Source: Amycolatopsis solani (lineage in GTDB: Bacteria > Actinomycetota > Actinomycetes > Mycobacteriales > Pseudonocardiaceae). From it: a stretch of DNA of 64,000 nt. The DNA is taken from positions 2,542,001 to 2,606,000 of the forward strand of contig NZ_JAWQJT010000001.1 in assembly GCF_033441515.1 (NCBI RefSeq), written 5' to 3'. The notes below the pieces were generated by a model. The model searched no databases. It was not told where the DNA came from and worked only from the letters and a program-made list of their open reading frames with translations. This document shows, piece by piece, positions 1 to 64,000 of this stretch. The translations under genes and the position numbers were made by a program. Every line of letters starts with the position of its first letter. Position 1 is the stretch's first letter.

Positions 1-36
1 GGCGGCTGGTGTGGCGGCCGGGCACGAGCCCTCTGG

Positions 37-852
37 CTAGAACAGCGTTGCCTCGCGGTCCGCGGCCGGGTCGGACGTTATCAGCGGCGCGAGCGCGGTG
101 AGCGTCAGCTGGACGGCGAGTCCTGAATGGTCCGTGAGGGCGGGGTTCCCCGAACGGGTGTCGTGGACGTAGGAGCAGCTGGTGAGGTGGGCGAGGAGCG
201 GAGTGGAGGCGTGGGCGTGGTCGTAGCGGTAGCCGAGTTCGGCGCGGCGGGCCCAGCTGTGCTCGACGGCGGTCGGGTGCAGTGCGCGGAAGAGGTCGGT
301 GAGGCCGTGTCGTTGGGTGAGTGCGGTGTAGAAGGCGGTCTCGAAGGGCGCGAACTGCCCTGGGTGAGGCGGTACGTGCTCGGGTTCCAGGACGTTCAGA
401 TCACCCAGAAGGAGAACGGCGGCGTCGTCCCCGGTGGCTTCGTACGCCTGGTGGAAGGCCTCGATCCACTCTCGCTTGCGGGTGGTCTTCGCTTCGGTGG
501 CGTCGCGGGACGGGACGTAGGCGCCGAGGATGCGCAGCGGGCCATCGTCGGTGTCCAGCGCGATGCCAGCGAGCCGCGAGGGCATGTAGGACATCGCCGC
601 GCCGATGGGGTCCACGGTGCTCTCGAACCGGGAGAGCAGCATGACGCCGCGTTCCTTATCGGGGTAATGGGGGAAGGTGACTGCCCAGCCGGCGTCGCGG
701 TAGGACTCGGCGATCAGCTGGGTGCCGGGCCCGGAGCCGGTCTCGGTGAGTACGAAGACGTCCTCACCGCGGCGGGCGAGCCAGTCGCGCTGGCGGCGGG
801 CTCGTTCGACGGCGGGGTTGCCGACATTGAGGGTGAGGACGGTCAGGGGCAT
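37..852 (-). CDS. Endonuclease/exonuclease/phosphatase (EEP) family protein
   Basis: 271 residues. EEP-fold proteins are metal-dependent phosphoesterases that cleave nucleic acids, sugar phosphates or lipid phosphates. Visible motifs are LTLNVGNP near residue 6, a metal-binding Glu in VLTETG (about 37), GDLN near residue 155 and a C-terminal TDHSG. The frame is open further upstream, but that part overlaps the kinase gene and is arginine/proline-rich out-of-frame sequence, so the ATG at 852 is chosen. It overlaps the kinase stop by 10 bases, implying translational coupling. It is the last gene of the radical SAM/kinase/EEP operon. Substrate unknown; the kinase neighbour suggests a nucleotide or its derivative. 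Confidence 0.85.
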   Translation of the reverse strand: MPLTVLTLNVGNPAVERARRQRDWLARRGEDVFVLTETGSGPGTQLIAESYRDAGWAVTFPHYPDKERGVMLLSRFESTVDPIGAAMSYMPSRLAGIALDTDDGPLRILGAYVPSRDATEAKTTRKREWIEAFHQAYEATGDDAAVLLLGDLNVLEPEHVPPHPGQFAPFETAFYTALTQRHGLTDLFRALHPTAVEHSWARRAELGYRYDHAHASTPLLAHLTSCSYVHDTRSGNPALTDHSGLAVQLTLTALAPLITSDPAADREATLF

Positions 853-1475
853 GCCGGGCTCTCCGTGAGGGTGCGGTGGATCAGGTCGACGATGGTGCCA
901 GCCGTGGCGCGGGGATCGTCGGCGCACTCGATCATCTCGACGGGCCAGCCCTGGTCGCGCAGGAAAGTCATGGCCGCCAGGTAGCCGAGGGTTTCGCGGA
1001 AGCTGCTTCCGGGGGTGCGCTCGAAGCGGCTGTGTCCGCCGCGGGCGCGCAGCCGCTGTTCGACGTCCGCGGGTGGAGCTTTGAGCGCGCACACGAGGTC
1101 GGGGCGGTACACGTCGTGGTTGAGTGCCCAGACGACGTCGAGGGGGATGTCGTCGAGTCCCTGCAGGACCAGCGACGATGCCGCGTACCGGTCGCAGAGC
1201 ACGATCTTGCCCTCGGCCAGGGCCGGGAGGATCTCGATGGCCAGCTGGTGGTGCCGGTCGGCGGCGCAGAGGCAGGCCAGGGCCATGTCGCGGTAGGTGT
1301 CGGTGCCATGCCGAGCCAGCTCACCCAGCGGGGAGCGCGACGGCTGGACGGTGGCGTGCACGGGAACGCCGTCCGCTCCGAGTAGCTTGGCGACCAGCGC
1401 CGTGATCGTTGTCTTGCCGACGCCGCCGGGGCCTTCGAAGGTCACCAGCTTGCCCGGCAGCCGCGGGGCGCTCAC
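843..1475 (-). CDS. dTMP kinase-like P-loop nucleotide kinase
   Basis: 210 residues, the usual length of thymidylate kinase, which phosphorylates dTMP to dTDP. The P-loop FEGPGGVGKTT is at about residues 13-23. The family DRY motif (CDRYAASSLVLQG) follows near residue 98, and a basic lid stretch RGGHSRFE is near 150, so it looks catalytically complete. The GTG start at 1475 overlaps the radical SAM stop (GTGA), and its own stop lies inside the start of the EEP gene. The operon setting suggests a dedicated kinase of a small pathway rather than the housekeeping tmk. A different monophosphate substrate is possible. Confidence 0.85.
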   Translation of the reverse strand: MSAPRLPGKLVTFEGPGGVGKTTITALVAKLLGADGVPVHATVQPSRSPLGELARHGTDTYRDMALACLCAADRHHQLAIEILPALAEGKIVLCDRYAASSLVLQGLDDIPLDVVWALNHDVYRPDLVCALKAPPADVEQRLRARGGHSRFERTPGSSFRETLGYLAAMTFLRDQGWPVEMIECADDPRATAGTIVDLIHRTLTESPACP

Positions 1476-2578
1476 GCGACGTCCAGGGGCAGCAGCCGGT
1501 GGGTCTCGGCGGTGACCGGGCACTGCTCGGCGTCGAGATCGCCGATGCGTCCGCCCGCGGCGACGACCGCGGCGGGGCAGCCCTTGCCGCAGGCGGATTC
1601 GAGGCTGCAGGACGTACAGGTCGGGTTCGCGCCGACCTGGAACCGCTCGTGGAAGCGGTACGCGTCGAGGCGGGCGGCGAGGTCGCGGTCGGTGAAGATG
1701 TTGCCGACGATGAAGTCGGTGTCGGGGTGGCGAGAGATCGGGGTGCGGGCGGCGAAGACGAGGTAGGAGCAGACGGTGACCTCGCCCGGGGTGAAGACGT
1801 AGATGATCGTTCCGGCTTCGCAGCCGGCGAGGGGTTTGCCGTCGGTGTTGGGGAAGCGGATGTGGGCGATGTCGAGGTCGGGGCCGTCGAACGGGGTAGT
1901 CAGTTCGAAGATCTCCTGCATGTGCATGGTGGTCTTCGCGAGTTTCCGCTGGGACTTCACGCCGCGGCCCATACTGCCCAGCGGGTTGAGCAGCACGTAG
2001 CGGGCGCCGTTCTCGCGGGCGAACTCGCACAGCTTGACGTACTCCTCGTTGGCGGCCAGGGAGTTTGGTGTGCACAGCAGCCCTTGCAGGAGTCCGGCCG
2101 CGGCGAGTTTGCGGACGTTGGCCACGGTGACGTCGAAGGAGGCGCGGTCGCCGCGGAACAGGCCGTGGGAGTCGGCGGCGAACCCGTCGAGCGAGACGTT
2201 GGCGTGCACCCCGGCTGTGGCGAGCTGCCGGATCAGCTTGTCGTCGAGCTCGGTGGCGTTGGTGCAGATGCCGACGTCGATTCCGGCGTTGCGGAAGACG
2301 TGCACGATGCCGAGGAAGTCCGGGTGAACGGTCGGCTCGCCGCCGGTCAGCGTCACCCGGCGGACCCGGGCGTCGGCCAGCCGAGGGACGACCTTCTTCA
2401 CGACCTCGGTCAGCGGCATGTCTTTGCCGCGCTTGGTCGCGGAGACGAAGCAGTGTGCGCAGCGCAGGTTGCACCGCTCGGTGATCTGGACGAGGGCCTT
2501 GCGGTACGGGGTGTCGACGGTGGTGCGGAAGTAGCAGCTCGACGCCTGCTCGTCGACGGCGATCGGACGGACGGTCAT
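1472..2578 (-). CDS. Radical SAM protein with SPASM-type C-terminus
   Basis: 368 residues. The radical SAM cluster motif CNLRCAHC supplies Cys36, Cys40 and Cys43; the SAM-binding GGEP motif follows near residue 85. The C-terminus carries a cysteine group (CTSCSLESACGKGC plus earlier GCEAG and TVCSY) typical of SPASM/twitch auxiliary clusters. Such enzymes modify peptides, proteins or small molecules by radical chemistry. The ATG at 2578 has GGAGG 8 bases upstream; a TTG 15 bases earlier would lie over that ribosome site. It is first in the operon with the kinase and EEP genes and divergent from a LysR gene. No short precursor peptide is evident next to it. Substrate unknown. Confidence 0.88.
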   Translation of the reverse strand: MTVRPIAVDEQASSCYFRTTVDTPYRKALVQITERCNLRCAHCFVSATKRGKDMPLTEVVKKVVPRLADARVRRVTLTGGEPTVHPDFLGIVHVFRNAGIDVGICTNATELDDKLIRQLATAGVHANVSLDGFAADSHGLFRGDRASFDVTVANVRKLAAAGLLQGLLCTPNSLAANEEYVKLCEFARENGARYVLLNPLGSMGRGVKSQRKLAKTTMHMQEIFELTTPFDGPDLDIAHIRFPNTDGKPLAGCEAGTIIYVFTPGEVTVCSYLVFAARTPISRHPDTDFIVGNIFTDRDLAARLDAYRFHERFQVGANPTCTSCSLESACGKGCPAAVVAAGGRIGDLDAEQCPVTAETHRLLPLDVA

Positions 2579-2643
2579 CGTTCGGACCTCCAAGTCGGGG
2601 CGAGCGGTGGCGGTGGCACGAGTAGACCACTCGGTGCTCGCTG

Positions 2644-2709
2644 GAGCAATAAATCGACTAGTAATGCTCGAAAGAAAACTTCAGAGCATTCTAGCTATAC
2701 TTGCTCGAA
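2644..2709. promoter_or_regulatory. Four alternating half-sites in the radical SAM/LysR intergenic region
   Basis: An AT-rich patch in the divergent promoter region carries GAGCAAT (2644-2650), AATGCTC (2663-2669), GAGCATT (2684-2690) and TTGCTC (2701-2706). The orientation alternates and the centres are roughly two helical turns apart. The middle two form a perfect 7-bp inverted repeat. This fits tetrameric binding by the divergently encoded LysR protein. TATACT at 2696-2701 is a possible -10 element for the LysR gene. Confidence 0.6.
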
Positions 2710-2754
2710 CTAGAACTGGAACTATCCGGCTGGAAAACAAGCGAGGAGACCCTG

Positions 2755-3795
2755 GTGAGGGACTCGGAAGTAGCCGAGCTGCTCGGCTTCCCAGCGGAGT
2801 TGCTGGACACGAGCCTCGACCAGCTGCGGACGCTGGCCGTCGTGCATGCCACCGGCAGTGCGCAGCGCGCGGCCCGGGTTCTGCAACGGTCGCAGTCCAG
2901 CGTGCAGAAGCAGCTCGACACGCTGAACGATGCGGCGATCCGGCTGATGGGCGAGGCGCTTGTCGCGAAGCAGGGGCGCGGGAAGGACTTCCTGTTCACC
3001 GGCTCCGGCGACGAGGTCGTCGCGCTGGCCACGAGCACGCTGCGCGCCTGGACCGAGCGTCTCCATGGCGCCCGCCGGCGGGTCGGGTCCACCATCACGG
3101 TGGGCACCACCGAGTTCACCGTCGAGTTCCTCGGCGCGGTCTGGCCACAACTGCGTGACACCTTCGAACGCCGGGGCATCCAGCTCAAAATCGAGCACGT
3201 CCGGACCCGCGACCTCAAGACCAAGCTGGACGCCGAGCAGGTCGATCTCGTGTGCGGCTCGTTCGCCGCCGAGCGCGGCCGCGGGCCGGACGTGCCGCAC
3301 GACTTCCTCGAGTGGCACCGCGAACGCGTCGCGCTGCTGACCAACCTCTGTGCCCGCGAGGTTCCCGACCGGCCGGTGTCGCGGGACGCCCTCGCCGACC
3401 TGCCGCTGCTCGCACCGACCGCCGGGCTCCTGGCCGATTTCCTCACCCGCTGGTACGGCCCGGAGTACCGCGGCAAGCTCCACGTGGTCGCCGACATCGA
3501 CGCCCTCAACTACGGCCTCAACCTGCTCAGCAGCAAGCTGATGTTCGGCTGCCTGCTCACGACCGAGCGAGTCGCCGACGCGGCCATCGAAGGTCGGCTG
3601 CCCGGCGCGAATCTCCGCAAGCTCCAGCTCGGCACGGGCTACGAACCTGAGCTCGAAATCGTCACGGGGATCTTCGCTCGCGCAGGCGAACGACAGCGAT
3701 ACGCCGCTGATCACCCGCTCAACTTGCTCTGGGACGCCTTCGCGGCTGCCGCCCCAGCAGGCCGTGACGCTCAACATGAGGTCGCCGGGTCATAG
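2755..3795 (+). CDS. LysR-family transcriptional regulator
   Basis: 346 residues. An N-terminal winged helix-turn-helix of LysR type (LDQLRTLAVVHATGSAQRAA, about residues 22-41, then QSSVQKQLDTL) is followed by a substrate-binding-like effector domain with a VGTTEFT strand near residue 120. The GTG at 2755 has GAGGAGA 5 bases upstream. An open extension to 2701 would place start codons inside the operator patch and is rejected. It is divergent from the radical SAM operon, whose expression it probably controls together with its own. Its last 25 bases overlap the end of the broken XRE gene on the other strand. Confidence 0.85.
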   Translation: MRDSEVAELLGFPAELLDTSLDQLRTLAVVHATGSAQRAARVLQRSQSSVQKQLDTLNDAAIRLMGEALVAKQGRGKDFLFTGSGDEVVALATSTLRAWTERLHGARRRVGSTITVGTTEFTVEFLGAVWPQLRDTFERRGIQLKIEHVRTRDLKTKLDAEQVDLVCGSFAAERGRGPDVPHDFLEWHRERVALLTNLCAREVPDRPVSRDALADLPLLAPTAGLLADFLTRWYGPEYRGKLHVVADIDALNYGLNLLSSKLMFGCLLTTERVADAAIEGRLPGANLRKLQLGTGYEPELEIVTGIFARAGERQRYAADHPLNLLWDAFAAAAPAGRDAQHEVAGS

Positions 3796-4579
3796 GCGAC
3801 AGCTATCCGCTGGAGCGCATCGAACGTCGACTTGTAGCGCCTGACTGTCGTCAGGTCGGACAGGTAGACCGTCGAGCGCTCGTGTCTCAAAACGACGGTG
3901 AAGGCCTTTTCTGCGGTCTCGTAGATGACGAATGACTCGATCGTCGGAGAGACGGCCGCGTCGGCCGGGACGATCCGGGTGTCCACCCGCCACCGATTCG
4001 GTGAGCTGGTGATCTCCTGGAGTTGTGCCTGCACGACCTCCGCCGGGACGCCTTCCAGGGTCAACGCGGCCGAGCCCAGCAGGAGGGTGTGCCGATGTCG
4101 GGAATCTCGATCGACCTGTCGGACGCGGCGCGCGAAGATCTCCTGGTCGACGTCGTCGGGCTGGGGGCGCGCTCCCGGAAGCGCGTGAGCGTAGCCGAAC
4201 GTCTGGAGAAGGTCCGGGACGACCTTCGGTGCCCATTCGTAGGTCTGCAGGGTGTATCGGTCGTACGCACGCTGGAGGCTGATCTCGCCGGAGTCGTTCC
4301 CTTCGACATAGCTCGCGCGCTCGGATTCCGCGTGCAGTCGGCCCAGGAGATGGCATTCGGCGGCTGGCACTTCGAGTAGGCCGAGCGCCCAGCCCAGCGG
4401 CACCGCTGGAATGCGTCGTTCTCCGGTCTCCCAACTCGAAAGGAGGCTTGGGCTGGGCTTGGGCTGGTGCCCATCAGGCGTGCCAGCTTCCGAAGGCTCA
4501 TGTCCCGAGCCATTCGATGTTCCCGGATCGCGCGGCCGACCACGTAGAAGCCGGGGTAGCGCAACGATGCGTCGGTCAT
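3771..4579 (-). pseudogene. XRE-family regulator with DUF5753 domain, frameshifted
   Basis: The N-terminal helix-turn-helix reads from ATG 4579 (MTDASLRYPGFYVVGRAIRE, then SLRKLARLMGTSPS). The DUF5753 part, with YEWAPKVVPDLLQTFGYAHA and ending IAVAYDPATSC, lies in another frame. The break coincides with an 11-bp perfect tandem duplication at 4446-4467. Removing one copy restores one continuous frame through SLLSSWETGERRIPAVPLGW, the normal helix 3 and linker of this family. The ancestral protein would be about 265 residues, a normal length. These regulators usually sit beside DUF397 genes in actinomycetes; none is seen here. The gene starts within ATGA of the small gene upstream. Confidence 0.85.
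4446..4467. repeat. 11-bp perfect tandem duplication causing a frameshift
   Basis: GCTTGGGCTGG occurs at 4446-4456 and again at 4457-4467 with no spacer. Eleven bases is not a multiple of three, so the duplication shifts the frame of the XRE-DUF5753 gene. Deleting one unit restores the family consensus exactly, so loss of one copy would restore the gene. Confidence 0.92.
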
Positions 4580-4806
4580 GCCAAGTGCCGTTCTGCGAGA
4601 AGAAGGTCGTGCGGAGCCAGCACGATGCCGGCGTCGACGTCCGCGGCGTGAGACTGCAGGATGTCCAGCAGCTCCTCGAGCCCGTCTGCGAAGTGCCGCT
4701 GATCGTCCGTTGTCGCCGTTCCGTCCTGAAGCTGGTGCACGAGCAGGCTGATTCGGACCTGCGTCGCCAGCAGCGTGTCGACGAGTCGGGTGGTTTCGCG
4801 GGACAT
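4576..4806 (-). CDS. Small hypothetical protein
   Basis: 76 residues, acidic and helical (starts MSRETTRLVDTLLATQVRIS, ends HDLLLAERHLA). The ATG at 4806 is preceded by GGAG with 5-base spacing. The stop overlaps the start of the frameshifted XRE gene as ATGA, so the two are coupled. The same frame is open to an ATG at 4968, which would add 54 residues; that extension has less typical composition but cannot be excluded. No family recognised. A regulatory partner of the XRE protein is a guess from position only. Confidence 0.5.
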   Translation of the reverse strand: MSRETTRLVDTLLATQVRISLLVHQLQDGTATTDDQRHFADGLEELLDILQSHAADVDAGIVLAPHDLLLAERHLA

Positions 4807-5028
4807 CGGTACTCCGGTCGATCGTGGTGGTGATTCCGAAAAGGACGGACGGCGTAGCCCGAGGAGCACGCGGCAAAGAAGTACGTATCCGGCGTCTTCT
4901 GCGAGAAGCAAGTCGTCCTCGGAGGGCCATCGGACTTCGTTCGGTGCCATGGTGTTCACCCGGGCCATACCTGTGGTGGGGGCGGCGGAGTTGCGGTCGG
5001 GGCAGCAACTCCGCCGCCGGTCTGGGGG

Positions 5029-5613
5029 TTATCCGCGTTCGATCACATAACCGATGGCGAGTTCCAGGGCGGTGCCGTGGTCGGAAGAGGGCACGGGAAC
5101 ATTGGTGACTTCAAGGCTTTCGGCAACCCGGCGCACCCAGCGATCAGCGAGGCGCCGAAACACCTCATCGTCGGTTTCTCCATCGGTCGCTGCTGCGTCG
5201 AGCGTCGTTCGGAAGAGCAGGTTGTAGTTCGAACTGTGGTTCCGCACCAGGCTCTCGAGCTGATCGAGTTCCGCCTGACCGGGTGCATCGCCACGGTGCT
5301 CCAGGGCGGCGCGGTAGTACGCCAGAGCGTCGGGAACAGCACCGTTGACCAAGATGACGTCAGCGTGGACCCACGCTTCCAGTTCATCGCTGATGCCGCG
5401 GGTGATGAACCACATCGTCGATGCCCAGGAGTGGTTGTGCAGGATCGGTATCCCCAGCCGTTGGGCTCGCTCCACAAGCGCCGCGATGGTGGCGACTTGG
5501 TATCCGTTGCGTCGAAGCTCCAAGGCCAGGCGGGAGATGAACGTGCTCTTGCCCGTCAGGTGCGGACCCATGATCCCGATGGTCAGCGGCCGCTCGGAGG
5601 CCCCGGGCATCAT
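5029..5613 (-). CDS. P-loop NTPase, nucleoside/nucleotide kinase-like
   Basis: 194 residues from ATG 5613 (an in-frame GTG at 5622 is the alternative). A Walker A motif GPHLTGKST is at about residues 16-24. A hydrophobic strand ending in an acidic position (WVHADVILVNGAVPDALAYY) follows in the place where monophosphate and deoxynucleoside kinases keep their Walker B or DR region. Length and layout resemble small kinases more than AAA ATPases. It lies between two broken XRE regulators and probably belongs with the nucleotide-themed genes upstream. Substrate unknown. Confidence 0.7.
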   Translation of the reverse strand: MMPGASERPLTIGIMGPHLTGKSTFISRLALELRRNGYQVATIAALVERAQRLGIPILHNHSWASTMWFITRGISDELEAWVHADVILVNGAVPDALAYYRAALEHRGDAPGQAELDQLESLVRNHSSNYNLLFRTTLDAAATDGETDDEVFRRLADRWVRRVAESLEVTNVPVPSSDHGTALELAIGYVIERG

Positions 5614-5753
5614 CGAGTCCACCCTTCGGCGTTCCTCAAATCAGGTAGTGCTTCGCCGGATACCGGCATGGCGGTTGTGTTCACCGGTTCCCTCCTGCAT
5701 CGTGACGTCGGAACGATCACCATGGGACCCTGGCCAGCGACGATGCCGGAAGG

Positions 5754-5782
5754 GGGTAAATGACGAACGTGCCGATTTACCC
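5754..5782. promoter_or_regulatory. Inverted repeat upstream of the XRE-TPR gene
   Basis: GGGTAAAT (5754-5761) and ATTTACCC (5775-5782) form a perfect 8-bp inverted repeat with a 13-base spacer, 25 bases before the GTG at 5808. This is a good operator candidate for autoregulation by the XRE protein or for control of the divergent kinase gene. Confidence 0.5.
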
Positions 5783-5807
5783 GCTGTGAACGGATCGGGA
5801 GAACGAC

Positions 5808-7066
5808 GTGACTGACGAGCAGACGGAGACGCGGCCGGCCGCCGATCATCTTGTGCGGGAGATCCGGCGCCTCCGATCGGCCGCGGGCCTGAGTCAGTCC
5901 GAGCTGGCCCGGCGGATCGGCTACACGCGCAACTACGTGTCACTGGCCGAGCGGGAAGGGCGGAACCTGCCATCGCGTGAACTGGTCGATGCGCTCGACC
6001 GCGGTCTGCACACGGGTGGCGATTTGCGACGGCATTGGGAGGCAGCGAAGCAGGAGCAGGCGGAGCTGCGGCGCGAGAACCGATCCCCGCGCACCGCTCA
6101 GCTCAGGGACGATGCAGTGCGTGTTGGCATGACGGCGCTAAGGCGGGCGCTGTTGGCTTGCGACGAGCCGGACGACGGTCCCGTTCGTCCTGCGCACGCC
6201 CTGCGAGCAGCTGTGTCCCAGGTGACAGAACAGCGTGTCCAGGCGCGTTACGCGCAACTGGTCGTCGATCTGCCGGATCTCCTGATGGAGCTGGGTGGGC
6301 GCGCGACTTGGCGATCGATGAACGGGAACGCAACGACACAACGGAGCTGTTGGTCCTGGCTTACCGGGCAGCTGACGGCTTGGCTTTCAAATACGGCTAC
6401 ACGGACCTATCGAGCCAGATCATCACCGCCATGCGATTGGCTGCTTCCCAGGTCGATCAACCCTTCCTTGCTGCGGCCGTGGCCTATGTGCGTACTGAAA
6501 TGTTCTTCGCCGTGCGGGATTTGGAAACGGCGCACCGCTCGCTCGTCCGTGCTATCGATCGGATACCGGCTACCCGATCCACAGTAGACAGCGAAGCTGC
6601 CCGCGGATCGTTGGCGATGCGAGCCGCCGTCGTTTCCGCACGTGCGGGTAAGGCGGAAGAAGCAGGTGATCACCTCGCTGAGGCGTATCGAGCTGCCGAG
6701 CACACGCCCGAAGGGGTCTACCTCGGAACGGCCTTCGGTCCCGCCTCGGTCCGGATTCACGAAGTGGCCGTGGCACAGGAGCTGGGTGACAGCCCGACAG
6801 CGGTCCAACGCGGCACCGGTTGGCACCCGCCTCGCGAGCTTCCGGCCGAGCGCCGATCGCACTTCTACATCGACTTGGCTCCGGCGCAGCTCGAGGTCGG
6901 TCGGCCGGACGACGCTTTCGCATCGCTCCAGCTGGCCAAGAGCGTCGCGCCGCTCCACAGCCGGGAGCATCCTCGGGTCAAGGCGGCACTGCGATCGCTC
7001 CTGCGCGGGCAGCGGACAGTCAGCGACGAGCTGGCGACGTTCGCCGCATGGGCTGACGTGTCGTGA
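5808..7066 (+). pseudogene. XRE-family regulator with TPR-like C-terminal region, frameshifted
   Basis: From GTG 5808 an N-terminal helix-turn-helix (IRRLRSAAGLSQSELARRIG, then TRNYVSLAEREG) runs in frame to ELGG near 6299. The homologous continuation, LAIDERERNDTTELLVLAYR and the helical repeats to WADVS, is one frame over. The break falls in the GGGCGCGCG tract at 6297-6305, consistent with one base lost or two gained there. The joined protein would be about 419 residues, normal for actinomycete XRE proteins with tetratricopeptide-like repeats. The helix-turn-helix half could still be made as a truncated protein. Its stop abuts the stop of the convergent HAD gene. Confidence 0.8.
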
Positions 7067-7594
7067 TCAAGTTCTGGCGATCAGGTTGGGCAGTTCGTTC
7101 AGCGAGTTGATGACCCAGTCGGCGTTCGCCAGCACTGTCGGGTCGTCAGCCCACAAGTGTCCCCAGGGACCGCGACGGATCAACGCCGTCCAGAGCCCAG
7201 CGGCGTGACCGGCGACGACGTCGTTGTCCCGGTGGTCCCCGACGTAGAGCAGCTCGTTGGGAGCGACGCCGGACAGTTCGATGACGCGCCGGAAGAAGGC
7301 CGGATCCGGCTTGGCAACGCCCCACTCAGCCGAGGTCGCGATGGCATCGACAGGGAGGTCGAGCTTGCGGAGCAGGCTCCCTGCCTTCGCGGTCTGGTTG
7401 CCGGCGAGCGCGATCCAGAGTCCGTTCCGCCGAAGCTGGGTTAGAGCGGGCCGGACGTCAGGGTAGTCCTTCGCGCTCCGACATTGCCGCAACGCGGTGA
7501 TCAGCCGCATCAGGGTGCCGACCCCGTCCTGGTGGATCGGGTGGCGGAAGATCTGGTTCGTTCGTTCGAGCGGCATGTCGTTGAGCAGCGGCAT
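7067..7594 (-). CDS. HAD-superfamily protein lacking the N-terminal nucleophile motif
   Basis: 175 residues. Motifs III and IV of haloacid-dehalogenase phosphatases are present (KPDPAFF; YVGDHRDNDVVAGHAAG) and motif II is altered to LAGNQT. The N-terminal DxDxT motif with the catalytic aspartate is missing: the protein begins at MPLLNDMPLERTNQIF, and an in-frame TGA lies four codons upstream. It is therefore probably inactive, a decayed gene or a binding-only relative. It sits tail to tail with the broken XRE-TPR gene, with no bases between the stops. Confidence 0.6.
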   Translation of the reverse strand: MPLLNDMPLERTNQIFRHPIHQDGVGTLMRLITALRQCRSAKDYPDVRPALTQLRRNGLWIALAGNQTAKAGSLLRKLDLPVDAIATSAEWGVAKPDPAFFRRVIELSGVAPNELLYVGDHRDNDVVAGHAAGLWTALIRRGPWGHLWADDPTVLANADWVINSLNELPNLIART

Positions 7595-7754
7595 CAACGC
7601 AGCCTCTCACGACATCGCCGATCACCCCAAACAATTAGTCGGGCAAGTCGCTCTTCAGATCGAACGAGACGTTCTGAGAAAGAATGGCTGAGCCACCTCC
7701 TGGAATCCCCACTGGGTGATCCAGTTGACCGGTTAACACCGGCACCGGCGGCAA

Positions 7755-7824
7755 GGACGAAAATTGTCGGGCGGGCCAGTGCGACCTCTCGACGCTGACC
7801 CGCCTATGGTAATAATTTTCGTCC
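7755..7824. repeat. 70-bp imperfect inverted repeat
   Basis: Outer arms GGACGAAAATT (7755-7765) and AATTTTCGTCC (7814-7824) match perfectly. Inside them GGCGGGCCAG near 7769 pairs with CTGACCCGCC near 7795-7804 with one mismatch. The whole element folds into one long hairpin with an internal bulge. It could be a structured RNA, a short transposon-derived (MITE-like) element or a recombination site. Confidence 0.55.
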
Positions 7825-7910
7825 GCAGGCTGGCGCTGACGACGCATTTGGTCAATCGCGACAACCTATTTCCCCGGACGTCAAACGTGCTCCACCATGT
7901 GATCGAGACC

Positions 7911-7939
7911 GGCTTGGACCTTGCTGGAAGGTCCAAGCC
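7911..7939 (-). terminator. Hairpin downstream of hsdS
   Basis: A perfect 12-bp stem (GGCTTGGACCTT / AAGGTCCAAGCC) with a 5-base loop, about 90 bases past the hsdS stop. It has no T-run, as is common in high-GC actinomycetes. Most likely the terminator of the restriction operon. Confidence 0.6.
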
Positions 7940-8025
7940 AGCCCCACTCGCTTACGGTCCCGCGCGAGTGCAGAGAGCTTCTCTGCTTGCCTTTCCTGGC
8001 GGACTAGAAGACGCAACGCGCGTGG

Positions 8026-9318
8026 TTAGTGGACTGACGCTACCTTAATACCCGCGTACGCCTTTGTGGCCAGCGTGATTCGCAATCTCCGCAGGTTATC
8101 CAGCTCCGCTTGCAATCGGGCCCGCAAGTTGTCGAGCGTCGCTAAACACGTTTCTATTTCTTTGACGATTTCCGCCTGGGCCTCACGTGGAGGCACTGGA
8201 ACAGGTAGTTGTCTCAAGAGTTTCATGCTGATAGAGGCAAGGCGAGTGTTCTGTTTGCCTCGCGACTCGAACCAGCTGCGGGCGTACGTGTTTCCGTACC
8301 AGGAGAGAAGTCGAGGGTCTAGGATTTCGTCTTTGACTCGCACTCGGAAGACATGATTCTGGTGAATGCAGTTCTCGATCTGCCCTTCCCAAATCCATCC
8401 TCGGCCTAGCTTGTCGCGGTCTCCTCCTTCATTCATAAGCACGTCGCCGGGCTGCAAGGTAAGTTGAGCGGCCCTCTCGGCTGAGACCCTAATACGCGCT
8501 ACATCGGTCAGGTTCAACTTATTGCGTTGAACGTTCGCTACGCGCAGGTACGGGTATTCTGGGATCTCCGGGTCGGACTGCTTCTTACTGTCCTTGGTGA
8601 CTCCCGAGACGACGTCTGCAATCTCATCCAAAGCGTGCCACTCCCATCCGATCGGGAGTGGAGATTCGTCCTGAGCGCTGGACTCGTGTGGCAGAAGGGT
8701 GTCACTGGGTGGGCCGAAGAGTGCGTCGTAGATCATCGCATCCACGGCGTTATTGTGGCTCGATACCACTTGCCGTAGGTTGTCCTCAATGCGATTGGCC
8801 AATTCTTCAGCCTTTTCCATCAGGTCGGCGATGCGCTGCTGCTCGTCAACTGGTGGAAGCGGAACGTGCCACTGGGCCAACCGCGCAGCGCCGATGTGGT
8901 GGATGCCCACGCCTCTGGCGTGCTCGACGAAGGCGCCCCGCCGTGCTTCGTGCCGAAGGAAGTGCAAGAGATATCGCGGATCGATGCCGTGACTGCGAAC
9001 ACGGATCAGGGTATTTTGGAAGCAGCAATCGGCGATTTCGCCGGTCCACATAGCTGGTTTGCCGACTTCGGCAGCGCTGCCCGAGGCTTCGCCCACGAGG
9101 ATGTCGCCGGGTCGAAGCCGAAAGGTTTCGGCTTCGGTCTCGGTGAAGTTCATGGTGTTCACATCATCGAGGGCTAGGCCACGCCAGGTGACGTTCGCTG
9201 CACGCAGATACGGGCGCATGTTGTCGCCGGTCCGGTTCTTCGGCGACAGTTGCCGCCCTAGACGCACCTCGGCGACGTTTTTCAAAGGTACGGTGGTCCA
9301 GGTGGTCCCGGCGGTCAC
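8026..9318 (-). CDS. hsdS: Type I restriction enzyme specificity subunit
   Basis: 430 residues with two target-recognition domains separated by helical spacers. The first half starts with WTTVPLKNVAEVRLGRQLSP and closes with WHVPLPPVDEQQRIADLMEK. The second starts with GWEWHALDEIADVVSGVTKD and closes with RQLPVPVPPREAQAEIVKEI. It directs methylation and cleavage to a bipartite site by bridging two HsdM subunits. Its GTG start overlaps the hsdM stop by 4 bases. The two domains differ strongly, so the target should be asymmetric. Base composition is lower in GC than the flanking chromosome, in keeping with mobile DNA. Confidence 0.95.
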   Translation of the reverse strand: MTAGTTWTTVPLKNVAEVRLGRQLSPKNRTGDNMRPYLRAANVTWRGLALDDVNTMNFTETEAETFRLRPGDILVGEASGSAAEVGKPAMWTGEIADCCFQNTLIRVRSHGIDPRYLLHFLRHEARRGAFVEHARGVGIHHIGAARLAQWHVPLPPVDEQQRIADLMEKAEELANRIEDNLRQVVSSHNNAVDAMIYDALFGPPSDTLLPHESSAQDESPLPIGWEWHALDEIADVVSGVTKDSKKQSDPEIPEYPYLRVANVQRNKLNLTDVARIRVSAERAAQLTLQPGDVLMNEGGDRDKLGRGWIWEGQIENCIHQNHVFRVRVKDEILDPRLLSWYGNTYARSWFESRGKQNTRLASISMKLLRQLPVPVPPREAQAEIVKEIETCLATLDNLRARLQAELDNLRRLRITLATKAYAGIKVASVH

Positions 9319-10751
9319 TGGCGCACTTCCCCGTCGACGATCGCGCGGAGGGCTTCGAGGTCGTTCATCGCCTGCTGCAGGCTCTTGGTCATATCTTCGA
9401 TGACGCTGATCGGATCAGCGTCCGTCACATCCTCTTCGCTGCCGTTCGAGACGGACCAAGGGAAGTGGAGACTGTCATCCTGCCTGGCGATGTCCTCGCG
9501 GCTGAACCGCCGGAAGCGTCCCCGGGGACCCTGGTCGGTGCGAGGCGATTTCCCGTAGGGATCGTCGCCGAACTCGCGTTCGAAGTCGGCGAAGAATGCG
9601 CGGGAGAGCACATTGCGCCGACCGAAGGAAGGCACTCCCGAACGGAGGTCGTAGATCCACGTCTGCTGGGTGTTTCCAGTGTCGTCGTGGCCTCGGTAAA
9701 GGAAAAGCACGTTGGCTTTCACGCTCTGGGCGTAAAAGAGGCCCTCAGGCAGCCGCAGGATGGTGTGGACGTTGCACTTGTCGAGGAGGTCCGTCCTGAT
9801 CGGACGGGCTTGGGCATCGTACAGGACGTTGTCGGGAAGTACGACAGCGGCTCGACCGCCGGGTCGGAGCGTACGGTAGATGTGCTGAACGTAGGCAAAC
9901 TGCTTGTTTGAGGTGCGATGGGTGAAGTCTTCGCGATCGGTTCCGCCACCGGTCTTGGTGCCAAACGGCGGGTTGGTCAGGATGACGTCGGCTGACGGAA
10001 GGCGCGCACCGTCAGAAGTGAGGGTGTTGCCGAGTCGGAGGTCGCCGGTGAAGCCATGCAGGAGGGCGTTCATCACTGCGAGGCGATGGGTGTCGGGAAC
10101 GAGCTCCATGCCGACATATGCGTTGTGTAGCTGAGTATTCTGCTTCTCGGTGCTTAGATCGTACAGGTCGTTGGTTTTTTCACAGATATATCGGTGTGTT
10201 GCGACAAGAAAGCCGGCTGTGCCGAGGGCGGGGTCTTGGACTACTTCACCGGGTTGCGGTTTGACCAACGCGATCATCGAGTCGATGAGGGGGCGAGGGG
10301 TGAAGTACTGCCCAGCGCCTCGCTTAGACTCGGTCGAGTTCTTCTCCAGCAGCCCTTCGTACAGATCACCAAGTCCCTCGGTGCGCGCATCAAACCAGTC
10401 CAGGGCATCGATGTCGGTGACGAGCTTGGTGAGAACCCGTGGGTGCCTGATCGACGTGCTCGCGTTGCCGTAGACCACTCGCACCTGCCGGCTGGGGGCC
10501 TTCCCGCCCAGGCGGATGAGCATCTCGCGATAAAAATCGTACTGCTCGACGCCTTTTTTCTCGTCAAGGTCCTGCCAGCGATAGCCTTCCGGCAGAAGCT
10601 TTTCCTCTTCGCCGGTCTCGGCCGCCATCTTGAGGAAAAGCAGGTAGGTCAGCTCAGTCACGTACTGTTGGTACGTGACTCCATCATCGCGAAGGTCATT
10701 GCACAGGGTCCAGAGCTTCGCCACGATGTCTGCAGTACGGGTCATTGTCAT
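9315..10751 (-). CDS. hsdM: Type I restriction-modification DNA methyltransferase subunit
   Basis: 478 residues. An N-terminal HsdM helical domain (ADIVAKLWTLCNDLRDDGVT) precedes the N6-adenine methylase. SAM motif I reads DPALGTAGF near residue 200, with Leu-Gly where Ala-Cys-Gly is common, and catalytic motif IV is NPPFGTK near 262. It methylates adenine at the HsdS-defined site and protects host DNA. It starts at ATG 10751, overlapping the hsdR stop by 4 bases (ATGA), so the order is hsdR-hsdM-hsdS with tight coupling. Confidence 0.96.
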   Translation of the reverse strand: MTMTRTADIVAKLWTLCNDLRDDGVTYQQYVTELTYLLFLKMAAETGEEEKLLPEGYRWQDLDEKKGVEQYDFYREMLIRLGGKAPSRQVRVVYGNASTSIRHPRVLTKLVTDIDALDWFDARTEGLGDLYEGLLEKNSTESKRGAGQYFTPRPLIDSMIALVKPQPGEVVQDPALGTAGFLVATHRYICEKTNDLYDLSTEKQNTQLHNAYVGMELVPDTHRLAVMNALLHGFTGDLRLGNTLTSDGARLPSADVILTNPPFGTKTGGGTDREDFTHRTSNKQFAYVQHIYRTLRPGGRAAVVLPDNVLYDAQARPIRTDLLDKCNVHTILRLPEGLFYAQSVKANVLFLYRGHDDTGNTQQTWIYDLRSGVPSFGRRNVLSRAFFADFEREFGDDPYGKSPRTDQGPRGRFRRFSREDIARQDDSLHFPWSVSNGSEEDVTDADPISVIEDMTKSLQQAMNDLEALRAIVDGEVRQ

Positions 10752-13700
10752 CTTTCGCTCACGCCGGTGTCGGCCCAGACCTGTTCGGTTAGATGGTTTA
10801 GCACCTGATTAAGCTGGCCGTCAAATGCACGATCGAGTCGTGTGAAGCCACCAAATTCCTGACGGAACTGTCCGTCGTCGAGTAGTTGTCGGTCGAGGTA
10901 TCCTTGGGCCTTCAAGGCGGCTGCGATCTTCTTCAGCAAGTTCCGTCGCATCGTCGTCCAACGTACGACTTCGCTGGATAGCACTGCGTCGGTTGCCGCG
11001 TCGACACGGTGCTCGAAAGGCACCAGAGGAAGGCCTCGGCCGAAGTGGAGGACGTAGCCGATCATCTTTGCGCCGAAGTCGCGGTTGGTGACCTCGCGTA
11101 CGGCGGTGCGAAGGTTCGCCTCGGTGAAACCGCGCGTTTCCAGCGCCGTAAGCAACTCGCTCAATTGCTTCCGAGACAACTCACTCGGCGTCCTCAAAGC
11201 GATGTCAAGCGACGGGACATCGCTCAGGTCCTGTAGTAGGCGTCGGAACGACTGGAGATATTCGGCCGGCTGGATCGAGTTCCCGTAGTCGCGGCGGGAC
11301 GCGATGACCTCGTCTTGCCGCTCGTCGATCACCGCTTGGCGGGATGTAAGGACTACTCCGCGCTCGACGAGGACAGCCAGTTCAGGGATCCGGGTGAAGG
11401 CGGAGACGAGCTGCTCGAAGTCACCGGCCCGGATGACTTCGTCGATGAAGTCAGCGGGCGAACGCGCCGTGAGCCGTGCGAACGCCTCGGCTGCTTCGGC
11501 GGTCAACCTCGGGAGCCGCCGCTGCAACCGAGCCGCAAGCTGTTCGGCGATTACTTGGACATGCTCGGGACGATCGGCGTCGATCAGTTCGGCGGTCAAC
11601 TGCTCGGCCGTGATGCTGATGTTTGCGATGACCGGCTGCATCGACGTCAGTGGTTTCAAGGCCGCGTAGAGTCCGACCGCGTCGTAGATGCGGAACGTCT
11701 CCTTCCCGATTTCGGGACACGGCCGCGTCGCCCGGCCGAGCATCTGCTCGAAAAGGATCCTGCTGCGTACCCGGCGGATGAAGACCAGCTTGTCGACCTT
11801 TGGGATGTCGACCCCTGTCGTGAGCAGGTCTACGGTCACGGCGACCTGCGGAGTCCGTTCGTTGCGGAATCGCCGGATCAGACGTTGTGGCCGGTCCGAC
11901 CTGCTAGTGATCTTCATGACCAGTTCGCCGTCGATCTCTCCCCAGAGATCCTCGAGCGCACGGTTAAGAGAGTCGACGACTAGGTCGGCATGCGCGTCGT
12001 TCACGCAGAAGATGATGGTTTTGCCATCTTCGCCGGGAGTGATTTCTTGGGCGAGTTCCCGGCAAACAGCGTCGTTGAAGCCGGGTGTGATCACCCGACG
12101 GTTGAAGTCGTCGACCTCGAAGTTCAGCTCGTCCTGGAGTTGGTGCAGCTCGACTTGGCCGGTCTCGAGGTCGAGGATGTTCGCTTCTGTACCGCGGTCG
12201 AGGTGAATGCCGAAGGTGTTGAGCTGCGTCGCGATTTGGGTGGGCGGTTCGTGGTCGATGAGGTAGCCCTCGATCACGGCCCGCCGATAGGGGTAGGTGT
12301 AGATCGGGTCGCCGAAGATGGCGACGGTGTGCGCGGCAGGTGTCGCCGTTAGGCCGATCTTCACGGCGTCGAAGTGATCGAGTACGCGGCGGTACTCGCT
12401 CTGATACTCGGCCTCAGAGCGGAACTCGAGCTCGCCCGGAGTCATGGCCCTGTCCAGCGAGTAGCCGCGGTGGCACTCGTCGACGACGATGCAATCGTAC
12501 AGGTCGGGATCGAGACGGGCCTGGCCGGAGTCGTGGTCAGCGAGTCGGTGCACCATCGACTGCACGGTCGCGATGTGTAGTCGGGTCTCGGCGTCGATCT
12601 GTGGTTTGTCGATGGTCGCGACGTCGTAAATCTGAGCTAGCGTATTGACGCTGTGGACGATCTCGCTCTTGAACTTCCCCTCCGCCTGTTCGCCCAAGGC
12701 CAGACGGTCCACTAGGAACAAGATGCGGTTGAACCGCTCGTTTCGGAGCATGCGCTCGACGAAGCCCAGGCAGGTAACCGTCTTGCCGGTGCCAGTTGCC
12801 ATCGCGACCAGCATTGCCCGGATGCCGTCGACGATGTGCTTCTCCACCTCTGCAATCGCCTCGCGTTGGTACTCGCGAAGCCGAGGGGCGAAGCTGGAGT
12901 CGTTGCGGAGTGCCTCGTCGGCGTTGCTACGGTCGAGGGCCATTGACTGCCAGAGCGTGGTGGGAGAAGGCCACTCGCGGCGGGGCCGGGGCAAATTGGT
13001 GGGTCGGCGGACGTCCTGGAACCACAGGCCGGAAGCAGTTCTCAGCTGCTCCAAATACGGCCGTCCGTTCGTGGCGAACAGGAACGGCACCTTGAAGTCG
13101 CCCCACGGCCCCCTAGCCACTGACTGCGGCTCGAGGTTGCTCAGATCCCGACTGTAACGCCTAGCCTGTCCGAGGTCACCGGACACGTCTCGCGACTCAG
13201 CCTTGGCTTCGACCGCGCCGACGGGGGTGAGCCCACAGAACAGAATGTAGTCCGCCGGCCCCGAGGACGTCGGCCACTCCGCGATGGCCATGTTCTTCCC
13301 GGCGACCGGTCGAGCACCGAGGCCATGACGCAGCCTCTCCGAGTCGACTTCCCACCCCGCAGCGCGGAGCTGCTCGTCGATCACGGCCCTGGTCTGGGCC
13401 TCGCTTAGCCGCACCCGGCCAGACGCGCGGATCGCCCGCTGAACTACATCGTTCCGCTCGGCGGCGGTCAGCCCCTCCCGCGCCACCTCAAGATCGGCAA
13501 GCCTGGCGTTGTACTCCTCCTGGGCCCGGCTGAGAGCTTGCTCGGTCTCCAGAGCCAGGTCAAACGCGACCTGGAGATCATCGCGGGTCTGAATGACCAT
13601 GGCTTCGGCCTGCTGGCGGGCTTCGGCTTCGGAGTGTGCCTGGTCGGTGGCCGCCTGTGATGCAGACCAGGCACGGACGAGATCGTCTCGGAGTTTTTCG

Positions 13701-14203
13701 AGGTCGCGCCTTAGGTCGGCGACCTCGTCGGACGTGAAGTCCGCCGGTCGAGCTGGAGGAATGAACGACTCGGGTCGTGCGGACGACGGCTGCCCCAGAG
13801 TCTGGTGGAACCATACCCCGAGTTGGAAGCAGCCGTGGAGACATGTCAGCGCCTCACGCTGATCATCCAAGTGGCGGTGGACCGCCCGATTGCCTGATCG
13901 GCGGATGCGCTCGAACAGGTGGTAGACGTCGCCGGGGAGCAGTTGCCTCTGGTATAGGGTCTCGATCAGAGTAGCGAGGTCGGTTCGCGGGTTGATCTGG
14001 TGACCGCTCTCCACAGCGAGACATTGGACCAGGACTTCCGCGAACTGTCGCATCTTGTACAGGGCGACGTTCGGATCGGTGAACACGTGGAGTTCGGCGC
14101 CGGCGCCGTACCGCACAAGGAGCGGCTCCAGCGGCAGCATGTAGCCGAAGTTGGCCGACGCCGCTGCGAGCCGTTGAACCAGGTCCGACTGATCGTTCGC
14201 CAC
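10748..14203 (-). CDS. hsdR: Type I restriction enzyme endonuclease/translocase subunit
   Basis: 1,151 residues. The N-terminus resembles the DUF4145 helical domain (FGYMLPLEPLLVRYG to about 140). A nuclease core with PVGAVEAKAES follows, then an SF2 translocase with Walker A ATGTGKT and DECHRG, and a C-terminal EcoEI-type helical region. The GTG at 14203 is preceded by AGGAGGGGG at suitable spacing; the open frame upstream to 14254 runs through that ribosome site and is rejected. It cuts unmodified DNA after translocation and is first in the hsdRMS unit. Genes upstream on the same strand are also defence genes and may share transcripts. Confidence 0.95.
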   Translation of the reverse strand: MANDQSDLVQRLAAASANFGYMLPLEPLLVRYGAGAELHVFTDPNVALYKMRQFAEVLVQCLAVESGHQINPRTDLATLIETLYQRQLLPGDVYHLFERIRRSGNRAVHRHLDDQREALTCLHGCFQLGVWFHQTLGQPSSARPESFIPPARPADFTSDEVADLRRDLEKLRDDLVRAWSASQAATDQAHSEAEARQQAEAMVIQTRDDLQVAFDLALETEQALSRAQEEYNARLADLEVAREGLTAAERNDVVQRAIRASGRVRLSEAQTRAVIDEQLRAAGWEVDSERLRHGLGARPVAGKNMAIAEWPTSSGPADYILFCGLTPVGAVEAKAESRDVSGDLGQARRYSRDLSNLEPQSVARGPWGDFKVPFLFATNGRPYLEQLRTASGLWFQDVRRPTNLPRPRREWPSPTTLWQSMALDRSNADEALRNDSSFAPRLREYQREAIAEVEKHIVDGIRAMLVAMATGTGKTVTCLGFVERMLRNERFNRILFLVDRLALGEQAEGKFKSEIVHSVNTLAQIYDVATIDKPQIDAETRLHIATVQSMVHRLADHDSGQARLDPDLYDCIVVDECHRGYSLDRAMTPGELEFRSEAEYQSEYRRVLDHFDAVKIGLTATPAAHTVAIFGDPIYTYPYRRAVIEGYLIDHEPPTQIATQLNTFGIHLDRGTEANILDLETGQVELHQLQDELNFEVDDFNRRVITPGFNDAVCRELAQEITPGEDGKTIIFCVNDAHADLVVDSLNRALEDLWGEIDGELVMKITSRSDRPQRLIRRFRNERTPQVAVTVDLLTTGVDIPKVDKLVFIRRVRSRILFEQMLGRATRPCPEIGKETFRIYDAVGLYAALKPLTSMQPVIANISITAEQLTAELIDADRPEHVQVIAEQLAARLQRRLPRLTAEAAEAFARLTARSPADFIDEVIRAGDFEQLVSAFTRIPELAVLVERGVVLTSRQAVIDERQDEVIASRRDYGNSIQPAEYLQSFRRLLQDLSDVPSLDIALRTPSELSRKQLSELLTALETRGFTEANLRTAVREVTNRDFGAKMIGYVLHFGRGLPLVPFEHRVDAATDAVLSSEVVRWTTMRRNLLKKIAAALKAQGYLDRQLLDDGQFRQEFGGFTRLDRAFDGQLNQVLNHLTEQVWADTGVSER

Positions 14204-14341
14204 TCGATGCCCCCTCCTAGGTTCTTGCCCTCGACTCAAGATAGTCGGAAGCACCTACAGTCAAGGACACGGAGGTAAGAGAGACCAAGTCCCCCTGCTA
14301 CTAATAGCAACTACACAGTGACTCTTCGTACGACTGTCTCG

Positions 14342-14557
14342 TCACCGGTTCAATGGTCCGAGGAATGACGCATCGTCTGGCCTTGCCGCCTGTCGTTCCT
14401 GCGCGACCCGACGAAACGCCCAGTTGCGATGATCGGTGGCGCGACTCTCGGGAGCGCTCGCGACCAGCGTGCCGATGTCTGACACCTCGCTCGCGTCGTC
14501 CTCCTCTCCTGCGGGCGTCGGCAGCGGTGGGCGCCGCGGTTCGAATCTGAGAACCAC
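14342..14557 (-). CDS. Possible small hypothetical protein
   Basis: 71 residues from a GTG at 14557, with a fairly natural composition (TPAGEEDDASEVSDIGTLVA, then ATDHRNWAFRRVAQERQAAR) and moderate third-position GC. No clear ribosome site and no known family. A second frame starting ATG 14562 overlaps it and looks less protein-like. The rest of 14204-14602 is AT-rich and probably carries the hsdR promoter. Confidence 0.3.
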   Translation of the reverse strand: MVLRFEPRRPPLPTPAGEEDDASEVSDIGTLVASAPESRATDHRNWAFRRVAQERQAARPDDASFLGPLNR

Positions 14558-14602
14558 GCCATTTAAAGGTGATCGCAGATTCGGATATAAGCGTCTACTG
14601 GG

Positions 14603-15682
14603 TTACGGGGAGACGTTTAATTTCCACAGTGATAAGGCGCGGTCCTGCCGATTCCAATAATCGTCAGGTATCAGTTGTACAAGTAGTGCCGGTTCGGGCT
14701 CCTCTCGCAGTGCCCGTATGTCGCCTTCGTTTGTTGTAGTGACTTCCAGGAAGCGCCTTGTGCTTAACGTGCTCAGTGCGCCGACAATCGCCATTCCTCG
14801 AGCTGCAATCTGACGCGCAGCCACTTCGTCCGGGATATCTGGCGAGAATACGTAGTTTATTCTTTCCAGTCGGCCATTCTTGTCGAACTGAAGGTTCTCG
14901 GTCGGTGCCCAGTGCCCATTCCAGATCAAGAACCAGGCGAGCTTCCATTCTGCGGAGTCGGTGATGAGACGTCCGGCATTCAGCAGCTCCATTCGACGGA
15001 CGGTGATCCGCCTCGTGTCCGCTGTGCCGCTGTGTCGCTCCACCACCTGTTCTTTATCTCGGTCAGTGATTACAGAAAGAACAAGGGGTGGCTCGACTGC
15101 CAGCCAGCTATCGCCCAGCAAGTACATTTCGTTAGCCTTCATGGACTCTCCCAGTGTCAAGCGGCGCAGCGACCCAGTGCTATCGAATGCCGACGGATCC
15201 ACCAAAGTCCAAAGGCCGGTATGACTCCAAAAGTGTGCGTACAGTAGTCGCCCGCCGGTAGCATCGGCATATCGCTGGGCTGCGCTTAAGTCCTTCGCGC
15301 GGACGGTGGCGGTGGTTGCATTCGGAGCCACGTTCTTCACTTCGACCAATAGTTGACTACCGTCACGTAGCACGATGCGGAAGTCCGGGGGCTGGAGCTC
15401 GCCGTCGGCGTCGTCGAAGTAGTAGATTCCTGAGTCCTCAAACTTAATTAGACGTACGTTGCCGAGAGCCACTACGACGGCCTCGAAGGCGTACTGAACC
15501 TGCCAGCCTTGTAATCTGGAGACATTGTCGAGCGATGAGGCAAGGGCGTCGCTAATGGCCGCAACAGTTTCCCCGTGTCGGTCGCGCAAGAGTGTTTGTC
15601 CGTCTGGCTCCGGCAGTGCCAGTTCGATCAACGACAGGACTTCGAGTCCGAGGTTGCCTTTACGGCCACGTCGCAGTGCCAT
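14603..15682 (-). CDS. PD-(D/E)XK nuclease-fold protein of the AIPR module
   Basis: 359 residues. A PD-(D/E)XK active site is legible: Pro99-Asp100 in QPPDFRIVLRDG, then Glu114 and Lys116 in LLVEVKNVAP. The N-terminus (LGLEVLSLIELALPEP, QVQYAFEAVVVALG) is a mixed fold of unknown role, and the C-terminal two thirds has no recognised domain. Start ATG 15682 with AAAGGG upstream. It lies 61 bases downstream of the AIPR gene on the same strand, so the two are probably co-transcribed and act together. It most likely cleaves DNA as part of a defence system. Confidence 0.7.
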   Translation of the reverse strand: MALRRGRKGNLGLEVLSLIELALPEPDGQTLLRDRHGETVAAISDALASSLDNVSRLQGWQVQYAFEAVVVALGNVRLIKFEDSGIYYFDDADGELQPPDFRIVLRDGSQLLVEVKNVAPNATTATVRAKDLSAAQRYADATGGRLLYAHFWSHTGLWTLVDPSAFDSTGSLRRLTLGESMKANEMYLLGDSWLAVEPPLVLSVITDRDKEQVVERHSGTADTRRITVRRMELLNAGRLITDSAEWKLAWFLIWNGHWAPTENLQFDKNGRLERINYVFSPDIPDEVAARQIAARGMAIVGALSTLSTRRFLEVTTTNEGDIRALREEPEPALLVQLIPDDYWNRQDRALSLWKLNVSP

Positions 15683-15743
15683 CAGAGGCCCTTTCGGCTA
15701 AATGGACGGGGTTCGGGCTGAGATGCTGGCATCTTTCGCTCCT

Positions 15744-17879
15744 TTACGAATCCGCATCCTTGGTCGTTTCTCGCTCTCGTGACCATTCCTCTGTAATGAT
15801 TCGCTGCCAAAGTCGTTCCGCTATCTCAACGAGAGAACCCTCGCCTGGTACGTACCACTGTTTCGGTCCTTGGACGGCACTCCATGCCTCTCTCCAGTCC
15901 GCCTTGCGCCAGATCTGCGTGACAAGCCCACTTGGTGAATAACGCTGACCATCCGCTTCCCATAAGAGTGGCCTGCGTCGATCATCTACCCAGGTTGCGA
16001 AGGAGCGACCTTGACCATTTCTCAACCAAATTCCAATAGCCTGCTCTTCAGTTGGGCTCGGCTGATATTCAAGGCGAGTTCCTGCGGGGATGAGATTGTG
16101 GTCGATAATCAGGGAGACGGTGCTGGGACGTCGACGGGGTTTCGGGATATCTGACTGGAAGGTGGTCAGATCGCGCACGTTAGTGCCTTCAGCGAGCGCC
16201 TGCAGTACACCGGTCACCAATTGCTGACACCGCTGTTCGTTGGCGAAGGTGCTGGTAACATAGCTGCCTTCACCAAAAAAATGGTCCATCAGCGGTATCA
16301 ACTGTGCCAGTACCCCCTCTACGAGAGCCGGCACCTCATTCAAGCCTGATTCCCACTCCGAGTCTATCTCCTCGATGCCATCGGTTCCCACAAGTTGGAA
16401 TACTATGTGGGCGATGAGTAATGCACCGCTCTCGGCAATCGAGGCCGAGCGCCCAGAAAGTGTTGAGCGCACGTCATGAAGAGCGTCCCGTACTGCACGC
16501 ATCAGTAGCACGGTACGCCAGATCTGGCACGCGTTCGGTTGTTTGCCGAATAGCCTTGTGTACGCCCCGCCGGGGCCTTCCTCCCAGAGTGCCTCTGTGG
16601 ATCCATTAACTCTCACGGCTAATATTGGATCTGGATATGCGCAGGCCAGGGCGGTTGCGGCTTCGCGCACTGAGCAGCCAGATGCAGGGGCTGGGTCGAT
16701 TTCACCACGCTTAAAAACGTACTCTTTGTCGAGAGTGAGCCGAAAGTCCTCTCGGATCAAACTCTGCGTTTCATCGATAGCGATGAAGTCGCGTCGTTCC
16801 ATGTGATTTTGAGTGTTGGTGGCCTTGGTAATCTCCTTGGCGAACCCTTCGGGCGTGCCATTGACCGATATAATTCGTACAGTAACGAAGGCTTCGCCTA
16901 GTGCATCTGGGGTGCGTTCGTACGCGCGGTAGGCTGATGTTACGGTTTGAGCCCCGTTCACGACGCTCGCGTTGTGTAGGGTCAATCGCACAGGCTTGCT
17001 TGGGCCGCGCTGAGCAAAGAATTCCTGTTCAATGGTATTGCACTGGACGGTAATCCCATTGTGTCGATACCAGAACCCTTGTGGATCGTCGGTCAAGCTT
17101 TCGACTAGAGTCTGGTTGACGCCGGTTAGCCCCAACGATCGGCGCACGTTACGATCGTAAAGCCGTTCGCCGTGGTCGGCGTACCAGTTCGCTAACTCTT
17201 CCACGCACACGAGTCCGTCAAAAGCTTGATAGGGGGTCTCTCGCGAATGCCAACCTTCCGACATTGTGGCGACGATCGTTATTGGCTCGGGAGCTAGGTC
17301 TTCGCGAACCGCACGATGAAAAGCTGCTTGGTTTAGTACTCGGTGTTCGACCGTGCGTCCCCAGCCGCCGAAATCGATTGCTGCTTCCTTTAGGATCGCC
17401 TCGGTCTCCTCGGAGAGTCGTCCTTCGCCGACGACGGCTACAATAAGGAAGACCTTGCATGTCGGCAGACCTAAGACTCCGCGGACTCTGTCGGCGAGTG
17501 ACTGAAGGCGTACGTTGAACTGGTCGAAATCGCGGTTATCAAGTTTCTTAAGGCCGTGTATTAATTTATGCGCTGCAGCTGTATTGAAGCCTGCTTGCCC
17601 GCGGTCGCTCCATTTTGCTTGAATCAGCCAAAGTTCGGATCCCGATGCGGAGAAGGCGACAGCGTCAATGCCGAAATCGTCGCGTCCGTCAATAACGCCA
17701 GCTGCGGCCTCGTCGGATGAGCAATCTGTAAGTATGCGGGCGGCTCTGGCAGCTAGTGCGCGCGACAGAAATGCGTTATCGAAATCAGTGCCGGCGCGGC
17801 CCTCGTAATCTGCCATTGAAATTCGCGATGTGAACTCGCGCCTCAATGCATCGCGGATGTGCTGAACCTCTAAGGGCAT
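15744..17879 (-). CDS. AIPR-family abortive-infection protein with RAMA-like C-terminus
   Basis: 711 residues from ATG 17879 (in-frame upstream starts at 17948 and 18011 are possible). The N-terminus has a nuclease-like core with DFGIDAVAF near residues 68-76 and LIQAKW at 85-90. The central part is the AIPR region (ANWYADHGERLYDRNVRRSL; GFWYRHNGITVQC; VVNGAQTVTS; ITKATNTQN). Residues from about 585 on (LIPAGTRLEYQPS; GQRYSPSGLVTQIWRKADW; AWSAVQG) resemble a RAMA domain, a fold proposed to sense modified DNA. AIPR proteins are linked to phage resistance. With the nuclease gene downstream it forms a probable two-gene, modification-aware defence module. Confidence 0.75.
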   Translation of the reverse strand: MPLEVQHIRDALRREFTSRISMADYEGRAGTDFDNAFLSRALAARAARILTDCSSDEAAAGVIDGRDDFGIDAVAFSASGSELWLIQAKWSDRGQAGFNTAAAHKLIHGLKKLDNRDFDQFNVRLQSLADRVRGVLGLPTCKVFLIVAVVGEGRLSEETEAILKEAAIDFGGWGRTVEHRVLNQAAFHRAVREDLAPEPITIVATMSEGWHSRETPYQAFDGLVCVEELANWYADHGERLYDRNVRRSLGLTGVNQTLVESLTDDPQGFWYRHNGITVQCNTIEQEFFAQRGPSKPVRLTLHNASVVNGAQTVTSAYRAYERTPDALGEAFVTVRIISVNGTPEGFAKEITKATNTQNHMERRDFIAIDETQSLIREDFRLTLDKEYVFKRGEIDPAPASGCSVREAATALACAYPDPILAVRVNGSTEALWEEGPGGAYTRLFGKQPNACQIWRTVLLMRAVRDALHDVRSTLSGRSASIAESGALLIAHIVFQLVGTDGIEEIDSEWESGLNEVPALVEGVLAQLIPLMDHFFGEGSYVTSTFANEQRCQQLVTGVLQALAEGTNVRDLTTFQSDIPKPRRRPSTVSLIIDHNLIPAGTRLEYQPSPTEEQAIGIWLRNGQGRSFATWVDDRRRPLLWEADGQRYSPSGLVTQIWRKADWREAWSAVQGPKQWYVPGEGSLVEIAERLWQRIITEEWSRERETTKDADS

Positions 17880-18146
17880 CTCTCGGCCGCGTCGACTGCC
17901 GCCACTAACGTCCACTGCTGCCTCGTCCCCTGTCTGCCCGCTTCGCATGATTGGCCCAGCGTACGGATCGTCGTGATCCGAGCAACTGTTACGGCTGTGC
18001 GCGGAGCCCACCTGCCGGCCTTCTCCCCGGCGCGCTTGCTACGAAGATGGGCGAGGGGGCAGTCCACCAGAGTTGCGCAGTCAGGGCGCGGAGGTTCACG
18101 CCGTAGAGGCCACTCCGGCCGCTACGGCGATCGCGCCCTTGTCGAG

Positions 18147-18790
18147 TCACTGCCGTTCGTCGCGGTTGCTGGCTACCCCTGAGCGTTTCCGGCTTCGTCG
18201 GCGAAGTAGGGCAAGCACTGCTGTGCCCGAGTTACTGCCCGCACCGTCGAGCCACGCGAGAGGCATGCCGAAGACGGGGCCGCTCCCGAAGACCTGCGCC
18301 GCGACACAGAGCGTCAGGACAAGGATCGAGACGTTGCACGCCGCTCTGCGCGGCTCGTCGATGATACGGAGGATCAGGCCGATTACGGTGCGCGGATCGC
18401 CGGGAGGCTGCCCGCTCCGTCGTCATCGAAAGTCCTCGAACTCGCCTGGGTGCAAGCCCGCGGCCACCGCGGCGACCATCGCGCCCAGCAGTTCATTGGT
18501 CGCGATCCCTGCCGCTTGCACCGCGTCCTGCTGGGCAATCGCCGACCGCAGCACCTTTGTCGGTTGTGCTGAGTCCTGCTCGGAGGGCCAGGCCACCGTA
18601 AGGTCCCGGATGTTGGCGTGGGATACCGTGGCCGATGCCGGAACCGACATGGCGGACAGCAGGACCGAGAGCAGTAGTGCGCGATCGCCGGACTGCTCCC
18701 TGGGCTGCACGATCTGCAGGACCTGCGCCACGGCCATCGTGATCAGCTCACTGTCGGTCAGCTCCGGTCGTCGGCCACGGCCCGCCTAGG
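18147..18790 (-). pseudogene. Decayed coding remnant with an IS982-like transposase start
   Basis: On the minus strand one frame reads GRRPELTDSELITMAVAQVL, similar to the start of IS982-family transposases. It then runs into unrelated coding-like sequence (LSVLLSAMSVPASATVSHAN to GEFEDFR) ending at a TGA at 18423-18425. The same frame continues past that TGA for 91 codons (VSILVLTLCVAAQVFGSGPV, then GMPLAWLDG) to a TGA at 18147. The continuation has strong coding bias and a membrane-like segment. A TAG lies just upstream of the IS-like start. Best read as a degraded insertion and gene remnants; the 104-residue upper part could be a short gene. Confidence 0.4.
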
Positions 18791-19268
18791 GCGCCGCCGA
18801 CTTGTCGCCGCCTGAGGCAGGGCGAGACGCCCGCCAGGCGGGAAGCGTCGTCACGACCGGAGACCTCCGTCTCCGGAACGACCTTCCAATCCGATGTCGA
18901 TCAGCCGGTCGGCTGGAATGTGCCGGATAGCGGCGCGAGGGTGGTACACCACTGCGCACTGGTATGGCGTCGATCAGTCGCAGGAAACTTCCGCCACGAT
19001 GGGCAGCTGTCGATCGGGTACTACAGGACGTCGCGGTTGATGATATCGCTCTCGGCGAGCTGTCGGTCGAGGCCGAGCGACGGTGCGGACGGGTACGGCG
19101 CCGCACCCGCAGGACCTGGACGTTCCTCCTTCCTCGCCACGCTGCTCGGTGAGGTGAACACCGTCGAAGTGCAAGCTAATCTGGCTGGCGTCGTGCTCGG
19201 CCGTGATCGTGCAGGTGCTGGCTGTTGCTTCTGTCGCGCATCGGACCTCAGGCGGGGAAGATGGATGA
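18791..19268. other. Intergenic region without a recognisable gene
   Basis: 478 bases between the decayed IS/gene remnant and the NucS-like nuclease gene. No frame has convincing length, start and composition. The last 60 bases must hold the promoter of the nuclease gene; a purine-rich GGCGGGGAAG lies just before its GTG. Confidence 0.5.
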
Positions 19269-20408
19269 GTGGCCCGCAAAGTCCTGGTGAAACAGTCGAA
19301 CGGTGAGCCTTTCACCTTGAGTGAGACTCCCGCTCCCGACGAGCACCATCTGCAGGAGGTGCTGAAACATCATCCTGAACTGCTGCCCCTTGATGACCTG
19401 GGACTCAGCGGCCCGTTGCTGATCGTGGGCCGAGAAACCCGGCTTGCGTCTGGCAGCGTCGACCTGGTCGGGCTCACATCGTCGGGGGAGGTCGTATTGG
19501 TCGAGTTCAAGACAGGGCCACAGAACCCCGACTTCCGTGCGGCGCTGGCCCAGCTCGTCGACTACGGCTCTGACCTGTGGGGTATGACCGTCGCCGACTT
19601 CGACAACGGGGTCGTCCAGCGCTATCTCACCAGCCAGCACTATCCAGTAGTCGATCATGGCAGTCGAACGCTGCAAGAGTTCGTAGCCCGAACTTGGTCG
19701 GGTGATGAATGCGACTGGGACGGGCTCGTTGACCGGCTGGCCGCTGTGCTGTCACTGGGGGACTTCCACTTTGTCGTGGCAGCACAACGGTTCACGCCAC
19801 AGATGACCACTAGTCTGGACTACCTCAACACTGTCGCGCAGGTCGGCCGCTACCACTTGGTGCAGATGGTGCAGCTGACCGGAGCCGAGGTCACCGCCTA
19901 CTCAGCGCAGTTGGTGGCTGGGCCGGCACAACGCGGCCGCAGCACCTCCGTGTCCAAGGTCAACGAGGCCGAGTTCCTCGCAGCCATCGACGATGACACG
20001 TACCGGGACGCGCTGGTAGATCTTCTTGCCGCTTGCCGCGCTCTGGATCTGACCTTGGCGTGGGGCGCGAGAGGCACGTCTATCAGGATGGTCACACCTG
20101 ACCGACCCGAGCCGATATCTGTGGGATGGCTGCTACCTGATGGATACCACTGGCAAGGGCTCAAGTACGTGAGCCTCGGATATGACACGAGTACGGCGAC
20201 GCAGACTCCCTCGGTCTTCGACGCGCTGGAGTCATATACAGCTGAGTTGGCGCGCATTCCAGGCGGCGAGCCGGCGAAGGCCAAATCGCTCAAGGCGTGG
20301 ACCCGGAAGCCCGGCTCGGTCCCTGCCGCGATGCCGGCGATTGTCGAGGTTCTGGAGTCCCTGGTGCAACACGCCTCAGGTGAACCTGGGGACTCATCTG
20401 GCGAGTGA
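19269..20408 (+). CDS. NucS/DUF91-like PD-(D/E)XK nuclease
   Basis: 379 residues from GTG 19269. The nuclease core is near the N-terminus: GRETRLASGSVDLVGL with Asp65, then VVLVEFKTG with Glu79 and Lys81, then a conserved QLVDYGSDLW about 15 residues on. This order (arginine-rich lead, VDLV, ExK, Q-Y helix) is that of NucS and DUF91-type endonucleases. The remaining 270 residues contain no domain I can name. It stands alone inside the defence island, with unannotatable DNA on both sides. A solitary defence nuclease or a repair-type endonuclease would both fit. Confidence 0.65.
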   Translation: MARKVLVKQSNGEPFTLSETPAPDEHHLQEVLKHHPELLPLDDLGLSGPLLIVGRETRLASGSVDLVGLTSSGEVVLVEFKTGPQNPDFRAALAQLVDYGSDLWGMTVADFDNGVVQRYLTSQHYPVVDHGSRTLQEFVARTWSGDECDWDGLVDRLAAVLSLGDFHFVVAAQRFTPQMTTSLDYLNTVAQVGRYHLVQMVQLTGAEVTAYSAQLVAGPAQRGRSTSVSKVNEAEFLAAIDDDTYRDALVDLLAACRALDLTLAWGARGTSIRMVTPDRPEPISVGWLLPDGYHWQGLKYVSLGYDTSTATQTPSVFDALESYTAELARIPGGEPAKAKSLKAWTRKPGSVPAAMPAIVEVLESLVQHASGEPGDSSGE

Positions 20409-21083
20409 CGAGACCTTATCGAAACAGGCAGACAGCCTGGACCACCAAGAACACCGACTAAATCGCGGAGGCCAGTGGCTGCCGCTGACCTGGTGCCCAG
20501 CCTGGCGTTCCTGCTCGCGCTGAGTCCGGCACCCTGCAGTTGCACGGTCTGGACGGAATCGCGGGGACGGGCCCGCATCGAACGGCTTCCATCCGGGCTG
20601 CGTCATACGCCCTTGGTGTGGCTGCGGCCTCCACCAGAGGCGACTTGGCGAGCCAGGCCTCGCGCTGCGCGGTGGCCGTCGCATGCGTCGAGCGGTGCTT
20701 CACGCGTTGATCGACGACGGTCGGCTGCAGCGGTGCTACGCGAACTCATCGGCAAGACACGACCAGGGTGCACAACCACGCGAGTGTGATCTACGCCATA
20801 TTGTGCCAGGCGTGCGCTTGGCCTGCTCCGGCCTTCCGATCGTTGGCACGAGATCGGAGCCAGCGGTTATTGGCTTAGGAAGTCGCGCAGTACTACTGCG
20901 CACATGGCGCGATGCGGGACGCTCGTCCCTGGATGACCGCTCGACATGGGTCCACTGCTGCTAAAGTACGTGCAAGACGCACTCCTCCGGCAAGCCTGGG
21001 CTCGCAAGACTCACTTCGGCGGGGTGTCGAGATAATGCGCACTGGCACTGCGCAAGACCCAGGTGAAGTCAGGGGGAGATCAA
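20409..21083. other. Intergenic region with one palindrome
   Basis: 675 bases with several overlapping short frames but none with convincing composition. A 17-bp palindrome (GCGCAGTA C TACTGCGC, 20885-20901) stands about 180 bases before the tiny membrane-protein gene and may be an operator. The end of the region supplies the strong ribosome site of that gene. Confidence 0.5.
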
Positions 21084-21197
21084 ATGAAGGCGTTCTTCGA
21101 GCTGCTCGGCAAGGCGATGCAGAGCAATGGCACGACGCTGCGGCTGTGTTTGCTGATGCTCGTGGCCGCGTTGGCGTACCTCATCAGCCGGCTCTAG
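21084..21197 (+). CDS. 37-residue single-pass membrane peptide
   Basis: Starts MKAFFELLGKAMQSNGTTLR, continues with LCLLMLVAALAYLISRL and stops. A short amphipathic N-terminus is followed by one hydrophobic helix of about 15 residues. The ribosome site AGGGGGAG with 5-base spacing is excellent. The stop is 37 bases before the HsdM-specificity fusion, which has its own strong ribosome site, so both sit in one transcript. Small membrane peptides beside defence genes can be toxins or sensors; that role here is inference only. Confidence 0.7.
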   Translation: MKAFFELLGKAMQSNGTTLRLCLLMLVAALAYLISRL

Positions 21198-21234
21198 CGG
21201 GCCGGGCGGAACCAGGACACTCAGGGGAGTGAAG

Positions 21235-23328
21235 ATGACGGAAACTCGCGCCGCGGACGTCGCCGATCGGCTTTGGCGAGCGTATGCGCCCTTCCGGCGG
21301 GGCCGGGACTCGGCTGGCGATCTGGCTTCGATGTTCGCCCTGCTGGTCCTCGCCCGGTTCGTCGAGTCGAGGCGGGATTCGGCAGACGACTTCGTCAAGC
21401 AGTGGAAGCGGGCAGTCGCCGAGGCGGAGACCCGGATCTCGCCGGTGATGGGGCTGCGTGCGGCCCTGTCGAGCGCCGCCCGGCAGCCCGGCTTCCCGCT
21501 GCCGGATGTGCGCGCGTTTGAGTTCATGAACCGTTACGAACAGCCGGACGACGTGCCGTGGACAGCCGCTTTTCTCCTCGCGCTGGTGCAGCGGCCGACC
21601 CCGGCGGAGGTGGGGGCGGCGGACGTCGCCGCGCTGCTGCTCGATCGTCACCTCCAGGAGAGCACCGTCACCGCGGGCGAGTTCCCGGTGCCGCCCGCGG
21701 TAGCGCGCGTGCTGGTCGGCTTGACGGCTCCCGGGCCCGGAGATCGCGTTCTGGATCCGGCCTGCGGGTCCGGTGGTCTGCTCGCCGCCGCGGTGGCGCA
21801 GATCGCGGAGCACAGCCGCGTCGACGGAGCTTTCCTCGAGGCGTACACGACCGATCACGCCAATGCGGACCTGGCGATGGCGAACTTGGCCGTCCACGGC
21901 GTCGATCGGCCCGTCGTCCGCGGCTCGGACCTGGTATCGCTGTTCAACCGCCACGACACGCCCGAGGTCGACGTGGTGATCAGCAACCCGCCGTTCAACC
22001 GGCGCATCGAGAACGTCGAAAAGATCGACCCTGCGCACTTGCGCTTCGGCACGCCACCGGCGTCCAATGCGAACTTCGCCTGGCTCCAGTTCGCGGTGAA
22101 CCGGTTGAGCCCAGGTGGCATCGCCGCGATGATCATGCCGCCGGCCGCCGCCTGGTCCGGCGGTGGCGAAGCGGACATCAGGCGGAAGATGATCGAGGAA
22201 GACGGTGGGGTGGTGCTCGCTGTCATCGCCTTACCGCCGAACCTCTTCGCGCACACCGCCGTCCCCGTGCACGTCTGGGTGCTCGCCCGCGACAAGGCAC
22301 ACCACTTGCCACCCGGCGGGACGGACTCCGTCCTCTTCGTCGACGCCGGTCGGCTGGGCAGGCAGGCGCCGCGCCGGCCACGCATCCTGACTGCGGACGA
22401 CGTGGAGCGCATCGCCGTCCGGCTGCGGGAGTGGCTGAGGTCCCCCGGCACGGATTCCGACGAGGCGGGTTTTTCTCGCTCGGTGAAGCACGAGGAGATC
22501 CTCGAGAACGACGGAAGTCTCGACCCCAGGCTGTATGTCAACGTCGAGCGAGAACGACCGGCAGCGGCACCGGACCTCACCCGCGCACTCGAAAAGCTCG
22601 ACCACCACGTGAAAGAAACGGCGTCCTCGAGCGCAGAGCTGGCGGAAAGCTTGGCCAGGTACGAACGGCTGACCCGCAACGAGACCACCCTTTCACGCCC
22701 GACGCTCGGCGCCATCGCGGCGGATCTGCTTGTCGCCGGCCCTTCCGGCAGCCACATCCGCGCCGAGGACTACCTGGACGCGCCGGGCGTTCCCGTGGTC
22801 ATGCCCAAGGATCTGACGGACGATGGATTCGACGCCACGGGAATCCGGCAGATCACCGAAGACCACGCCCGCGGGCTGGACCGCTTCCGCCTCCGCCGAG
22901 GCGACGTCGTGCTGGCACGCCGTGGCGAGCTGGGCCGTTGCGCGGTGGTTCGTGAGGAGCAGGACGGCTGGGTGTGCGGTACGGGCTGTTTCGTCCTCCG
23001 GCCCACCGACGGACTGGACGCCGACTACTTCGCGGCCTATCTGCGGGGTGCGGAGGCGCGCGACTGGCTCAGCGCCCATTCGACCGGGAGTACGGGGATG
23101 AAGACGATCTCGCTCGCCGCGTTGCGCAAACTGCCGGTGCCGCTCCCTGACCTCGGGACGCAGCAAGCGATCGCCGCCATGATGGCCCGGCTGGATCACC
23201 ACAAGCGGCTGCTGCGCGAGCAGCTCGACCTGACGCAAGCGATCCGCCGCGATGCGCTGAACTGGCGCCCGGCGTGCCCACCGGATGAGGCGGATCCCCT
23301 GGCTCACCGGCCGGTTCCGGCCACGTGA
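21235..23328 (+). CDS. N6-adenine DNA methylase fused to a type I specificity domain
   Basis: 697 residues from ATG 21235 (AGGGGAG upstream). An N-terminal helical domain of HsdM type precedes SAM motif I DPACGSGG (about 174-181) and catalytic NPPF (251-254). From about residue 480 a single target-recognition domain follows ([40 protein letters not shown]), ending with the usual coiled segment ([20 protein letters not shown]). One-chain HsdM-S proteins usually work as a homodimer on a palindromic bipartite site. No restriction subunit lies nearby, so it is an orphan methylase or the modification half of a system using a nearby nuclease. Confidence 0.85.
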
Positions 23329-23449
23329 CCGGCAGCTCGTGGACGCAGTAGATGTTCATGTCCGTGCGCAGCTTCACCTCCTCGGCCGGGACAGCCAGCG
23401 CAAGGGCCGGGAAGCGGCGCAGCGGGCCTTCGAAGCCGGCGCGCATCTC
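23321..23449 (-). pseudogene. Cytochrome P450 C-terminal fragment
   Basis: The minus strand encodes [20 protein letters not shown] followed by VHELPVTW, the last 43 residues typical of actinomycete P450 enzymes. No heme-cysteine motif or earlier P450 sequence is seen upstream in any frame, so only the 3' end survives. Its terminal bases overlap the end of the methylase gene on the other strand. It is not a copy of the intact P450 at 26712-27935, whose C-terminus differs. Confidence 0.6.
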
Positions 23450-24042
23450 GGTACGGCCAGTTGCTGGCCGGTCTTCAGCAGGTCGTCGAGCAGTGCGGCG
23501 GCCGCCGCCCGTCATTCGGGGTAGGCCGGCCGCGCCCTCGTACTGATCGGCTGCTGATCGACGTAGTCCAGGCTGGCAGGGTCGGGTTCCCGATCGGAGA
23601 GGCTGTCTTCGAGGACGCTCACGGTCCCCGGGTTTCGACGACGTCCGCGTGCCAGGGACGGGCGGTGTGGAGTTAGCTGCCCTGCTGTGCTGGCACGGCT
23701 TCTTGCAGAGACGATCCGAACGTCATTCCGGACGCGTCGCGGAAGAACGCGGCGGGACCAGCACCGACCTGCCGCCGCACAGAGCTACTGTGGTGGATAT
23801 TCGCAGGTCGTGAGGGATGGCAGTCCGTGTGGATGTTGTCCGAGCCTGGTCGGGGGCACCAAACACGCTGGTCAGAGGCTTGATGTGGCCGCGATGTCGA
23901 TCAATCTCCTCGCCTCGCGCCTCCCGTGGCGAAGCGGTGTCCCGCCGTGGTGGTCTGCAAGACAATGACTCGAGTGTGAAACATTCAGTCCGGCTCAGCG
24001 ATATTGAACAGCACTGAGATCGCTGAGGTCGGAGGCACATCG
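23450..24042. other. Intergenic region before the coiled-coil/GIY-YIG module
   Basis: About 590 bases with no gene I can support. Short coding-looking scraps in several frames suggest decayed genes, including the P450 remnant at its left edge. The last 100 bases become less GC-rich and should carry the promoter of the next gene. Confidence 0.45.
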
Positions 24043-25311
24043 ATGGGGCGTCGCCGAGGGTTCTTCGCCGAAATGCAGTACCAGGCTGCCAAGGCGCAGA
24101 AGGAGCGAGCGCGTCAAGCGGCCACCGCCGAGCGCGAGCGTGTACGGCTGGAGAAAGAGATGCACCGCGCTGTCGCGGCTGCGGCCGCGGCGCGGGAGCG
24201 GATGGCGCGCGCTGACGCGCAGGCGGCTGTCCAGGCGGAACGTGAGGCCAAGCGTCTCCACGTCGAGGCCCAGCAAATGCGAGTCGAGTCGCTCAACGCG
24301 GACTTGCGGGAAGAACTGGCGGCCATCGACGGGGTACTCGAGTCGACGTTGGCTGTCGACGACTACGTCGACCTGGAGAAGCTGCGTCGCGTCGCTCAGC
24401 ACCCGCCCTTCGAATCGGCCTACTTGGTGCCGGTGCCCCCGCCTGTGCCGATCGTGGCTCCGCCCGAGCCGATCTTCCGGCCGCCGGCGCCTCCTGCCGG
24501 ACTTTCGGCGGTCTTCGCCAAGAAGAAACACGCGGTGGCCGTGGCAGTCGCGAAGGGCCAGTTCGAGCAGGCTCATGCCACGTGGCGGGCGTTCGTCGCG
24601 CAGATTCCCCAGCAGCAACGGATCGCAGCCGAGCAGCACCAAGCTGCCGAGGGCGAGCGGTTGCGGCGATTGGCCGGTGACCGAAAGCGCTACGACGCGG
24701 AGTGCGATGAACGCCAGCGGGTGGTCGACGACGAGAACCGGCGGCTCGACGATCTGATCAACCGGCTTGCCGCGAGCGAAGCCGAGGCAGTCGAGGAATA
24801 CGTCGGGATCGTTTTCGGCAACTCGATCTACCCGGAAGTGGTCGCCGCCAACAGCGACATCGAGTTCTCCTTCAGTCCGGAGTTCCGCGAGCTGTCGATC
24901 ACTCTCGTCTTCCCGCCGCCCGAGGCCATCCCGACGACCAAGTCCTTCCGATACGTGCGCGCGAGCGACGAGATCGCGGAAACCAAGCTGGCGCAGCGGG
25001 AATCCACGGTCAGGTACGCCGATCTGATCAACAACATGACGTTGCGAACCGTCCACGAGGTCTGGGAATCGGACCGCGGCGGCAAGATCGACAGCATTTC
25101 GCTGGTCGGCGGGGTGAACCACGTCGATCCCGCCGTGGGCAAGGACGTGTTCGTCCGGCTGATCGCCTTGGCGGTCGACCGTGCGGACTTCCTGGAGATC
25201 GACCTGTCGCGGATCACACCGTCAGAGACGTTGAAACACCTTCGTGCTGTGGTGTCCAAAGCGCCCCATCGCTTGACGCCGATCGACGACAAGAAGGGTG
25301 TTCGGGGATGA
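24043..25311 (+). CDS. Coiled-coil protein resembling the N-terminal half of Mrr-type restriction proteins
   Basis: 422 residues from ATG 24043 (GGAGG 7 bases upstream). It begins MGRRRGFFAEMQYQAAKAQ and runs into about 80 residues of charged coiled coil. A proline-rich linker (residues 130-165) and a second coil follow. The C-terminal domain has FRYVRASDEIAET, NNMTLRTVHEVWESDRGGKI and SLVGGVNHVDPA. From memory of the family, this layout precedes an Mrr nuclease domain in longer actinomycete restriction proteins. Here the chain ends where that nuclease would begin. The next gene, 25 bases on, encodes a different nuclease, so the pair probably forms one system. Confidence 0.65.
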   Translation: MGRRRGFFAEMQYQAAKAQKERARQAATAERERVRLEKEMHRAVAAAAAARERMARADAQAAVQAEREAKRLHVEAQQMRVESLNADLREELAAIDGVLESTLAVDDYVDLEKLRRVAQHPPFESAYLVPVPPPVPIVAPPEPIFRPPAPPAGLSAVFAKKKHAVAVAVAKGQFEQAHATWRAFVAQIPQQQRIAAEQHQAAEGERLRRLAGDRKRYDAECDERQRVVDDENRRLDDLINRLAASEAEAVEEYVGIVFGNSIYPEVVAANSDIEFSFSPEFRELSITLVFPPPEAIPTTKSFRYVRASDEIAETKLAQRESTVRYADLINNMTLRTVHEVWESDRGGKIDSISLVGGVNHVDPAVGKDVFVRLIALAVDRADFLEIDLSRITPSETLKHLRAVVSKAPHRLTPIDDKKGVRG

Positions 25312-25336
25312 CATCCGCCGACGAGGGGAGCGCTCG

Positions 25337-26695
25337 GTGAACGGGCTCCGATTCGCTCCGCCGCCGGGGTGGCCGCCCCCGGAGCCGGGCTGGGTACCGC
25401 CGCCGGGCTGGCAGCCGCACCCGTCCTGGCCGCCCGCACCGCCGGGCTGGCAATTCTGGGTTGCCGAAGTGCCGGCACGCCAAGAGGAGCCGGAGACTTC
25501 GGGCTCTTCCTGGGAGGAGCTCGCGCCCGTAACGGGAACACTCGCGCCAGATCGCCACGACGCACAGTTCGACATCGACGAGCAAGACGAACTTCGAGCC
25601 TCGGTCGAGCAGGAGCTGCAGGCCCTTCGCGAGCAAGTCGACCAGGCGAGGAGTGAGCTTGTCGAACTCGATGATGCGGCCTTGCTGCAACAGGTCGGCA
25701 TCTACGAGTACCACCACCCGCTCGAGAACGCTGTGCAGTACAAGGAAGCGCTGACCACGATCCGCCAGCAGGTGAAGGACTTCGTCAAGAACGGCACCGC
25801 CATCCTTGCGGCCGAACGGTTCGCGTACAACAACTCTCTGGCGCAAGGGCGGAAGATGACCGCCGACTTCTCGAAGTTGATGCTCCGGGCGTACAACGCC
25901 GAGGCCGACAACTGCGTGCGGTCGGTGCGCGCCGGCACGGTGGCTTCGGCGAAGCAGCGTCTCGAGAGATCGGTCGAATCCATCGCGAAGCTCGGAAAAA
26001 TGATGGAAATGCGCGTTTCGCAGGAGTACCACGAGCTTCGCCTGCGTGAGATAGAGCTGACTGGGGACTACCAGTTCAAGCTGCAGGAGGAACGCGAAGC
26101 AGCCCGTGCCGAGCGCGAGCTTCTGCGTGAGGAGAAACGCGCTGAAGCGGAACTGCAGGCCGAACGCGAGCGCTTGGAGAAAGAACGCGACCACTACACC
26201 AATGCACTGGCGAGACTCTCGGAGCAAGGCAAGCACGACGAGGCCGGCGAGCTGCGTGAACGGCTGTCCGCCATCGAGTCGGCGATCACGCAGAACGACT
26301 ACCGCATCGCCAACATCCGGGCCGGCTACGTGTACGTCATCAGCAACATCGGTGCTTTCGGCGAGAACGTGGTGAAGATCGGGATGACCCGGCGCCGCGA
26401 GCCCAAGGACCGCATCCTCGAACTGGGCGACGCGTCGGTGCCGTTCCCCTTCGACACCCACCTGTTGTACTTCTCGAAGGATGCTGTCGCGCTCGAGAAC
26501 GAGCTGCACACGATGTTCGCCGACCGGCGGCTGAACCGGGTGAACCTGCGTCGCGAGTTCTTCTTCATCACGCCACAGGAAGTCCGCGCGGCACTGGCCG
26601 AGAAGCTGGGCAACGTACTCGAGTTCAACGACAACCCCGAAGCTTCGCAGTACTTCCAAAGCCGCTCGACGTGGCCTGAGTCCAGTCGGCGATAG
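25337..26695 (+). CDS. DUF4041 protein with T5orf172-type GIY-YIG nuclease domain
   Basis: 452 residues from GTG 25337 (GAGGGGAG 6 bases upstream). The N-terminus is a proline/tryptophan-rich motif (PPPGWPPPEPGWVPPPGW) seen in assorted actinomycete proteins. The DUF4041 helical region with LLQQVGIYEYHHPLENAVQY follows, then a long coiled coil. A C-terminal T5orf172 domain of the GIY-YIG superfamily has GYVYVISNIG, VVKIGMTRRR and ALENELHTMF. GIY-YIG enzymes cut DNA with one metal ion; DUF4041/T5orf172 proteins are common in phages and defence loci. Co-transcribed with the coiled-coil partner and convergent with the P450 gene 16 bases away. Confidence 0.8.
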   Translation: MNGLRFAPPPGWPPPEPGWVPPPGWQPHPSWPPAPPGWQFWVAEVPARQEEPETSGSSWEELAPVTGTLAPDRHDAQFDIDEQDELRASVEQELQALREQVDQARSELVELDDAALLQQVGIYEYHHPLENAVQYKEALTTIRQQVKDFVKNGTAILAAERFAYNNSLAQGRKMTADFSKLMLRAYNAEADNCVRSVRAGTVASAKQRLERSVESIAKLGKMMEMRVSQEYHELRLREIELTGDYQFKLQEEREAARAERELLREEKRAEAELQAERERLEKERDHYTNALARLSEQGKHDEAGELRERLSAIESAITQNDYRIANIRAGYVYVISNIGAFGENVVKIGMTRRREPKDRILELGDASVPFPFDTHLLYFSKDAVALENELHTMFADRRLNRVNLRREFFFITPQEVRAALAEKLGNVLEFNDNPEASQYFQSRSTWPESSRR

Positions 26696-26711
26696 CGCAA
26701 CGTCGACGGCA

Positions 26712-27935
26712 TCAACCGGCCTGGACGGTCACCGGGAACTTCGCCGGCCCCCGCAAGTTGATCCGGCCGTTCCACTCCACCTCGCCGGCGAATCCCAGGT
26801 CCGGGAACCGCTCCACCAGACGGCTGATCGCCACCTGCCCCTCCAACCGCGCCAACGCCGCACCCAAACAGTGGTGTGGCCCAGCCCCGAACGACACCTG
26901 ATGACGCGCCTCCGGCCGGTCCAACCGCAACCGCGAAGCGTCCGCACCGAAGAACCGCTCGTCCCGGTTAGCCGAAGCCAAACAGGCCAGCACGAAAGTC
27001 CCCGCCGGGATCTCCTTCCCCGCCAACGAATACGGCGAAGTCGTGATCCGTCGCGTCTGCTGCACCGGCGAGTCGTACCGCAGGAACTCCTCCACCGCGT
27101 TCGCAGCCAACTCCGGCTGGGAACGCAACAGTGCCAGCTGATCCGGGTTTCGCAGCAACGCGTTCACCCCGTTGGCGATCAGGTTTACCGTCGTCTCGTG
27201 ACCGGCCACGTACAGCAGCACCACCTGGGCCACCAGCTCGTCCCCGTCCAGGACCTGGCCGTCGTGCTCCGCCGCGATCAACGCCGTCAGCAAATCGTCG
27301 GCCGGGTGGTCGCGCTTCCAGTCGATCACCGAACGGGTGATCGCCGAGAGCTCCGCGTCCGCCGATGCGATGGCCTGGGCTGTCTCCTCGTCCGCCACGA
27401 TCTCCAGGGAGCGCACCAGGGTTCCGCTCAGCTCGCGGATGCGTGCGTGGTCCGTCGGGGGCATGCCGAGCATCGTCGAAATCACCGCGAACGGCAGGGG
27501 GAACGCCAGTTCCTCCACCAAGTCCGACGTGCCCTTCTCCGCCATTCGCGCCAAAGCCGCATCGACGAGCGAGACGATCTGCGGTTCCAGGGCCGCGACC
27601 GCTCGGCGGGTGAACACCTTCGTCACCAGGGAACGCAGGCGGGTGTGGTCGGGCGGGTCGCGGTCGAGCATCGACAGGTTCAGCGCGCCCGGGTCGCCGT
27701 CCGTCGTCAGTGCTGCCTGCTGGTCGAGGAGGGGGCCCGCGGCCAGGTTGCGGACCTCCACCGACAGTCCCGCGCGCAGCAGGGCCGAGACGTCTTCGTA
27801 GCGCGAGACGAACCAGAAACCCAGTGGGTGGCTCTGCACCGGGTCCTCGTCGCGCAACACCTTGTACTGCGCGTACGGGTCTTCGAAGAAGCCGGGCTGG
27901 AACGGGTTGAAGAGCAGCTCGTCGGTGTTCGTCAT
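26712..27935 (-). CDS. Cytochrome P450
   Basis: 407 residues, normal for a soluble bacterial P450. The I-helix oxygen-binding motif is AGHETT, the K-helix ExxR is in EEFLRY, and the heme loop is FGAGPHHCLGAALAR with the axial cysteine. It starts at ATG 27935 with GGTGGGGG upstream; a TTG two codons earlier is less likely. It needs external ferredoxin and reductase, neither of which is nearby. It is divergent from a TetR regulator with a palindrome in between, so it is probably induced by the TetR ligand. Substrate unknown; a xenobiotic or specialised metabolite is plausible. Confidence 0.95.
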   Translation of the reverse strand: MTNTDELLFNPFQPGFFEDPYAQYKVLRDEDPVQSHPLGFWFVSRYEDVSALLRAGLSVEVRNLAAGPLLDQQAALTTDGDPGALNLSMLDRDPPDHTRLRSLVTKVFTRRAVAALEPQIVSLVDAALARMAEKGTSDLVEELAFPLPFAVISTMLGMPPTDHARIRELSGTLVRSLEIVADEETAQAIASADAELSAITRSVIDWKRDHPADDLLTALIAAEHDGQVLDGDELVAQVVLLYVAGHETTVNLIANGVNALLRNPDQLALLRSQPELAANAVEEFLRYDSPVQQTRRITTSPYSLAGKEIPAGTFVLACLASANRDERFFGADASRLRLDRPEARHQVSFGAGPHHCLGAALARLEGQVAISRLVERFPDLGFAGEVEWNGRINLRGPAKFPVTVQAG

Positions 27936-27971
27936 CAGCAAACCCCCACCGGATACCTACGCCGTGTCGGT

Positions 27972-27990
27972 GACATACGCAGTGTATGTC
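27972..27990. promoter_or_regulatory. TetR operator between the P450 and TetR genes
   Basis: GACATAC and GTATGTC form a perfect 7-bp inverted repeat with a 5-base centre, 14 bases before the TetR start and 37 before the P450 start. The position lets one site control both divergent genes. Confidence 0.75.
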
Positions 27991-28003
27991 CTATGCTTGG
28001 CGC

Positions 28004-28612
28004 ATGTCGACCGTCAAAAGCCGGCGGGAGCAGTACTCCGAGGCCACCCGGGCCGCGCTGCTGGCCGCGGCCACCCGGCGGTTCGCCGAACGCGGATTCG
28101 GCGGTACCGCGCTCGAAGACATCGCGGCCGACATCCAGGCGACGCGGGGTGCGATCTACCACCACTTCGCGAACAAGACGGCGCTCTTCGAGGCGGTCTT
28201 CGAGCAGCTGGAAACCGAGGCGATGGAGCTGTCCGCGTCGGCGGCGGCCCGTGCGGACGGTCCGTGGCAGGCGGCCTTCGCCGCGCTCGACGCGTTTCTC
28301 GACCGCTGCTGCGATCCGGTTTACGGCCGGCTGGTCTGGCAGGAAGCGCCGATCGCCCTCGGCTGGCTGCGCTGGCAGGCGGCCGAAGAACAGTTCGCCT
28401 ACGGGCTCGTCGAACAGCTGATCAAAGCGCTGGTGGACGGCGGTGACATCGACGACCAGCCGCTGGAGACGACGACCCGGCTGGTGTTCGGCATGCTCGG
28501 CACGGCCGGGATGGCGCTGGCCGAAGCGTCCGATGTGGACAAAGCGCGGCTGAAGGCCGAATACGCCTCGGTCATCGGCCGGATGGCGGCGGGACTGCGC
28601 CCGTCGGTGTGA
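28004..28612 (+). CDS. TetR-family transcriptional regulator
   Basis: 202 residues. The N-terminal DNA-binding domain is typical (RFAERGFGGTALEDIAADIQ, then TRGAIYHHFANKTALFEAVF, about residues 23-62), followed by a helical ligand domain. An ATG at 27986 is in frame but lies inside the operator palindrome, so ATG 28004 is chosen; either way the leader is very short or absent. It probably represses itself and the divergent P450 gene. Confidence 0.92.
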   Translation: MSTVKSRREQYSEATRAALLAAATRRFAERGFGGTALEDIAADIQATRGAIYHHFANKTALFEAVFEQLETEAMELSASAAARADGPWQAAFAALDAFLDRCCDPVYGRLVWQEAPIALGWLRWQAAEEQFAYGLVEQLIKALVDGGDIDDQPLETTTRLVFGMLGTAGMALAEASDVDKARLKAEYASVIGRMAAGLRPSV

Positions 28613-28705
28613 CCGCCTTTCCGCGGCTATTCGGACACCTCCGTGGTTAAGGGGGCACCCTGAGTAGCACTTGTGGAGTCTGTGTAAGCTCCGGATTCGC
28701 TTGAC

Positions 28706-28723
28706 CGGGTGATCACTCACCCG
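28706..28723. promoter_or_regulatory. Hairpin upstream of the thioester surface protein
   Basis: CGGGTGA / TCACCCG with a 4-base loop, 77 bases before the ATG at 28800. It may be an operator or a leader hairpin. The TetR gene ends about 90 bases upstream. Confidence 0.35.
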
Positions 28724-28799
28724 AATCGGTGGCCGCAGCGATCGACGCCTGTCATCAGCGCGGCCCTCACGTCGTGGTTCGGGCTCGGATAGGAGATTT

Positions 28800-29954
28800 A
28801 TGCAGGTCAGGTCAGCTCTCGTGCGTGGCGGGATCGCAGTGCTCGCCGCGGCCGCTGCGGTCATGGTCAGCGCCCCGTCGGCGCTCGCGGACGACGGTGC
28901 GGCGCGTGGCCGGGTCAGCGAGAACGCGGGCACCGTCGGCTACCGGCTCAACCTGGACGGCGGCGGTGACTACATCACCAAGTTGTTCTCGCTGAAGCTG
29001 TCCGACGGCAGCACGCTGAAGCTCTACTGCGTGCAGATCACCGTCGGCATGCGCACCGACGTCGACATGGTCGAGCGCCCGTGGAACAAGTACCCCGCGG
29101 CGAACTCGCCCTTCGAGAAGAACAGCGCGAAGATCAACTGGGTGCTGCACCACGGCTACCCGGGTGTCGCGCTCGACGCGCTGGGCAGCACGCTGGCGAA
29201 GGCCGGCGTCAAGGTCAACGACGGCATCTCCGAGCGCGAGGCCATCGCCGCGACGCAGGCCGCCGTGTGGCACTTCAGCGACGGCGTGAACCTCAACCTC
29301 ACGAAGCCGCTGGCCGAGGCCAACCCGGCCGAGACCAACGCCGACGTCGCCGCGCTGTACAGCTACCTGACCGGTGACGAGAACAAGGGCATCGCGCAGC
29401 AGCCGAAGCCGACCCTGAACATCGCCGCGGAGAAGACCGAGGGTGCCGCGGGCACCAAGATCGGCCCCTTCAGCGTCGCGACCTCCGGTGACATCACGTC
29501 GCTGACCACCGAGCTGCCCGACGGCGTCAAGGTCACCGACGCCGACGGCAAGGAGCTGAAGTCCACCGACGTCAAGGACGGCAGCAAGCTGTTCGTCGAC
29601 GTCCCGGCCGACGCGAAGCCGGGCAACGGCTCGTTCTCGCTCAAGGTCACCGGCGAGCTGGACACCGGCCGCCTGTTCGTCGCCGACAACTACGCCAAGA
29701 AGCCGGCGCAGTCGCTCATCGTCGCCGACTCGGAGAAGACCCAGGTGACCGCGAAGGCGGCCGCGACCTGGACCGAGGCGGGCGCCCCGGCCACCAGCCC
29801 CGCGCCGAGCACCACCCCGGGTGGCGCGCAGTCCGGTGGCGGCGACCTGGCCAACACCGGTGTCGACGCCGCGGTTCCGTTCGGTGTCGGCGGCCTGCTG
29901 CTGGGCGGCGGCGCGCTGATGCTGCTGGTCGACCGGCGTCGCAGCCGCGCGTAA
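28800..29954 (+). CDS. LAXTG-anchored thioester-domain surface protein
   Basis: 384 residues. A Sec signal peptide (ALVRGGIAVLAAAAAVMVSA, cut near SALA-DD) leads a TQXA thioester domain. Its Cys lies in LKLYCVQ (about residue 78) and its partner Gln in AATQAAVWHFSDG (about 155); together they can form an internal thioester that bonds covalently to targets. A second beta domain follows, then a Thr/Pro/Gly spacer, LANTG near residue 355, a hydrophobic helix and RRRSRA. LAXTG is the signal used by class E sortases. RBS AGGAG just upstream. A strong terminator follows, so it is monocistronic. Confidence 0.9.
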   Translation: MQVRSALVRGGIAVLAAAAAVMVSAPSALADDGAARGRVSENAGTVGYRLNLDGGGDYITKLFSLKLSDGSTLKLYCVQITVGMRTDVDMVERPWNKYPAANSPFEKNSAKINWVLHHGYPGVALDALGSTLAKAGVKVNDGISEREAIAATQAAVWHFSDGVNLNLTKPLAEANPAETNADVAALYSYLTGDENKGIAQQPKPTLNIAAEKTEGAAGTKIGPFSVATSGDITSLTTELPDGVKVTDADGKELKSTDVKDGSKLFVDVPADAKPGNGSFSLKVTGELDTGRLFVADNYAKKPAQSLIVADSEKTQVTAKAAATWTEAGAPATSPAPSTTPGGAQSGGGDLANTGVDAAVPFGVGGLLLGGGALMLLVDRRRSRA

Positions 29955-29978
29955 GCAAGACGCGCAAGCTAGTCCCGT

Positions 29979-30013
29979 GAACGGGGCCGGTCCACTGTGG
30001 ACCGGCCCCGTTC
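29979..30013 (+). terminator. Strong hairpin terminator
   Basis: A perfect 16-bp GC-rich stem (arms 29979-29994 and 29998-30013) with a 3-base loop, starting 25 bases after the thioester protein stop and followed by a pyrimidine-rich TTCTTC. Confidence 0.85.
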
Positions 30014-30080
30014 TTCGTGTCCGGACTACGACGTTCGGATTGCGATCATCGGGGCACAACCGGACGAAACGCCCGGTAAT

Positions 30081-30092
30081 TGGTCTAGACTT
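30081..30092. promoter_or_regulatory. DasR-like site before the AraC gene
   Basis: TGGTCTAGACTT matches 10 of 12 positions of the DasR core TGGTCTAGACCA, just before the start codon at 30100. DasR is the GlcNAc-responsive GntR repressor of chitin genes in actinomycetes. The location overlaps the ribosome site region, suited to repression. Confidence 0.45.
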
Positions 30093-30099
30093 TTCCGCC

Positions 30100-30996
30100 A
30101 TGCGCGGTACCACCGTTCCGCTGGGGACCCCCTGCCCGACACCGCGGGCGGGAGAACTGCCCATGCACCGGCTGGAGGTGCCCGCCCCGCACGCGCCACC
30201 GATCGCCGTCGGCACCTTCGACGCGCTCGGGCCGCTGTCGCGCGCGGAGTTCCCGCACCGGCACACCTTCCACGAGCTCGTCCACGTCACCGGCGGCACC
30301 GGCACGCACGTCGTCGAGCTGGCGCGCTGGCCGCTGCGGCCCCCGCACCTCGGCTTCATCGCGCCGGGGCAGGTGCACCAGTGGGCGGACGTCCGCGGCC
30401 TCACCGGGCACGTCGTGGTGTTCACCGACGACTTCCTCCTCGACTACCCGGCCGACCGCGAACTGCTGCGCCGGCTGAGCGCGCGGCCGTGGCTGGAGCT
30501 GGACGCCCGCGCGAACGCCGGTGTCACGCGGCTGATCGCCGACCTGGAGGACGAATACCGCCGCGGCGGCGAGGACACCGAGTCGGTGCTGCGGGCGCTG
30601 CTGCACGTCCTCGTCGTGCGCGCGGGACGGCTGCCGGGGACGCCGGAAGCGCCGCCCGCGCCCGCCGGCGCCGTGGCCGAGGAGTTCGCGAGGCTCGCGG
30701 CCCGCACCGAGCTCGGGCTCTGGTCGGTGACCGCGCACGCCGAACGCATCGGCGTCACCCCCGGTCACCTCACCGAAGCGGTGAAAGCGGCGACCGGCCG
30801 CACCGCCGCGCAGCTGCTGCGCGAGGCCCGGACGCGGGAGGCCCAGCGGTTCCTGCTCCGGACGGACCTGACCGTCCGGCAGGTCGCGAGCCGCGTCGGG
30901 TTCGCCGACCCGGCCTACTTCTGCCGGTTCTTCCGCCGCGAGACCGGCTTGAGCCCCGGCGACTTCCGCCGCGGCGGGGAGATACACCACGACTGA
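30100..30996 (+). CDS. AraC-family transcriptional regulator
   Basis: 298 residues. An N-terminal cupin-like sensor (FPHRHTFHELVHVTGG, LGFIAPGQVHQW) is followed by a C-terminal double helix-turn-helix (LWSVTAHAERIGVTPGHLTE; VRQVASRVGFADPAYFCRFF). The frame is open upstream into the terminator, which excludes a longer start. The gene lies just upstream of the secreted dioxygenase on the same strand, so it is the likeliest regulator of that gene. Confidence 0.9.
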   Translation: MRGTTVPLGTPCPTPRAGELPMHRLEVPAPHAPPIAVGTFDALGPLSRAEFPHRHTFHELVHVTGGTGTHVVELARWPLRPPHLGFIAPGQVHQWADVRGLTGHVVVFTDDFLLDYPADRELLRRLSARPWLELDARANAGVTRLIADLEDEYRRGGEDTESVLRALLHVLVVRAGRLPGTPEAPPAPAGAVAEEFARLAARTELGLWSVTAHAERIGVTPGHLTEAVKAATGRTAAQLLREARTREAQRFLLRTDLTVRQVASRVGFADPAYFCRFFRRETGLSPGDFRRGGEIHHD

Positions 30997-31075
30997 CCGG
31001 TCCAGTCCATCGTCGCCCGGGGAGTGCGCTGCCTACGTTCGAGGGGATTCCCGACGCCCCCACGAGGAGCAAGGC

Positions 31076-31915
31076 ATGGACGAAGAGAACAAGCTCAGCC
31101 GCAAGACGGTGCTCAAGGCCGCGCTCGCGGCGGGCGTCGCCGCGCCGGTCGCGCTGATCGGCGGTCCCGCGCTCGCCCGCACCACCGTCGCCGCGGGCAC
31201 CGTCCCGGCGCTGACCCCGGAGTGCCACGACGGCGACGAGCCGACGATCGCGCAGACCGAAGGCCCGTACTTCAAGCCGAACTCGCCCGAGCGGACCAAC
31301 CTCGTCACGCCCGGTACCCAGGGCACGCGGCTCACCGTCACCGGGTACGTCTTCGGCCTCGCGTGCCAGCCGGTGAACCGCGCCCTGCTCGACTTCTGGC
31401 AGGCGGACGTCAACGGCGCCTACGACAACACCGGCTTCACCTTCCGCGGCCACCAGTACACCAATGCCCAAGGCGCGTTCACGCTGTCCACGATCGTGCC
31501 CGGCCTCTACCCGGGCCGGACGCGGCACATCCACGTCAAGGTGCAGGCCCCCGGCCGGCCGATCCTGACCACGCAGCTCTACTTCCCCAACGAGCCGCGC
31601 AACAACACCGACACGATCTTCGACGCGCGGCTGCTGATGACCGTGCGCGACAACGGCTCCGCGAAGGAGGCCGCCTTCGACTTCGTGCTCAACGTGCCGC
31701 AGACGGGCACGCCGACCCCGCCGACGTCGACCACGACGCCGACCGGCGGACCGACCTCCACGCCACCCGGGGGCACCTCCTGGGCGGTGGGCACCACCTA
31801 CGCGGCGGGTGCCCGGGTCACCTACGGCGGACGGGGGTACGTGTGCCTGCAGGGGCACACCGCCCAGCCGGGCTGGGAACCCCCGAACGTCCCGGCCCTG
31901 TGGCAGGCCGGGTGA
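31076..31915 (+). CDS. Secreted intradiol dioxygenase with chitin-binding CBM5/12 tail
   Basis: 279 residues. The N-terminus has SRKTVLKAALAAGVAAPVAL, a signal of Tat or Sec type. The catalytic domain holds GPYFKPNSPER and LYPGRTRHIHVKV, supplying tyrosine and two histidines of the non-heme Fe(III) site that opens catechol rings. A Thr/Pro linker (about 215-240) leads to a C-terminal CBM5/12 (SWAVGTTYAAGARVTYGG, YVCLQGHTAQPGWEP). The Streptomyces enzyme SACTE_2871 has the same two-domain plan and acts on lignin-derived catechols. It lies near the GH19 chitinase whose CBMs are of the same family. Confidence 0.88.
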   Translation: MDEENKLSRKTVLKAALAAGVAAPVALIGGPALARTTVAAGTVPALTPECHDGDEPTIAQTEGPYFKPNSPERTNLVTPGTQGTRLTVTGYVFGLACQPVNRALLDFWQADVNGAYDNTGFTFRGHQYTNAQGAFTLSTIVPGLYPGRTRHIHVKVQAPGRPILTTQLYFPNEPRNNTDTIFDARLLMTVRDNGSAKEAAFDFVLNVPQTGTPTPPTSTTTPTGGPTSTPPGGTSWAVGTTYAAGARVTYGGRGYVCLQGHTAQPGWEPPNVPALWQAG

Positions 31916-32049
31916 CCTTCCGCCTGGGGCGCTCCTGAGGAGGGAGGGAAAAACCGGCGGGTCCCGGTCCGCACCCCGGGGCCCGCCGACCCCCCAGAAT
32001 CCGCCGTTAGGGGTCGACGCGGGCCGGTCCGCCTGCCAGATTGGCGAGC

Positions 32050-32796
32050 ATGAGCATTTCCATCGAAGCCGCGGAGTGGATCCGGCGCTTCCACCCGGCG
32101 CCGTCCGCGCCGGCGCGGCTGGTGTGCTTCCCGCACGCCGGGGGATCGGCGAGCTACTTCCACCCCGTGTCGGCGGCGCTGGCCCCGTCGGTGGAGGTGC
32201 TGGCCGTGCAGTACCCCGGCCGCCAGGACCGCTACGCCGAACCGCCGGTGGACGACCTGTTCGTGCTCGCCGACCAGCTGGTGGACGTGCTCGCCCCGGA
32301 GCTCACCGGGCCGGTCGCGTTCTTCGGCCACAGCATGGGTGCCAGCCTGGCCTTCGAGGTGGCGCGGCGGCTCGAAGAACGCGGCACGCGGCTGCTCGCG
32401 CTGTTCGCCTCCGGGCGGCGCGCGCCTTCGGCGTTCCGCGACGAGCGGGTCCACGAGAAGGACGACGACGAGCTCCTGGCCGAGGTCAAGCGGCTCAGCG
32501 GCACCGATTCGCGGGTGCTGGAGGACGACGAGATCCTCCGCATGGTGCTGCCCGCGCTGCGCAGCGACTACAAGGCCGCCGAGCTCTACCGCTACCGGCC
32601 GGGCCCGGACGTCGGCTGCCCGGTGGTGGCGCTGATCGGCGACCGCGACCCGAAGGTCACCGAGGCCGAGGCGCGGCAGTGGGCGGAGCGGACGTCGGGT
32701 GGGTTCGAGCTGCACACCTACCCGGGCGGGCACTTCTACCTCAACGACCACGCCGCGGCGGTCATCCGGCTGATCGGCGAACGGCTCGCCCGCTGA
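32050..32796 (+). CDS. Type II thioesterase (alpha/beta hydrolase)
   Basis: 248 residues. Motifs CFPHAGGSASYFH, QYPGRQDRY, the nucleophile elbow GHSMGA (Ser about 97), GDRDPK and PGGHFYL give the full Ser-Asp-His triad of stand-alone thioesterases that proofread NRPS and PKS carrier proteins. ATG 32050 is chosen; TTG 32041 is in frame. No NRPS or PKS gene is in the window, so it serves a cluster elsewhere or is a stray. It is convergent with the chitinase gene 26 bases away. Confidence 0.9.
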   Translation: MSISIEAAEWIRRFHPAPSAPARLVCFPHAGGSASYFHPVSAALAPSVEVLAVQYPGRQDRYAEPPVDDLFVLADQLVDVLAPELTGPVAFFGHSMGASLAFEVARRLEERGTRLLALFASGRRAPSAFRDERVHEKDDDELLAEVKRLSGTDSRVLEDDEILRMVLPALRSDYKAAELYRYRPGPDVGCPVVALIGDRDPKVTEAEARQWAERTSGGFELHTYPGGHFYLNDHAAAVIRLIGERLAR

Positions 32797-32822
32797 GCGA
32801 GCGAGCCGTCCGCGCCTGAGGT

Positions 32823-33896
32823 TCAGCAGTAGAGGTTCGCGCCGGGGTCGACGCCGAGGACCGAGGCGATCTGGCGGTACTTCGAGACCCGGCTCTCGAC
32901 CTGGGCGGGGTTGCCGCCGTTGCACTCGATCGAGCCGTTGATGCTGCGGATGGTCTCGCCGAAGCCGCGGCCGTTGACCATCGCGTTGTGCGGGGTCATC
33001 GTGCCGGGGCCGCTCTGGGTGTTCCAGTACCAGAGCCCGGTCTTCCAGGCCACGGCCGAGTTCTGCTCGACCTGCCAGGGGTTGCCGAGCAGATCGATGC
33101 CGAGCGCGTCACCGGCGGCCTTGTAGTTGAAGTTCCAGCTGAGCTGGATCGGGCCGCGGCCGTAGTAGGCGGCCTGGCCGGCCGGGCAGCCGTAGGACTG
33201 GCCCCAGTCGCAGTAGTGCGGGTAGTTGGCCGTGTTCTGCTCGACGATGTAGACGAGCCCGCCGGTCTCGTGGTTGACGTTCGCCAGGAACGCCGCCGCT
33301 TCCTGCTTCTTCACGGTGTCGCTGCCCGTGTTCGCGAAGCCGGGGTACGCCGACAGGGCCGCGGTCAGGCCGCTGTAGCTGTAGAAGCTGTTGCGGCCGG
33401 GGAAGATCTGGTTGAACTGGGCTTCGCTGACGACGAACGAGCCGGGGTTGCCCGGGTTGGTGCCGCCACCGCAGTCGTAGGGCTCCCAGTACCAGGTGCT
33501 GATGATCGGGTCGTAGCCCGGATTGGCGTTCTTGGCGCGGTAGTAGCTGCCGTTGGTGTACTTGACGACCGCACCGACGTCGTACCACTGACCGGCGACC
33601 CAGTTCGGCGCGTTGCAGGTGGTGCCGCCGCCCCCGCCGTCACAGCTGTAGGGCTCCCAGTACCAGGTGCTGATGATCGGGTCGTAGCCCGGATTCGCGT
33701 TCTTGGCGCGGTAGTAGCTGCCGTTGGTGTACTTGACGACCGCGCCCACGTCGTACCACTGACCCGCGACCCAGTTGGGCCCGCTGCAGGCGGCGGCGGC
33801 CGCTTGCGGCGCCTGCCCGGTGGCGGCGGGCACACCGAGCACGAGCCCGGCGGCGGCGGCGAACGCTGACAGGACCGCGACAAGACGTCTTCTCAA
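32823..33896 (-). CDS. Secreted GH19 chitinase with two CBM5/12 domains
   Basis: 357 residues from TTG 33896 (LRRRLVAVLSAFAAAAGLVL signal). Two chitin-binding CBM5/12 domains (each NWVAGQWYDVGAVVKYTNGS, ending WYWEPY) precede a GH19 catalytic domain. That domain has FLANVNHETGGLVYI (catalytic Glu), YYGRGPIQLSWNFNY and NGSIECNG. GH19 enzymes hydrolyse chitin with inversion. A longer frame from 33968 lacks a ribosome site and hides the signal peptide; GGAG stands 10 bases before the TTG. A DasR-like site lies about 110 bases upstream, so induction by chitin breakdown products is likely. Confidence 0.93.
   Translation of the reverse strand: MRRRLVAVLSAFAAAAGLVLGVPAATGQAPQAAAAACSGPNWVAGQWYDVGAVVKYTNGSYYRAKNANPGYDPIISTWYWEPYSCDGGGGGTTCNAPNWVAGQWYDVGAVVKYTNGSYYRAKNANPGYDPIISTWYWEPYDCGGGTNPGNPGSFVVSEAQFNQIFPGRNSFYSYSGLTAALSAYPGFANTGSDTVKKQEAAAFLANVNHETGGLVYIVEQNTANYPHYCDWGQSYGCPAGQAAYYGRGPIQLSWNFNYKAAGDALGIDLLGNPWQVEQNSAVAWKTGLWYWNTQSGPGTMTPHNAMVNGRGFGETIRSINGSIECNGGNPAQVESRVSKYRQIASVLGVDPGANLYC
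33480..33778 (-). repeat. Recent in-gene duplication of the CBM5/12 coding segment
   Basis: 128-base copies at 33480-33607 and 33651-33778 differ at only five positions, all silent, so at least 40 consecutive residues are identical in the two domains. This indicates a recent duplication or ongoing gene conversion. Confidence 0.92.
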
Positions 33897-34008
33897 GACT
33901 GGCTCACTCCTTCGGCCACGACGGAGTCCGGGCGCGGGGGCGCCCGGTGTCGGAGGGGGTGTGCTCATCCGGCCGGGACGAGGGTGACACCGGTCACTAG
34001 AACAGATT

Positions 34009-34020
34009 GGTCTAGTCCAG
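34009..34020 (-). promoter_or_regulatory. DasR-like operator of the chitinase gene
   Basis: On the minus strand TGGACTAGACCA matches 11 of 12 positions of the DasR core TGGTCTAGACCA, 113 bases upstream of the chitinase start. DasR sites in this position are known for Streptomyces chitinase genes. Confidence 0.65.
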
Positions 34021-34161
34021 TCAAGAAGTCGGCCAGTCCGGGCAACGGGTCTGCGCGAACGTCCGCGGGGGAGGGGGCCTGGATCCGGTCGGCGGGGCGG
34101 TTCTTCACCGCGGGATCACGCGCCGGCGCTCGTCCCACCGGCGTCGGCGACCTCCCGCGGT

Positions 34162-34186
34162 GGTCGCGAATGAGTCATTCGCGACC
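34162..34186. repeat. 25-bp perfect palindrome
   Basis: GGTCGCGAATGA and TCATTCGCGACC flank one central G, between the chitinase promoter and the end of the next minus-strand gene at 34229. It may be the terminator of that gene or a member of a dispersed palindromic repeat family. The rest of 33897-34228 holds the chitinase promoter and no gene. Confidence 0.7.
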
Positions 34187-34228
34187 TTCACGACGGCCGG
34201 GCCCGGGACGGGTCCGGCCGTTCCCTCG

Positions 34229-34477
34229 TCACCGCGCGTGCGGGATCCGCACCCGTGCGGCCGGCGCGAGCTGCACGATGCGCTGCAGCCGGGCGCGGCT
34301 CAGCCGGTGGAGCATCTCCCCGAGCTCCTCCCGCGCGATGCTCCCTTCGAGGTCGACCCGCGTCACCTTCACGACGCGGTCGATCTCCGAGGCGGGGAGC
34401 CGCCCCGCGAACTCCCCGGCCAGCCACACACCGACCTCGTCCACGACGTCGTCCGCCCGGTGGCTCCGTACGGTCAT
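34229..34477 (-). CDS. Small three-helix-bundle protein (DUF3562-like)
   Basis: 82 residues from ATG 34477 with GAGGAGA just upstream. The body VVDEVGVWLAGEFAGRLPAS, then IDRVVKVTRVDLEG and LGEMLHRLSRARLQRI, resembles actinomycete three-helix-bundle dimerisation proteins of unknown role. An open extension to 34651 lacks a ribosome site and has arginine/proline-rich out-of-frame composition. No operon partner. Confidence 0.75.
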   Translation of the reverse strand: MTVRSHRADDVVDEVGVWLAGEFAGRLPASEIDRVVKVTRVDLEGSIAREELGEMLHRLSRARLQRIVQLAPAARVRIPHAR

Positions 34478-34791
34478 CGCTCTCCTCGTTTCGGGTCGCC
34501 CTGCTTTCCCTGGTCGAAGCCGGAAAATCCCGGTCCGACGCAGGTCCGACGACGGAGCCGCGGAGCCATGACGCGGAATCGGCGAAGTTCCGCGCACAAA
34601 TGCTTTCCGTGTCGTGACCGGTGGGTACCGTGACCGCCGTTTCACCCACACGGCTCGTCTTCCTCCGGCCGTTGTCCGCCGATCGGGTGGAAAACGGGGG
34701 AACCTCGCCGGTCGCGCGTCCTGGCCAGGACCCTGGAGACGTCCGGTAGTGCGGGTGTTCCTTCGCGGGACGCGGAACGGAGACGCGATCC
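34478..34791. other. Divergent promoter region
   Basis: 314 bases between the divergent DUF3562-like and zinc-finger genes. No coding frame is convincing. It must hold both promoters, but I see no clear -10/-35 pair or palindrome. Confidence 0.5.
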
Positions 34792-34968
34792 ATGGGCCGG
34801 TACGACCGGACCGACCTCGGGGCCTACAGCCTGGGGTTGCTCGAGACCGCCGAGGCGGCGCGCGTGGAGCGGCACCTGGCGGCGTGCCAGGACTGCCGCC
34901 AGGAGGTCCGCGAGTTCGAGGCCGTCCGCGGCATGCTCGACCACCTCTCCCAAGTCAAGTCCATTTAG
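34792..34968 (+). CDS. Short zf-HC2 anti-sigma-like protein
   Basis: 58 residues. It has the HxxxCxxC zinc-binding pattern of anti-sigma factors (RHLAACQDCRQEVREF) after a conserved DLGAYSLGLLETAEAARVE lead. Unlike full anti-sigma factors it has no membrane segment or extracytoplasmic domain and no sigma gene beside it. It may act as a soluble redox or zinc-dependent binder of a sigma factor encoded elsewhere. Start ATG 34792 with GGAG about 10 bases upstream. Confidence 0.75.
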   Translation: MGRYDRTDLGAYSLGLLETAEAARVERHLAACQDCRQEVREFEAVRGMLDHLSQVKSI

Positions 34969-35013
34969 GACTCAAGCGGAAAATTGTCGGTGCCCGCCGG
35001 TAGCGTCCGCGCC

Positions 35014-35646
35014 GTGACCGACGACCAGTTCCTCGAACCGACCCGGGCCACGTACGCGATCGTGGCCGAGAGCTACGACGACCACGTGCCGCCGCTCGCC
35101 GAAGACGTCCAAGACCGCGCGCTGTTCACCGCGTTCGCCGAGCTGGTGCGCGACGGCCCGGTCGCCGACCTCGGCTGCGGCACCGGCCGCGTGACGGCGT
35201 TCCTGGCCGAAGCGGGCCTGGACGTCGTCGGTGTCGACCTGTCGCCCGAGATGCTCGCCGTCGCCCGTCGCGAGCACCCCGGGCTGCGGTTTTCCGTGGG
35301 TTCCCTGCTCGACCTCGACCTGCCGGACGGCGGTCTCGCGGGCGCGGTGGCGTGGTACTCGATCATCCACACACCGCCGTCCCGGCTGCCCGGCGTATGC
35401 GCCGAGCTGTTCCGGGTGCTGCGCCCGGGCGGCTACCTGCAGCTGGGGTTCCACGTCGGCGACCGGCGGCACCACCGCAGTGACGGCTACGGCCAAGAGG
35501 GGTTTTCGCTGGACATCTACTGGCTGCCGGTGGAGCGGGTCTGCGCGCTGGTGGCCGAGGCCGGGTTCGAGGTCGTCACGCAGGTGCTGCGCGATCCGGC
35601 GGCGCGGGTGCCGCAGGGGAGGGTGCTGGCGCGGAAACCGGAGTGA
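35014..35646 (+). CDS. Class I SAM-dependent methyltransferase
   Basis: 210 residues from GTG 35014 (TTG 34984 is an alternative). SAM motif I is VADLGCGTGRVT (about residues 53-64), followed by VVGVDLSPEMLAVAR and the post-II region VLRPGGYLQLGFH. This is a typical small-molecule methyltransferase fold; the substrate cannot be read from the sequence. It is convergent with the YbjN-like gene across a terminator. Confidence 0.88.
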   Translation: MTDDQFLEPTRATYAIVAESYDDHVPPLAEDVQDRALFTAFAELVRDGPVADLGCGTGRVTAFLAEAGLDVVGVDLSPEMLAVARREHPGLRFSVGSLLDLDLPDGGLAGAVAWYSIIHTPPSRLPGVCAELFRVLRPGGYLQLGFHVGDRRHHRSDGYGQEGFSLDIYWLPVERVCALVAEAGFEVVTQVLRDPAARVPQGRVLARKPE

Positions 35647-35658
35647 GCACCAGCGGGG

Positions 35659-35700
35659 GGCGGCGACCCCGGCCTCGGAGCCGGGCCGGTGGCCGCCGCC
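35659..35700. terminator. Bidirectional GC-rich terminator
   Basis: An inner CCCGGC / GCCGGG stem (35668-35685) with outer GGCGGC / GCCGCC arms sits between two convergent genes, starting 12 bases after the methyltransferase stop and ending 10 bases before the stop of the opposing gene. Confidence 0.65.
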
Positions 35701-35710
35701 GGGGTTCCGC

Positions 35711-36118
35711 TCAGTAGTCGTCGCGGCCGGTGAACTGCTGCTCCAGCAGCTCGGCGGCGCCGGCGACCAGCTCGAGGGGGTCGGTGAACTCGTTGATGTC
35801 GAGGTTGATCAGCGGCAGCGAGTGGCGCAGCACGACGTGCTCACCCATCACGGCGATCCCGCCCACCACGATCGCCTCGCCGACCTCGGTCAGCACGGCG
35901 AGGAGGTCGACCTCTTCGTGCCGGGCGAACGGCGTCGCGATCTGCACCCAGTCTTCGCGCTGGTCGAGGATTTCGCGGGCGATCACGACGATCTGGGCAC
36001 GTTGTTCGGTGTCGGGGTCGTCGCCGAAGATCAGGCGGATGCGGATTTCGTCGGGCTCGTCGCGCACCACCCGGTACGACTGCCTGATGTAAGCGACCAG
36101 ATCGCCCCACTGCGCCAC
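35711..36118 (-). CDS. YbjN / type III chaperone-fold-like protein
   Basis: 135 residues from GTG 36118 (GGAGAAAAGC upstream). Composition and pattern (LVAYIRQSYRVVRDEPDEIR; WVQIATPFARHEEVDLLAVL; GIAVMGEHVVLRHSLPLINL) match the small alpha/beta YbjN or TY-Chap fold widespread in actinobacteria, of unknown function. Longer open frames upstream overlap the aldo/keto reductase gene and are rejected. It lies 44 bases downstream of that gene and may share its transcript. Confidence 0.7.
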   Translation of the reverse strand: MAQWGDLVAYIRQSYRVVRDEPDEIRIRLIFGDDPDTEQRAQIVVIAREILDQREDWVQIATPFARHEEVDLLAVLTEVGEAIVVGGIAVMGEHVVLRHSLPLINLDINEFTDPLELVAGAAELLEQQFTGRDDY

Positions 36119-36162
36119 GCTTTTCTCCGTTCTCGTGCCTGTGTGCGCGCTCAGCGTAGCGA

Positions 36163-37032
36163 TCAGGGCTTGCCGATCCGGTCGAGATCGGCGAGAACAT
36201 CGGCGGGCAGTTCGAGTTCGGCGGCGGCGAGGTTCTCCCGCAGGTGCTCGGGCGACGACGTGCCGGGGATGAGCAGCATCGACGGCGACCGCTGCAGCAG
36301 CCAGGCCAGCGCGACCTGCATCGGCGTGGCCCCGACCCGCGCGGCGCAGTCGTCGAGCAGCCCGGACTGCAGCGGGCTGAACCCGCCGAGCGGGAAGTAC
36401 GGCACGAAGGCGATCCCCTCGGCGGCGCACTTGTCGACGAGGTCGTCGTTTTCGCGGTGGGCGAGGTTGTACTGGTTCTGCACGCAGACGACGGGCGCGA
36501 TGGCCTTGGCCTCGTCGAGCTGCTCGGCGGTCACGTGGCTGACGCCGAGGTGCCGGATGAGCCCCTGTTCCCGGAGGTCCGCGAGCACCCCGAACGGCTC
36601 GGCGAGCGACATCGGCACGGGGTAGTCCCCGGCGTCGTTGCTCAGCCGCAGGTTGACGACGTCGAGCACGTCGACCCCGAGGTTCCGCAGGTTGTCGTGC
36701 ACGGCCTGGGTGAGCTCTTCGGCCGACAGCGCGGGTGGCCAGGCCTTGTCTTCACTCCGCCGTGCGCCGACTTTCGTGACGATGCACAGGTTTTCGGGGT
36801 AGGGGTGGAGTGCTTCCTTGATGAGCGCGTTCACGGTGTGGGGCCCGTAGTAGTCACTGGTGTCCAGATGGGTGACCCCACGCTCGACGGCTTCCTTCAG
36901 CACGGCGACGGCGCGATCGTGATCCCGAGGCGGACCCCAGACCCCGGGCCCGGCCAGTTGCATGGCGCCGTAGCCCATGCGGGTGACCGGCAGCTCGCCG
37001 CCGAGGGGGTAGGTGCCGCCGAGGTTCGCCAT
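36163..37032 (-). CDS. Aldo/keto reductase
   Basis: 289 residues forming a TIM-barrel NADPH oxidoreductase. Catalytic Asp and Tyr are in HLDTSDYYGPHTVN, Lys in LCIVTKVG, and the usual C-terminal cofactor region is LLIPGTSSPEHLRENL. The ATG at 37032 begins MANLGGTYPLGGELPVTRMG; the frame is open upstream but overlaps the promoter region of the divergent gene. Substrate unknown. Confidence 0.92.
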   Translation of the reverse strand: MANLGGTYPLGGELPVTRMGYGAMQLAGPGVWGPPRDHDRAVAVLKEAVERGVTHLDTSDYYGPHTVNALIKEALHPYPENLCIVTKVGARRSEDKAWPPALSAEELTQAVHDNLRNLGVDVLDVVNLRLSNDAGDYPVPMSLAEPFGVLADLREQGLIRHLGVSHVTAEQLDEAKAIAPVVCVQNQYNLAHRENDDLVDKCAAEGIAFVPYFPLGGFSPLQSGLLDDCAARVGATPMQVALAWLLQRSPSMLLIPGTSSPEHLRENLAAAELELPADVLADLDRIGKP

Positions 37033-37096
37033 GCCGCTCCTTCGCTTCGGGTGCCGTTGCCGAAGTTTAGGCGGGTCTGGATCCCCGTGCCCTGTC

Positions 37097-38491
37097 ATGA
37101 TGGGGGACGTGCTGTTCGCGCCGACGTCCACCGCCGAACTGCTCACCCATGTGGTGAACGGTGCCGAAGAAGCGGGCTACAGCGGCCTCATGGTGGCACT
37201 GCTCCGCAACGCGGACGCCGGGAGGCAATTGGCCGAATTGTCCAACGAGTGGACCAGCCTGAACGACGTCACCGGGCGCCTCATCGCCGTGCTGAGTCCC
37301 GACCCCGAGGTGTGGGCCGTGAGGGGGCAGGGGAATGTCGCGAGCTACGCGGCCGGGCAAGACCTGCGAATCGCCTTGGGTGGCGCCGGACCCCGATTCG
37401 AACGCGGTTTCGCGGATTCAGTGCACGCGGCGCAACGGCGGGCTCGTGCACAAGCTCGGCGTCCCGGTCCACCGGACGAGCACCGCGACGCATGGACCGA
37501 AGCCGCGGGGCGGTGTGCCTCGTACTTCGGCGTCGACGAGGCACTGATCCCGGCCGTGCTCGTGCTGAGTTTTCGCGAGCGGACCGCGCTCCTGATCCGG
37601 CTGCCGTCGCGATCGGCCTTTTCCCTCTACGACCTGTGCAAGCGGATCGCTGCGGAGCTGGGCTGGTCGAAATCGGCCGCCGAGCTGGTTTCGACACTTC
37701 GTGCGCTCCGCGGGCGTCAGGCGCGTTTGCAGAGGATCGCCGACCCGTCCTGGAAGCCGTACGAATCTTTGCATTCACGCCTGACAGAGCGGCTCGAAGC
37801 CCACCTGACCGCCGAGCTGCGGGCGCAGTACGACAGCCTGGACCGGCACCTCCAGTCGGTCACCGAAGTGGCGCCCGCGCTGGTCGGGAAGTGGCGGGAG
37901 AATCTGGCCGGCCTGCGGTCGCACGGCACGGTCGAGGAGGTGTACCGGCAGCTCTTCGCCATCCGCGAGCACACGGTCGCGCCGCGGGAGCGGCACCGGT
38001 GGCGGCGGCTCGCCGCCGCGGTGGGCAAAGTGATCGCCGTGAGCGATCGCGTGGTCTTCCGGGCGTCCGAGCGGATCTGGGACCTCGACGACCCCGATCC
38101 GATCGCGGCCGCGGTGGAGCAGCGTGCAATCCGGCACGACCGCGAAGTCGACGAAGCGCGGCGGACACTGCCCCTCGTCGACCGGGAACTGAGTGCGGTC
38201 GCGGCGAGGCTGGCCGAAGCCGAGCCCAAGCGGGACTCGGAGCGGGGGCTGGCCGAAGCCGCCGAGGCGGCCGCCCGGCACCTGCTCGAGCTGACCGACC
38301 CCGACGTCGTCGACGGGAGCGGCGGACTGCGGGGGTACACCCTGCGCGTGGTTCAGGCCAGGTCTGGCGATCCCGTCGCGACCAGCGGCAACACCGTGCA
38401 CGGGGACGTTTTCGGGACCGTGCTCCAGGCCGGCCGGATCGACGGTGACGTGCACATCCACCAGCCGGGCTGTGCGCACGAGTCCGGCTGA
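37097..38491 (+). CDS. Large actinomycete protein of unknown function with a QAGxIxGxVHIH-type tail
   Basis: 464 residues from ATG 37097 (ATG 37100 is equally possible). The N-terminal half is globular (LLTHVVNGAEEAGYSGLMVA; WTEAAGRCASYFGVDEALIP; LLIRLPSRSAFSLYDLCKRI). The middle is a long charged helical region (about 240-420). The C-terminus reads GNTVHGDVFGTVLQAGRIDG then DVHIH, a short beta repeat motif common at the ends or linkers of actinomycete STAND, NACHT and other conflict or signalling proteins. No catalytic motif is visible. Divergent from the aldo/keto reductase. Confidence 0.7.
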   Translation: MMGDVLFAPTSTAELLTHVVNGAEEAGYSGLMVALLRNADAGRQLAELSNEWTSLNDVTGRLIAVLSPDPEVWAVRGQGNVASYAAGQDLRIALGGAGPRFERGFADSVHAAQRRARAQARRPGPPDEHRDAWTEAAGRCASYFGVDEALIPAVLVLSFRERTALLIRLPSRSAFSLYDLCKRIAAELGWSKSAAELVSTLRALRGRQARLQRIADPSWKPYESLHSRLTERLEAHLTAELRAQYDSLDRHLQSVTEVAPALVGKWRENLAGLRSHGTVEEVYRQLFAIREHTVAPRERHRWRRLAAAVGKVIAVSDRVVFRASERIWDLDDPDPIAAAVEQRAIRHDREVDEARRTLPLVDRELSAVAARLAEAEPKRDSERGLAEAAEAAARHLLELTDPDVVDGSGGLRGYTLRVVQARSGDPVATSGNTVHGDVFGTVLQAGRIDGDVHIHQPGCAHESG

Positions 38492-38497
38492 GCCGCG

Positions 38498-39724
38498 CTA
38501 CCCCAGCTGATCGCGGCGGCGGGTCAACGCCGCGGTCTCGGCCGTGTTGTCCGCCAGCTCGATGGCCCGGTCGTACGCCGCCCGGGAGTCCGCGCCTCGG
38601 CCCAGGCGGCGCAGCAGGTCCGCGCGGGTGGCGTGGAACGGGTGGTAGCCGGCCAGCTCGGGCTCGAGCCGGTCGATCGCCGCCAGGGCCACCTCGGGGC
38701 CGTCGAGTTCGGCGACCGCGATGGCTCGGTTGAGGGCGACCACCGGGGATGGGTCCAGGCGGATGAGCTGGTTGTAGAGGGCGAGGACCTGGGACCAGTC
38801 GGTGTCGCGCATGTCGCGGGCGGAGGTGTGCACGGCGTTGATCGCGGCGAGGATCTGGTAGCGGCCCGGGGCCACCCCGGCGGCGAGGCGTTCGCGCACC
38901 AGGCGGTGGCCCTCGGCGATCAGCTCCGCGTCCCAGGCGCCGCGGTTCTGCTCGTCGAGGGCGACCAGTTCGCCGGTGGCCGAGACGCGGGCGGGGCGGC
39001 GGGCCTCGGTGAGGAGCATCAGGGCCAGCAGCCCGGTCACCTCGCCGTCGTCCGGGAGGAGGGTGCGGATCAGGCGGGTGAGGCGGATGGCCTCGGCGGT
39101 CAGGTCCTGGCGCACGGGGTCGGTGTCCGGGCCGGTCGCCAGGTAGCCCTCGTTGAAGACCAGGAACAGGACGGCGAGCACGCCGGAGACGCGGGTGGGG
39201 AGGTCCTCGGCCGACGGCACGCGGTACGGGATGCGAGCCGCCTTGATCTTGGCCTTCGCGCGGGTAATGCGCTGGCCCATGGTGGTTTCGGCGACCAGGA
39301 AGGCGCGGGCGATCTCGGGCACCGTCAGGCCGCCGACCATACGCAGCGTCAGCGCCAGGCGGGCTTCGGTCGCCAGCGCCGGGTGGCAGCAGGTGAAGAT
39401 CAGCCGGAGCCGGTCGTCGTCGATGGCGCCGAGGGGCTCGGGCGGGTCGTCGTCGTACACCGTCAGAGCCTCCTTCTGCTTGTCGTCGCGCTTGCTCTCG
39501 CGCCGGATCCGGTCGATGGCCTTGCGGGTGGCGGTGGTGGTCAGCCAGGCGCCGGGGGCCGGCGGCACGCCGTCGGACGGCCAGCGCTCGACGGCGGTCG
39601 CGAACGCCTCGGCGGCCGCGTCCTCGGCGACGTCGATGTCACCGAAGCGCCTGGTCAGGGTGGCCACCACCCGGGCCCACTCCTCGCGGTGGGCCCGGAC
39701 CACCGCTTCCTCGACGTCGTTCAC
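38498..39724 (-). CDS. ECF42-type RNA polymerase sigma factor
   Basis: 408 residues. Sigma region 2 (VVATLTRRFGDIDVAEDAAA; PGAWLTTTATRKAIDRIRRE) and region 4 (LTLRMVGGLTVPEIARAFLV) are followed by about 230 residues of helical TPR-like sequence (LALYNQLIRLDPSPVVALNR). This is the architecture of ECF42, whose members depend on the C-terminal extension and are genetically linked to DGPF-domain proteins. GTG 39724 overlaps the stop of the DGPF gene by 4 bases. There is no anti-sigma factor, as usual for this group. Confidence 0.93.
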   Translation of the reverse strand: MNDVEEAVVRAHREEWARVVATLTRRFGDIDVAEDAAAEAFATAVERWPSDGVPPAPGAWLTTTATRKAIDRIRRESKRDDKQKEALTVYDDDPPEPLGAIDDDRLRLIFTCCHPALATEARLALTLRMVGGLTVPEIARAFLVAETTMGQRITRAKAKIKAARIPYRVPSAEDLPTRVSGVLAVLFLVFNEGYLATGPDTDPVRQDLTAEAIRLTRLIRTLLPDDGEVTGLLALMLLTEARRPARVSATGELVALDEQNRGAWDAELIAEGHRLVRERLAAGVAPGRYQILAAINAVHTSARDMRDTDWSQVLALYNQLIRLDPSPVVALNRAIAVAELDGPEVALAAIDRLEPELAGYHPFHATRADLLRRLGRGADSRAAYDRAIELADNTAETAALTRRRDQLG

Positions 39725-40044
39725 TGGAACGGCCGCACCTCGATCTTGCGGTCGCAGACCTTCGACGCCTCGGTGGCGAGCTTGAGCGCCACGTCCAGAT
39801 CGGGCGCCTCCCACACCCAGACGCCGGCGAGGTACTCCTTGGACTCCAGAAAGGGCCCGTCGGTGACCACCGCCCGCTCGCCGCGGTTGTCGACGACCGT
39901 GGCCGCGCCGGTGTCGGCGAGGCCGCCCGCGAACACCCAGTAGCCCTCGGCGATCAGCCGGTCGTTGAACTCGCTGATGGCGGGCTGCCGGTCCGTGCTA
40001 CCCGGGTTTTCCTTGTCGTCGATCACGGAAACCAAGTACTGCAT
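39721..40044 (-). CDS. YCII-related DGPF-domain protein
   Basis: 107 residues with the signature DGPFLESKEYLAG and a VFAGGL strand. DGPF/YCII proteins are small dimeric alpha/beta-barrel proteins and the standard partner and target gene of ECF42 sigma factors. It is upstream of and coupled to the sigma gene by the GTGA overlap. The reductase gene upstream ends 31 bases away on the same strand, so the three likely form one operon. Confidence 0.92.
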   Translation of the reverse strand: MQYLVSVIDDKENPGSTDRQPAISEFNDRLIAEGYWVFAGGLADTGAATVVDNRGERAVVTDGPFLESKEYLAGVWVWEAPDLDVALKLATEASKVCDRKIEVRPFQ

Positions 40045-40074
40045 CCGGAACTCCTCGTGGTGGTGGACGGGGAC

Positions 40075-40680
40075 TCACACGTACTGCGGGCGCCCGGCGG
40101 GCCGGAAGACCTGCGTCGACACGCCCTTCGAGTCGACTCGCGACTCGATCAGCTCGAGCACGAAATCGGGGCCGTCGGCCGGGAACAGCCGGGTGCCCTG
40201 GCCGAGGACCACCGGGACCACGGTCAGGACCAGCTCGTCGACCAGGTCGTTCGCCAGCAGCCACCGGACCAGGGTGCCACTGCCGTGCACCTGCAGCTCG
40301 CCGCCGGGCTTGGCCTTCAGCTCGCGGACGGCCGCCGCGAGGTCGCCGGGCAGGACGGTGCTGCCCGCCCACGCCGGGTCGGTGAGCGTGGTCGAGGCGA
40401 CGTACTTGGGGGCGTCGTTCAGTGCGACGCCGATGGGGGTCGCGCGCATCTGCTCGACCGACCCCCAGGAGCGGGCGAACAGCTCGTAGGTGCGCCGTCC
40501 GAACAGGAAGGCGTCCGCGCGCTGGTAGGTCCGCGCGATGAGCGCCCGGGTCTCGTCGTCACCCCGCCCCAGCGCCCAGCCCCCGCGCTCGAACCCGGTG
40601 CGGCGGTCTTCGTCGGACGCGCCGCCGTTGCCCTGCACGACGCCGTCGATGGTCAGCTGGGTCACGGTCGTCAGCTTCAC
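40075..40680 (-). CDS. Dihydrofolate reductase-family protein (RibD C-terminal type)
   Basis: 201 residues. It has the RibD-C/DHFR-like NADPH fold: VTQLTIDGVVQG, LFGRRTYELFARSWG, GGELQVHGSGTLVRWLLAND and VVLGQGTRLFP. Such stand-alone proteins are abundant in actinomycetes and often occur with DGPF/ECF42 genes; few have a known substrate. It is probably in the ECF42 operon. Confidence 0.9.
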   Translation of the reverse strand: MKLTTVTQLTIDGVVQGNGGASDEDRRTGFERGGWALGRGDDETRALIARTYQRADAFLFGRRTYELFARSWGSVEQMRATPIGVALNDAPKYVASTTLTDPAWAGSTVLPGDLAAAVRELKAKPGGELQVHGSGTLVRWLLANDLVDELVLTVVPVVLGQGTRLFPADGPDFVLELIESRVDSKGVSTQVFRPAGRPQYV

Positions 40681-40771
40681 GGTGGGGCTCCTCGGCCTCG
40701 GTGCCGCCCCGCGCGGGCGGCCTCACCCCTGCTACGAACATCACCGCGCCGATCCGACACCGTCGCCGGAA

Positions 40772-41302
40772 TTATTTTCGAAGACCCGCGGCGGAGGCCA
40801 CGAGGGGCATCGGCCAGCCGCTCGCGACGGTGTCCAGCCGCTCGGGGGTGAGCCGGCCGCCGGCGGCGACGCAGTCGCGGACGAGAGAGCGGACCTCGTC
40901 GTCCGCGCCGCCCGGGTCCTGCTCCCACAGCTTCAGCGCGTGGACGGCCGCCCGCCGGGACAGCTCGGGCGTCGACGCGTACCAATGCCCGCTCATCCGG
41001 CTGAGCGGCGGTTCGCCGGGCGACGGCGTCCGGCGGCCGAGCCGCTTCTCCGCCACGCGGGCGTCCACGTACGCCGTGGCCTCCGCGCGCCACACCGCGC
41101 GGCTGGCTTCCAGCGCCTCCAGCGCCCGCACCAGAGCCTGCTCGTGCCGCTGGTACGGCCCGGCCAATTCGGCGAGGAAGCTCAACGTCGCCCGGTGGCC
41201 GATCGGGTGGTACAGCCGCACGCACGACCCCAAGGCCGCGACTCGCCGGCCGTGCGCCAAGCGCCCGTCGCGCACCCGGCGTGCCCGCTGACCGAACCCC
41301 AT
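40772..41302 (-). CDS. Conserved hypothetical protein
   Basis: 176 residues from ATG 41302 (MGFGQRARRVRDGRLAHGRR). Mostly helical, with LYHPIGHRATLSFLAELAGP, RHEQALVRALEALEASRAVW and MSGHWYASTPELSRRAAVHA. No catalytic motif or membrane segment. Coding bias is normal for the chromosome. It lies just upstream of the RibD-type gene on the same strand, with 91 bases between. Confidence 0.65.
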   Translation of the reverse strand: MGFGQRARRVRDGRLAHGRRVAALGSCVRLYHPIGHRATLSFLAELAGPYQRHEQALVRALEALEASRAVWRAEATAYVDARVAEKRLGRRTPSPGEPPLSRMSGHWYASTPELSRRAAVHALKLWEQDPGGADDEVRSLVRDCVAAGGRLTPERLDTVASGWPMPLVASAAGLRK

Positions 41303-41320
41303 CGGGTGACCCTGGCCAGA

Positions 41321-42496
41321 TCAGCCGCAGAGGCCTTTGCCGCGCAGTACGCGCGTCACCGACTCCTGCACCCGCGCCGCGGGCAGCTCGCCTGACTGCA
41401 CCGCCTTCACCAGCCGGTCCAGCACCTCGTCCACCCGGCCGCCGGAGGACCACAACGCCTGGTCCGCGCCGGCCTGCAGGGCCTTCAGCACCGCCTCCGG
41501 CAGGGAATACTGCGCCGTGATCGCCTTCATCGCCCCGAGGTCGTCGGTGAGGACCGGGCCGGTGAAGCCGAACTCGCCGCGCAGCAGCTGGTACGCCGGT
41601 GGGGAGAGGGACGCCGGGATCCCGCCCGTCAGGTCGGGGACGTCGAGGTGGCCGACCATCACCGCGACCGGGCCGTAGTCGGCGAGGTTCCGGTACGGGA
41701 CCAGGTCGACCGACCGCAGCCGCGCGAGCGGCGGCGTGACCACCGTGCCCTTGTGGGAGTCGCCCGAGCCGTGGCCGTGGCCGGGGAAGTGCTTCAGCAC
41801 CGGCTGGACCCCCGCTTCGCGGAGCCCCTCCGCGAACGCCTTCGCGTACGTCTTCACCTTCACCGGGTCCGGGCTGAACGACCGGTCGCCGATCACGTCG
41901 TCGTCCGGAGCTTCCGTGACGTCGGTGTCCGGGGCGAAGTCGACCGTCACGCCGCGGGCGTGCAGCTGGCGGCCGCGCTCGGCGGCGATGGCGCGGACCT
42001 GGTCCGGCGACTTCGTCTCGGCCATCGTGCGGGCCGACGGGAGGTCGCCGTCGAGGTCGTCGATGCGCTGGACGCGGCCGCCCTCTTCGTCGACCGACAC
42101 CGCCACCGGCACCTTGGCCACCGCCTGGACCGCGGCCAGGGAACGGTTTTTCAACAACGCTGTTGCGTTACCCCCGATGAAGATCCCGCCCGGCTGGTGG
42201 TCGCGCACCAGGGCGACCGTCGAAGCCGGGTTGTCGCCGGAGACCCCGACGACGACCAGCTGCGCGACCTGGGCGCGGACGTCGAGTTCGCCGGCCAGCG
42301 AGGTGCAGTCGCCCGGGCGGGCCAGCCTCGACGTGGGAGCGGGCGGAACGGCCGCGCTGAAGGAGGACGGCGGAGGTGGGGAAGTCACGGGCAACGCCAG
42401 ACCGGACACGGTCCGCGGCGGCAGGCCCACGACCAGCAGGCAGCCGGCCACGATGGCGAAGGCCACCCCGAGGGCGGCGAGACGTCGGCGGTTCAT
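41321..42496 (-). CDS. Secreted GH3 beta-N-acetylhexosaminidase-like hydrolase
   Basis: 391 residues from ATG 42496 (AAGGGA 3 bases upstream; GTG 42508 possible). A signal or anchor (LAALGVAFAIVAGCLLVVGL) is followed by a Ser/Pro spacer and a GH3 barrel with SVDEEGGRVQRI and KHFPGHGHGSGDSH. The latter is the His-Asp loop that marks NagZ-type N-acetylglucosaminidases, which use Asp/His as acid-base. VLTDDLGAMKAI holds the nucleophile Asp. It acts outside the cell on peptidoglycan or chitin fragments. Divergent from the LuxR/sugar operon. Confidence 0.9.
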   Translation of the reverse strand: MNRRRLAALGVAFAIVAGCLLVVGLPPRTVSGLALPVTSPPPPSSFSAAVPPAPTSRLARPGDCTSLAGELDVRAQVAQLVVVGVSGDNPASTVALVRDHQPGGIFIGGNATALLKNRSLAAVQAVAKVPVAVSVDEEGGRVQRIDDLDGDLPSARTMAETKSPDQVRAIAAERGRQLHARGVTVDFAPDTDVTEAPDDDVIGDRSFSPDPVKVKTYAKAFAEGLREAGVQPVLKHFPGHGHGSGDSHKGTVVTPPLARLRSVDLVPYRNLADYGPVAVMVGHLDVPDLTGGIPASLSPPAYQLLRGEFGFTGPVLTDDLGAMKAITAQYSLPEAVLKALQAGADQALWSSGGRVDEVLDRLVKAVQSGELPAARVQESVTRVLRGKGLCG

Positions 42497-42546
42497 CGGT
42501 CCCTTCACTCGTCTGTGTGCCCCACGACGGTAGTCGATGCCCCTGA

Positions 42547-42594
42547 CTTCACGGCGTGAAGAACGGCTTCACCGCGGTTAGAGAATTCGTGAAG
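42547..42594. promoter_or_regulatory. CTTCACG palindromes upstream of the first LuxR gene
   Basis: CTTCACG G CGTGAAG (42547-42561) is a perfect odd palindrome. CTTCAC (42567-42572) and GTGAAG (42589-42594) form a second, wider pair. The same half-site forms a palindrome before the paralogous LuxR gene at 55335. Confidence 0.6.
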
Positions 42595-42643
42595 GCGTCC
42601 CCAGCAGAGTGAGGCTGTCGGAAAATGGCAGAGGAGGGGCTTG

Positions 42644-43222
42644 ATGGACCAGGTGCGAGTGGCCGCGTGGGCGTCGGATCCGATCGCGCTGACCGGGCTG
42701 ATCAACCACCTGAAGTCCCGCCCGGAACTGCTGGTCGTGCCCCGGGCCCGCCGGGGTGAGGCGGCCGTGCTGGTGTTCGCCGTCGGCCAGGTCGACCGGG
42801 AGGCCGTCGCCGCGCTGCGGGCCGCGTCCGCCGAGTCGCCGGCCGCCATCGTGCTGGTCGCCGGGCACGTCGACCCGGCGCACCTGAGCGTGCTCGCCGA
42901 CTGCCACGTCTCCGCCGTGCTGCCGCGGACGGCGCTCGACCGGCTCACCGAGAGCGTGCTCGCCGCCGCGCGGGGGCGCACGACGTCGCTGCGCGAGCAG
43001 GTCGAGGCGCTGGCGCACGAGGGCAGCGGGGCGGCGCTCACGCCGCGCGAGGTGGATGTGCTTCGCTTGATGGCCGAAGGCTGGGACACTGCCGAGATCG
43101 CGGGACGGCTCTGCTACTCGGAGCGGACCGTGAAGAACGTCATCTACGCCATGACCAACCGGCTCAACCTGCGCAATCGGCCGCACGCGGTCGCGTACGC
43201 CGTACGGGCCGGGGTGATCTGA
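42644..43222 (+). CDS. LuxR-family regulator heading the sugar-uptake operon
   Basis: 192 residues. A degenerate receiver-like N-terminus (VRVAAWASDPIALTGLINHL, with no phospho-acceptor aspartate in the usual place) precedes a C-terminal LuxR helix-turn-helix (LTPREVDVLRLMAEGWDTAE; GRLCYSERTVKNVIYAMTNR). ATG 42644 follows GAGGAGGGG. It ends 8 bases before the substrate-binding protein gene, so it is in the same operon. CebR-type LacI repressors normally control such operons; none is present here. Paralogue of the protein at 55335. Confidence 0.9.
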   Translation: MDQVRVAAWASDPIALTGLINHLKSRPELLVVPRARRGEAAVLVFAVGQVDREAVAALRAASAESPAAIVLVAGHVDPAHLSVLADCHVSAVLPRTALDRLTESVLAAARGRTTSLREQVEALAHEGSGAALTPREVDVLRLMAEGWDTAEIAGRLCYSERTVKNVIYAMTNRLNLRNRPHAVAYAVRAGVI

Positions 43223-43230
43223 GGGAGCCC

Positions 43231-44487
43231 GTGCCCACGACCGTCCGCCGGACCGCCGCCGCGGTCGCCGCGTTGACCCTGCTCGCCGCCTGCAGCCCCG
43301 CCGACTCCGGGGGCCGCACGACGCTCACGATCGCGACCTTCGGCGAGTTCGGGTACGCGCCGCTGATCGCGGAGTACGAGAAGCTGCACCCGGACATCAC
43401 GGTGCAGAACCGTGTCACCGACTTCGACACCCACCACAAGGGCCTCGCGACGCAGCTCGCCACCGGCCGCGGTGCCGCCGACGTCGTCGCGATCGAGGAG
43501 CAGTACATCCCGCAGTACCGGAAGGCGAAGGACAAGTTCACCGACCTCGCCTCCTTCGGGGCTCGCGACCTCGAACGCCAGTGGGCGCCGTGGAAGTGGG
43601 CGCAGGGCACCGACGGGGACTTCGTGCTCGGCCTCGGCACCGACATGGGCAGCCTCGCGCTCTGCTACCGGCGGGACCTCTTCCAGGCCGCGGACCTGCC
43701 GACCGACCGGGACGAGGTCGCGAAGCTGATCCCCGACTGGCCCGCCTACGCCGCCGTGGCCGACCGGTTCACGCGGAAGACGCCCGGCGTGAAGTTCGCG
43801 GACTCGGCGGGCACCGTCTACACGGCGATGCTCAACCAGTCGCCGGAGAACTACTTCTCCCAGCGCGACGACTCCTTCATCGCCGACACCAACCCCAGCG
43901 TGCGCACCGCTTTCGATCTCGCGGGCGGCATCGCCGCCAAGGGGCAGACGGCGGCGGCGACCACCTTCACGCAGGCGTGGAACGTCGCGATCAAGCAGGG
44001 CTCGTTCGCCACCGTCGCGTGCCCGGCGTGGATGCTCAGCCAGATCAAGGAAGCCGGCGGGGACGCCAACAAGGGCAAGTGGGACGTCACGACCGTGCCC
44101 GGCAAGAGCGGCAACCAGGGCGGCTCGTTCCTGACCGTGCCGAAGCAGGGCTCGCACCAGAAGGAGGCCTACGAGCTCGCCCGCTGGCTGACCGCGCCCG
44201 AGCAGGAGAAGAAGCTCTTCCTCTCCGACGGCATCCTGCCCAGCGAGCCGTCCGTCTACGAAGACCCGCAGGTCGTCGCGCACACCGACCCGTACTTCGG
44301 GGACGCACCGACCGGGAAGATCTTCGCGGCGTCGGCCGACCGGCTGCGGCCGAACTACCGGGGCCTGCACGACGCCGACGTCCGGCCGGAGTTCGGCCGC
44401 GCGCTCGGGCGGATCGAGGACAAGACCCAGAACGTCGACCAGGCCTGGGCGCAAGCCGTCCAGCAAGCCCGGGCGCTGCTGAAGTAG
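43231..44487 (+). CDS. ABC transporter sugar-binding lipoprotein (CebE-like)
   Basis: 418 residues from GTG 43231. The lipobox LLAAC (Cys21) marks a lipoprotein. The body TTLTIATFGEFGYAPLIAEY, RVTDFDTHHKGLATQLATGR and GAADVVAIEEQYI closely follows CebE of streptomycetes, which binds cellobiose and cellotriose. It delivers oligosaccharide to the two permeases encoded next. Its stop overlaps the next GTG by one base (TAGTG). The adjacent GH1 gene supports a beta-glucoside substrate. Confidence 0.93.
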   Translation: MPTTVRRTAAAVAALTLLAACSPADSGGRTTLTIATFGEFGYAPLIAEYEKLHPDITVQNRVTDFDTHHKGLATQLATGRGAADVVAIEEQYIPQYRKAKDKFTDLASFGARDLERQWAPWKWAQGTDGDFVLGLGTDMGSLALCYRRDLFQAADLPTDRDEVAKLIPDWPAYAAVADRFTRKTPGVKFADSAGTVYTAMLNQSPENYFSQRDDSFIADTNPSVRTAFDLAGGIAAKGQTAAATTFTQAWNVAIKQGSFATVACPAWMLSQIKEAGGDANKGKWDVTTVPGKSGNQGGSFLTVPKQGSHQKEAYELARWLTAPEQEKKLFLSDGILPSEPSVYEDPQVVAHTDPYFGDAPTGKIFAASADRLRPNYRGLHDADVRPEFGRALGRIEDKTQNVDQAWAQAVQQARALLK

Positions 44488-45392
44488 TGCGGACCCGGTT
44501 CGCGCGCTTCGACCGCAAGGTCACGCCGCTGCTGCTCGTCGCGCCGTTCTTCGGGCTGTTCGCGGTCTTCGGCGCGTACCCGCTGCTCTACACGGCGTGG
44601 GTTTCGCTGCACGACTGGAACCTCCTCGAGGGCGGCCAGGGCCGGCTCGGCCTCGCCAACTACGGCGAACTGCTGGCCGACCCGCACTTCTACAACGCGC
44701 TCGCCAACACCGTGAGCATCTTCCTGCTGGCCGCCGTCCCGGAATTCCTGCTGGCACTGGGCATCGCGGCGCTGCTCGACCGGCCGCTGCGCGCCGCGAC
44801 CTGGTGGCGCACCGGGATCCTGCTGCCGAACGTCGTCTCCGTGGTCGCGATCGGGCTGGTGTTCGGGCAGCTGTTCAGCCGCGACTACGGCGTCGTCAAC
44901 GAAGTGCTCGGTTGGTTCGGCATCGCGCCGGTCAACTGGCAGGCGTCGACGTGGACGTCGCACCTCGCGGTGGCGAGCATGGTGCTCTGGCGCTGGACCG
45001 GCTACAACGCCCTGATCTACCTGGCCGCGATGCAGGCCGTCCCGAGCGATCTCTACGAAGCCGCGGAGCTCGACGGCGCCTCGCGGTGGCGGACGTTCTG
45101 GTCGATCACCGTGCCGGGCATCCGGCCCGCGATCGCGTTCACCGCCGTCGCCGGCACGGTCAACGGCCTCCAGCTCTTCGCCGAGCCGCAGCTGTTCGAC
45201 GCCGGTGGCTCGGGTGCGACCGGCGGCAACGACCGCCAGTTCCAGACGCTCGTCATGTACCTGTACGAGAAGGGCTTCACGCAGTTCAACGCCGGGTACG
45301 CGGCCGCGCTGACCTGGGTGATGTTCGTGGTCTGCGCGCTGTTCGCGCTGGTCAACTACCGGCTGGTGCGCCGGTTCGTGAGGGCGGCGTGA
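44487..45392 (+). CDS. ABC sugar transporter permease (CebF-like)
   Basis: 301 residues, six predicted membrane helices. The MalF/UgpA-type cytoplasmic EAA loop is YEAAELDGASRWRTFWSITV (about 190-209), which docks the ATPase. GTG start overlaps the previous stop; its own stop overlaps the next GTG (GTGA). No ATPase gene is in the cluster; such systems usually share the multi-sugar ATPase MsiK encoded elsewhere. Confidence 0.94.
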   Translation: MRTRFARFDRKVTPLLLVAPFFGLFAVFGAYPLLYTAWVSLHDWNLLEGGQGRLGLANYGELLADPHFYNALANTVSIFLLAAVPEFLLALGIAALLDRPLRAATWWRTGILLPNVVSVVAIGLVFGQLFSRDYGVVNEVLGWFGIAPVNWQASTWTSHLAVASMVLWRWTGYNALIYLAAMQAVPSDLYEAAELDGASRWRTFWSITVPGIRPAIAFTAVAGTVNGLQLFAEPQLFDAGGSGATGGNDRQFQTLVMYLYEKGFTQFNAGYAAALTWVMFVVCALFALVNYRLVRRFVRAA

Positions 45393-46209
45393 CCGCGCGG
45401 CGCCGCACGGGCGGCTGGGTGTACGCGGTGCTGGCCGGCGTGCTCGGCGCGTCCGTCTTCCCGCTGTACTGGTCGTTCGTCGTGGCCACGCGCGACAACT
45501 CGGCCATCGGGGAGGCGGCGCCGGTGCTGGTGCCGGGCGGGCACCTCGTCGAAAACGTGCGCCGCGTCTTCGACACCGTCGACTTCTGGCTCGCCATCGG
45601 CAATTCGCTGATCGTCGCGGGCACCGTGATGGCGGCCAACGTCGTGCTGGCGAGCCTCGCCGGGTTCGCCTTCGCACGGCTGCGCTTCCGCGGCCGCAAC
45701 ACGCTGTTCCTGCTGGTCGTCGGCTCGGCCATGGTGCCGGCGCAGCTCGGCGTCATCCCGCTGTACCTCGTCGTCGGCGACCTCGGCTGGTACGGGCGGC
45801 TGGAAGCGGTGATCGTGCCGGCGCTGGTCAGCGCGTTCAGCGTGTTCTGGATGCGCCAGGCCTGCGAGAACGCGATCAGCGCCGACCTCGTCGACGCGGC
45901 CACCGTCGACGGCTGCTCGGTCCTGCGCACCTACTGGCACGTCGCGGTGCCCGCGTTGAGGGCGCCCGCCGCGGTGCTCGCGATGCTCACGTTCATGGCC
46001 ACGTGGAACGACTACTTCTGGCCGCTCGTGGTACTCGACCCCAACGAAACACCGACCGTGCAGGTGGCCCTGTCGCGGCTGGCGAGCGGCTACTACACCG
46101 ACTACGCGCTGATGCTGACCGGCGCGACCGTCGGCGTCGTGCCGGTCATCGCGTTGTTCCTGCTGCTGGGGCGGTACATCGTCAAGGGAATCCTGAAAGG
46201 GGCACCAGT

Positions 46210-46213
<4 letters not shown>
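45389..46213 (+). CDS. ABC sugar transporter permease (CebG-like)
   Basis: 274 residues, MalG/UgpE-type inner-membrane permease. The EAA-like loop is LVDAATVDGCSVLRTYWHVA and the final helix ends LLLGRYIVKGILKGAPV, the standard C-terminus of this family. It pairs with the preceding permease to form the channel. Coupled by overlaps to both neighbours. Confidence 0.94.
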
Positions 46214-47616
<1,403 letters not shown>

Positions 47617-50600
47617 GGGCGTCTCCAGCTTGCCCAGCAACCGGGCCACGTGCGCCTGGACCGTCCGTCGTGGCAGCGACAGCTCGGCCGCGATGTCCGG
47701 GTTGGACCGGCCTTCGGCGACCAGGCCGGCGATGCGGACCTCGATCGGCGTGAGCGACTCCCAGCCGTGCCCAGGCCGGATCGGGGAGAACACCGCGCCG
47801 CGGCGGACGCCGAGGCGGCGCAGGCGGGTTTCCGCGCGGCGCAGGTCCCAGCGCGCGGACAACGCCGTGTAGAGCTCGGCGGCCTCCTCGAACGCCGCCT
47901 GCGCCGCGTCGAGCCGGCCCGCGCGGGCCAGCAGCACGGCCGCGTCCTCCAGCGCCGCCGCCAGTTCCGGGCGGCGGCCGACGGCCCGGAAGTGCTCCGC
48001 CGTGGCCAGCACCGCGGCCGGGTCCTCCTCGATCAGTCCGCGGCACCACGACGCCGCCGCGTACGCCCGTGCCGGACGCCGTTCCTTCGCCGCTTCTTCT
48101 TCGCAGACGTCGAGGGCGCGGCGGGCGCGGACCGGGTCGTCCTGCTCCATCGCCAGCCGCACGAACGCCGGCAGCCACTGGTGCCGCAGCATCATCGCCG
48201 CGTACGTCGGGTTCAGGATGGGCTCGAGGACGGTCAGCGCGCGCACGCGGTCGCCGCGCTGCTCGGCCGCGAGGGCGTCGGCGACCAGCAGGAAGTCGAA
48301 GCTCTCGCGCTCGGCGCCGGTCGCCGGGGCGTACTCCTCCGCCGCGTCGAGGTGGGCCGCGGCTTGGGCCCGGTCGTCGCGGCGGCCCGCGATCAGCGCC
48401 GCGACGCCGTGCAGCAGCAGCGCGGCCGGGCCGGGCTCGCGCAGGCCGTAGAAGGTGATCGCCGGGCCGTCTTCGATGACCGTGTCCAGCTCGACCAGTG
48501 CCTCGTCCCAGCGGCCTTCCCAGTACCGGTGCACCGCGGCGGACACCTGCAGCCCGACCGGCAGTGCGTGCCGAGCCGCGACTTCCCCCGCCGCGCGCAG
48601 GGCGTCGCCCGCCTCGGCGAGGCGGTCGAGGTTCTGCAGCGTGAAGACGCGGTTGTCGAGCAGGTCGAGGTGCAGGTCGGCCAGCTCGTGCTCGTCGCCG
48701 ACGGCCTCGATCGCCGCGTCGACGTGGCCGAGCGCGCGGTCGTGCTCGCGGCGCACGGAATCGACCAGCCACAACGTCTGCAGCGCGTGCGCGGTCACGT
48801 ACCGGTCGCCGCCGGCGAGCGACTTCGTCTCGCGCGCCGCCTTTTCCGCGGCGTCCAAATCGGACAGATCGCCACGCCGGAAGTTGGCCAGCAGCTGGCG
48901 GTGCTTGACCCGCCACAGCTCGGGCACGGCCGGGTCGTCGACCACTCCGGCCAGCGTGGCGACCGCGCCTTCGGTGTCGCCGCGGCGGTGCCGCAGCGCC
49001 GCGGCCACGTGCCGCATCTCCTCGACGGCGTCCGGGTCGGTGGCGACCTCGATGGCCTGCTGCGCTTGGGTTTCCGGGTTGCGTTCCAGCCGGAACAGCA
49101 CCTTGACGAGCGCGACGAGCAGCACTTCCCGGCGCGGGCCCGCCCCGGCGGCCAGTGCCCGCTCCAAAAGCTCGACGGCGATCAGCGGCGCCCGGTTGGA
49201 CACGGCCGCGTGGTGCGCGGCGAGCCAGTCGAGCACCCATTCGTCCACTGTGGCCGGTGCGGCCACCAGCTGCTCGGCAACCCGCTTCACCGGTGCGCCG
49301 ATCCCGGCGAGCGCTTCCGCGGCTTGCCGGTGCAGTGCCGCCCGAGTCGCGCCCGGCAACCGGTCGTAGAGCGCTTGGCGCAGCAGGGGATGCCGGAACG
49401 CGAGCTGCGTCCCGGTGTCGATGAGGACGTTCGCCGCGACCGCTTCTTCGAGCGGCTCCAGCAGGTCCGACGGCCGTGAGCCGAGCACCGCGGCGACGTC
49501 GCCGACCGCGAATTCCATGCCCAGCAACGCACCCCAGCGCAGCACTTCCTGCGTCCGCGCGGTGAGGAAGTCGAGCCGCCGATCGACCGCGGCGACGAGC
49601 GAGCTGGGGGCCTCGAACTCGGCCGGGTCGTCGACGTCGGCCTCGCCGCCGCTCACCTCGACCGCACCCGCCCGCAGCAGGACGTCGACCATTTCCTTGA
49701 CGTACAACGGGTTCCCGGCGCCACGAGCGGCCAGCTCGCGCAACCCCGGTCCCGGCGGCGCCCCGATCCGGTCCTCGATCAGCCTGCCGACGTCCTCGCC
49801 GGTCAGCGGCGCGAGGTCGAGGACGACGCCGTCGCGCGCCTGGACCCCGCGGCGCAGCTGGGCGAGCTCGGCGCGGTCCGGCGCCGGGCGGGTCGCGGCC
49901 ACCAGCAGCAGCGGCAGCTGGCGGGTCGCCGCGCAGAGCCGGTGCCAGACCAGCACGGAAGCCTCGTCCGCCCACTGGAGGTCGTCGATCACCAGCACCT
50001 GCGGCGAGTGCGCGCAGAGTTCGTCGACCAGGGCCAGCAGCCGGTCGACGGCGCCGAGCACCGGGTCGGCCGGGCCCCAGCTGCGCCGTACCGGGCCTTC
50101 ACCGGCGAGTTCCTGCGCCACCCGCGCGCGCCGCGGGTCGGCCGAGTGCACGTCGATCGCCAGGCACTCCAGGATGACCTGCAGCGGGAACCGGGTGCTC
50201 AGCTCGTCCGCGGCGGCGATGAGCCGCTGGTAGCCGGGGCCGTCCGGCAGCGAACCGGCGAGCAGCTCGGACTTGCCGATCCCCGCCTCGCCCTCGATCC
50301 AGACGGCCCGCCCGCGCCCGCCGCGGACGTCGGCGAGGAGTTCGGCGAGGGTTCTGGTTTCGGCTTCCCGCCCGAACAGCCGGTGCCCGGTGACCACGAC
50401 CGGCGCCGCGGGCGCGTCGAGCCCGGGGTCCTGGGCGAGGATCCGCTGGTGCAGCTGCCGCAGCGCCGGGCCGGGCTCGACCCCGAGCTCCTCGACGAGC
50501 GTGGCGCGGGCGTCACGGAAGACGTCGAGGGCGTCGGCGTGCCGCCCGCTGCGGTAGAGGGCGAGCATGAGCGACTCGCGCAGGGACTCCCGCAGCGGGT

Positions 50601-51310
50601 GCTCACCGGCCAGGACGGCCAGCTCCGGCGCCAGGTCGAGGTGCCCGCCGAGGGCGAGCACGGCTTCGGCCCGCCGTTCCAGGGTGTTCAGCCGCAGTTC
50701 GGCCAGGTACTCGCGGTGCCGCTCGGCGAACCCGCCCGGCACCCCGGAAAGCGCTTCACCCTGCCAGAGCGCGAGCGCGGCATCGAGTTCGGCGACGGCG
50801 GCCCGCGGATCGCCTTGGTCGAGGTGCCCCCGCGCACGCTCGCGGTGCCGTTCGAACACGGCGGCGTCCAGCGCGTCTTCGTCGAGCAGCAGCGAGTACC
50901 CGGCCGGATCCGACACCAGGAGACTGGCCGCCGACCAGCGCGACCGGTCCGGTTCGAGCGCGCGGCGCAACCCCGAGACGTAGGTGTGGACGCTGCCCTC
51001 GACGCTCGCGGGCGCGGAATCGCCCCAGACGCCGGCGATCAGCTCGGCGCGGGGGACCGGGCGCCCGGCGTTGACCGCGAGCACGGCGAAGACGGCACGC
51101 TGACGCGCGGGGCCGAGGCCGATTTCGGCCGCCCCGCGCCAGGCCCGCAGCGGGCCGAGCACACCGACCCGCAGGCCGGTGTCCGCATCCCCTGGCATGT
51201 CACTGCCGTCCCCTCTGGGGCGCGCCCCAGACCCCATTCCCCCAGGGACATCTCGGTTACTCCGATGACCTTACTGACGTGGCAATACCCAGCGGGGTTG
51301 CGCTGAGTTC

Positions 51311-51341
51311 GACGGCCGTGGATGTGGCATTCACGGCCGTC
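51311..51341 (-). terminator. Hairpin after the second SARP gene
   Basis: GACGGCCGTG / CACGGCCGTC, a perfect 10-bp stem with an 11-base loop, 4 bases past the stop of the upstream SARP gene on the minus strand. It implies that the two SARP genes are transcribed separately. Confidence 0.6.
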
Positions 51342-51345
51342 GGTG

Positions 51346-54300
51346 TCACTCGCCGGCGGCGGCGCGGGAGCGGACCGCGTGGGCCCGCCGGATGCCGAAC
51401 GGCTGCATGCGGCTCTCCGCCCGGCGGACGTCCCACACCGCGCCCATCCCGGTGTACGCCGTCAGCGCGGCGCGGAACGCCGTGCGCGCCTCGGTCAGCT
51501 GCTCCGATTCGGCCAGCAGGATCGCCGCGTCCTCGGTCGCCTTCGCCTGCTTCAGCAGCCGGCCGGCCGCGCGGTAGTGGCCGGCCGCGGTGAGCACCGG
51601 CTCGGGGTCGCCGGTCACCAGGCCGCGGCAGTGCGCGGCCGCCGCCGCGTGGGCCGGTGGGGCGTCCTCGAGGTCGAGCAGGCGCAGGGCCTGGTGGGCG
51701 CGTTGCGGTTCGCCGAGCCGCAGCGCGAGCCGGACCAGGTCCGGGAGCCACTGGTGGCGGGCGGCGGGCGGGTAGTTCTCCTCCAGCAGCGGCAGGAGCG
51801 CGACCAGCGCCGCCTCCGGACGGCCCTCCTGCTCGGCCAGCAACGCGCGGGCCGCGAGCAGGAAGTCGCCGCCGTCGGGCTCGAGGCCGGGCGGCCACTG
51901 CTGGCGCTCGGCCGCGTCGAGGTGCGTCCTGGCCTGGTCCGGGTCGCCGCGGTGTCCGGCGATCAGCGCGCCGACGCCGTGCACCAGCAGTGTCGATCCG
52001 GGGCTGCGCAGCACGTACGACGCCGTTTCCGCGCCGTCGCGGATCACCGCGTCCAGCTCTTCGAGGGCTCGGGGCCAGCGGCCCAGCCAGTAGTAGTGCA
52101 CCGCGCCGGCCAGGTGCATCTCGCCCGGTACCGCGCGGGTCGCGGCGATCCGGCGGGCGGCGTCGAGCGGCTCCGCGGCTTCCTCGAGGCTGTCGAGCTT
52201 CGGCACGGACAGCGCCGCGTCGTCCAGCGGGTGCAACCCGGCGGGCGCCAGCGCCGTTCCCTCGCCGAGGCGCTCCAGCGTGGCGAGCAGCGACTCGTGC
52301 CGCCCGCGCCACATCTCCGGGACGTCGGTGTCGTCGAGGGTCCGCTTCAGCTCGGCGGTCGCCTCGGCGAAGTCACCGCGGCGGTAGTAGACGTAGGCCA
52401 GGATCCAGCGCATCTCGGCCGCGCGCCTGCTGTCGGCCGTCCGCGCCACCACCGACCGCGCCTCGGCCTCGGGCTCCCGGCCGAGCCAGAACAGCAGCCG
52501 GGCCAGGGTCGCGGTCAGCGTCTCCCGCGCGTCCGGCGGCAGCGTGCCCTGCGTGACGGCGTGGCGCAGCAGGTCCACGGCCATCCGCGGGGTCTCGGTG
52601 GCGACCGTCCCGATGTGCTCGAGCAGCCACGTCGTCACCCACGGGTCGACCTGCGCGGGCGCGGCGGCGAGCTGTTCGGCGACCCGGACGGCGGGCGCCC
52701 CCGCCGCGGCGAACGCCTCGGCCAGCTGCCGGTGCAGCGCCACGCGCATCGCCGCCGGGGTCTTTTCGTAGAGCACCCGGCGCACCAGCGGGTGCCGGAA
52801 CGCCAGCCGGTCGCCCGATTCGACGAGCACCCCGGACGCGATCGCCTCGTCCACCGCGCCGACCAGCGCCGTCGGCGGCCGTTCGGTGGCCACGGCGATG
52901 TCCGACAGCGAGAACTCGCGCCCCAGCATCGCGGCCCAGCGCAGGGTGTCGCGCGTGCCGCTGGAGAGGAAGCTCAGGTACAGCGTGATCCGCGACCCCA
53001 GCGGCGCCGGGATGCTCTGGCACGAGTTGCCGTCGAGGTGCGCGTGGACGCCGTCGAGCACGATCATCGACTGGGTCAGCAGCGTCTCGACGATTTCCCT
53101 GGTGTAGCGCGGGTTGCCGGCCGCGTAGGACACCAGCAGCTGCAGCCCCGGCCCAGGGGGCGCTCCGACCAGCTCGGTGGCCAGTTCCCGGGCGGCGCCG
53201 TCGGTCAGCGGCGGCAGCGCCAGGATGGTCGTGTCATCGTTGTCAAGCTCAGCCCGCAGGTCGTCGAGCGCGGCCGGTCGTGGCACCGGGCGGCAGGCGC
53301 CGACGAGCAGCAGCGGCAGCTGCCGGGTCTCCCGGCTCAGGTACCGCCAGATCCCGAGGGTGGCGTCGTCGGCCCAGTGCAGGTCGTCGACCACGAGCAC
53401 CAGCGGCGCTTCCGCGCACAGCTCGCGCACCAGCGCGAGGAGGCCGTCGACGGCGTCTTCGGCCGGCTGCGCGGAAAGCCGGGCGGCCAGCGCGGCGCGG
53501 TGCCCCGCGGCCCCGTGGTGCACGCCCAGCGCGTCGAGCAGCGGGCGCAGGGCGAAGCGCTGGTCGAGCGAGTCGGCGGCGGCGAAAGCGGGCTGGAGGT
53601 CCGCGGCCATGGCGAGCAGTTCGGCCAGCAGCGCCGTCCGGCCGCTGCCGGGCTCGCCTTCGATCCACACCGACCGGCCGATCCCCGCGCCCAGCCCGTC
53701 GACGGCTTCGCGGAGCCGGGCCAGCTCGGCTTCCCGGCCGAGGAAGAGCTCGGCCCGGTCGGGCATCGCCGAGACCGGGAGCCGCGCCGGGCGCGCGGGC
53801 GGCGCGGGCTTCGGTTCCGGGGCGGCCGCGGGCTTTTCCCGCAGCTGGTCGTACAGCCGCCGCAGCGCCGGGCCGGGCTCGGTGCCGGAGGACTCGACGA
53901 GCTTGTCCCGGACGTCGTCGTACACCGCGATCGCCTCGGTCCGCCGGTCCGCCCGGACCAGGGCCCGCATGAGGAGCCCGCGCAGCGTTTCGCGGAACGG
54001 GTGCTCGCGGGTCAGCGCGGTCAGCTCGGCGACGAGCTCGGCGTGCCCGCCCGACTCCAGGACGACCTCGGCCCGCCGCTCGACCGTCGCGAGCCGCACC
54101 TCGGTGAGCCGCGCGCGCTGGGCGGCGGCGAACGGCCCCGGCAGGCCGGACAGCGGAACGCCGTGCCAGAGCCCGAGCGCCTCCTCGAGGGCCTCGCGGG
54201 CGCCGCGGAGATCCCCGGCCGCCTGCTTGCGCAGCGCCTGTTCGCGCAGTGCGTCGAACCGGTGGACGTCGATCGCCCCGGCGTCGAGGCGCAGGGAGTA

Positions 54301-54600
54301 GCCGGACCCGATCGACGCGAGCAGCTGCGGGCCCTCGCCCTTGGCGCGGCCGGGTTCGAGCGCGCGCCGCAGGCCGGAGACGTAGGTGTAGATGGAACCC
54401 TGCGCGCTCTGCGGCGGCGCTTCGCCCCAGACGGCGTCGATCAGCTCCTCGCGCGAGACCGTGCGGTTCGGGTTCACCGCCAGCGCGGCGAGGACCGTCC
54501 GCCGGTGCGCGGAGCCGAGATCGAGCTCCAGTTCGCCGCGCCATGCTTTGACCGGGCCGAGCAGCTGGAGTCTCGGTGCGGAGCCGTCCGCAGCCGACAT
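51346..54600 (-). CDS. SARP-type regulator with degenerate Walker A and no LuxR domain
   Basis: 1,084 residues from ATG 54600 (AAGGGAGA upstream). It has the same winged helix (10-105), BTAD (110-255), NTPase and helical repeats as its neighbour. The Walker A reads GEPGSGRT (315-322), with Arg321 in place of the catalytic lysine, while LVLVVDDLHWADD is intact. The chain ends RRAHAVRSRAAAGE without a LuxR helix-turn-helix. ATP binding or hydrolysis is probably impaired, so it may act as a constitutive or partner subunit. Clearly a paralogue of the gene downstream. Confidence 0.92.
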   Translation of the reverse strand: MSAADGSAPRLQLLGPVKAWRGELELDLGSAHRRTVLAALAVNPNRTVSREELIDAVWGEAPPQSAQGSIYTYVSGLRRALEPGRAKGEGPQLLASIGSGYSLRLDAGAIDVHRFDALREQALRKQAAGDLRGAREALEEALGLWHGVPLSGLPGPFAAAQRARLTEVRLATVERRAEVVLESGGHAELVAELTALTREHPFRETLRGLLMRALVRADRRTEAIAVYDDVRDKLVESSGTEPGPALRRLYDQLREKPAAAPEPKPAPPARPARLPVSAMPDRAELFLGREAELARLREAVDGLGAGIGRSVWIEGEPGSGRTALLAELLAMAADLQPAFAAADSLDQRFALRPLLDALGVHHGAAGHRAALAARLSAQPAEDAVDGLLALVRELCAEAPLVLVVDDLHWADDATLGIWRYLSRETRQLPLLLVGACRPVPRPAALDDLRAELDNDDTTILALPPLTDGAARELATELVGAPPGPGLQLLVSYAAGNPRYTREIVETLLTQSMIVLDGVHAHLDGNSCQSIPAPLGSRITLYLSFLSSGTRDTLRWAAMLGREFSLSDIAVATERPPTALVGAVDEAIASGVLVESGDRLAFRHPLVRRVLYEKTPAAMRVALHRQLAEAFAAAGAPAVRVAEQLAAAPAQVDPWVTTWLLEHIGTVATETPRMAVDLLRHAVTQGTLPPDARETLTATLARLLFWLGREPEAEARSVVARTADSRRAAEMRWILAYVYYRRGDFAEATAELKRTLDDTDVPEMWRGRHESLLATLERLGEGTALAPAGLHPLDDAALSVPKLDSLEEAAEPLDAARRIAATRAVPGEMHLAGAVHYYWLGRWPRALEELDAVIRDGAETASYVLRSPGSTLLVHGVGALIAGHRGDPDQARTHLDAAERQQWPPGLEPDGGDFLLAARALLAEQEGRPEAALVALLPLLEENYPPAARHQWLPDLVRLALRLGEPQRAHQALRLLDLEDAPPAHAAAAAHCRGLVTGDPEPVLTAAGHYRAAGRLLKQAKATEDAAILLAESEQLTEARTAFRAALTAYTGMGAVWDVRRAESRMQPFGIRRAHAVRSRAAAGE

Positions 54601-54773
54601 CGGTCTCCCTTCGTGCGCTGACGAAACGTCACGCGCCGGATGCCTGACGTGAGCATACGCGGCCGTGGTGAACCGGCAGGCAAGGATGGCGGACATTCGG
54701 GCAACGGCCGTCGGCGGGGGTTCCGCGGTGCCGCGGGGTTTGGAACCCTCGGGACGCCCGAGAGGAGTTCGGC

Positions 54774-55034
54774 ATGGCCACAGCCGCGACGACGGACGAG
54801 ATGCGGCGGGCGGCCGCCCGCTTCGCGCACACCATCGAAGCGGCCCGCTCCCGGCTCCGCGACGTCAACAGCGAGATGGCACTCGTGCAGGCGTCGTGGC
54901 GCGGCGAGGACGCGGTGCGCTTCGGCCAGGCGATGACCGATTGGGAGCAGGAGTTCGACGTGATCCTTTCGCGGCTGGCCCGGCTGCTCGAGACGACGGG
55001 CGGCGGCCCGGTGCCGCGGCAGCGCGAGCCGTGA
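54774..55034 (+). CDS. WXG100-family protein
   Basis: 86 residues, two amphipathic helices joined at the WXG turn (VQASWRGEDAVRFGQAM). Such proteins form dimers secreted by ESX/type VII systems. It starts at ATG 54774 with AGAGGAG 6 bases upstream. The next gene overlaps its stop by 4 bases (GTGA) and encodes a second WXG-like protein, so they are probably a heterodimer. No type VII secretion core gene is in the window. Confidence 0.85.
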   Translation: MATAATTDEMRRAAARFAHTIEAARSRLRDVNSEMALVQASWRGEDAVRFGQAMTDWEQEFDVILSRLARLLETTGGGPVPRQREP

Positions 55035-55288
55035 CGCGCCAAGAGCTCGAGTTCAGCTTCGCCGGCCTCGTGCTCGACCGGATGGGGTCGATCACGGGTG
55101 AGCTCGGCGAGCTGCTCGCGGAGCTGGAGGCCGACGTCGAGCCGGGGCTGGCCGGCTGGACCGGCGCGGCCCAGGAGGAGTACCTGCGGGCCAAGCGCGA
55201 GTGGGCGCGGGCGGCCGAGCGGATGCCGGAGTGCCTGGTGCGGGCGCGGGCCGCGGTCGGGGAGCTGGAGACGTCTTCACGCGCGTGA
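55031..55288 (+). CDS. WXG100-like partner protein
   Basis: 85 residues from GTG 55031, overlapping the previous stop. Two helices with the turn LAGWTGAAQEEYLRAKREW and no other domain. It pairs with the upstream WXG100 protein. Its last codons lie inside a 22-bp palindrome that precedes the LuxR gene. Confidence 0.8.
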   Translation: MTRQELEFSFAGLVLDRMGSITGELGELLAELEADVEPGLAGWTGAAQEEYLRAKREWARAAERMPECLVRARAAVGELETSSRA

Positions 55289-55312
55289 AGACGGAATAGG
55301 GAAGGCGTGAAG
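55272..55312. promoter_or_regulatory. CTTCACG palindrome upstream of the second LuxR gene
   Basis: A perfect 22-bp palindrome (55272-55293) whose half is CGTCTTCACGC, followed by another GTGAAGGCG (55307-55315). The same GTGAAGGCG and palindromic half-sites precede the LuxR paralogue at 42644. It could be an operator, a terminator of the WXG100 pair, or both. Confidence 0.55.
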
Positions 55313-55334
55313 GCGCGCCCGCCACACTGCGTCC

Positions 55335-55937
55335 ATGAAGCCCGTGGAAGTGACCGTCCTCGCCTCGGACCCGATCACGCACGCCGGCGCCGAGAGCTTG
55401 CTGGAGTCGCATCCGGACGTCCGGGTGACCGACCTGGTGCCGGACGTCCTGCTGGTGATGGAGGAGCACGTCACCGAGACCGTGCTGGGCGAGATCCGCG
55501 CGGCCAAGGCGTCGCACGTGGTGCTGGTCGTCGAGCACTTCCGCGAGAGCGACCTGATGGCGGTGCTGGAGTGCGGGGTCGTGGCGATCCTGCCGCGGCG
55601 GGAAACGGGCGGCGCCGAGCTGGTGACGGCGGTCCTCGCCGCGGGCGACGGCACGGCCAACCTGCCGCCGCGGCTGCAGGGTGCGCTGCTTTCGCAGGTC
55701 CAGCGGATGCGCAAGGACGTCCTGGAGCCGAACGGGCTCACGCTGTCCGGGCTCGCCGCGCGCGAGTGCGACGTCCTGCGCCTGGTCGCCGAGGGCTTCG
55801 GGACCGAGGAGATCGCCGCGAAGCTGTGCTACTCCGAGCGGACGGTGAAGAACGTCCTCTACGGCCTGATGACCCGCTGCGGCCTCAACAACCGTGCGCA
55901 CGCCGTCGCCTACGCGTTGCGAGCGGGCGCTATCTGA
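55335..55937 (+). CDS. LuxR-family regulator, paralogue of the sugar-operon regulator
   Basis: 200 residues. Degenerate receiver-like N-terminus (VEVTVLASDPITHAGAESLL) and C-terminal LuxR helix-turn-helix (LAARECDVLRLVAEGFGTEE; KLCYSERTVKNVLYGLMTRC). Same length and ending (AHAVAYALRAGAI) as the LuxR protein at 42644-43222, so the two derive from one duplication. The ATG at 55335 has no good ribosome site; the leader between the palindrome and the start is short. Its targets may be the neighbouring SARP and WXG genes; this is inference. Confidence 0.9.
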   Translation: MKPVEVTVLASDPITHAGAESLLESHPDVRVTDLVPDVLLVMEEHVTETVLGEIRAAKASHVVLVVEHFRESDLMAVLECGVVAILPRRETGGAELVTAVLAAGDGTANLPPRLQGALLSQVQRMRKDVLEPNGLTLSGLAARECDVLRLVAEGFGTEEIAAKLCYSERTVKNVLYGLMTRCGLNNRAHAVAYALRAGAI

Positions 55938-55966
55938 GGCGTTTTCCGTCGGCTAGGGTCGCGATC

Positions 55967-57292
55967 ATGGTGCTGACGGCAGTGGAGATCGCGGCGTCCG
56001 TGCGGGCCGGGACGCTCGACCCGGTGCAGGTGACCCAGGACGCGCTCGACCGGATCGCCGCGGGTGACGGCGTCGTCGGCGCCTTCCGGCGGGTGCGCGC
56101 CGAAGAGGCGTTGAAGGAAGCCGCGGAGGTCGCCGCGCGGCCCGACCTCGCGTCGCTGCCGCTGGCCGGGGTGCCGGTCGCGGTCAAGGACGTCACGGCG
56201 ATCGAGGGCGAGTCCGCTTCGCACGGTTCGACGGCGGGCCCGTCGGCCCCGGCCGCCTCGGACGGCGTCGTCGCGGCGCGGCTGCGGGCCGCGGGCGCGG
56301 TGCTCGTCGGGCTGACGCGCGTGCCGGAGCTGTGCATCTGGCCGATGAGCGACACCCCCGACGGCATCGCCCGCAACCCGTGGGACCCGACGTACGCCTC
56401 GGGCGGCTCGTCCGGCGGCAGCGCGGCGGCGGTGGCGGCCGGCCTGGTCCCGCTGGCCCACGGCACCGACGGCATGGGCTCGGTCCGCCTCCCGGCGGCG
56501 ATGTGCGGGCTGGTCGGCCTGAAGCCGGGGTCCGACCTGCTGGCCGAGGGCGGCTGGTTCGGCATGTCGGTGCACGGCCCGCTGGCCACGACGGTCGCCG
56601 ACACGGCGGTGCTGCTCTCGGTGCTGGCTTCGGACCCTTCGCTGGCGACGGTGCCCACCCCTGATCCGGTCCGGATCGGGATGTCCACGACGGTGCCCCT
56701 GCTGCACACACCGGTCCCGAAGGAGCTGGTGGCGGCGGTCTCCACCGCGGCGGGCCACCTGTCCGGGGCGGGCCACACGCTGACGACGTCGGCCCCGCGT
56801 TACCCGGCGACGATGGTCCTGGGCATGACGGCCCGCTGGCTGGCCGGCCCCGCGATCCAGGCCGGGGACTTCGCGTTTTCCGGGCTGCAGCGGCGGACCC
56901 GCGCGCACGTCCGCGCGGGACGCCTGGTCGAGCGCACGGGCCTGATCCGCGAGCGGACGCGGGAGCGCTGGCTCGCGCGGGCCGCGGAGTTCTTCGCCGA
57001 GCACGACGTGCTGATGACGCCGACGCTGTCGCACTGGCCGGTGAAGGCGGGCCGCTGGCACGAGAAGCGGTGGCTGACGAACGTCCTGCCGTCGACGCGG
57101 CTGGCCGGGTTCACGGGCCAGTGGAACTTCGCGGGCTACCCGGCGATCACGGTCCCGGTGGGCCGGTCCGTGGTGTCGGGCCTGCCGACGTCGGTCCAGC
57201 TGGTGACCCGCCCGGGCGGCGAGTCCCTGCTGCTCGGCCTGGCCGCCCAGCTGGAGTCGGCCAACCCCTGGCCCCGCACCGCCCGCAAGTAA
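55967..57292 (+). CDS. Amidase-signature family hydrolase
   Basis: 441 residues. The Ser-cisSer-Lys triad is readable: Lys in GVPVAVKDVT (about 73), the glycine/serine loop YASGGSSGGSAAAVAAGL, and nucleophile serine in TDGMGSVRLPAAMCG. It hydrolyses an amide bond of an unknown substrate in the cytoplasm. The ATG at 55967 is 29 bases after the LuxR stop, so it may be co-transcribed. Its stop runs straight into the nested palindrome. Confidence 0.9.
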   Translation: MVLTAVEIAASVRAGTLDPVQVTQDALDRIAAGDGVVGAFRRVRAEEALKEAAEVAARPDLASLPLAGVPVAVKDVTAIEGESASHGSTAGPSAPAASDGVVAARLRAAGAVLVGLTRVPELCIWPMSDTPDGIARNPWDPTYASGGSSGGSAAAVAAGLVPLAHGTDGMGSVRLPAAMCGLVGLKPGSDLLAEGGWFGMSVHGPLATTVADTAVLLSVLASDPSLATVPTPDPVRIGMSTTVPLLHTPVPKELVAAVSTAAGHLSGAGHTLTTSAPRYPATMVLGMTARWLAGPAIQAGDFAFSGLQRRTRAHVRAGRLVERTGLIRERTRERWLARAAEFFAEHDVLMTPTLSHWPVKAGRWHEKRWLTNVLPSTRLAGFTGQWNFAGYPAITVPVGRSVVSGLPTSVQLVTRPGGESLLLGLAAQLESANPWPRTARK

Positions 57293-57380
57293 AGCGCCCC
57301 AATGTGGCGTTGGGTGCGTCAGACGCACCCAATGTGGCGTTCGGTGCGTCAGACGCACCGAACGCCACATTGGGGCGCTT
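57292..57380. repeat. Nested palindromic repeat between convergent genes
   Basis: Outer 20-bp perfect arms (57292-57311 and 57361-57380) enclose two tandem units of AATGTGGCGTT plus a small hairpin (GGTGCGT CAG ACGCACC). The second unit with the right arm is itself a 19-bp stem with a 3-base loop (57331-57371). It lies exactly between the amidase stop and the DivIVA-like stop, so it can end transcription from both sides. Its internal repetition suggests a mobile or dispersed palindromic element. Confidence 0.85.
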
Positions 57381-57389
57381 GGGGCGGTG

Positions 57390-58541
57390 TCAGGAGCCGG
57401 GCTTGCTTGCCGTGGGGGAAAGGGGCTTGGCGCCGTTTCCGTTGGCGGGCTTCGTCGCCGGGCCGTTCGAGTTCGCCGGGGCGTTGCCCGGCTTCGCCGC
57501 GGGCGCGGGCTTCGGGGCCGGAGCGGCCTTTGCCGCGGGCTTGGCCGGGAGCTGCGGCTGCACCACCGGGACCACCGGCGCGGCCGGCGTCGTGGCCGAT
57601 TCCGTGTCGCCGCCCACCAGCTTGGACGCCTGGGGGATCACCGCTTCCTCCGGCAGCGTCGCGAGCTGCGTCTCGCTGCGGTTGAGGATGTCCTCCGCCA
57701 TCGCCAGGCTCTTGCGGGCCTGCTCGCGGATCTCCGCCAGCCGCTCGACCTTGCGGTTCGCCACCGTCGTGCGCTGAGCCGCCTGGGTGGTCGCCTCGTC
57801 GAGGCGGCGCTTGGCTTCCGCCGTCGCCTCGTCGAGCCGCCGCTTGGCTTCGGCCGTCGCCTCGGCGATCCGGCGCTCGGCCTGGTTCTTGCTCGCCGTG
57901 CGCTGGTCGGCGATGTGCTTGTCCAGCGCCGTCTTCTGCGCCGACTGCGACGCCTCGAACTCGCGCTCGATCTTCCGCCGCTTCCGCTCCGCCTCGTTGT
58001 CGAGCAGCTCCCGCCGCTGCGCCGCCTCGACGGTCAGCCGCTGCACCTCGGCGCGCGTCTCCGCCAGCGCGTTCTCGTGCTCGGAGTGCAGCAGGTCGGC
58101 CTGCTTGTCCAGTTCCGCGACCAGCTTCGTGTACCGCTCACGCAGCTTCGTCGACGCCTCGGTCGAGCCCGCCCACGTCTTCTCGGCGGCGGCCTCGGCG
58201 CGCTTGACGATCTCGTCCGCGCGCGCCTGCGCGAGCGTCACCGTCCGCTGCATCCGCTCGTCGAGGTCCTCGAGGCGCTCCGGCGGCTTCATGAGCTCTT
58301 CGACGCGCGCTTCCAGCGAAGCGACCTGCTTCCGGGCGGACTCCGCCTCGCGGGTCGCGGTCGCGGCCTGCGCGACGGCGGCGTCGCGCTCGCTGAGCAC
58401 CCGGCGCAGCTGCGCCTCGACGTGGTCGAGGTACTGGCGGACTTCGTTGCGGTCGAAGCCGTGCCAAGCCTGGGTGTACTCACGACGGAGGGGGAGGAGG
58501 CCGTTGAGGGCGGTTGCGGCGGGGTCGCGCTCAGGAACCAT
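57390..58541 (-). CDS. DivIVA-domain coiled-coil protein
   Basis: 383 residues. An N-terminal DivIVA motif (LRREYTQAWHGFDRNEVRQY, about residues 18-37) precedes about 260 residues of unbroken coiled coil. This includes a direct repeat of AEAKRRLDEAT. A disordered Ala/Pro/Lys-rich tail makes up the last 75 residues. Proteins of this plan (Scy/FilP-like, sometimes called cellulose-binding) organise polar growth or the cytoskeleton in actinomycetes. Start ATG 58541 without a strong ribosome site. No operon partner. Confidence 0.85.
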   Translation of the reverse strand: MVPERDPAATALNGLLPLRREYTQAWHGFDRNEVRQYLDHVEAQLRRVLSERDAAVAQAATATREAESARKQVASLEARVEELMKPPERLEDLDERMQRTVTLAQARADEIVKRAEAAAEKTWAGSTEASTKLRERYTKLVAELDKQADLLHSEHENALAETRAEVQRLTVEAAQRRELLDNEAERKRRKIEREFEASQSAQKTALDKHIADQRTASKNQAERRIAEATAEAKRRLDEATAEAKRRLDEATTQAAQRTTVANRKVERLAEIREQARKSLAMAEDILNRSETQLATLPEEAVIPQASKLVGGDTESATTPAAPVVPVVQPQLPAKPAAKAAPAPKPAPAAKPGNAPANSNGPATKPANGNGAKPLSPTASKPGS

Positions 58542-58657
58542 GCGCCCGACCGTACCTGGGCACGGACCGCTTACGCCCTTCGGCTTAACAAATCACCAAC
58601 ACGTGTCGCTGTCCTGGCGGCGCGTCGCCGGAACGGCCGCACGCCGGAAACACTGCG

Positions 58658-60652
58658 TCACCAGTGGAAGCCTCGAGACAACCGAGCGAGCGCCATCGCC
58701 GCTTTCGAAAGGTGTTTCTCGCCACGGCCGATCTTCAGCCCGCCCGAACCACCCGCCGCGGCCGAGTCCGGGAAGATCCGGAAACCCTGGTACGCGACGG
58801 CGTCGGTGAGGCCCGGCGTGAGCGTGTACGCCAGCCCGATCGCCTGCCCGGCGGGCGTGCCGATGTGCTTGGGCCGCTCGACGAGCGCCTTGAGCACCAT
58901 GTCCGCGGCCTGTTCCGGCGACTTCGTCGGGAACGCGTCGTAGATCTTCGTCGGGCGGATCATCGGCGTGCGCACCAGCGGCATGTGGATGGTGGTGAAC
59001 GTGATCCCGTCGCCGTGCGTCTCGGTCGCCGCGATCCGCGAGAAGTAGTCCAGCGCCGCCTTCGACGCCGCGTACGCCGAGAAGCGCGGCGCGATGCCCT
59101 GCACGCCGATCGACGACACGTTCACGATGTGCCCGAACTTCCGCTCCGACATGTGCGGCAGCACCGCGAGGATCAGCCGGACCGCGCCGAAGTAGTTGAT
59201 CGCCATCGCGCGCTCGTAGTCGTGCATCCGGTCGTAGGACAGCTTGATCGACCGGCGGATCGACCGGCCGGCGTTGTTGACCAGCATGTCGATCCGGCCG
59301 TGCTCGGCCAGCATCGCGTCGACGGCCTTGCGCACCGAGTCCTCGTCGGTCAGGTCGGCCGGGTACACCGACGCGGTGCCGCCGGCGGCGACGATTTCGT
59401 CGCGGACCTCTTCCAGCTCGTGCCGGCGGCGCGCGACGAGCAGCGGGACGCCACCCGCGGCGGCGACCTTCAACGCCGTCGCGCGGCCGATGCCGGAAGA
59501 CGCGCCGGTGATGATCACGCGGCGGCCGTCCAGTTCGCCGCGCGGGCCGTGCTTGCGCGCGCGGAACGGGTCGAGGTGCTCGCGCCAGTAGCGCCACAGC
59601 GTCGGCGCGTACTCCTCCAGCCGGGGGACCTCGACGTTGCCGGCCAGCGCCTTGCGCGTCTCGGCCGAGGAGAACACCGAAGGGAACGCCATGGTGTCCA
59701 GCAGCACCGGCGGGATGCCGAAGCGCTCCATGACGGCGTCGCGGGCGATGGTGACGCCCGGGATGTGCTCGGTCAGCTTGACCAGCCCGACGAGCCGCTT
59801 GGAGAGCCCTTCGCCCAGCTGCACCGAGATCGTCGGCGCGCCCGCGGCCCGCGCGAAGGCGTTGTAGACGGACACGACCGGCTGCGGCTCGGGGTTGACC
59901 AGGTGGAAGGCGCGGCCGTCGAGCCCGGGCTTGACGACGAGTTCGAGCAGCGCCTTGGCGACGTAGTCGACCGGCACGATGTTGGTGTCGCCGAGGTCGG
60001 GGCCGACGATCGGCAGCACGTCGGGCAGCCCGGCGAGCCGGTTGATCGCGGGGAAGAGGTAGTACGGGCCGTCGATCTTGTCCATTTCGCCGGTCTCGGA
60101 GTGCCCGACGACGACGGCGGGCCGGTACACCCGCCACGGCACCTCGGTCTGCTCGCGGACGATCTTCTCGGCCTCGAACTTCGTCCGGTGGTACGGCGTG
60201 ATCAGCCGCTGCCCGGCGTCGAACATCTCCTCGGTGAAGATGCCTTCGTGGTCGCCCGCGACGGCCACCGAAGACACGTGGTGCAGGCAGCCGGCGCGCA
60301 GGTCCGCGGACAGGTCGACGACGCTCTGCGTGCCCTCGACGTTGGCCTTGACGCTCGCTTCGTCGTCGGCGGTGAGGTCGTAGAGGGCGGCGAGGTGGAC
60401 GACGTGGTCGACGTGCCCGCGCAGCTCGTCGCGGTCGGCCTCGGACACCCCGAGCAGCGGCTCGCCGAGGTCCCCGGTGACCAGCGTGACGCGGTCGGAG
60501 TGCGGCCACTGGTCGACGAGCGCGGCCAGCCGGGCCTTGCTCGACGCCCGGACCAGCAACGCGACGCGGTCGTCGTCGGGGCGGGAGAGCAGCAGCCGGG
60601 TGAACTGGCGCCCGATCAGTCCGGTCGCCCCGGTCACCAAGAACGTCGCCAT
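58658..60652 (-). CDS. AcrA1-like two-domain short-chain reductase
   Basis: 664 residues from ATG 60652 (GTG 60661 possible). The N-terminal half is an extended NAD-binding-4/fatty acyl-CoA reductase-like domain (FLVTGATGLIGRQFTRLL, HVSSVAVAG, TPYHRTKFEAEKIV). The C-terminal half is a classical short-chain dehydrogenase (VIITGASSGIGRATALKVAA, NNAGRSI, FSAYAASKAALDY). This tandem arrangement and length match mycobacterial AcrA1 (Rv3391), an acyl-CoA reductase linked to wax and lipid synthesis. It likely reduces a long-chain acyl-CoA; a ketoreductase role is also possible. Confidence 0.85.
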   Translation of the reverse strand: MATFLVTGATGLIGRQFTRLLLSRPDDDRVALLVRASSKARLAALVDQWPHSDRVTLVTGDLGEPLLGVSEADRDELRGHVDHVVHLAALYDLTADDEASVKANVEGTQSVVDLSADLRAGCLHHVSSVAVAGDHEGIFTEEMFDAGQRLITPYHRTKFEAEKIVREQTEVPWRVYRPAVVVGHSETGEMDKIDGPYYLFPAINRLAGLPDVLPIVGPDLGDTNIVPVDYVAKALLELVVKPGLDGRAFHLVNPEPQPVVSVYNAFARAAGAPTISVQLGEGLSKRLVGLVKLTEHIPGVTIARDAVMERFGIPPVLLDTMAFPSVFSSAETRKALAGNVEVPRLEEYAPTLWRYWREHLDPFRARKHGPRGELDGRRVIITGASSGIGRATALKVAAAGGVPLLVARRRHELEEVRDEIVAAGGTASVYPADLTDEDSVRKAVDAMLAEHGRIDMLVNNAGRSIRRSIKLSYDRMHDYERAMAINYFGAVRLILAVLPHMSERKFGHIVNVSSIGVQGIAPRFSAYAASKAALDYFSRIAATETHGDGITFTTIHMPLVRTPMIRPTKIYDAFPTKSPEQAADMVLKALVERPKHIGTPAGQAIGLAYTLTPGLTDAVAYQGFRIFPDSAAAGGSGGLKIGRGEKHLSKAAMALARLSRGFHW

Positions 60653-60752
60653 CGTCTTCACACCTCTCGCTCCACGCCCTGACCCTGCGCATTGTGCTGC
60701 ATCGGGACGTCAGTGACCACCGTGGTGGAACGTGAAGTTACTCACCGGTAAC

Positions 60753-61598
60753 TTATTCGGGCTCCGCGATGACGATGCGGTTCTCCTCGTAGCCGTCCGA
60801 ACCGCCGACCCAGCGGCCGCCGCAGGTCGCCAGCACCACCCGGTGCGGGCCGGACTGGCCGAACAGGTCGTCCGCCTGCGCGGGCAGGTCGTCTTTGTGC
60901 ACGGTGAGCAGCTGGGAGACCCGGTACCGCCAGGTCTTGCCGGCGCTGTCCACGACGGTCACAGCCCCGCCGATCCGGGCGTTCCACAGCTCGGCGAACG
61001 GCCCGGTGGCACCCCGCCAGTTGACGTGCCCGGCGAACACGCTGGCCCCGCCGGCCGCGTCGAGTTCGGCACCCCACCAGGCCGCCTGCCCGAGGTCGGC
61101 GGGGATCGGGAGCTCGCCGCCGGGGCCGAGGTCCTGGCGCACGAGGGTGGCGGTGCCACCCGCGGGCAGCCGCACGGTGCCGGGTTTCTGCGGAGCGGGA
61201 GTGGACGGCTGTGCCGCGGGCGCGGCGGCGGGAGCGCTCGTCGTCTTCGGCGGCGGCGGGGTTTCCGGAGTGGCCGGCTGAGCCGCGGCCGGGGCGGCGG
61301 CACCCGCGGCGGGCACCGCGGTCCCAGCCACGACGGCAACGGGCGGCGAGGAGACCACGGAGGACCCCAGCTGCACGGCGACGACGGTCGCGGCCCCGAG
61401 CGCGAACCCGGCGAGCAGCCGGCCCCGCCGGGGTTTCGGCACGGCCGCACGACGCCGGTTGTTGGCTTGCTGGGCATACATGACGGCCCAGTCGGTGCCG
61501 GGCTGAGGCTCCTCGCCCGCGGCCCAGCCCACTCCCCGGTGCCACTCCTCGATGAACCAGTCCTCGCCCCGCCAGTTCTCGCCGGCGTCCTTCGCCAC
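60753..61598 (-). CDS. Class F-type sortase
   Basis: 281 residues from GTG 61598 (GGAGGTAGCGGA upstream). A cytoplasmic lead, one membrane helix (LLAGFALGAATVVAVQLGSS) and an Ala/Pro-rich spacer of about 70 residues are followed by the sortase domain. Its His is in VFAGHVNW, the catalytic Cys in VVLATCGGRW and the Arg in ENRIVIAEPE. It sits 4 bases downstream of the SpaA-type surface protein gene, so that protein is the expected substrate. Cell-surface enzyme anchoring proteins to the wall. Confidence 0.88.
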   Translation of the reverse strand: MAKDAGENWRGEDWFIEEWHRGVGWAAGEEPQPGTDWAVMYAQQANNRRRAAVPKPRRGRLLAGFALGAATVVAVQLGSSVVSSPPVAVVAGTAVPAAGAAAPAAAQPATPETPPPPKTTSAPAAAPAAQPSTPAPQKPGTVRLPAGGTATLVRQDLGPGGELPIPADLGQAAWWGAELDAAGGASVFAGHVNWRGATGPFAELWNARIGGAVTVVDSAGKTWRYRVSQLLTVHKDDLPAQADDLFGQSGPHRVVLATCGGRWVGGSDGYEENRIVIAEPE

Positions 61599-61602
61599 TC
61601 CG

Positions 61603-63036
61603 CTACCTCCGCGAAGCGCGCCGCGCGGCGAAGCCGGCCGAACCTGCGCCCAGCAGCACCAGCAGGCCCACACCGGCCAGGCCCAGGGGCGAATAACTCG
61701 TCTCGACCGCTCCCTGCATCCGGACGACCGGCGCGCCGCCCGCCGGGATCGCGCGCGGGACCTCGTTCGGCTTGTTGGTCACCGACAGCGCGAGGGTCTC
61801 GCCCGGCTTCACCGTGCCGCACACCGACGGCGGGTTCGCCGGGTCGTACGCGTTCGTGTAGCCCGGTGGCGGGCTCGCCTCCACGACGCAGATCTCCTGC
61901 GGCGCCCGCAGGTTCTCCACCGCCACACCGCCGGTCGCGCCGTCGGTCGTGACGACCGCGGGCTTGCCGTCGGCGCCCGTCAGCGGCTTGCCGTCCTGGC
62001 CCACCGCGGGCGACTTCTTGTCCGCGCCGGTGATCCGCAGGACCGCACCGCCGACGCCCTTGCCCGTGTTCGCGTCGGTCTTCGTCACCTGGACCTTGCC
62101 GGGCTTCGCGACCTCGACGACGCCCTGCGCGGTCAGCTCCTGCTCGCCGCCGGTGGAGACGACGCGCTGCTTCGACGTGTCGACCGGCACCCGGACGTAG
62201 GGCCGGGCGGCCGGCGCGGACAGCGACGCCACCAGCTTCGGCCGCTCGCCGGACGGGGTCAGCTTCACCTTCACCGTGCCGTCGGCGCCGGTCTTCAGCG
62301 TGACGGTCTTCGCCGCGGCCTGCGGGCTCGCGTTGCCCGCCGTGCCACCGGACGGCTCGCCCAGGGTGCCGGCCGTCGCCGTCAGCTTCACCTCGACGTC
62401 GGGGACGCCCTTGCCCTGCGCGTTCTTCACGGTCGCGGACCACTCGGCCGCCTCGCCGAGGTGCTGGTCGCCCTTCGGCGCGGTCACCGAAGCGGTCCAC
62501 GGGCCGCGGTTGGTCTCGGCGTCGGTCTTCAGCCGCTCGACGGCGTCGGCGGAGCCCTTGCTCATCGCCTTGAGGTACCCGGTCGCGTCGTAGGCGATCT
62601 TGTCCGCGGGCAGGTCCGGGTCGAGGTCGGCGGGGGTGCGCGGCGCCGCCGTCCACGAGTGCAGCAGGTGCGCGAGCGCGGTCGCCTCGTCGGGGTTCTT
62701 CGTGCCGCCGTAGCGCAGCAGCAGGTACGAGATGTTCGCCGCCTGATCGGCTGGCAGCTTCGTGCCCCACTTCGTCAGCAGCTCGTCGCCCGGCTGGTAC
62801 GGCTCGTCGGTGTCCGGCGCCCGGAGCCGGAAGCTCACGCAGAACACCTGCTGCCCGCCGACGACGTACGACCCGAGCCAGACCGGGCGCGGCGCCGGGT
62901 CGGCGCCGACCCGGTGGCCGACGCCCTCCTGGCTCGCGGCCGACGCGGCGGGCGTGGAGAGCAGGCCGAGCAGCGCTGCGGCGAACAAAGCGACGAGCAC
63001 GCGGATGACCGCGCGCGGGCGTGCCGACCACCTCAT
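61603..63036 (-). CDS. SpaA-type surface protein, likely sortase substrate
   Basis: 477 residues. Signal peptide (VIRVLVALFAAALLGLLSTP, cut near ASA), a thioester-like N-terminal region (QQVFCVSFRLRAPD, but with no matching Gln motif), an Ig-like domain, and a prealbumin/SpaA fold (KVQVTKTDANTGKGVGGAVL, CVVEASPPPGYTNAYD). It ends with a membrane helix and FAARRASRR. No LPXTG or LAXTG is present; IPAGGAP about 45 residues from the C-terminus, in the place of a sorting signal, is the likely motif for the adjacent class F sortase. Confidence 0.82.
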   Translation of the reverse strand: MRWSARPRAVIRVLVALFAAALLGLLSTPAASAASQEGVGHRVGADPAPRPVWLGSYVVGGQQVFCVSFRLRAPDTDEPYQPGDELLTKWGTKLPADQAANISYLLLRYGGTKNPDEATALAHLLHSWTAAPRTPADLDPDLPADKIAYDATGYLKAMSKGSADAVERLKTDAETNRGPWTASVTAPKGDQHLGEAAEWSATVKNAQGKGVPDVEVKLTATAGTLGEPSGGTAGNASPQAAAKTVTLKTGADGTVKVKLTPSGERPKLVASLSAPAARPYVRVPVDTSKQRVVSTGGEQELTAQGVVEVAKPGKVQVTKTDANTGKGVGGAVLRITGADKKSPAVGQDGKPLTGADGKPAVVTTDGATGGVAVENLRAPQEICVVEASPPPGYTNAYDPANPPSVCGTVKPGETLALSVTNKPNEVPRAIPAGGAPVVRMQGAVETSYSPLGLAGVGLLVLLGAGSAGFAARRASRR

Positions 63037-63344
63037 GGTGTGCAGACTCCTTCGACGGACGTGCGGCGTCTCCGCAGGTCACACGATTGATCAACTCCCC
63101 GACGCGCGTTCGGTGAACGACCGGGCACGCCAAGTGAGCGTCGCGCCCGAGGGGTCCGGATGTCTACCGCCCTTCGAGTGGCCGTCGCCGAACGGTCGTG
63201 ATCTCCATCGCTTACCGTGTCTGCCGTGGCCACGGGCCCGCGGTCGAGTAAAGTTGTCTTTACTCGACGGGAACCGCACGTCCCCGGCGGTCGTTGAACC
63301 CGATGCAGCGTCGATCCACAAAGCAGCAGATCCAGGAGGATCAG
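63037..63344. other. Divergent promoter region
   Basis: 308 bases between the surface protein and the Bax inhibitor-1-like gene, with no convincing coding frame. It contains the palindrome at 63243-63268 and the AGGAGG ribosome site of the rightward gene. Confidence 0.55.
63243..63268. promoter_or_regulatory. Palindrome upstream of the Bax inhibitor-1-like gene
   Basis: GTCGAGTAAAG / CTTTACTCGAC, a perfect 11-bp inverted repeat with a 4-base centre, 77 bases before the GTG start. AT-richer than its surroundings; operator or leader hairpin. Confidence 0.5.
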
Positions 63345-64000
63345 GTGCGTTCCAGTAGCAACCCGGCGTTCCGCAACCTGCCCCACGGCGGAACCCAGAC
63401 TTACGGGCAGTACGGGCCCCCGGTGGGCTTCAACCAACCCCAGGGCGGCGTGCCCGGGTACGGCCCCGGCCAGGCCGCCTCCGGCGAAGGCGACCGCCCC
63501 ATGACGGTCGACGACGTCGTCGTCAAGACCGGCATGAGCCTCGGCGTCGCGCTGCTCGTCGGGATCGTCACCGCGATCTGGGCCCAGAACACGCTGGCCG
63601 AGACCGGCCGGCTCTCCGGTGCCCTCCTCGGCGCGATGATCGGCGGCCTGCTCGTCGGGCTCGTCATCTCGCTGGTGATCATTTTCCGCCAGAAGCCGAG
63701 CGGGCCGCTGACGCTCGTCTACTCCGCCGCCGAAGGCCTGTTCCTCGGTGCGCTGAGCGGCGTGTTCGAGGTCGTCTACAAGGGCATCGCGCTGCAGGCG
63801 ATCATCGGCACCGCCGGTGTCTTCATCGGCATGCTGGTGGTCTACAAGACCGGCGCGGTCAAGGTGACGCCGAAGCTGACCAAGTGGATCGTCGGCGCCG
63901 TCGTCGGCGTCGCGATCCTGATGCTGTTCAACCTGATCAGCACGCTGGTCTTCGACTTCAACCCGCTGCGTGGTGGCGGTCCGCTCGCCATCATCTTCAG
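63345..64000 (+). CDS. Bax inhibitor-1/YccA family membrane protein (partial)
   Basis: At least 218 residues; the gene runs off the window. GTG 63345 follows AGGAGG. A Gly/Pro/Tyr-rich cytoplasmic lead (PPVGFNQPQGGVPGYGPGQ) precedes a series of membrane helices starting VKTGMSLGVALLVGIVTAIW. LGALSGVFEVVYKGIALQAI and GTAGVFIGMLVVYKTGAVKV follow. This is the YccA/Bax inhibitor-1 plan of multi-pass proteins thought to act as pH-gated ion channels or stress modulators. The C-terminus cannot be judged. Confidence 0.88.
   Translation, partial: MRSSSNPAFRNLPHGGTQTYGQYGPPVGFNQPQGGVPGYGPGQAASGEGDRPMTVDDVVVKTGMSLGVALLVGIVTAIWAQNTLAETGRLSGALLGAMIGGLLVGLVISLVIIFRQKPSGPLTLVYSAAEGLFLGALSGVFEVVYKGIALQAIIGTAGVFIGMLVVYKTGAVKVTPKLTKWIVGAVVGVAILMLFNLISTLVFDFNPLRGGGPLAIIF

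Follow-up and report, generated by a model that had tools for sequence, protein, structure and literature searches.

The locus and the question it raises

Why should a protein that resembles the N-terminal part of Mrr-type restriction proteins, and ends just ahead of their nuclease, be encoded directly upstream of a nuclease of a different type? The question is raised by two adjacent genes of Amycolatopsis solani, here called A and B. They were analysed in a window of 64,000 nucleotides (the whole stretch of DNA examined) from a genome of 10.28 Mb in four contigs. Our preferred answer, to which we give a probability of about 0.6, is that the pair is SNIPE (PD-lambda-1) divided between two genes, where A would be the detached N-terminal adaptor and B the GIY-YIG nuclease acting in trans.

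According to the available portions of the reports on this system, SNIPE is a single-gene anti-phage nuclease (PMC13190303; PMC9519451), known as PD-lambda-1 until it was renamed in 2026 (PMC13190303). It is described there as a membrane-bound nuclease whose substrate is phage DNA in the course of injection, and it tells self from non-self by place, waiting where phage DNA enters (PMC13190303). Deprived of its membrane anchor it cleaves the DNA of the host and is toxic to E. coli (PMC13190303). Among homologues, one transmembrane (TM) segment is predicted in 59%, two in 7% and none in 34% (PMC13190303), so that a TM anchor is not strictly defining. The N-terminal region varies most and is proposed to be an adapter; the N-termini named in these portions are TM, DivIVA, type III ATPase, tail-needle, PH and DUF4428 (PMC13190303). 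In the E. coli protein, DUF4041 is reported to favour binding to DNA, and it probably also binds the tape-measure proteins of phages (PMC13190303).

A defence island (8026-23328) is closed off at one edge by the A-B pair. The island and the tRNA gene that follows it are composed of:

8026-14254, type I R, M and S set
15744-18011, AIPR/AbiU-like gene
19269-20408, PDC-S11-like gene
21229-23328, gene for a fused N6-methyltransferase and Methylase_S
23701-23781, minus strand, tRNA-Gly gene separating gene A from the island, 3′ end towards the latter

The tRNA-Gly gene (23701-23781) is a possible integration site. Beside the fused methyltransferase-specificity gene (21229-23328) no restriction subunit was noticed.

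No third gene recurred next to the pair at 21 loci: at most 2 of 107 flanking ORFs fell into any one family of PADLOC (E 1e-10) or Pfam (E 1e-6). These ORFs were picked by length and GC3, and some of them may be spurious; L149 was left out of the set, and L147, L148 and L150 lay beyond its size limit. The flanking families, as far as listed (25 of 70 and 25 of 106), were mostly ordinary, with a few defence matches. Since no gene family recurs beside it, the pair looks like a self-contained cassette.

Gene A ends where Mrr-type proteins carry their nuclease

The following features were assigned to gene A:

24031..24035, plus strand, GGAGG, likely ribosome-binding site (sequence reading)
24043..25311, plus strand, gene A, nuclease-less Mrr-type scaffold of 422 aa (ORF, PADLOC and profile comparison, AlphaFold2)
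24043..24075, plus strand, N-terminal motif MGRRRGFFAEM (pattern search)
24514..24531, plus strand, FG-basic motif FAKKKH, F158-H163 (alignment reading)
24781..25287, plus strand, C-terminal alpha/beta domain, residues 247-415 (AlphaFold2, profile comparison)

The ATG start codon lies behind GGAGG. AlphaFold2 predicted two long helices and, at the C-terminus, an alpha/beta domain (mean pLDDT of the model 89); a structure search with this model gave no confident relative, and comparison with Pfam, NCBIfam and PHROG gave no family match. In PADLOC, the mREase_IV profile PDLC03663, which has 544 positions, matched with E 1.2e-27. The match was limited to positions 13-381, which means that the C-terminal part is absent from gene A.

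Searching 394 Actinomycetes genomes and scoring at most four candidates per genome, we obtained 62 matches in 56 genomes. A match was called an A gene when it reached A residue 421-422 in a protein ending within 5 residues, as did 9 of the 62. The gene A profile was then compared with the 53 other scaffold matches by hhalign, which returned 100% probability and E 3e-62. The alignment ended at gene A residue 415 of 422, equivalent to residue 405 of one example (L011) whose Mrr_cat domain occupies residues 434-545; gene A thus stops about 20-29 residues ahead of the nuclease start. These results bear out two claims of a preliminary description made from the sequence alone, namely that the first protein is similar to Mrr-type proteins and that it stops where these carry their nuclease. 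Residues 247-415 belong to the common part. As Pfam finds no Mrr_cat in it, gene A is not filed as an Mrr restriction enzyme.

Mrr_cat was present in 49 of the 53 other scaffold matches (for L012, which has a stop within the match, the open frame alone was used) and TerD in 15. Both domains were individually seen in one scaffold protein for L029; the remaining scaffold-Mrr_cat-TerD fusions (L026, L031, L036, L037, L043, L048-L052, L055, L057, L059 and L060) were assigned from tail length and ending. Four matches had no Mrr_cat. One, L064, is a histidine kinase matched by chance through a coil; it was rejected as a scaffold relative and left out of the A tree. The other three, L034 (G071), L040 (G088) and L056 (G306), have 28, 17 and 0 residues beyond the scaffold match. 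No adjoining B match was found for any of the three, and they fall with the Mrr side in the A tree. The tail of L056 is somewhat A-like (LRG).

The A proteins can be told from the Mrr-type proteins by more than the missing Mrr_cat: they have a GVRG-like tail and an RRGFFAE-like start. The pattern [KR]GF[FWL]A[EQ] was present in 31 of 34 A rows, and [KR]GF[FWL]A was found in the first 200 residues of 0 of 52 Mrr-side rows. In a tree of these 34 and 52 rows (a quick tree without bootstrap, unrooted and with a warning of long branches), the A proteins, which are those tied to B, formed one side of a branch with SH-aLRT 98. The closest named relatives of gene A in this tree are from Amycolatopsis.

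Gene B encodes a SNIPE homologue without a membrane segment

The features of gene B are:

25323..25330, plus strand, GAGGGGAG, likely ribosome-binding site (sequence reading)
25337..26695, plus strand, gene B, SNIPE / PD-lambda-1 homologue, 452 aa from GTG 25337 or 465 aa from 25298 (ORF, Pfam, PADLOC)
25337..25471, plus strand, Trp/Pro-rich PPGW module, residues 1-45 (alignment, predicted structure)
25874..26041, plus strand, DUF4041, PF13250 (Pfam, E 9.2e-22)
26324..26596, plus strand, GIY-YIG nuclease domain, T5orf172 / MUG113 (domain matches)
26495-26497, plus strand, codon of the likely catalytic Glu387 (conservation)

Judged from the sequence, translation probably starts at GTG 25337, behind GAGGGGAG, rather than at 25298. 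The database copy of gene B (P0123) has 452 aa from this GTG and the PPGW module is also the beginning of many homologues, so that the 465-aa reading is probably 13 residues too long. We therefore set aside the start at 25298, which would overlap gene A by 14 bp; with GTG 25337 the two genes are separated by a gap of 25 bp.

That this gene encodes a T5orf172 GIY-YIG nuclease behind DUF4041, as the preliminary description had it, was confirmed by Pfam matches to DUF4041, MUG113 and T5orf172. The description did not mention that gene B is a SNIPE / PD-lambda-1 homologue, matching PADLOC PD-Lambda-1 with E 1.5e-108. Gene B has the SNIPE order, DUF4041 and then a C-terminal GIY-YIG domain, and the conserved nuclease residues are intact: Y333, K347-G349, R359, E387 and N403 are the same in all 33 A-linked B rows. 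We take these residues to have in gene B the catalytic roles of the GIY-YIG family, and assume E387 to be equivalent to SNIPE E414. A fold search with the gene B model gave no GIY-YIG entry among the matches listed.

The differences from SNIPE lie in gene number and in the N-terminal part. SNIPE is one gene and A-B are two, one of them a separate Mrr-type scaffold. No TM-like stretch was found in gene B, where the maximum 19-residue Kyte-Doolittle mean is 1.0; without a strongly hydrophobic stretch, the placing or restraint of the protein must come from something else. Its N-terminus is occupied by the PPGW module, a series of regularly spaced Trp and Pro residues. The Trp residues are invariant in 44 aligned sequences, chosen for showing the module, and residues 1-40 are predicted to be ordered (block pLDDT 76-85). 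At L118:9440-10918 an ORF with two PPGW-like repeats adjoins an A-B pair on the opposite strand.

A is linked to B at each locus found, and the two vary together

DUF4041 was found in 29 of the 394 Actinomycetes genomes and an A gene in 9. B was adjacent in 8 of these 9; in the ninth (G088) the next reading frame has the PPGW module at its start but breaks off after it. The linkage has a genome-level Fisher p of 2.7e-9 when the 394 genomes are treated as independent. For the other scaffold proteins the corresponding figure was 3 of 47 genomes (Fisher p = 1).

A wider search of genome contigs found B directly downstream of A on the same strand at 25 of 25 A loci, ranging from Pseudonocardiaceae to Acidimicrobiales, Conexibacter and Gemmatimonadota; linked loci thus occur in two phyla. 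The two sets overlap by one, since L136 is the same genome as G237, leaving 33 distinct A loci. B adjoins A in the same orientation at 32 of them and is cut short at one. A is upstream of B at every A locus found. The gap is -4 to 66 bp in 30 of 32 other rows (starts taken by a simple rule; L116 and L136 are the same genome), the exceptions being L144, with an uncertain start, and L149, with a broken A. In L149 (Amycolatopsis jejuensis) A lies in pieces across several frames and B homology ends early, so that both genes look damaged together.

The preliminary description had made its proposal depend on the two genes not lying apart in most genomes. Seen from B they do lie apart, as no A was beside B in 21 of the 29 DUF4041 genomes of this sample; seen from A they do not. 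Since B is often without A and every A found is linked to B, the dependence is one-way. Two solitary B loci have a short upstream flank (about 1.3 kb for L101 and 1.7 kb for L106); a genome-wide search, in which four candidates per genome were scored, found no A in either genome.

In the B tree, another quick tree without bootstrap, from which L114 (broken B) and L115 (cut-short B) were left out, 33 A-linked and 20 solitary rows were split by a single branch with SH-aLRT 97. A and B distances were correlated over 31 pairs, L149 and the duplicate L116 being left out (Mantel r = 0.83; 0 of 5000 permutations as high).

A search with A and B joined into one query gave at least four predicted A-B fusion proteins among the 120 matches listed: P0243 (893 aa), P0244 (830), P0245 (835) and P0246 (828). 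The last three are mutually 53-73% identical, which means that they do not stem from one sequencing error; in them a linker joins A to DUF4041-GIY-YIG and the PPGW module is missing. In P0243 the end of A runs directly into the PPGW module; this protein is encoded alone on a 3.1-kb contig and could be a gene-calling or assembly error. In the fusions A is N-terminal to DUF4041, matching the position of the variable N-terminal region of SNIPE.

That A and B make up one functional unit is strongly supported. The proposal of a two-component system with the nuclease in trans gains support from the linkage at every A locus, the predicted fusions, the split between A and the Mrr side and the matching trees.

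A proposed split SNIPE and its alternatives

In the split-SNIPE reading, B would be the effector, with DUF4041 followed by its GIY-YIG nuclease, and A a scaffold of long coiled coils whose C-terminal alpha/beta domain is also found in Mrr-type proteins, though A has no Mrr nuclease. The two proteins would assemble; A would position B, probably where phage DNA passes the cell envelope and at a distance from the chromosome. It may also help to recognise the infecting phage, whose DNA B would cut on entry. A physical complex and the sensing of phage injection are what we infer from the pairing, and action at the envelope on incoming phage DNA is suggested by analogy with SNIPE.

One could instead suppose that A is mainly an antitoxin-like restrainer with no targeting role, keeping a soluble, potentially self-cutting B inactive until infection. 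The lack of a TM stretch in gene B is in line with this, as are the order of the genes, A coming first at every A locus found, and the behaviour of SNIPE without a TM anchor, which is reported to cut host DNA and to be toxic in E. coli (PMC13190303). However, B-type proteins with neither A nor an obvious TM segment are common. The predicted fusions keep A joined to B, as one would expect of an adaptor more than of a labile antitoxin, and nearly the full length of A is common to Mrr-type proteins that have their own nuclease in cis. We thus regard a restrainer as unlikely.

A two-part type IV restriction enzyme, A recognising modified or marked DNA and B cutting it, seems to us rather improbable. 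It would agree with the Mrr_cat domains of the closest A relatives (49 of 53 other scaffold matches) and with the name that PADLOC gives to the family, mREase_IV, type IV methyl-directed. This label is by annotation, however, and domain and structure searches found no confident DNA-recognition domain in A. A domain reported to assist DNA binding in SNIPE (PMC13190303), DUF4041, is already present in B. Finally, that A and B are chance neighbours, or A a decaying Mrr gene, might be suggested by the surrounding defence island and by the nuclease-less Mrr-side proteins with no B match nearby (L034, L040, L056), but is extremely improbable, being already contradicted by 33 distinct linked loci in two phyla on a supported branch, by conserved N- and C-terminal A motifs and by the predicted fusions.

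To return to the split SNIPE, the pair suggests that placing and cutting in such a system can be assigned to separate genes, and the separate A gene makes the SNIPE adaptor idea directly testable. The gene for placing would have its counterpart in actinomycete proteins that are classed under type IV restriction. This reading also offers a reason why the Mrr-type proteins of actinomycetes have so large an unexplained scaffold at the N-terminus. A bolder and more doubtful extension, which we put forward tentatively, is that the A scaffold is a general sensor of phage entry that can be combined with different nucleases: Mrr_cat on the same protein, in some cases along with TerD, or GIY-YIG either fused or in trans. 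If so, many actinomycete ‘type IV methyl-directed restriction’ proteins would be SNIPE-like injection-site nucleases and not modification-dependent. We found neither a description of such an A-B pair nor an earlier link between the SNIPE and Mrr-type families in the literature covered, outside which lie subscription papers, preprints and supplementary tables; the word ‘Mrr’ is absent from the main text of the SNIPE paper (PMC13190303).

Solitary B proteins carry an FG-basic segment of their own

Solitary actinomycete SNIPE homologues share the nuclease core of gene B and have no adjoining A. T5orf172 was found in all 20 solitary B proteins scanned, which had been picked for DUF4041. Their N-termini are diverse: DUF2510 in 7 of 20, TerD in 1 of 20, a TM-like stretch in L104 and L107, and PPGW in several.

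At the start of the N-terminal coil, 15 of the 20 have an FG-basic segment (‘LFGARxKAREL’-like, E < 1e-3), 9 of the 15 being seeds of the HMM used. The same HMM matched 0 of 33 A-linked B rows. Six solitary B proteins lie outside the class, and in four of these (L153, L154, L155 and L158) the motif was seen by eye. Presence and absence of the segment correspond to one event on the tree, so that this is a single correlation and not 20 independent ones.

In the A family a similar motif (‘LSALFGKKKHA’-like) opens the second coil; in gene A this is FAKKKH, downstream of a Pro-rich loop. Profile comparison of A with solitary B placed the FG-basic motifs in register with a probability of 46.6, which coiled-coil composition may inflate, against 2.8 in the control comparison of A with A-linked B. 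The segment HMM did not find A (best E 2.9). These sequence patterns fit, weakly, the idea that A may supply in trans what solitary B carries in cis.

One of the DUF4041-GIY-YIG proteins, L097:4375-6336 (G064), has a TerD-like N-terminus, assigned by eye. With TerD in scaffold-Mrr_cat proteins and in a solitary B, this domain occurs on both the Mrr and the SNIPE sides.
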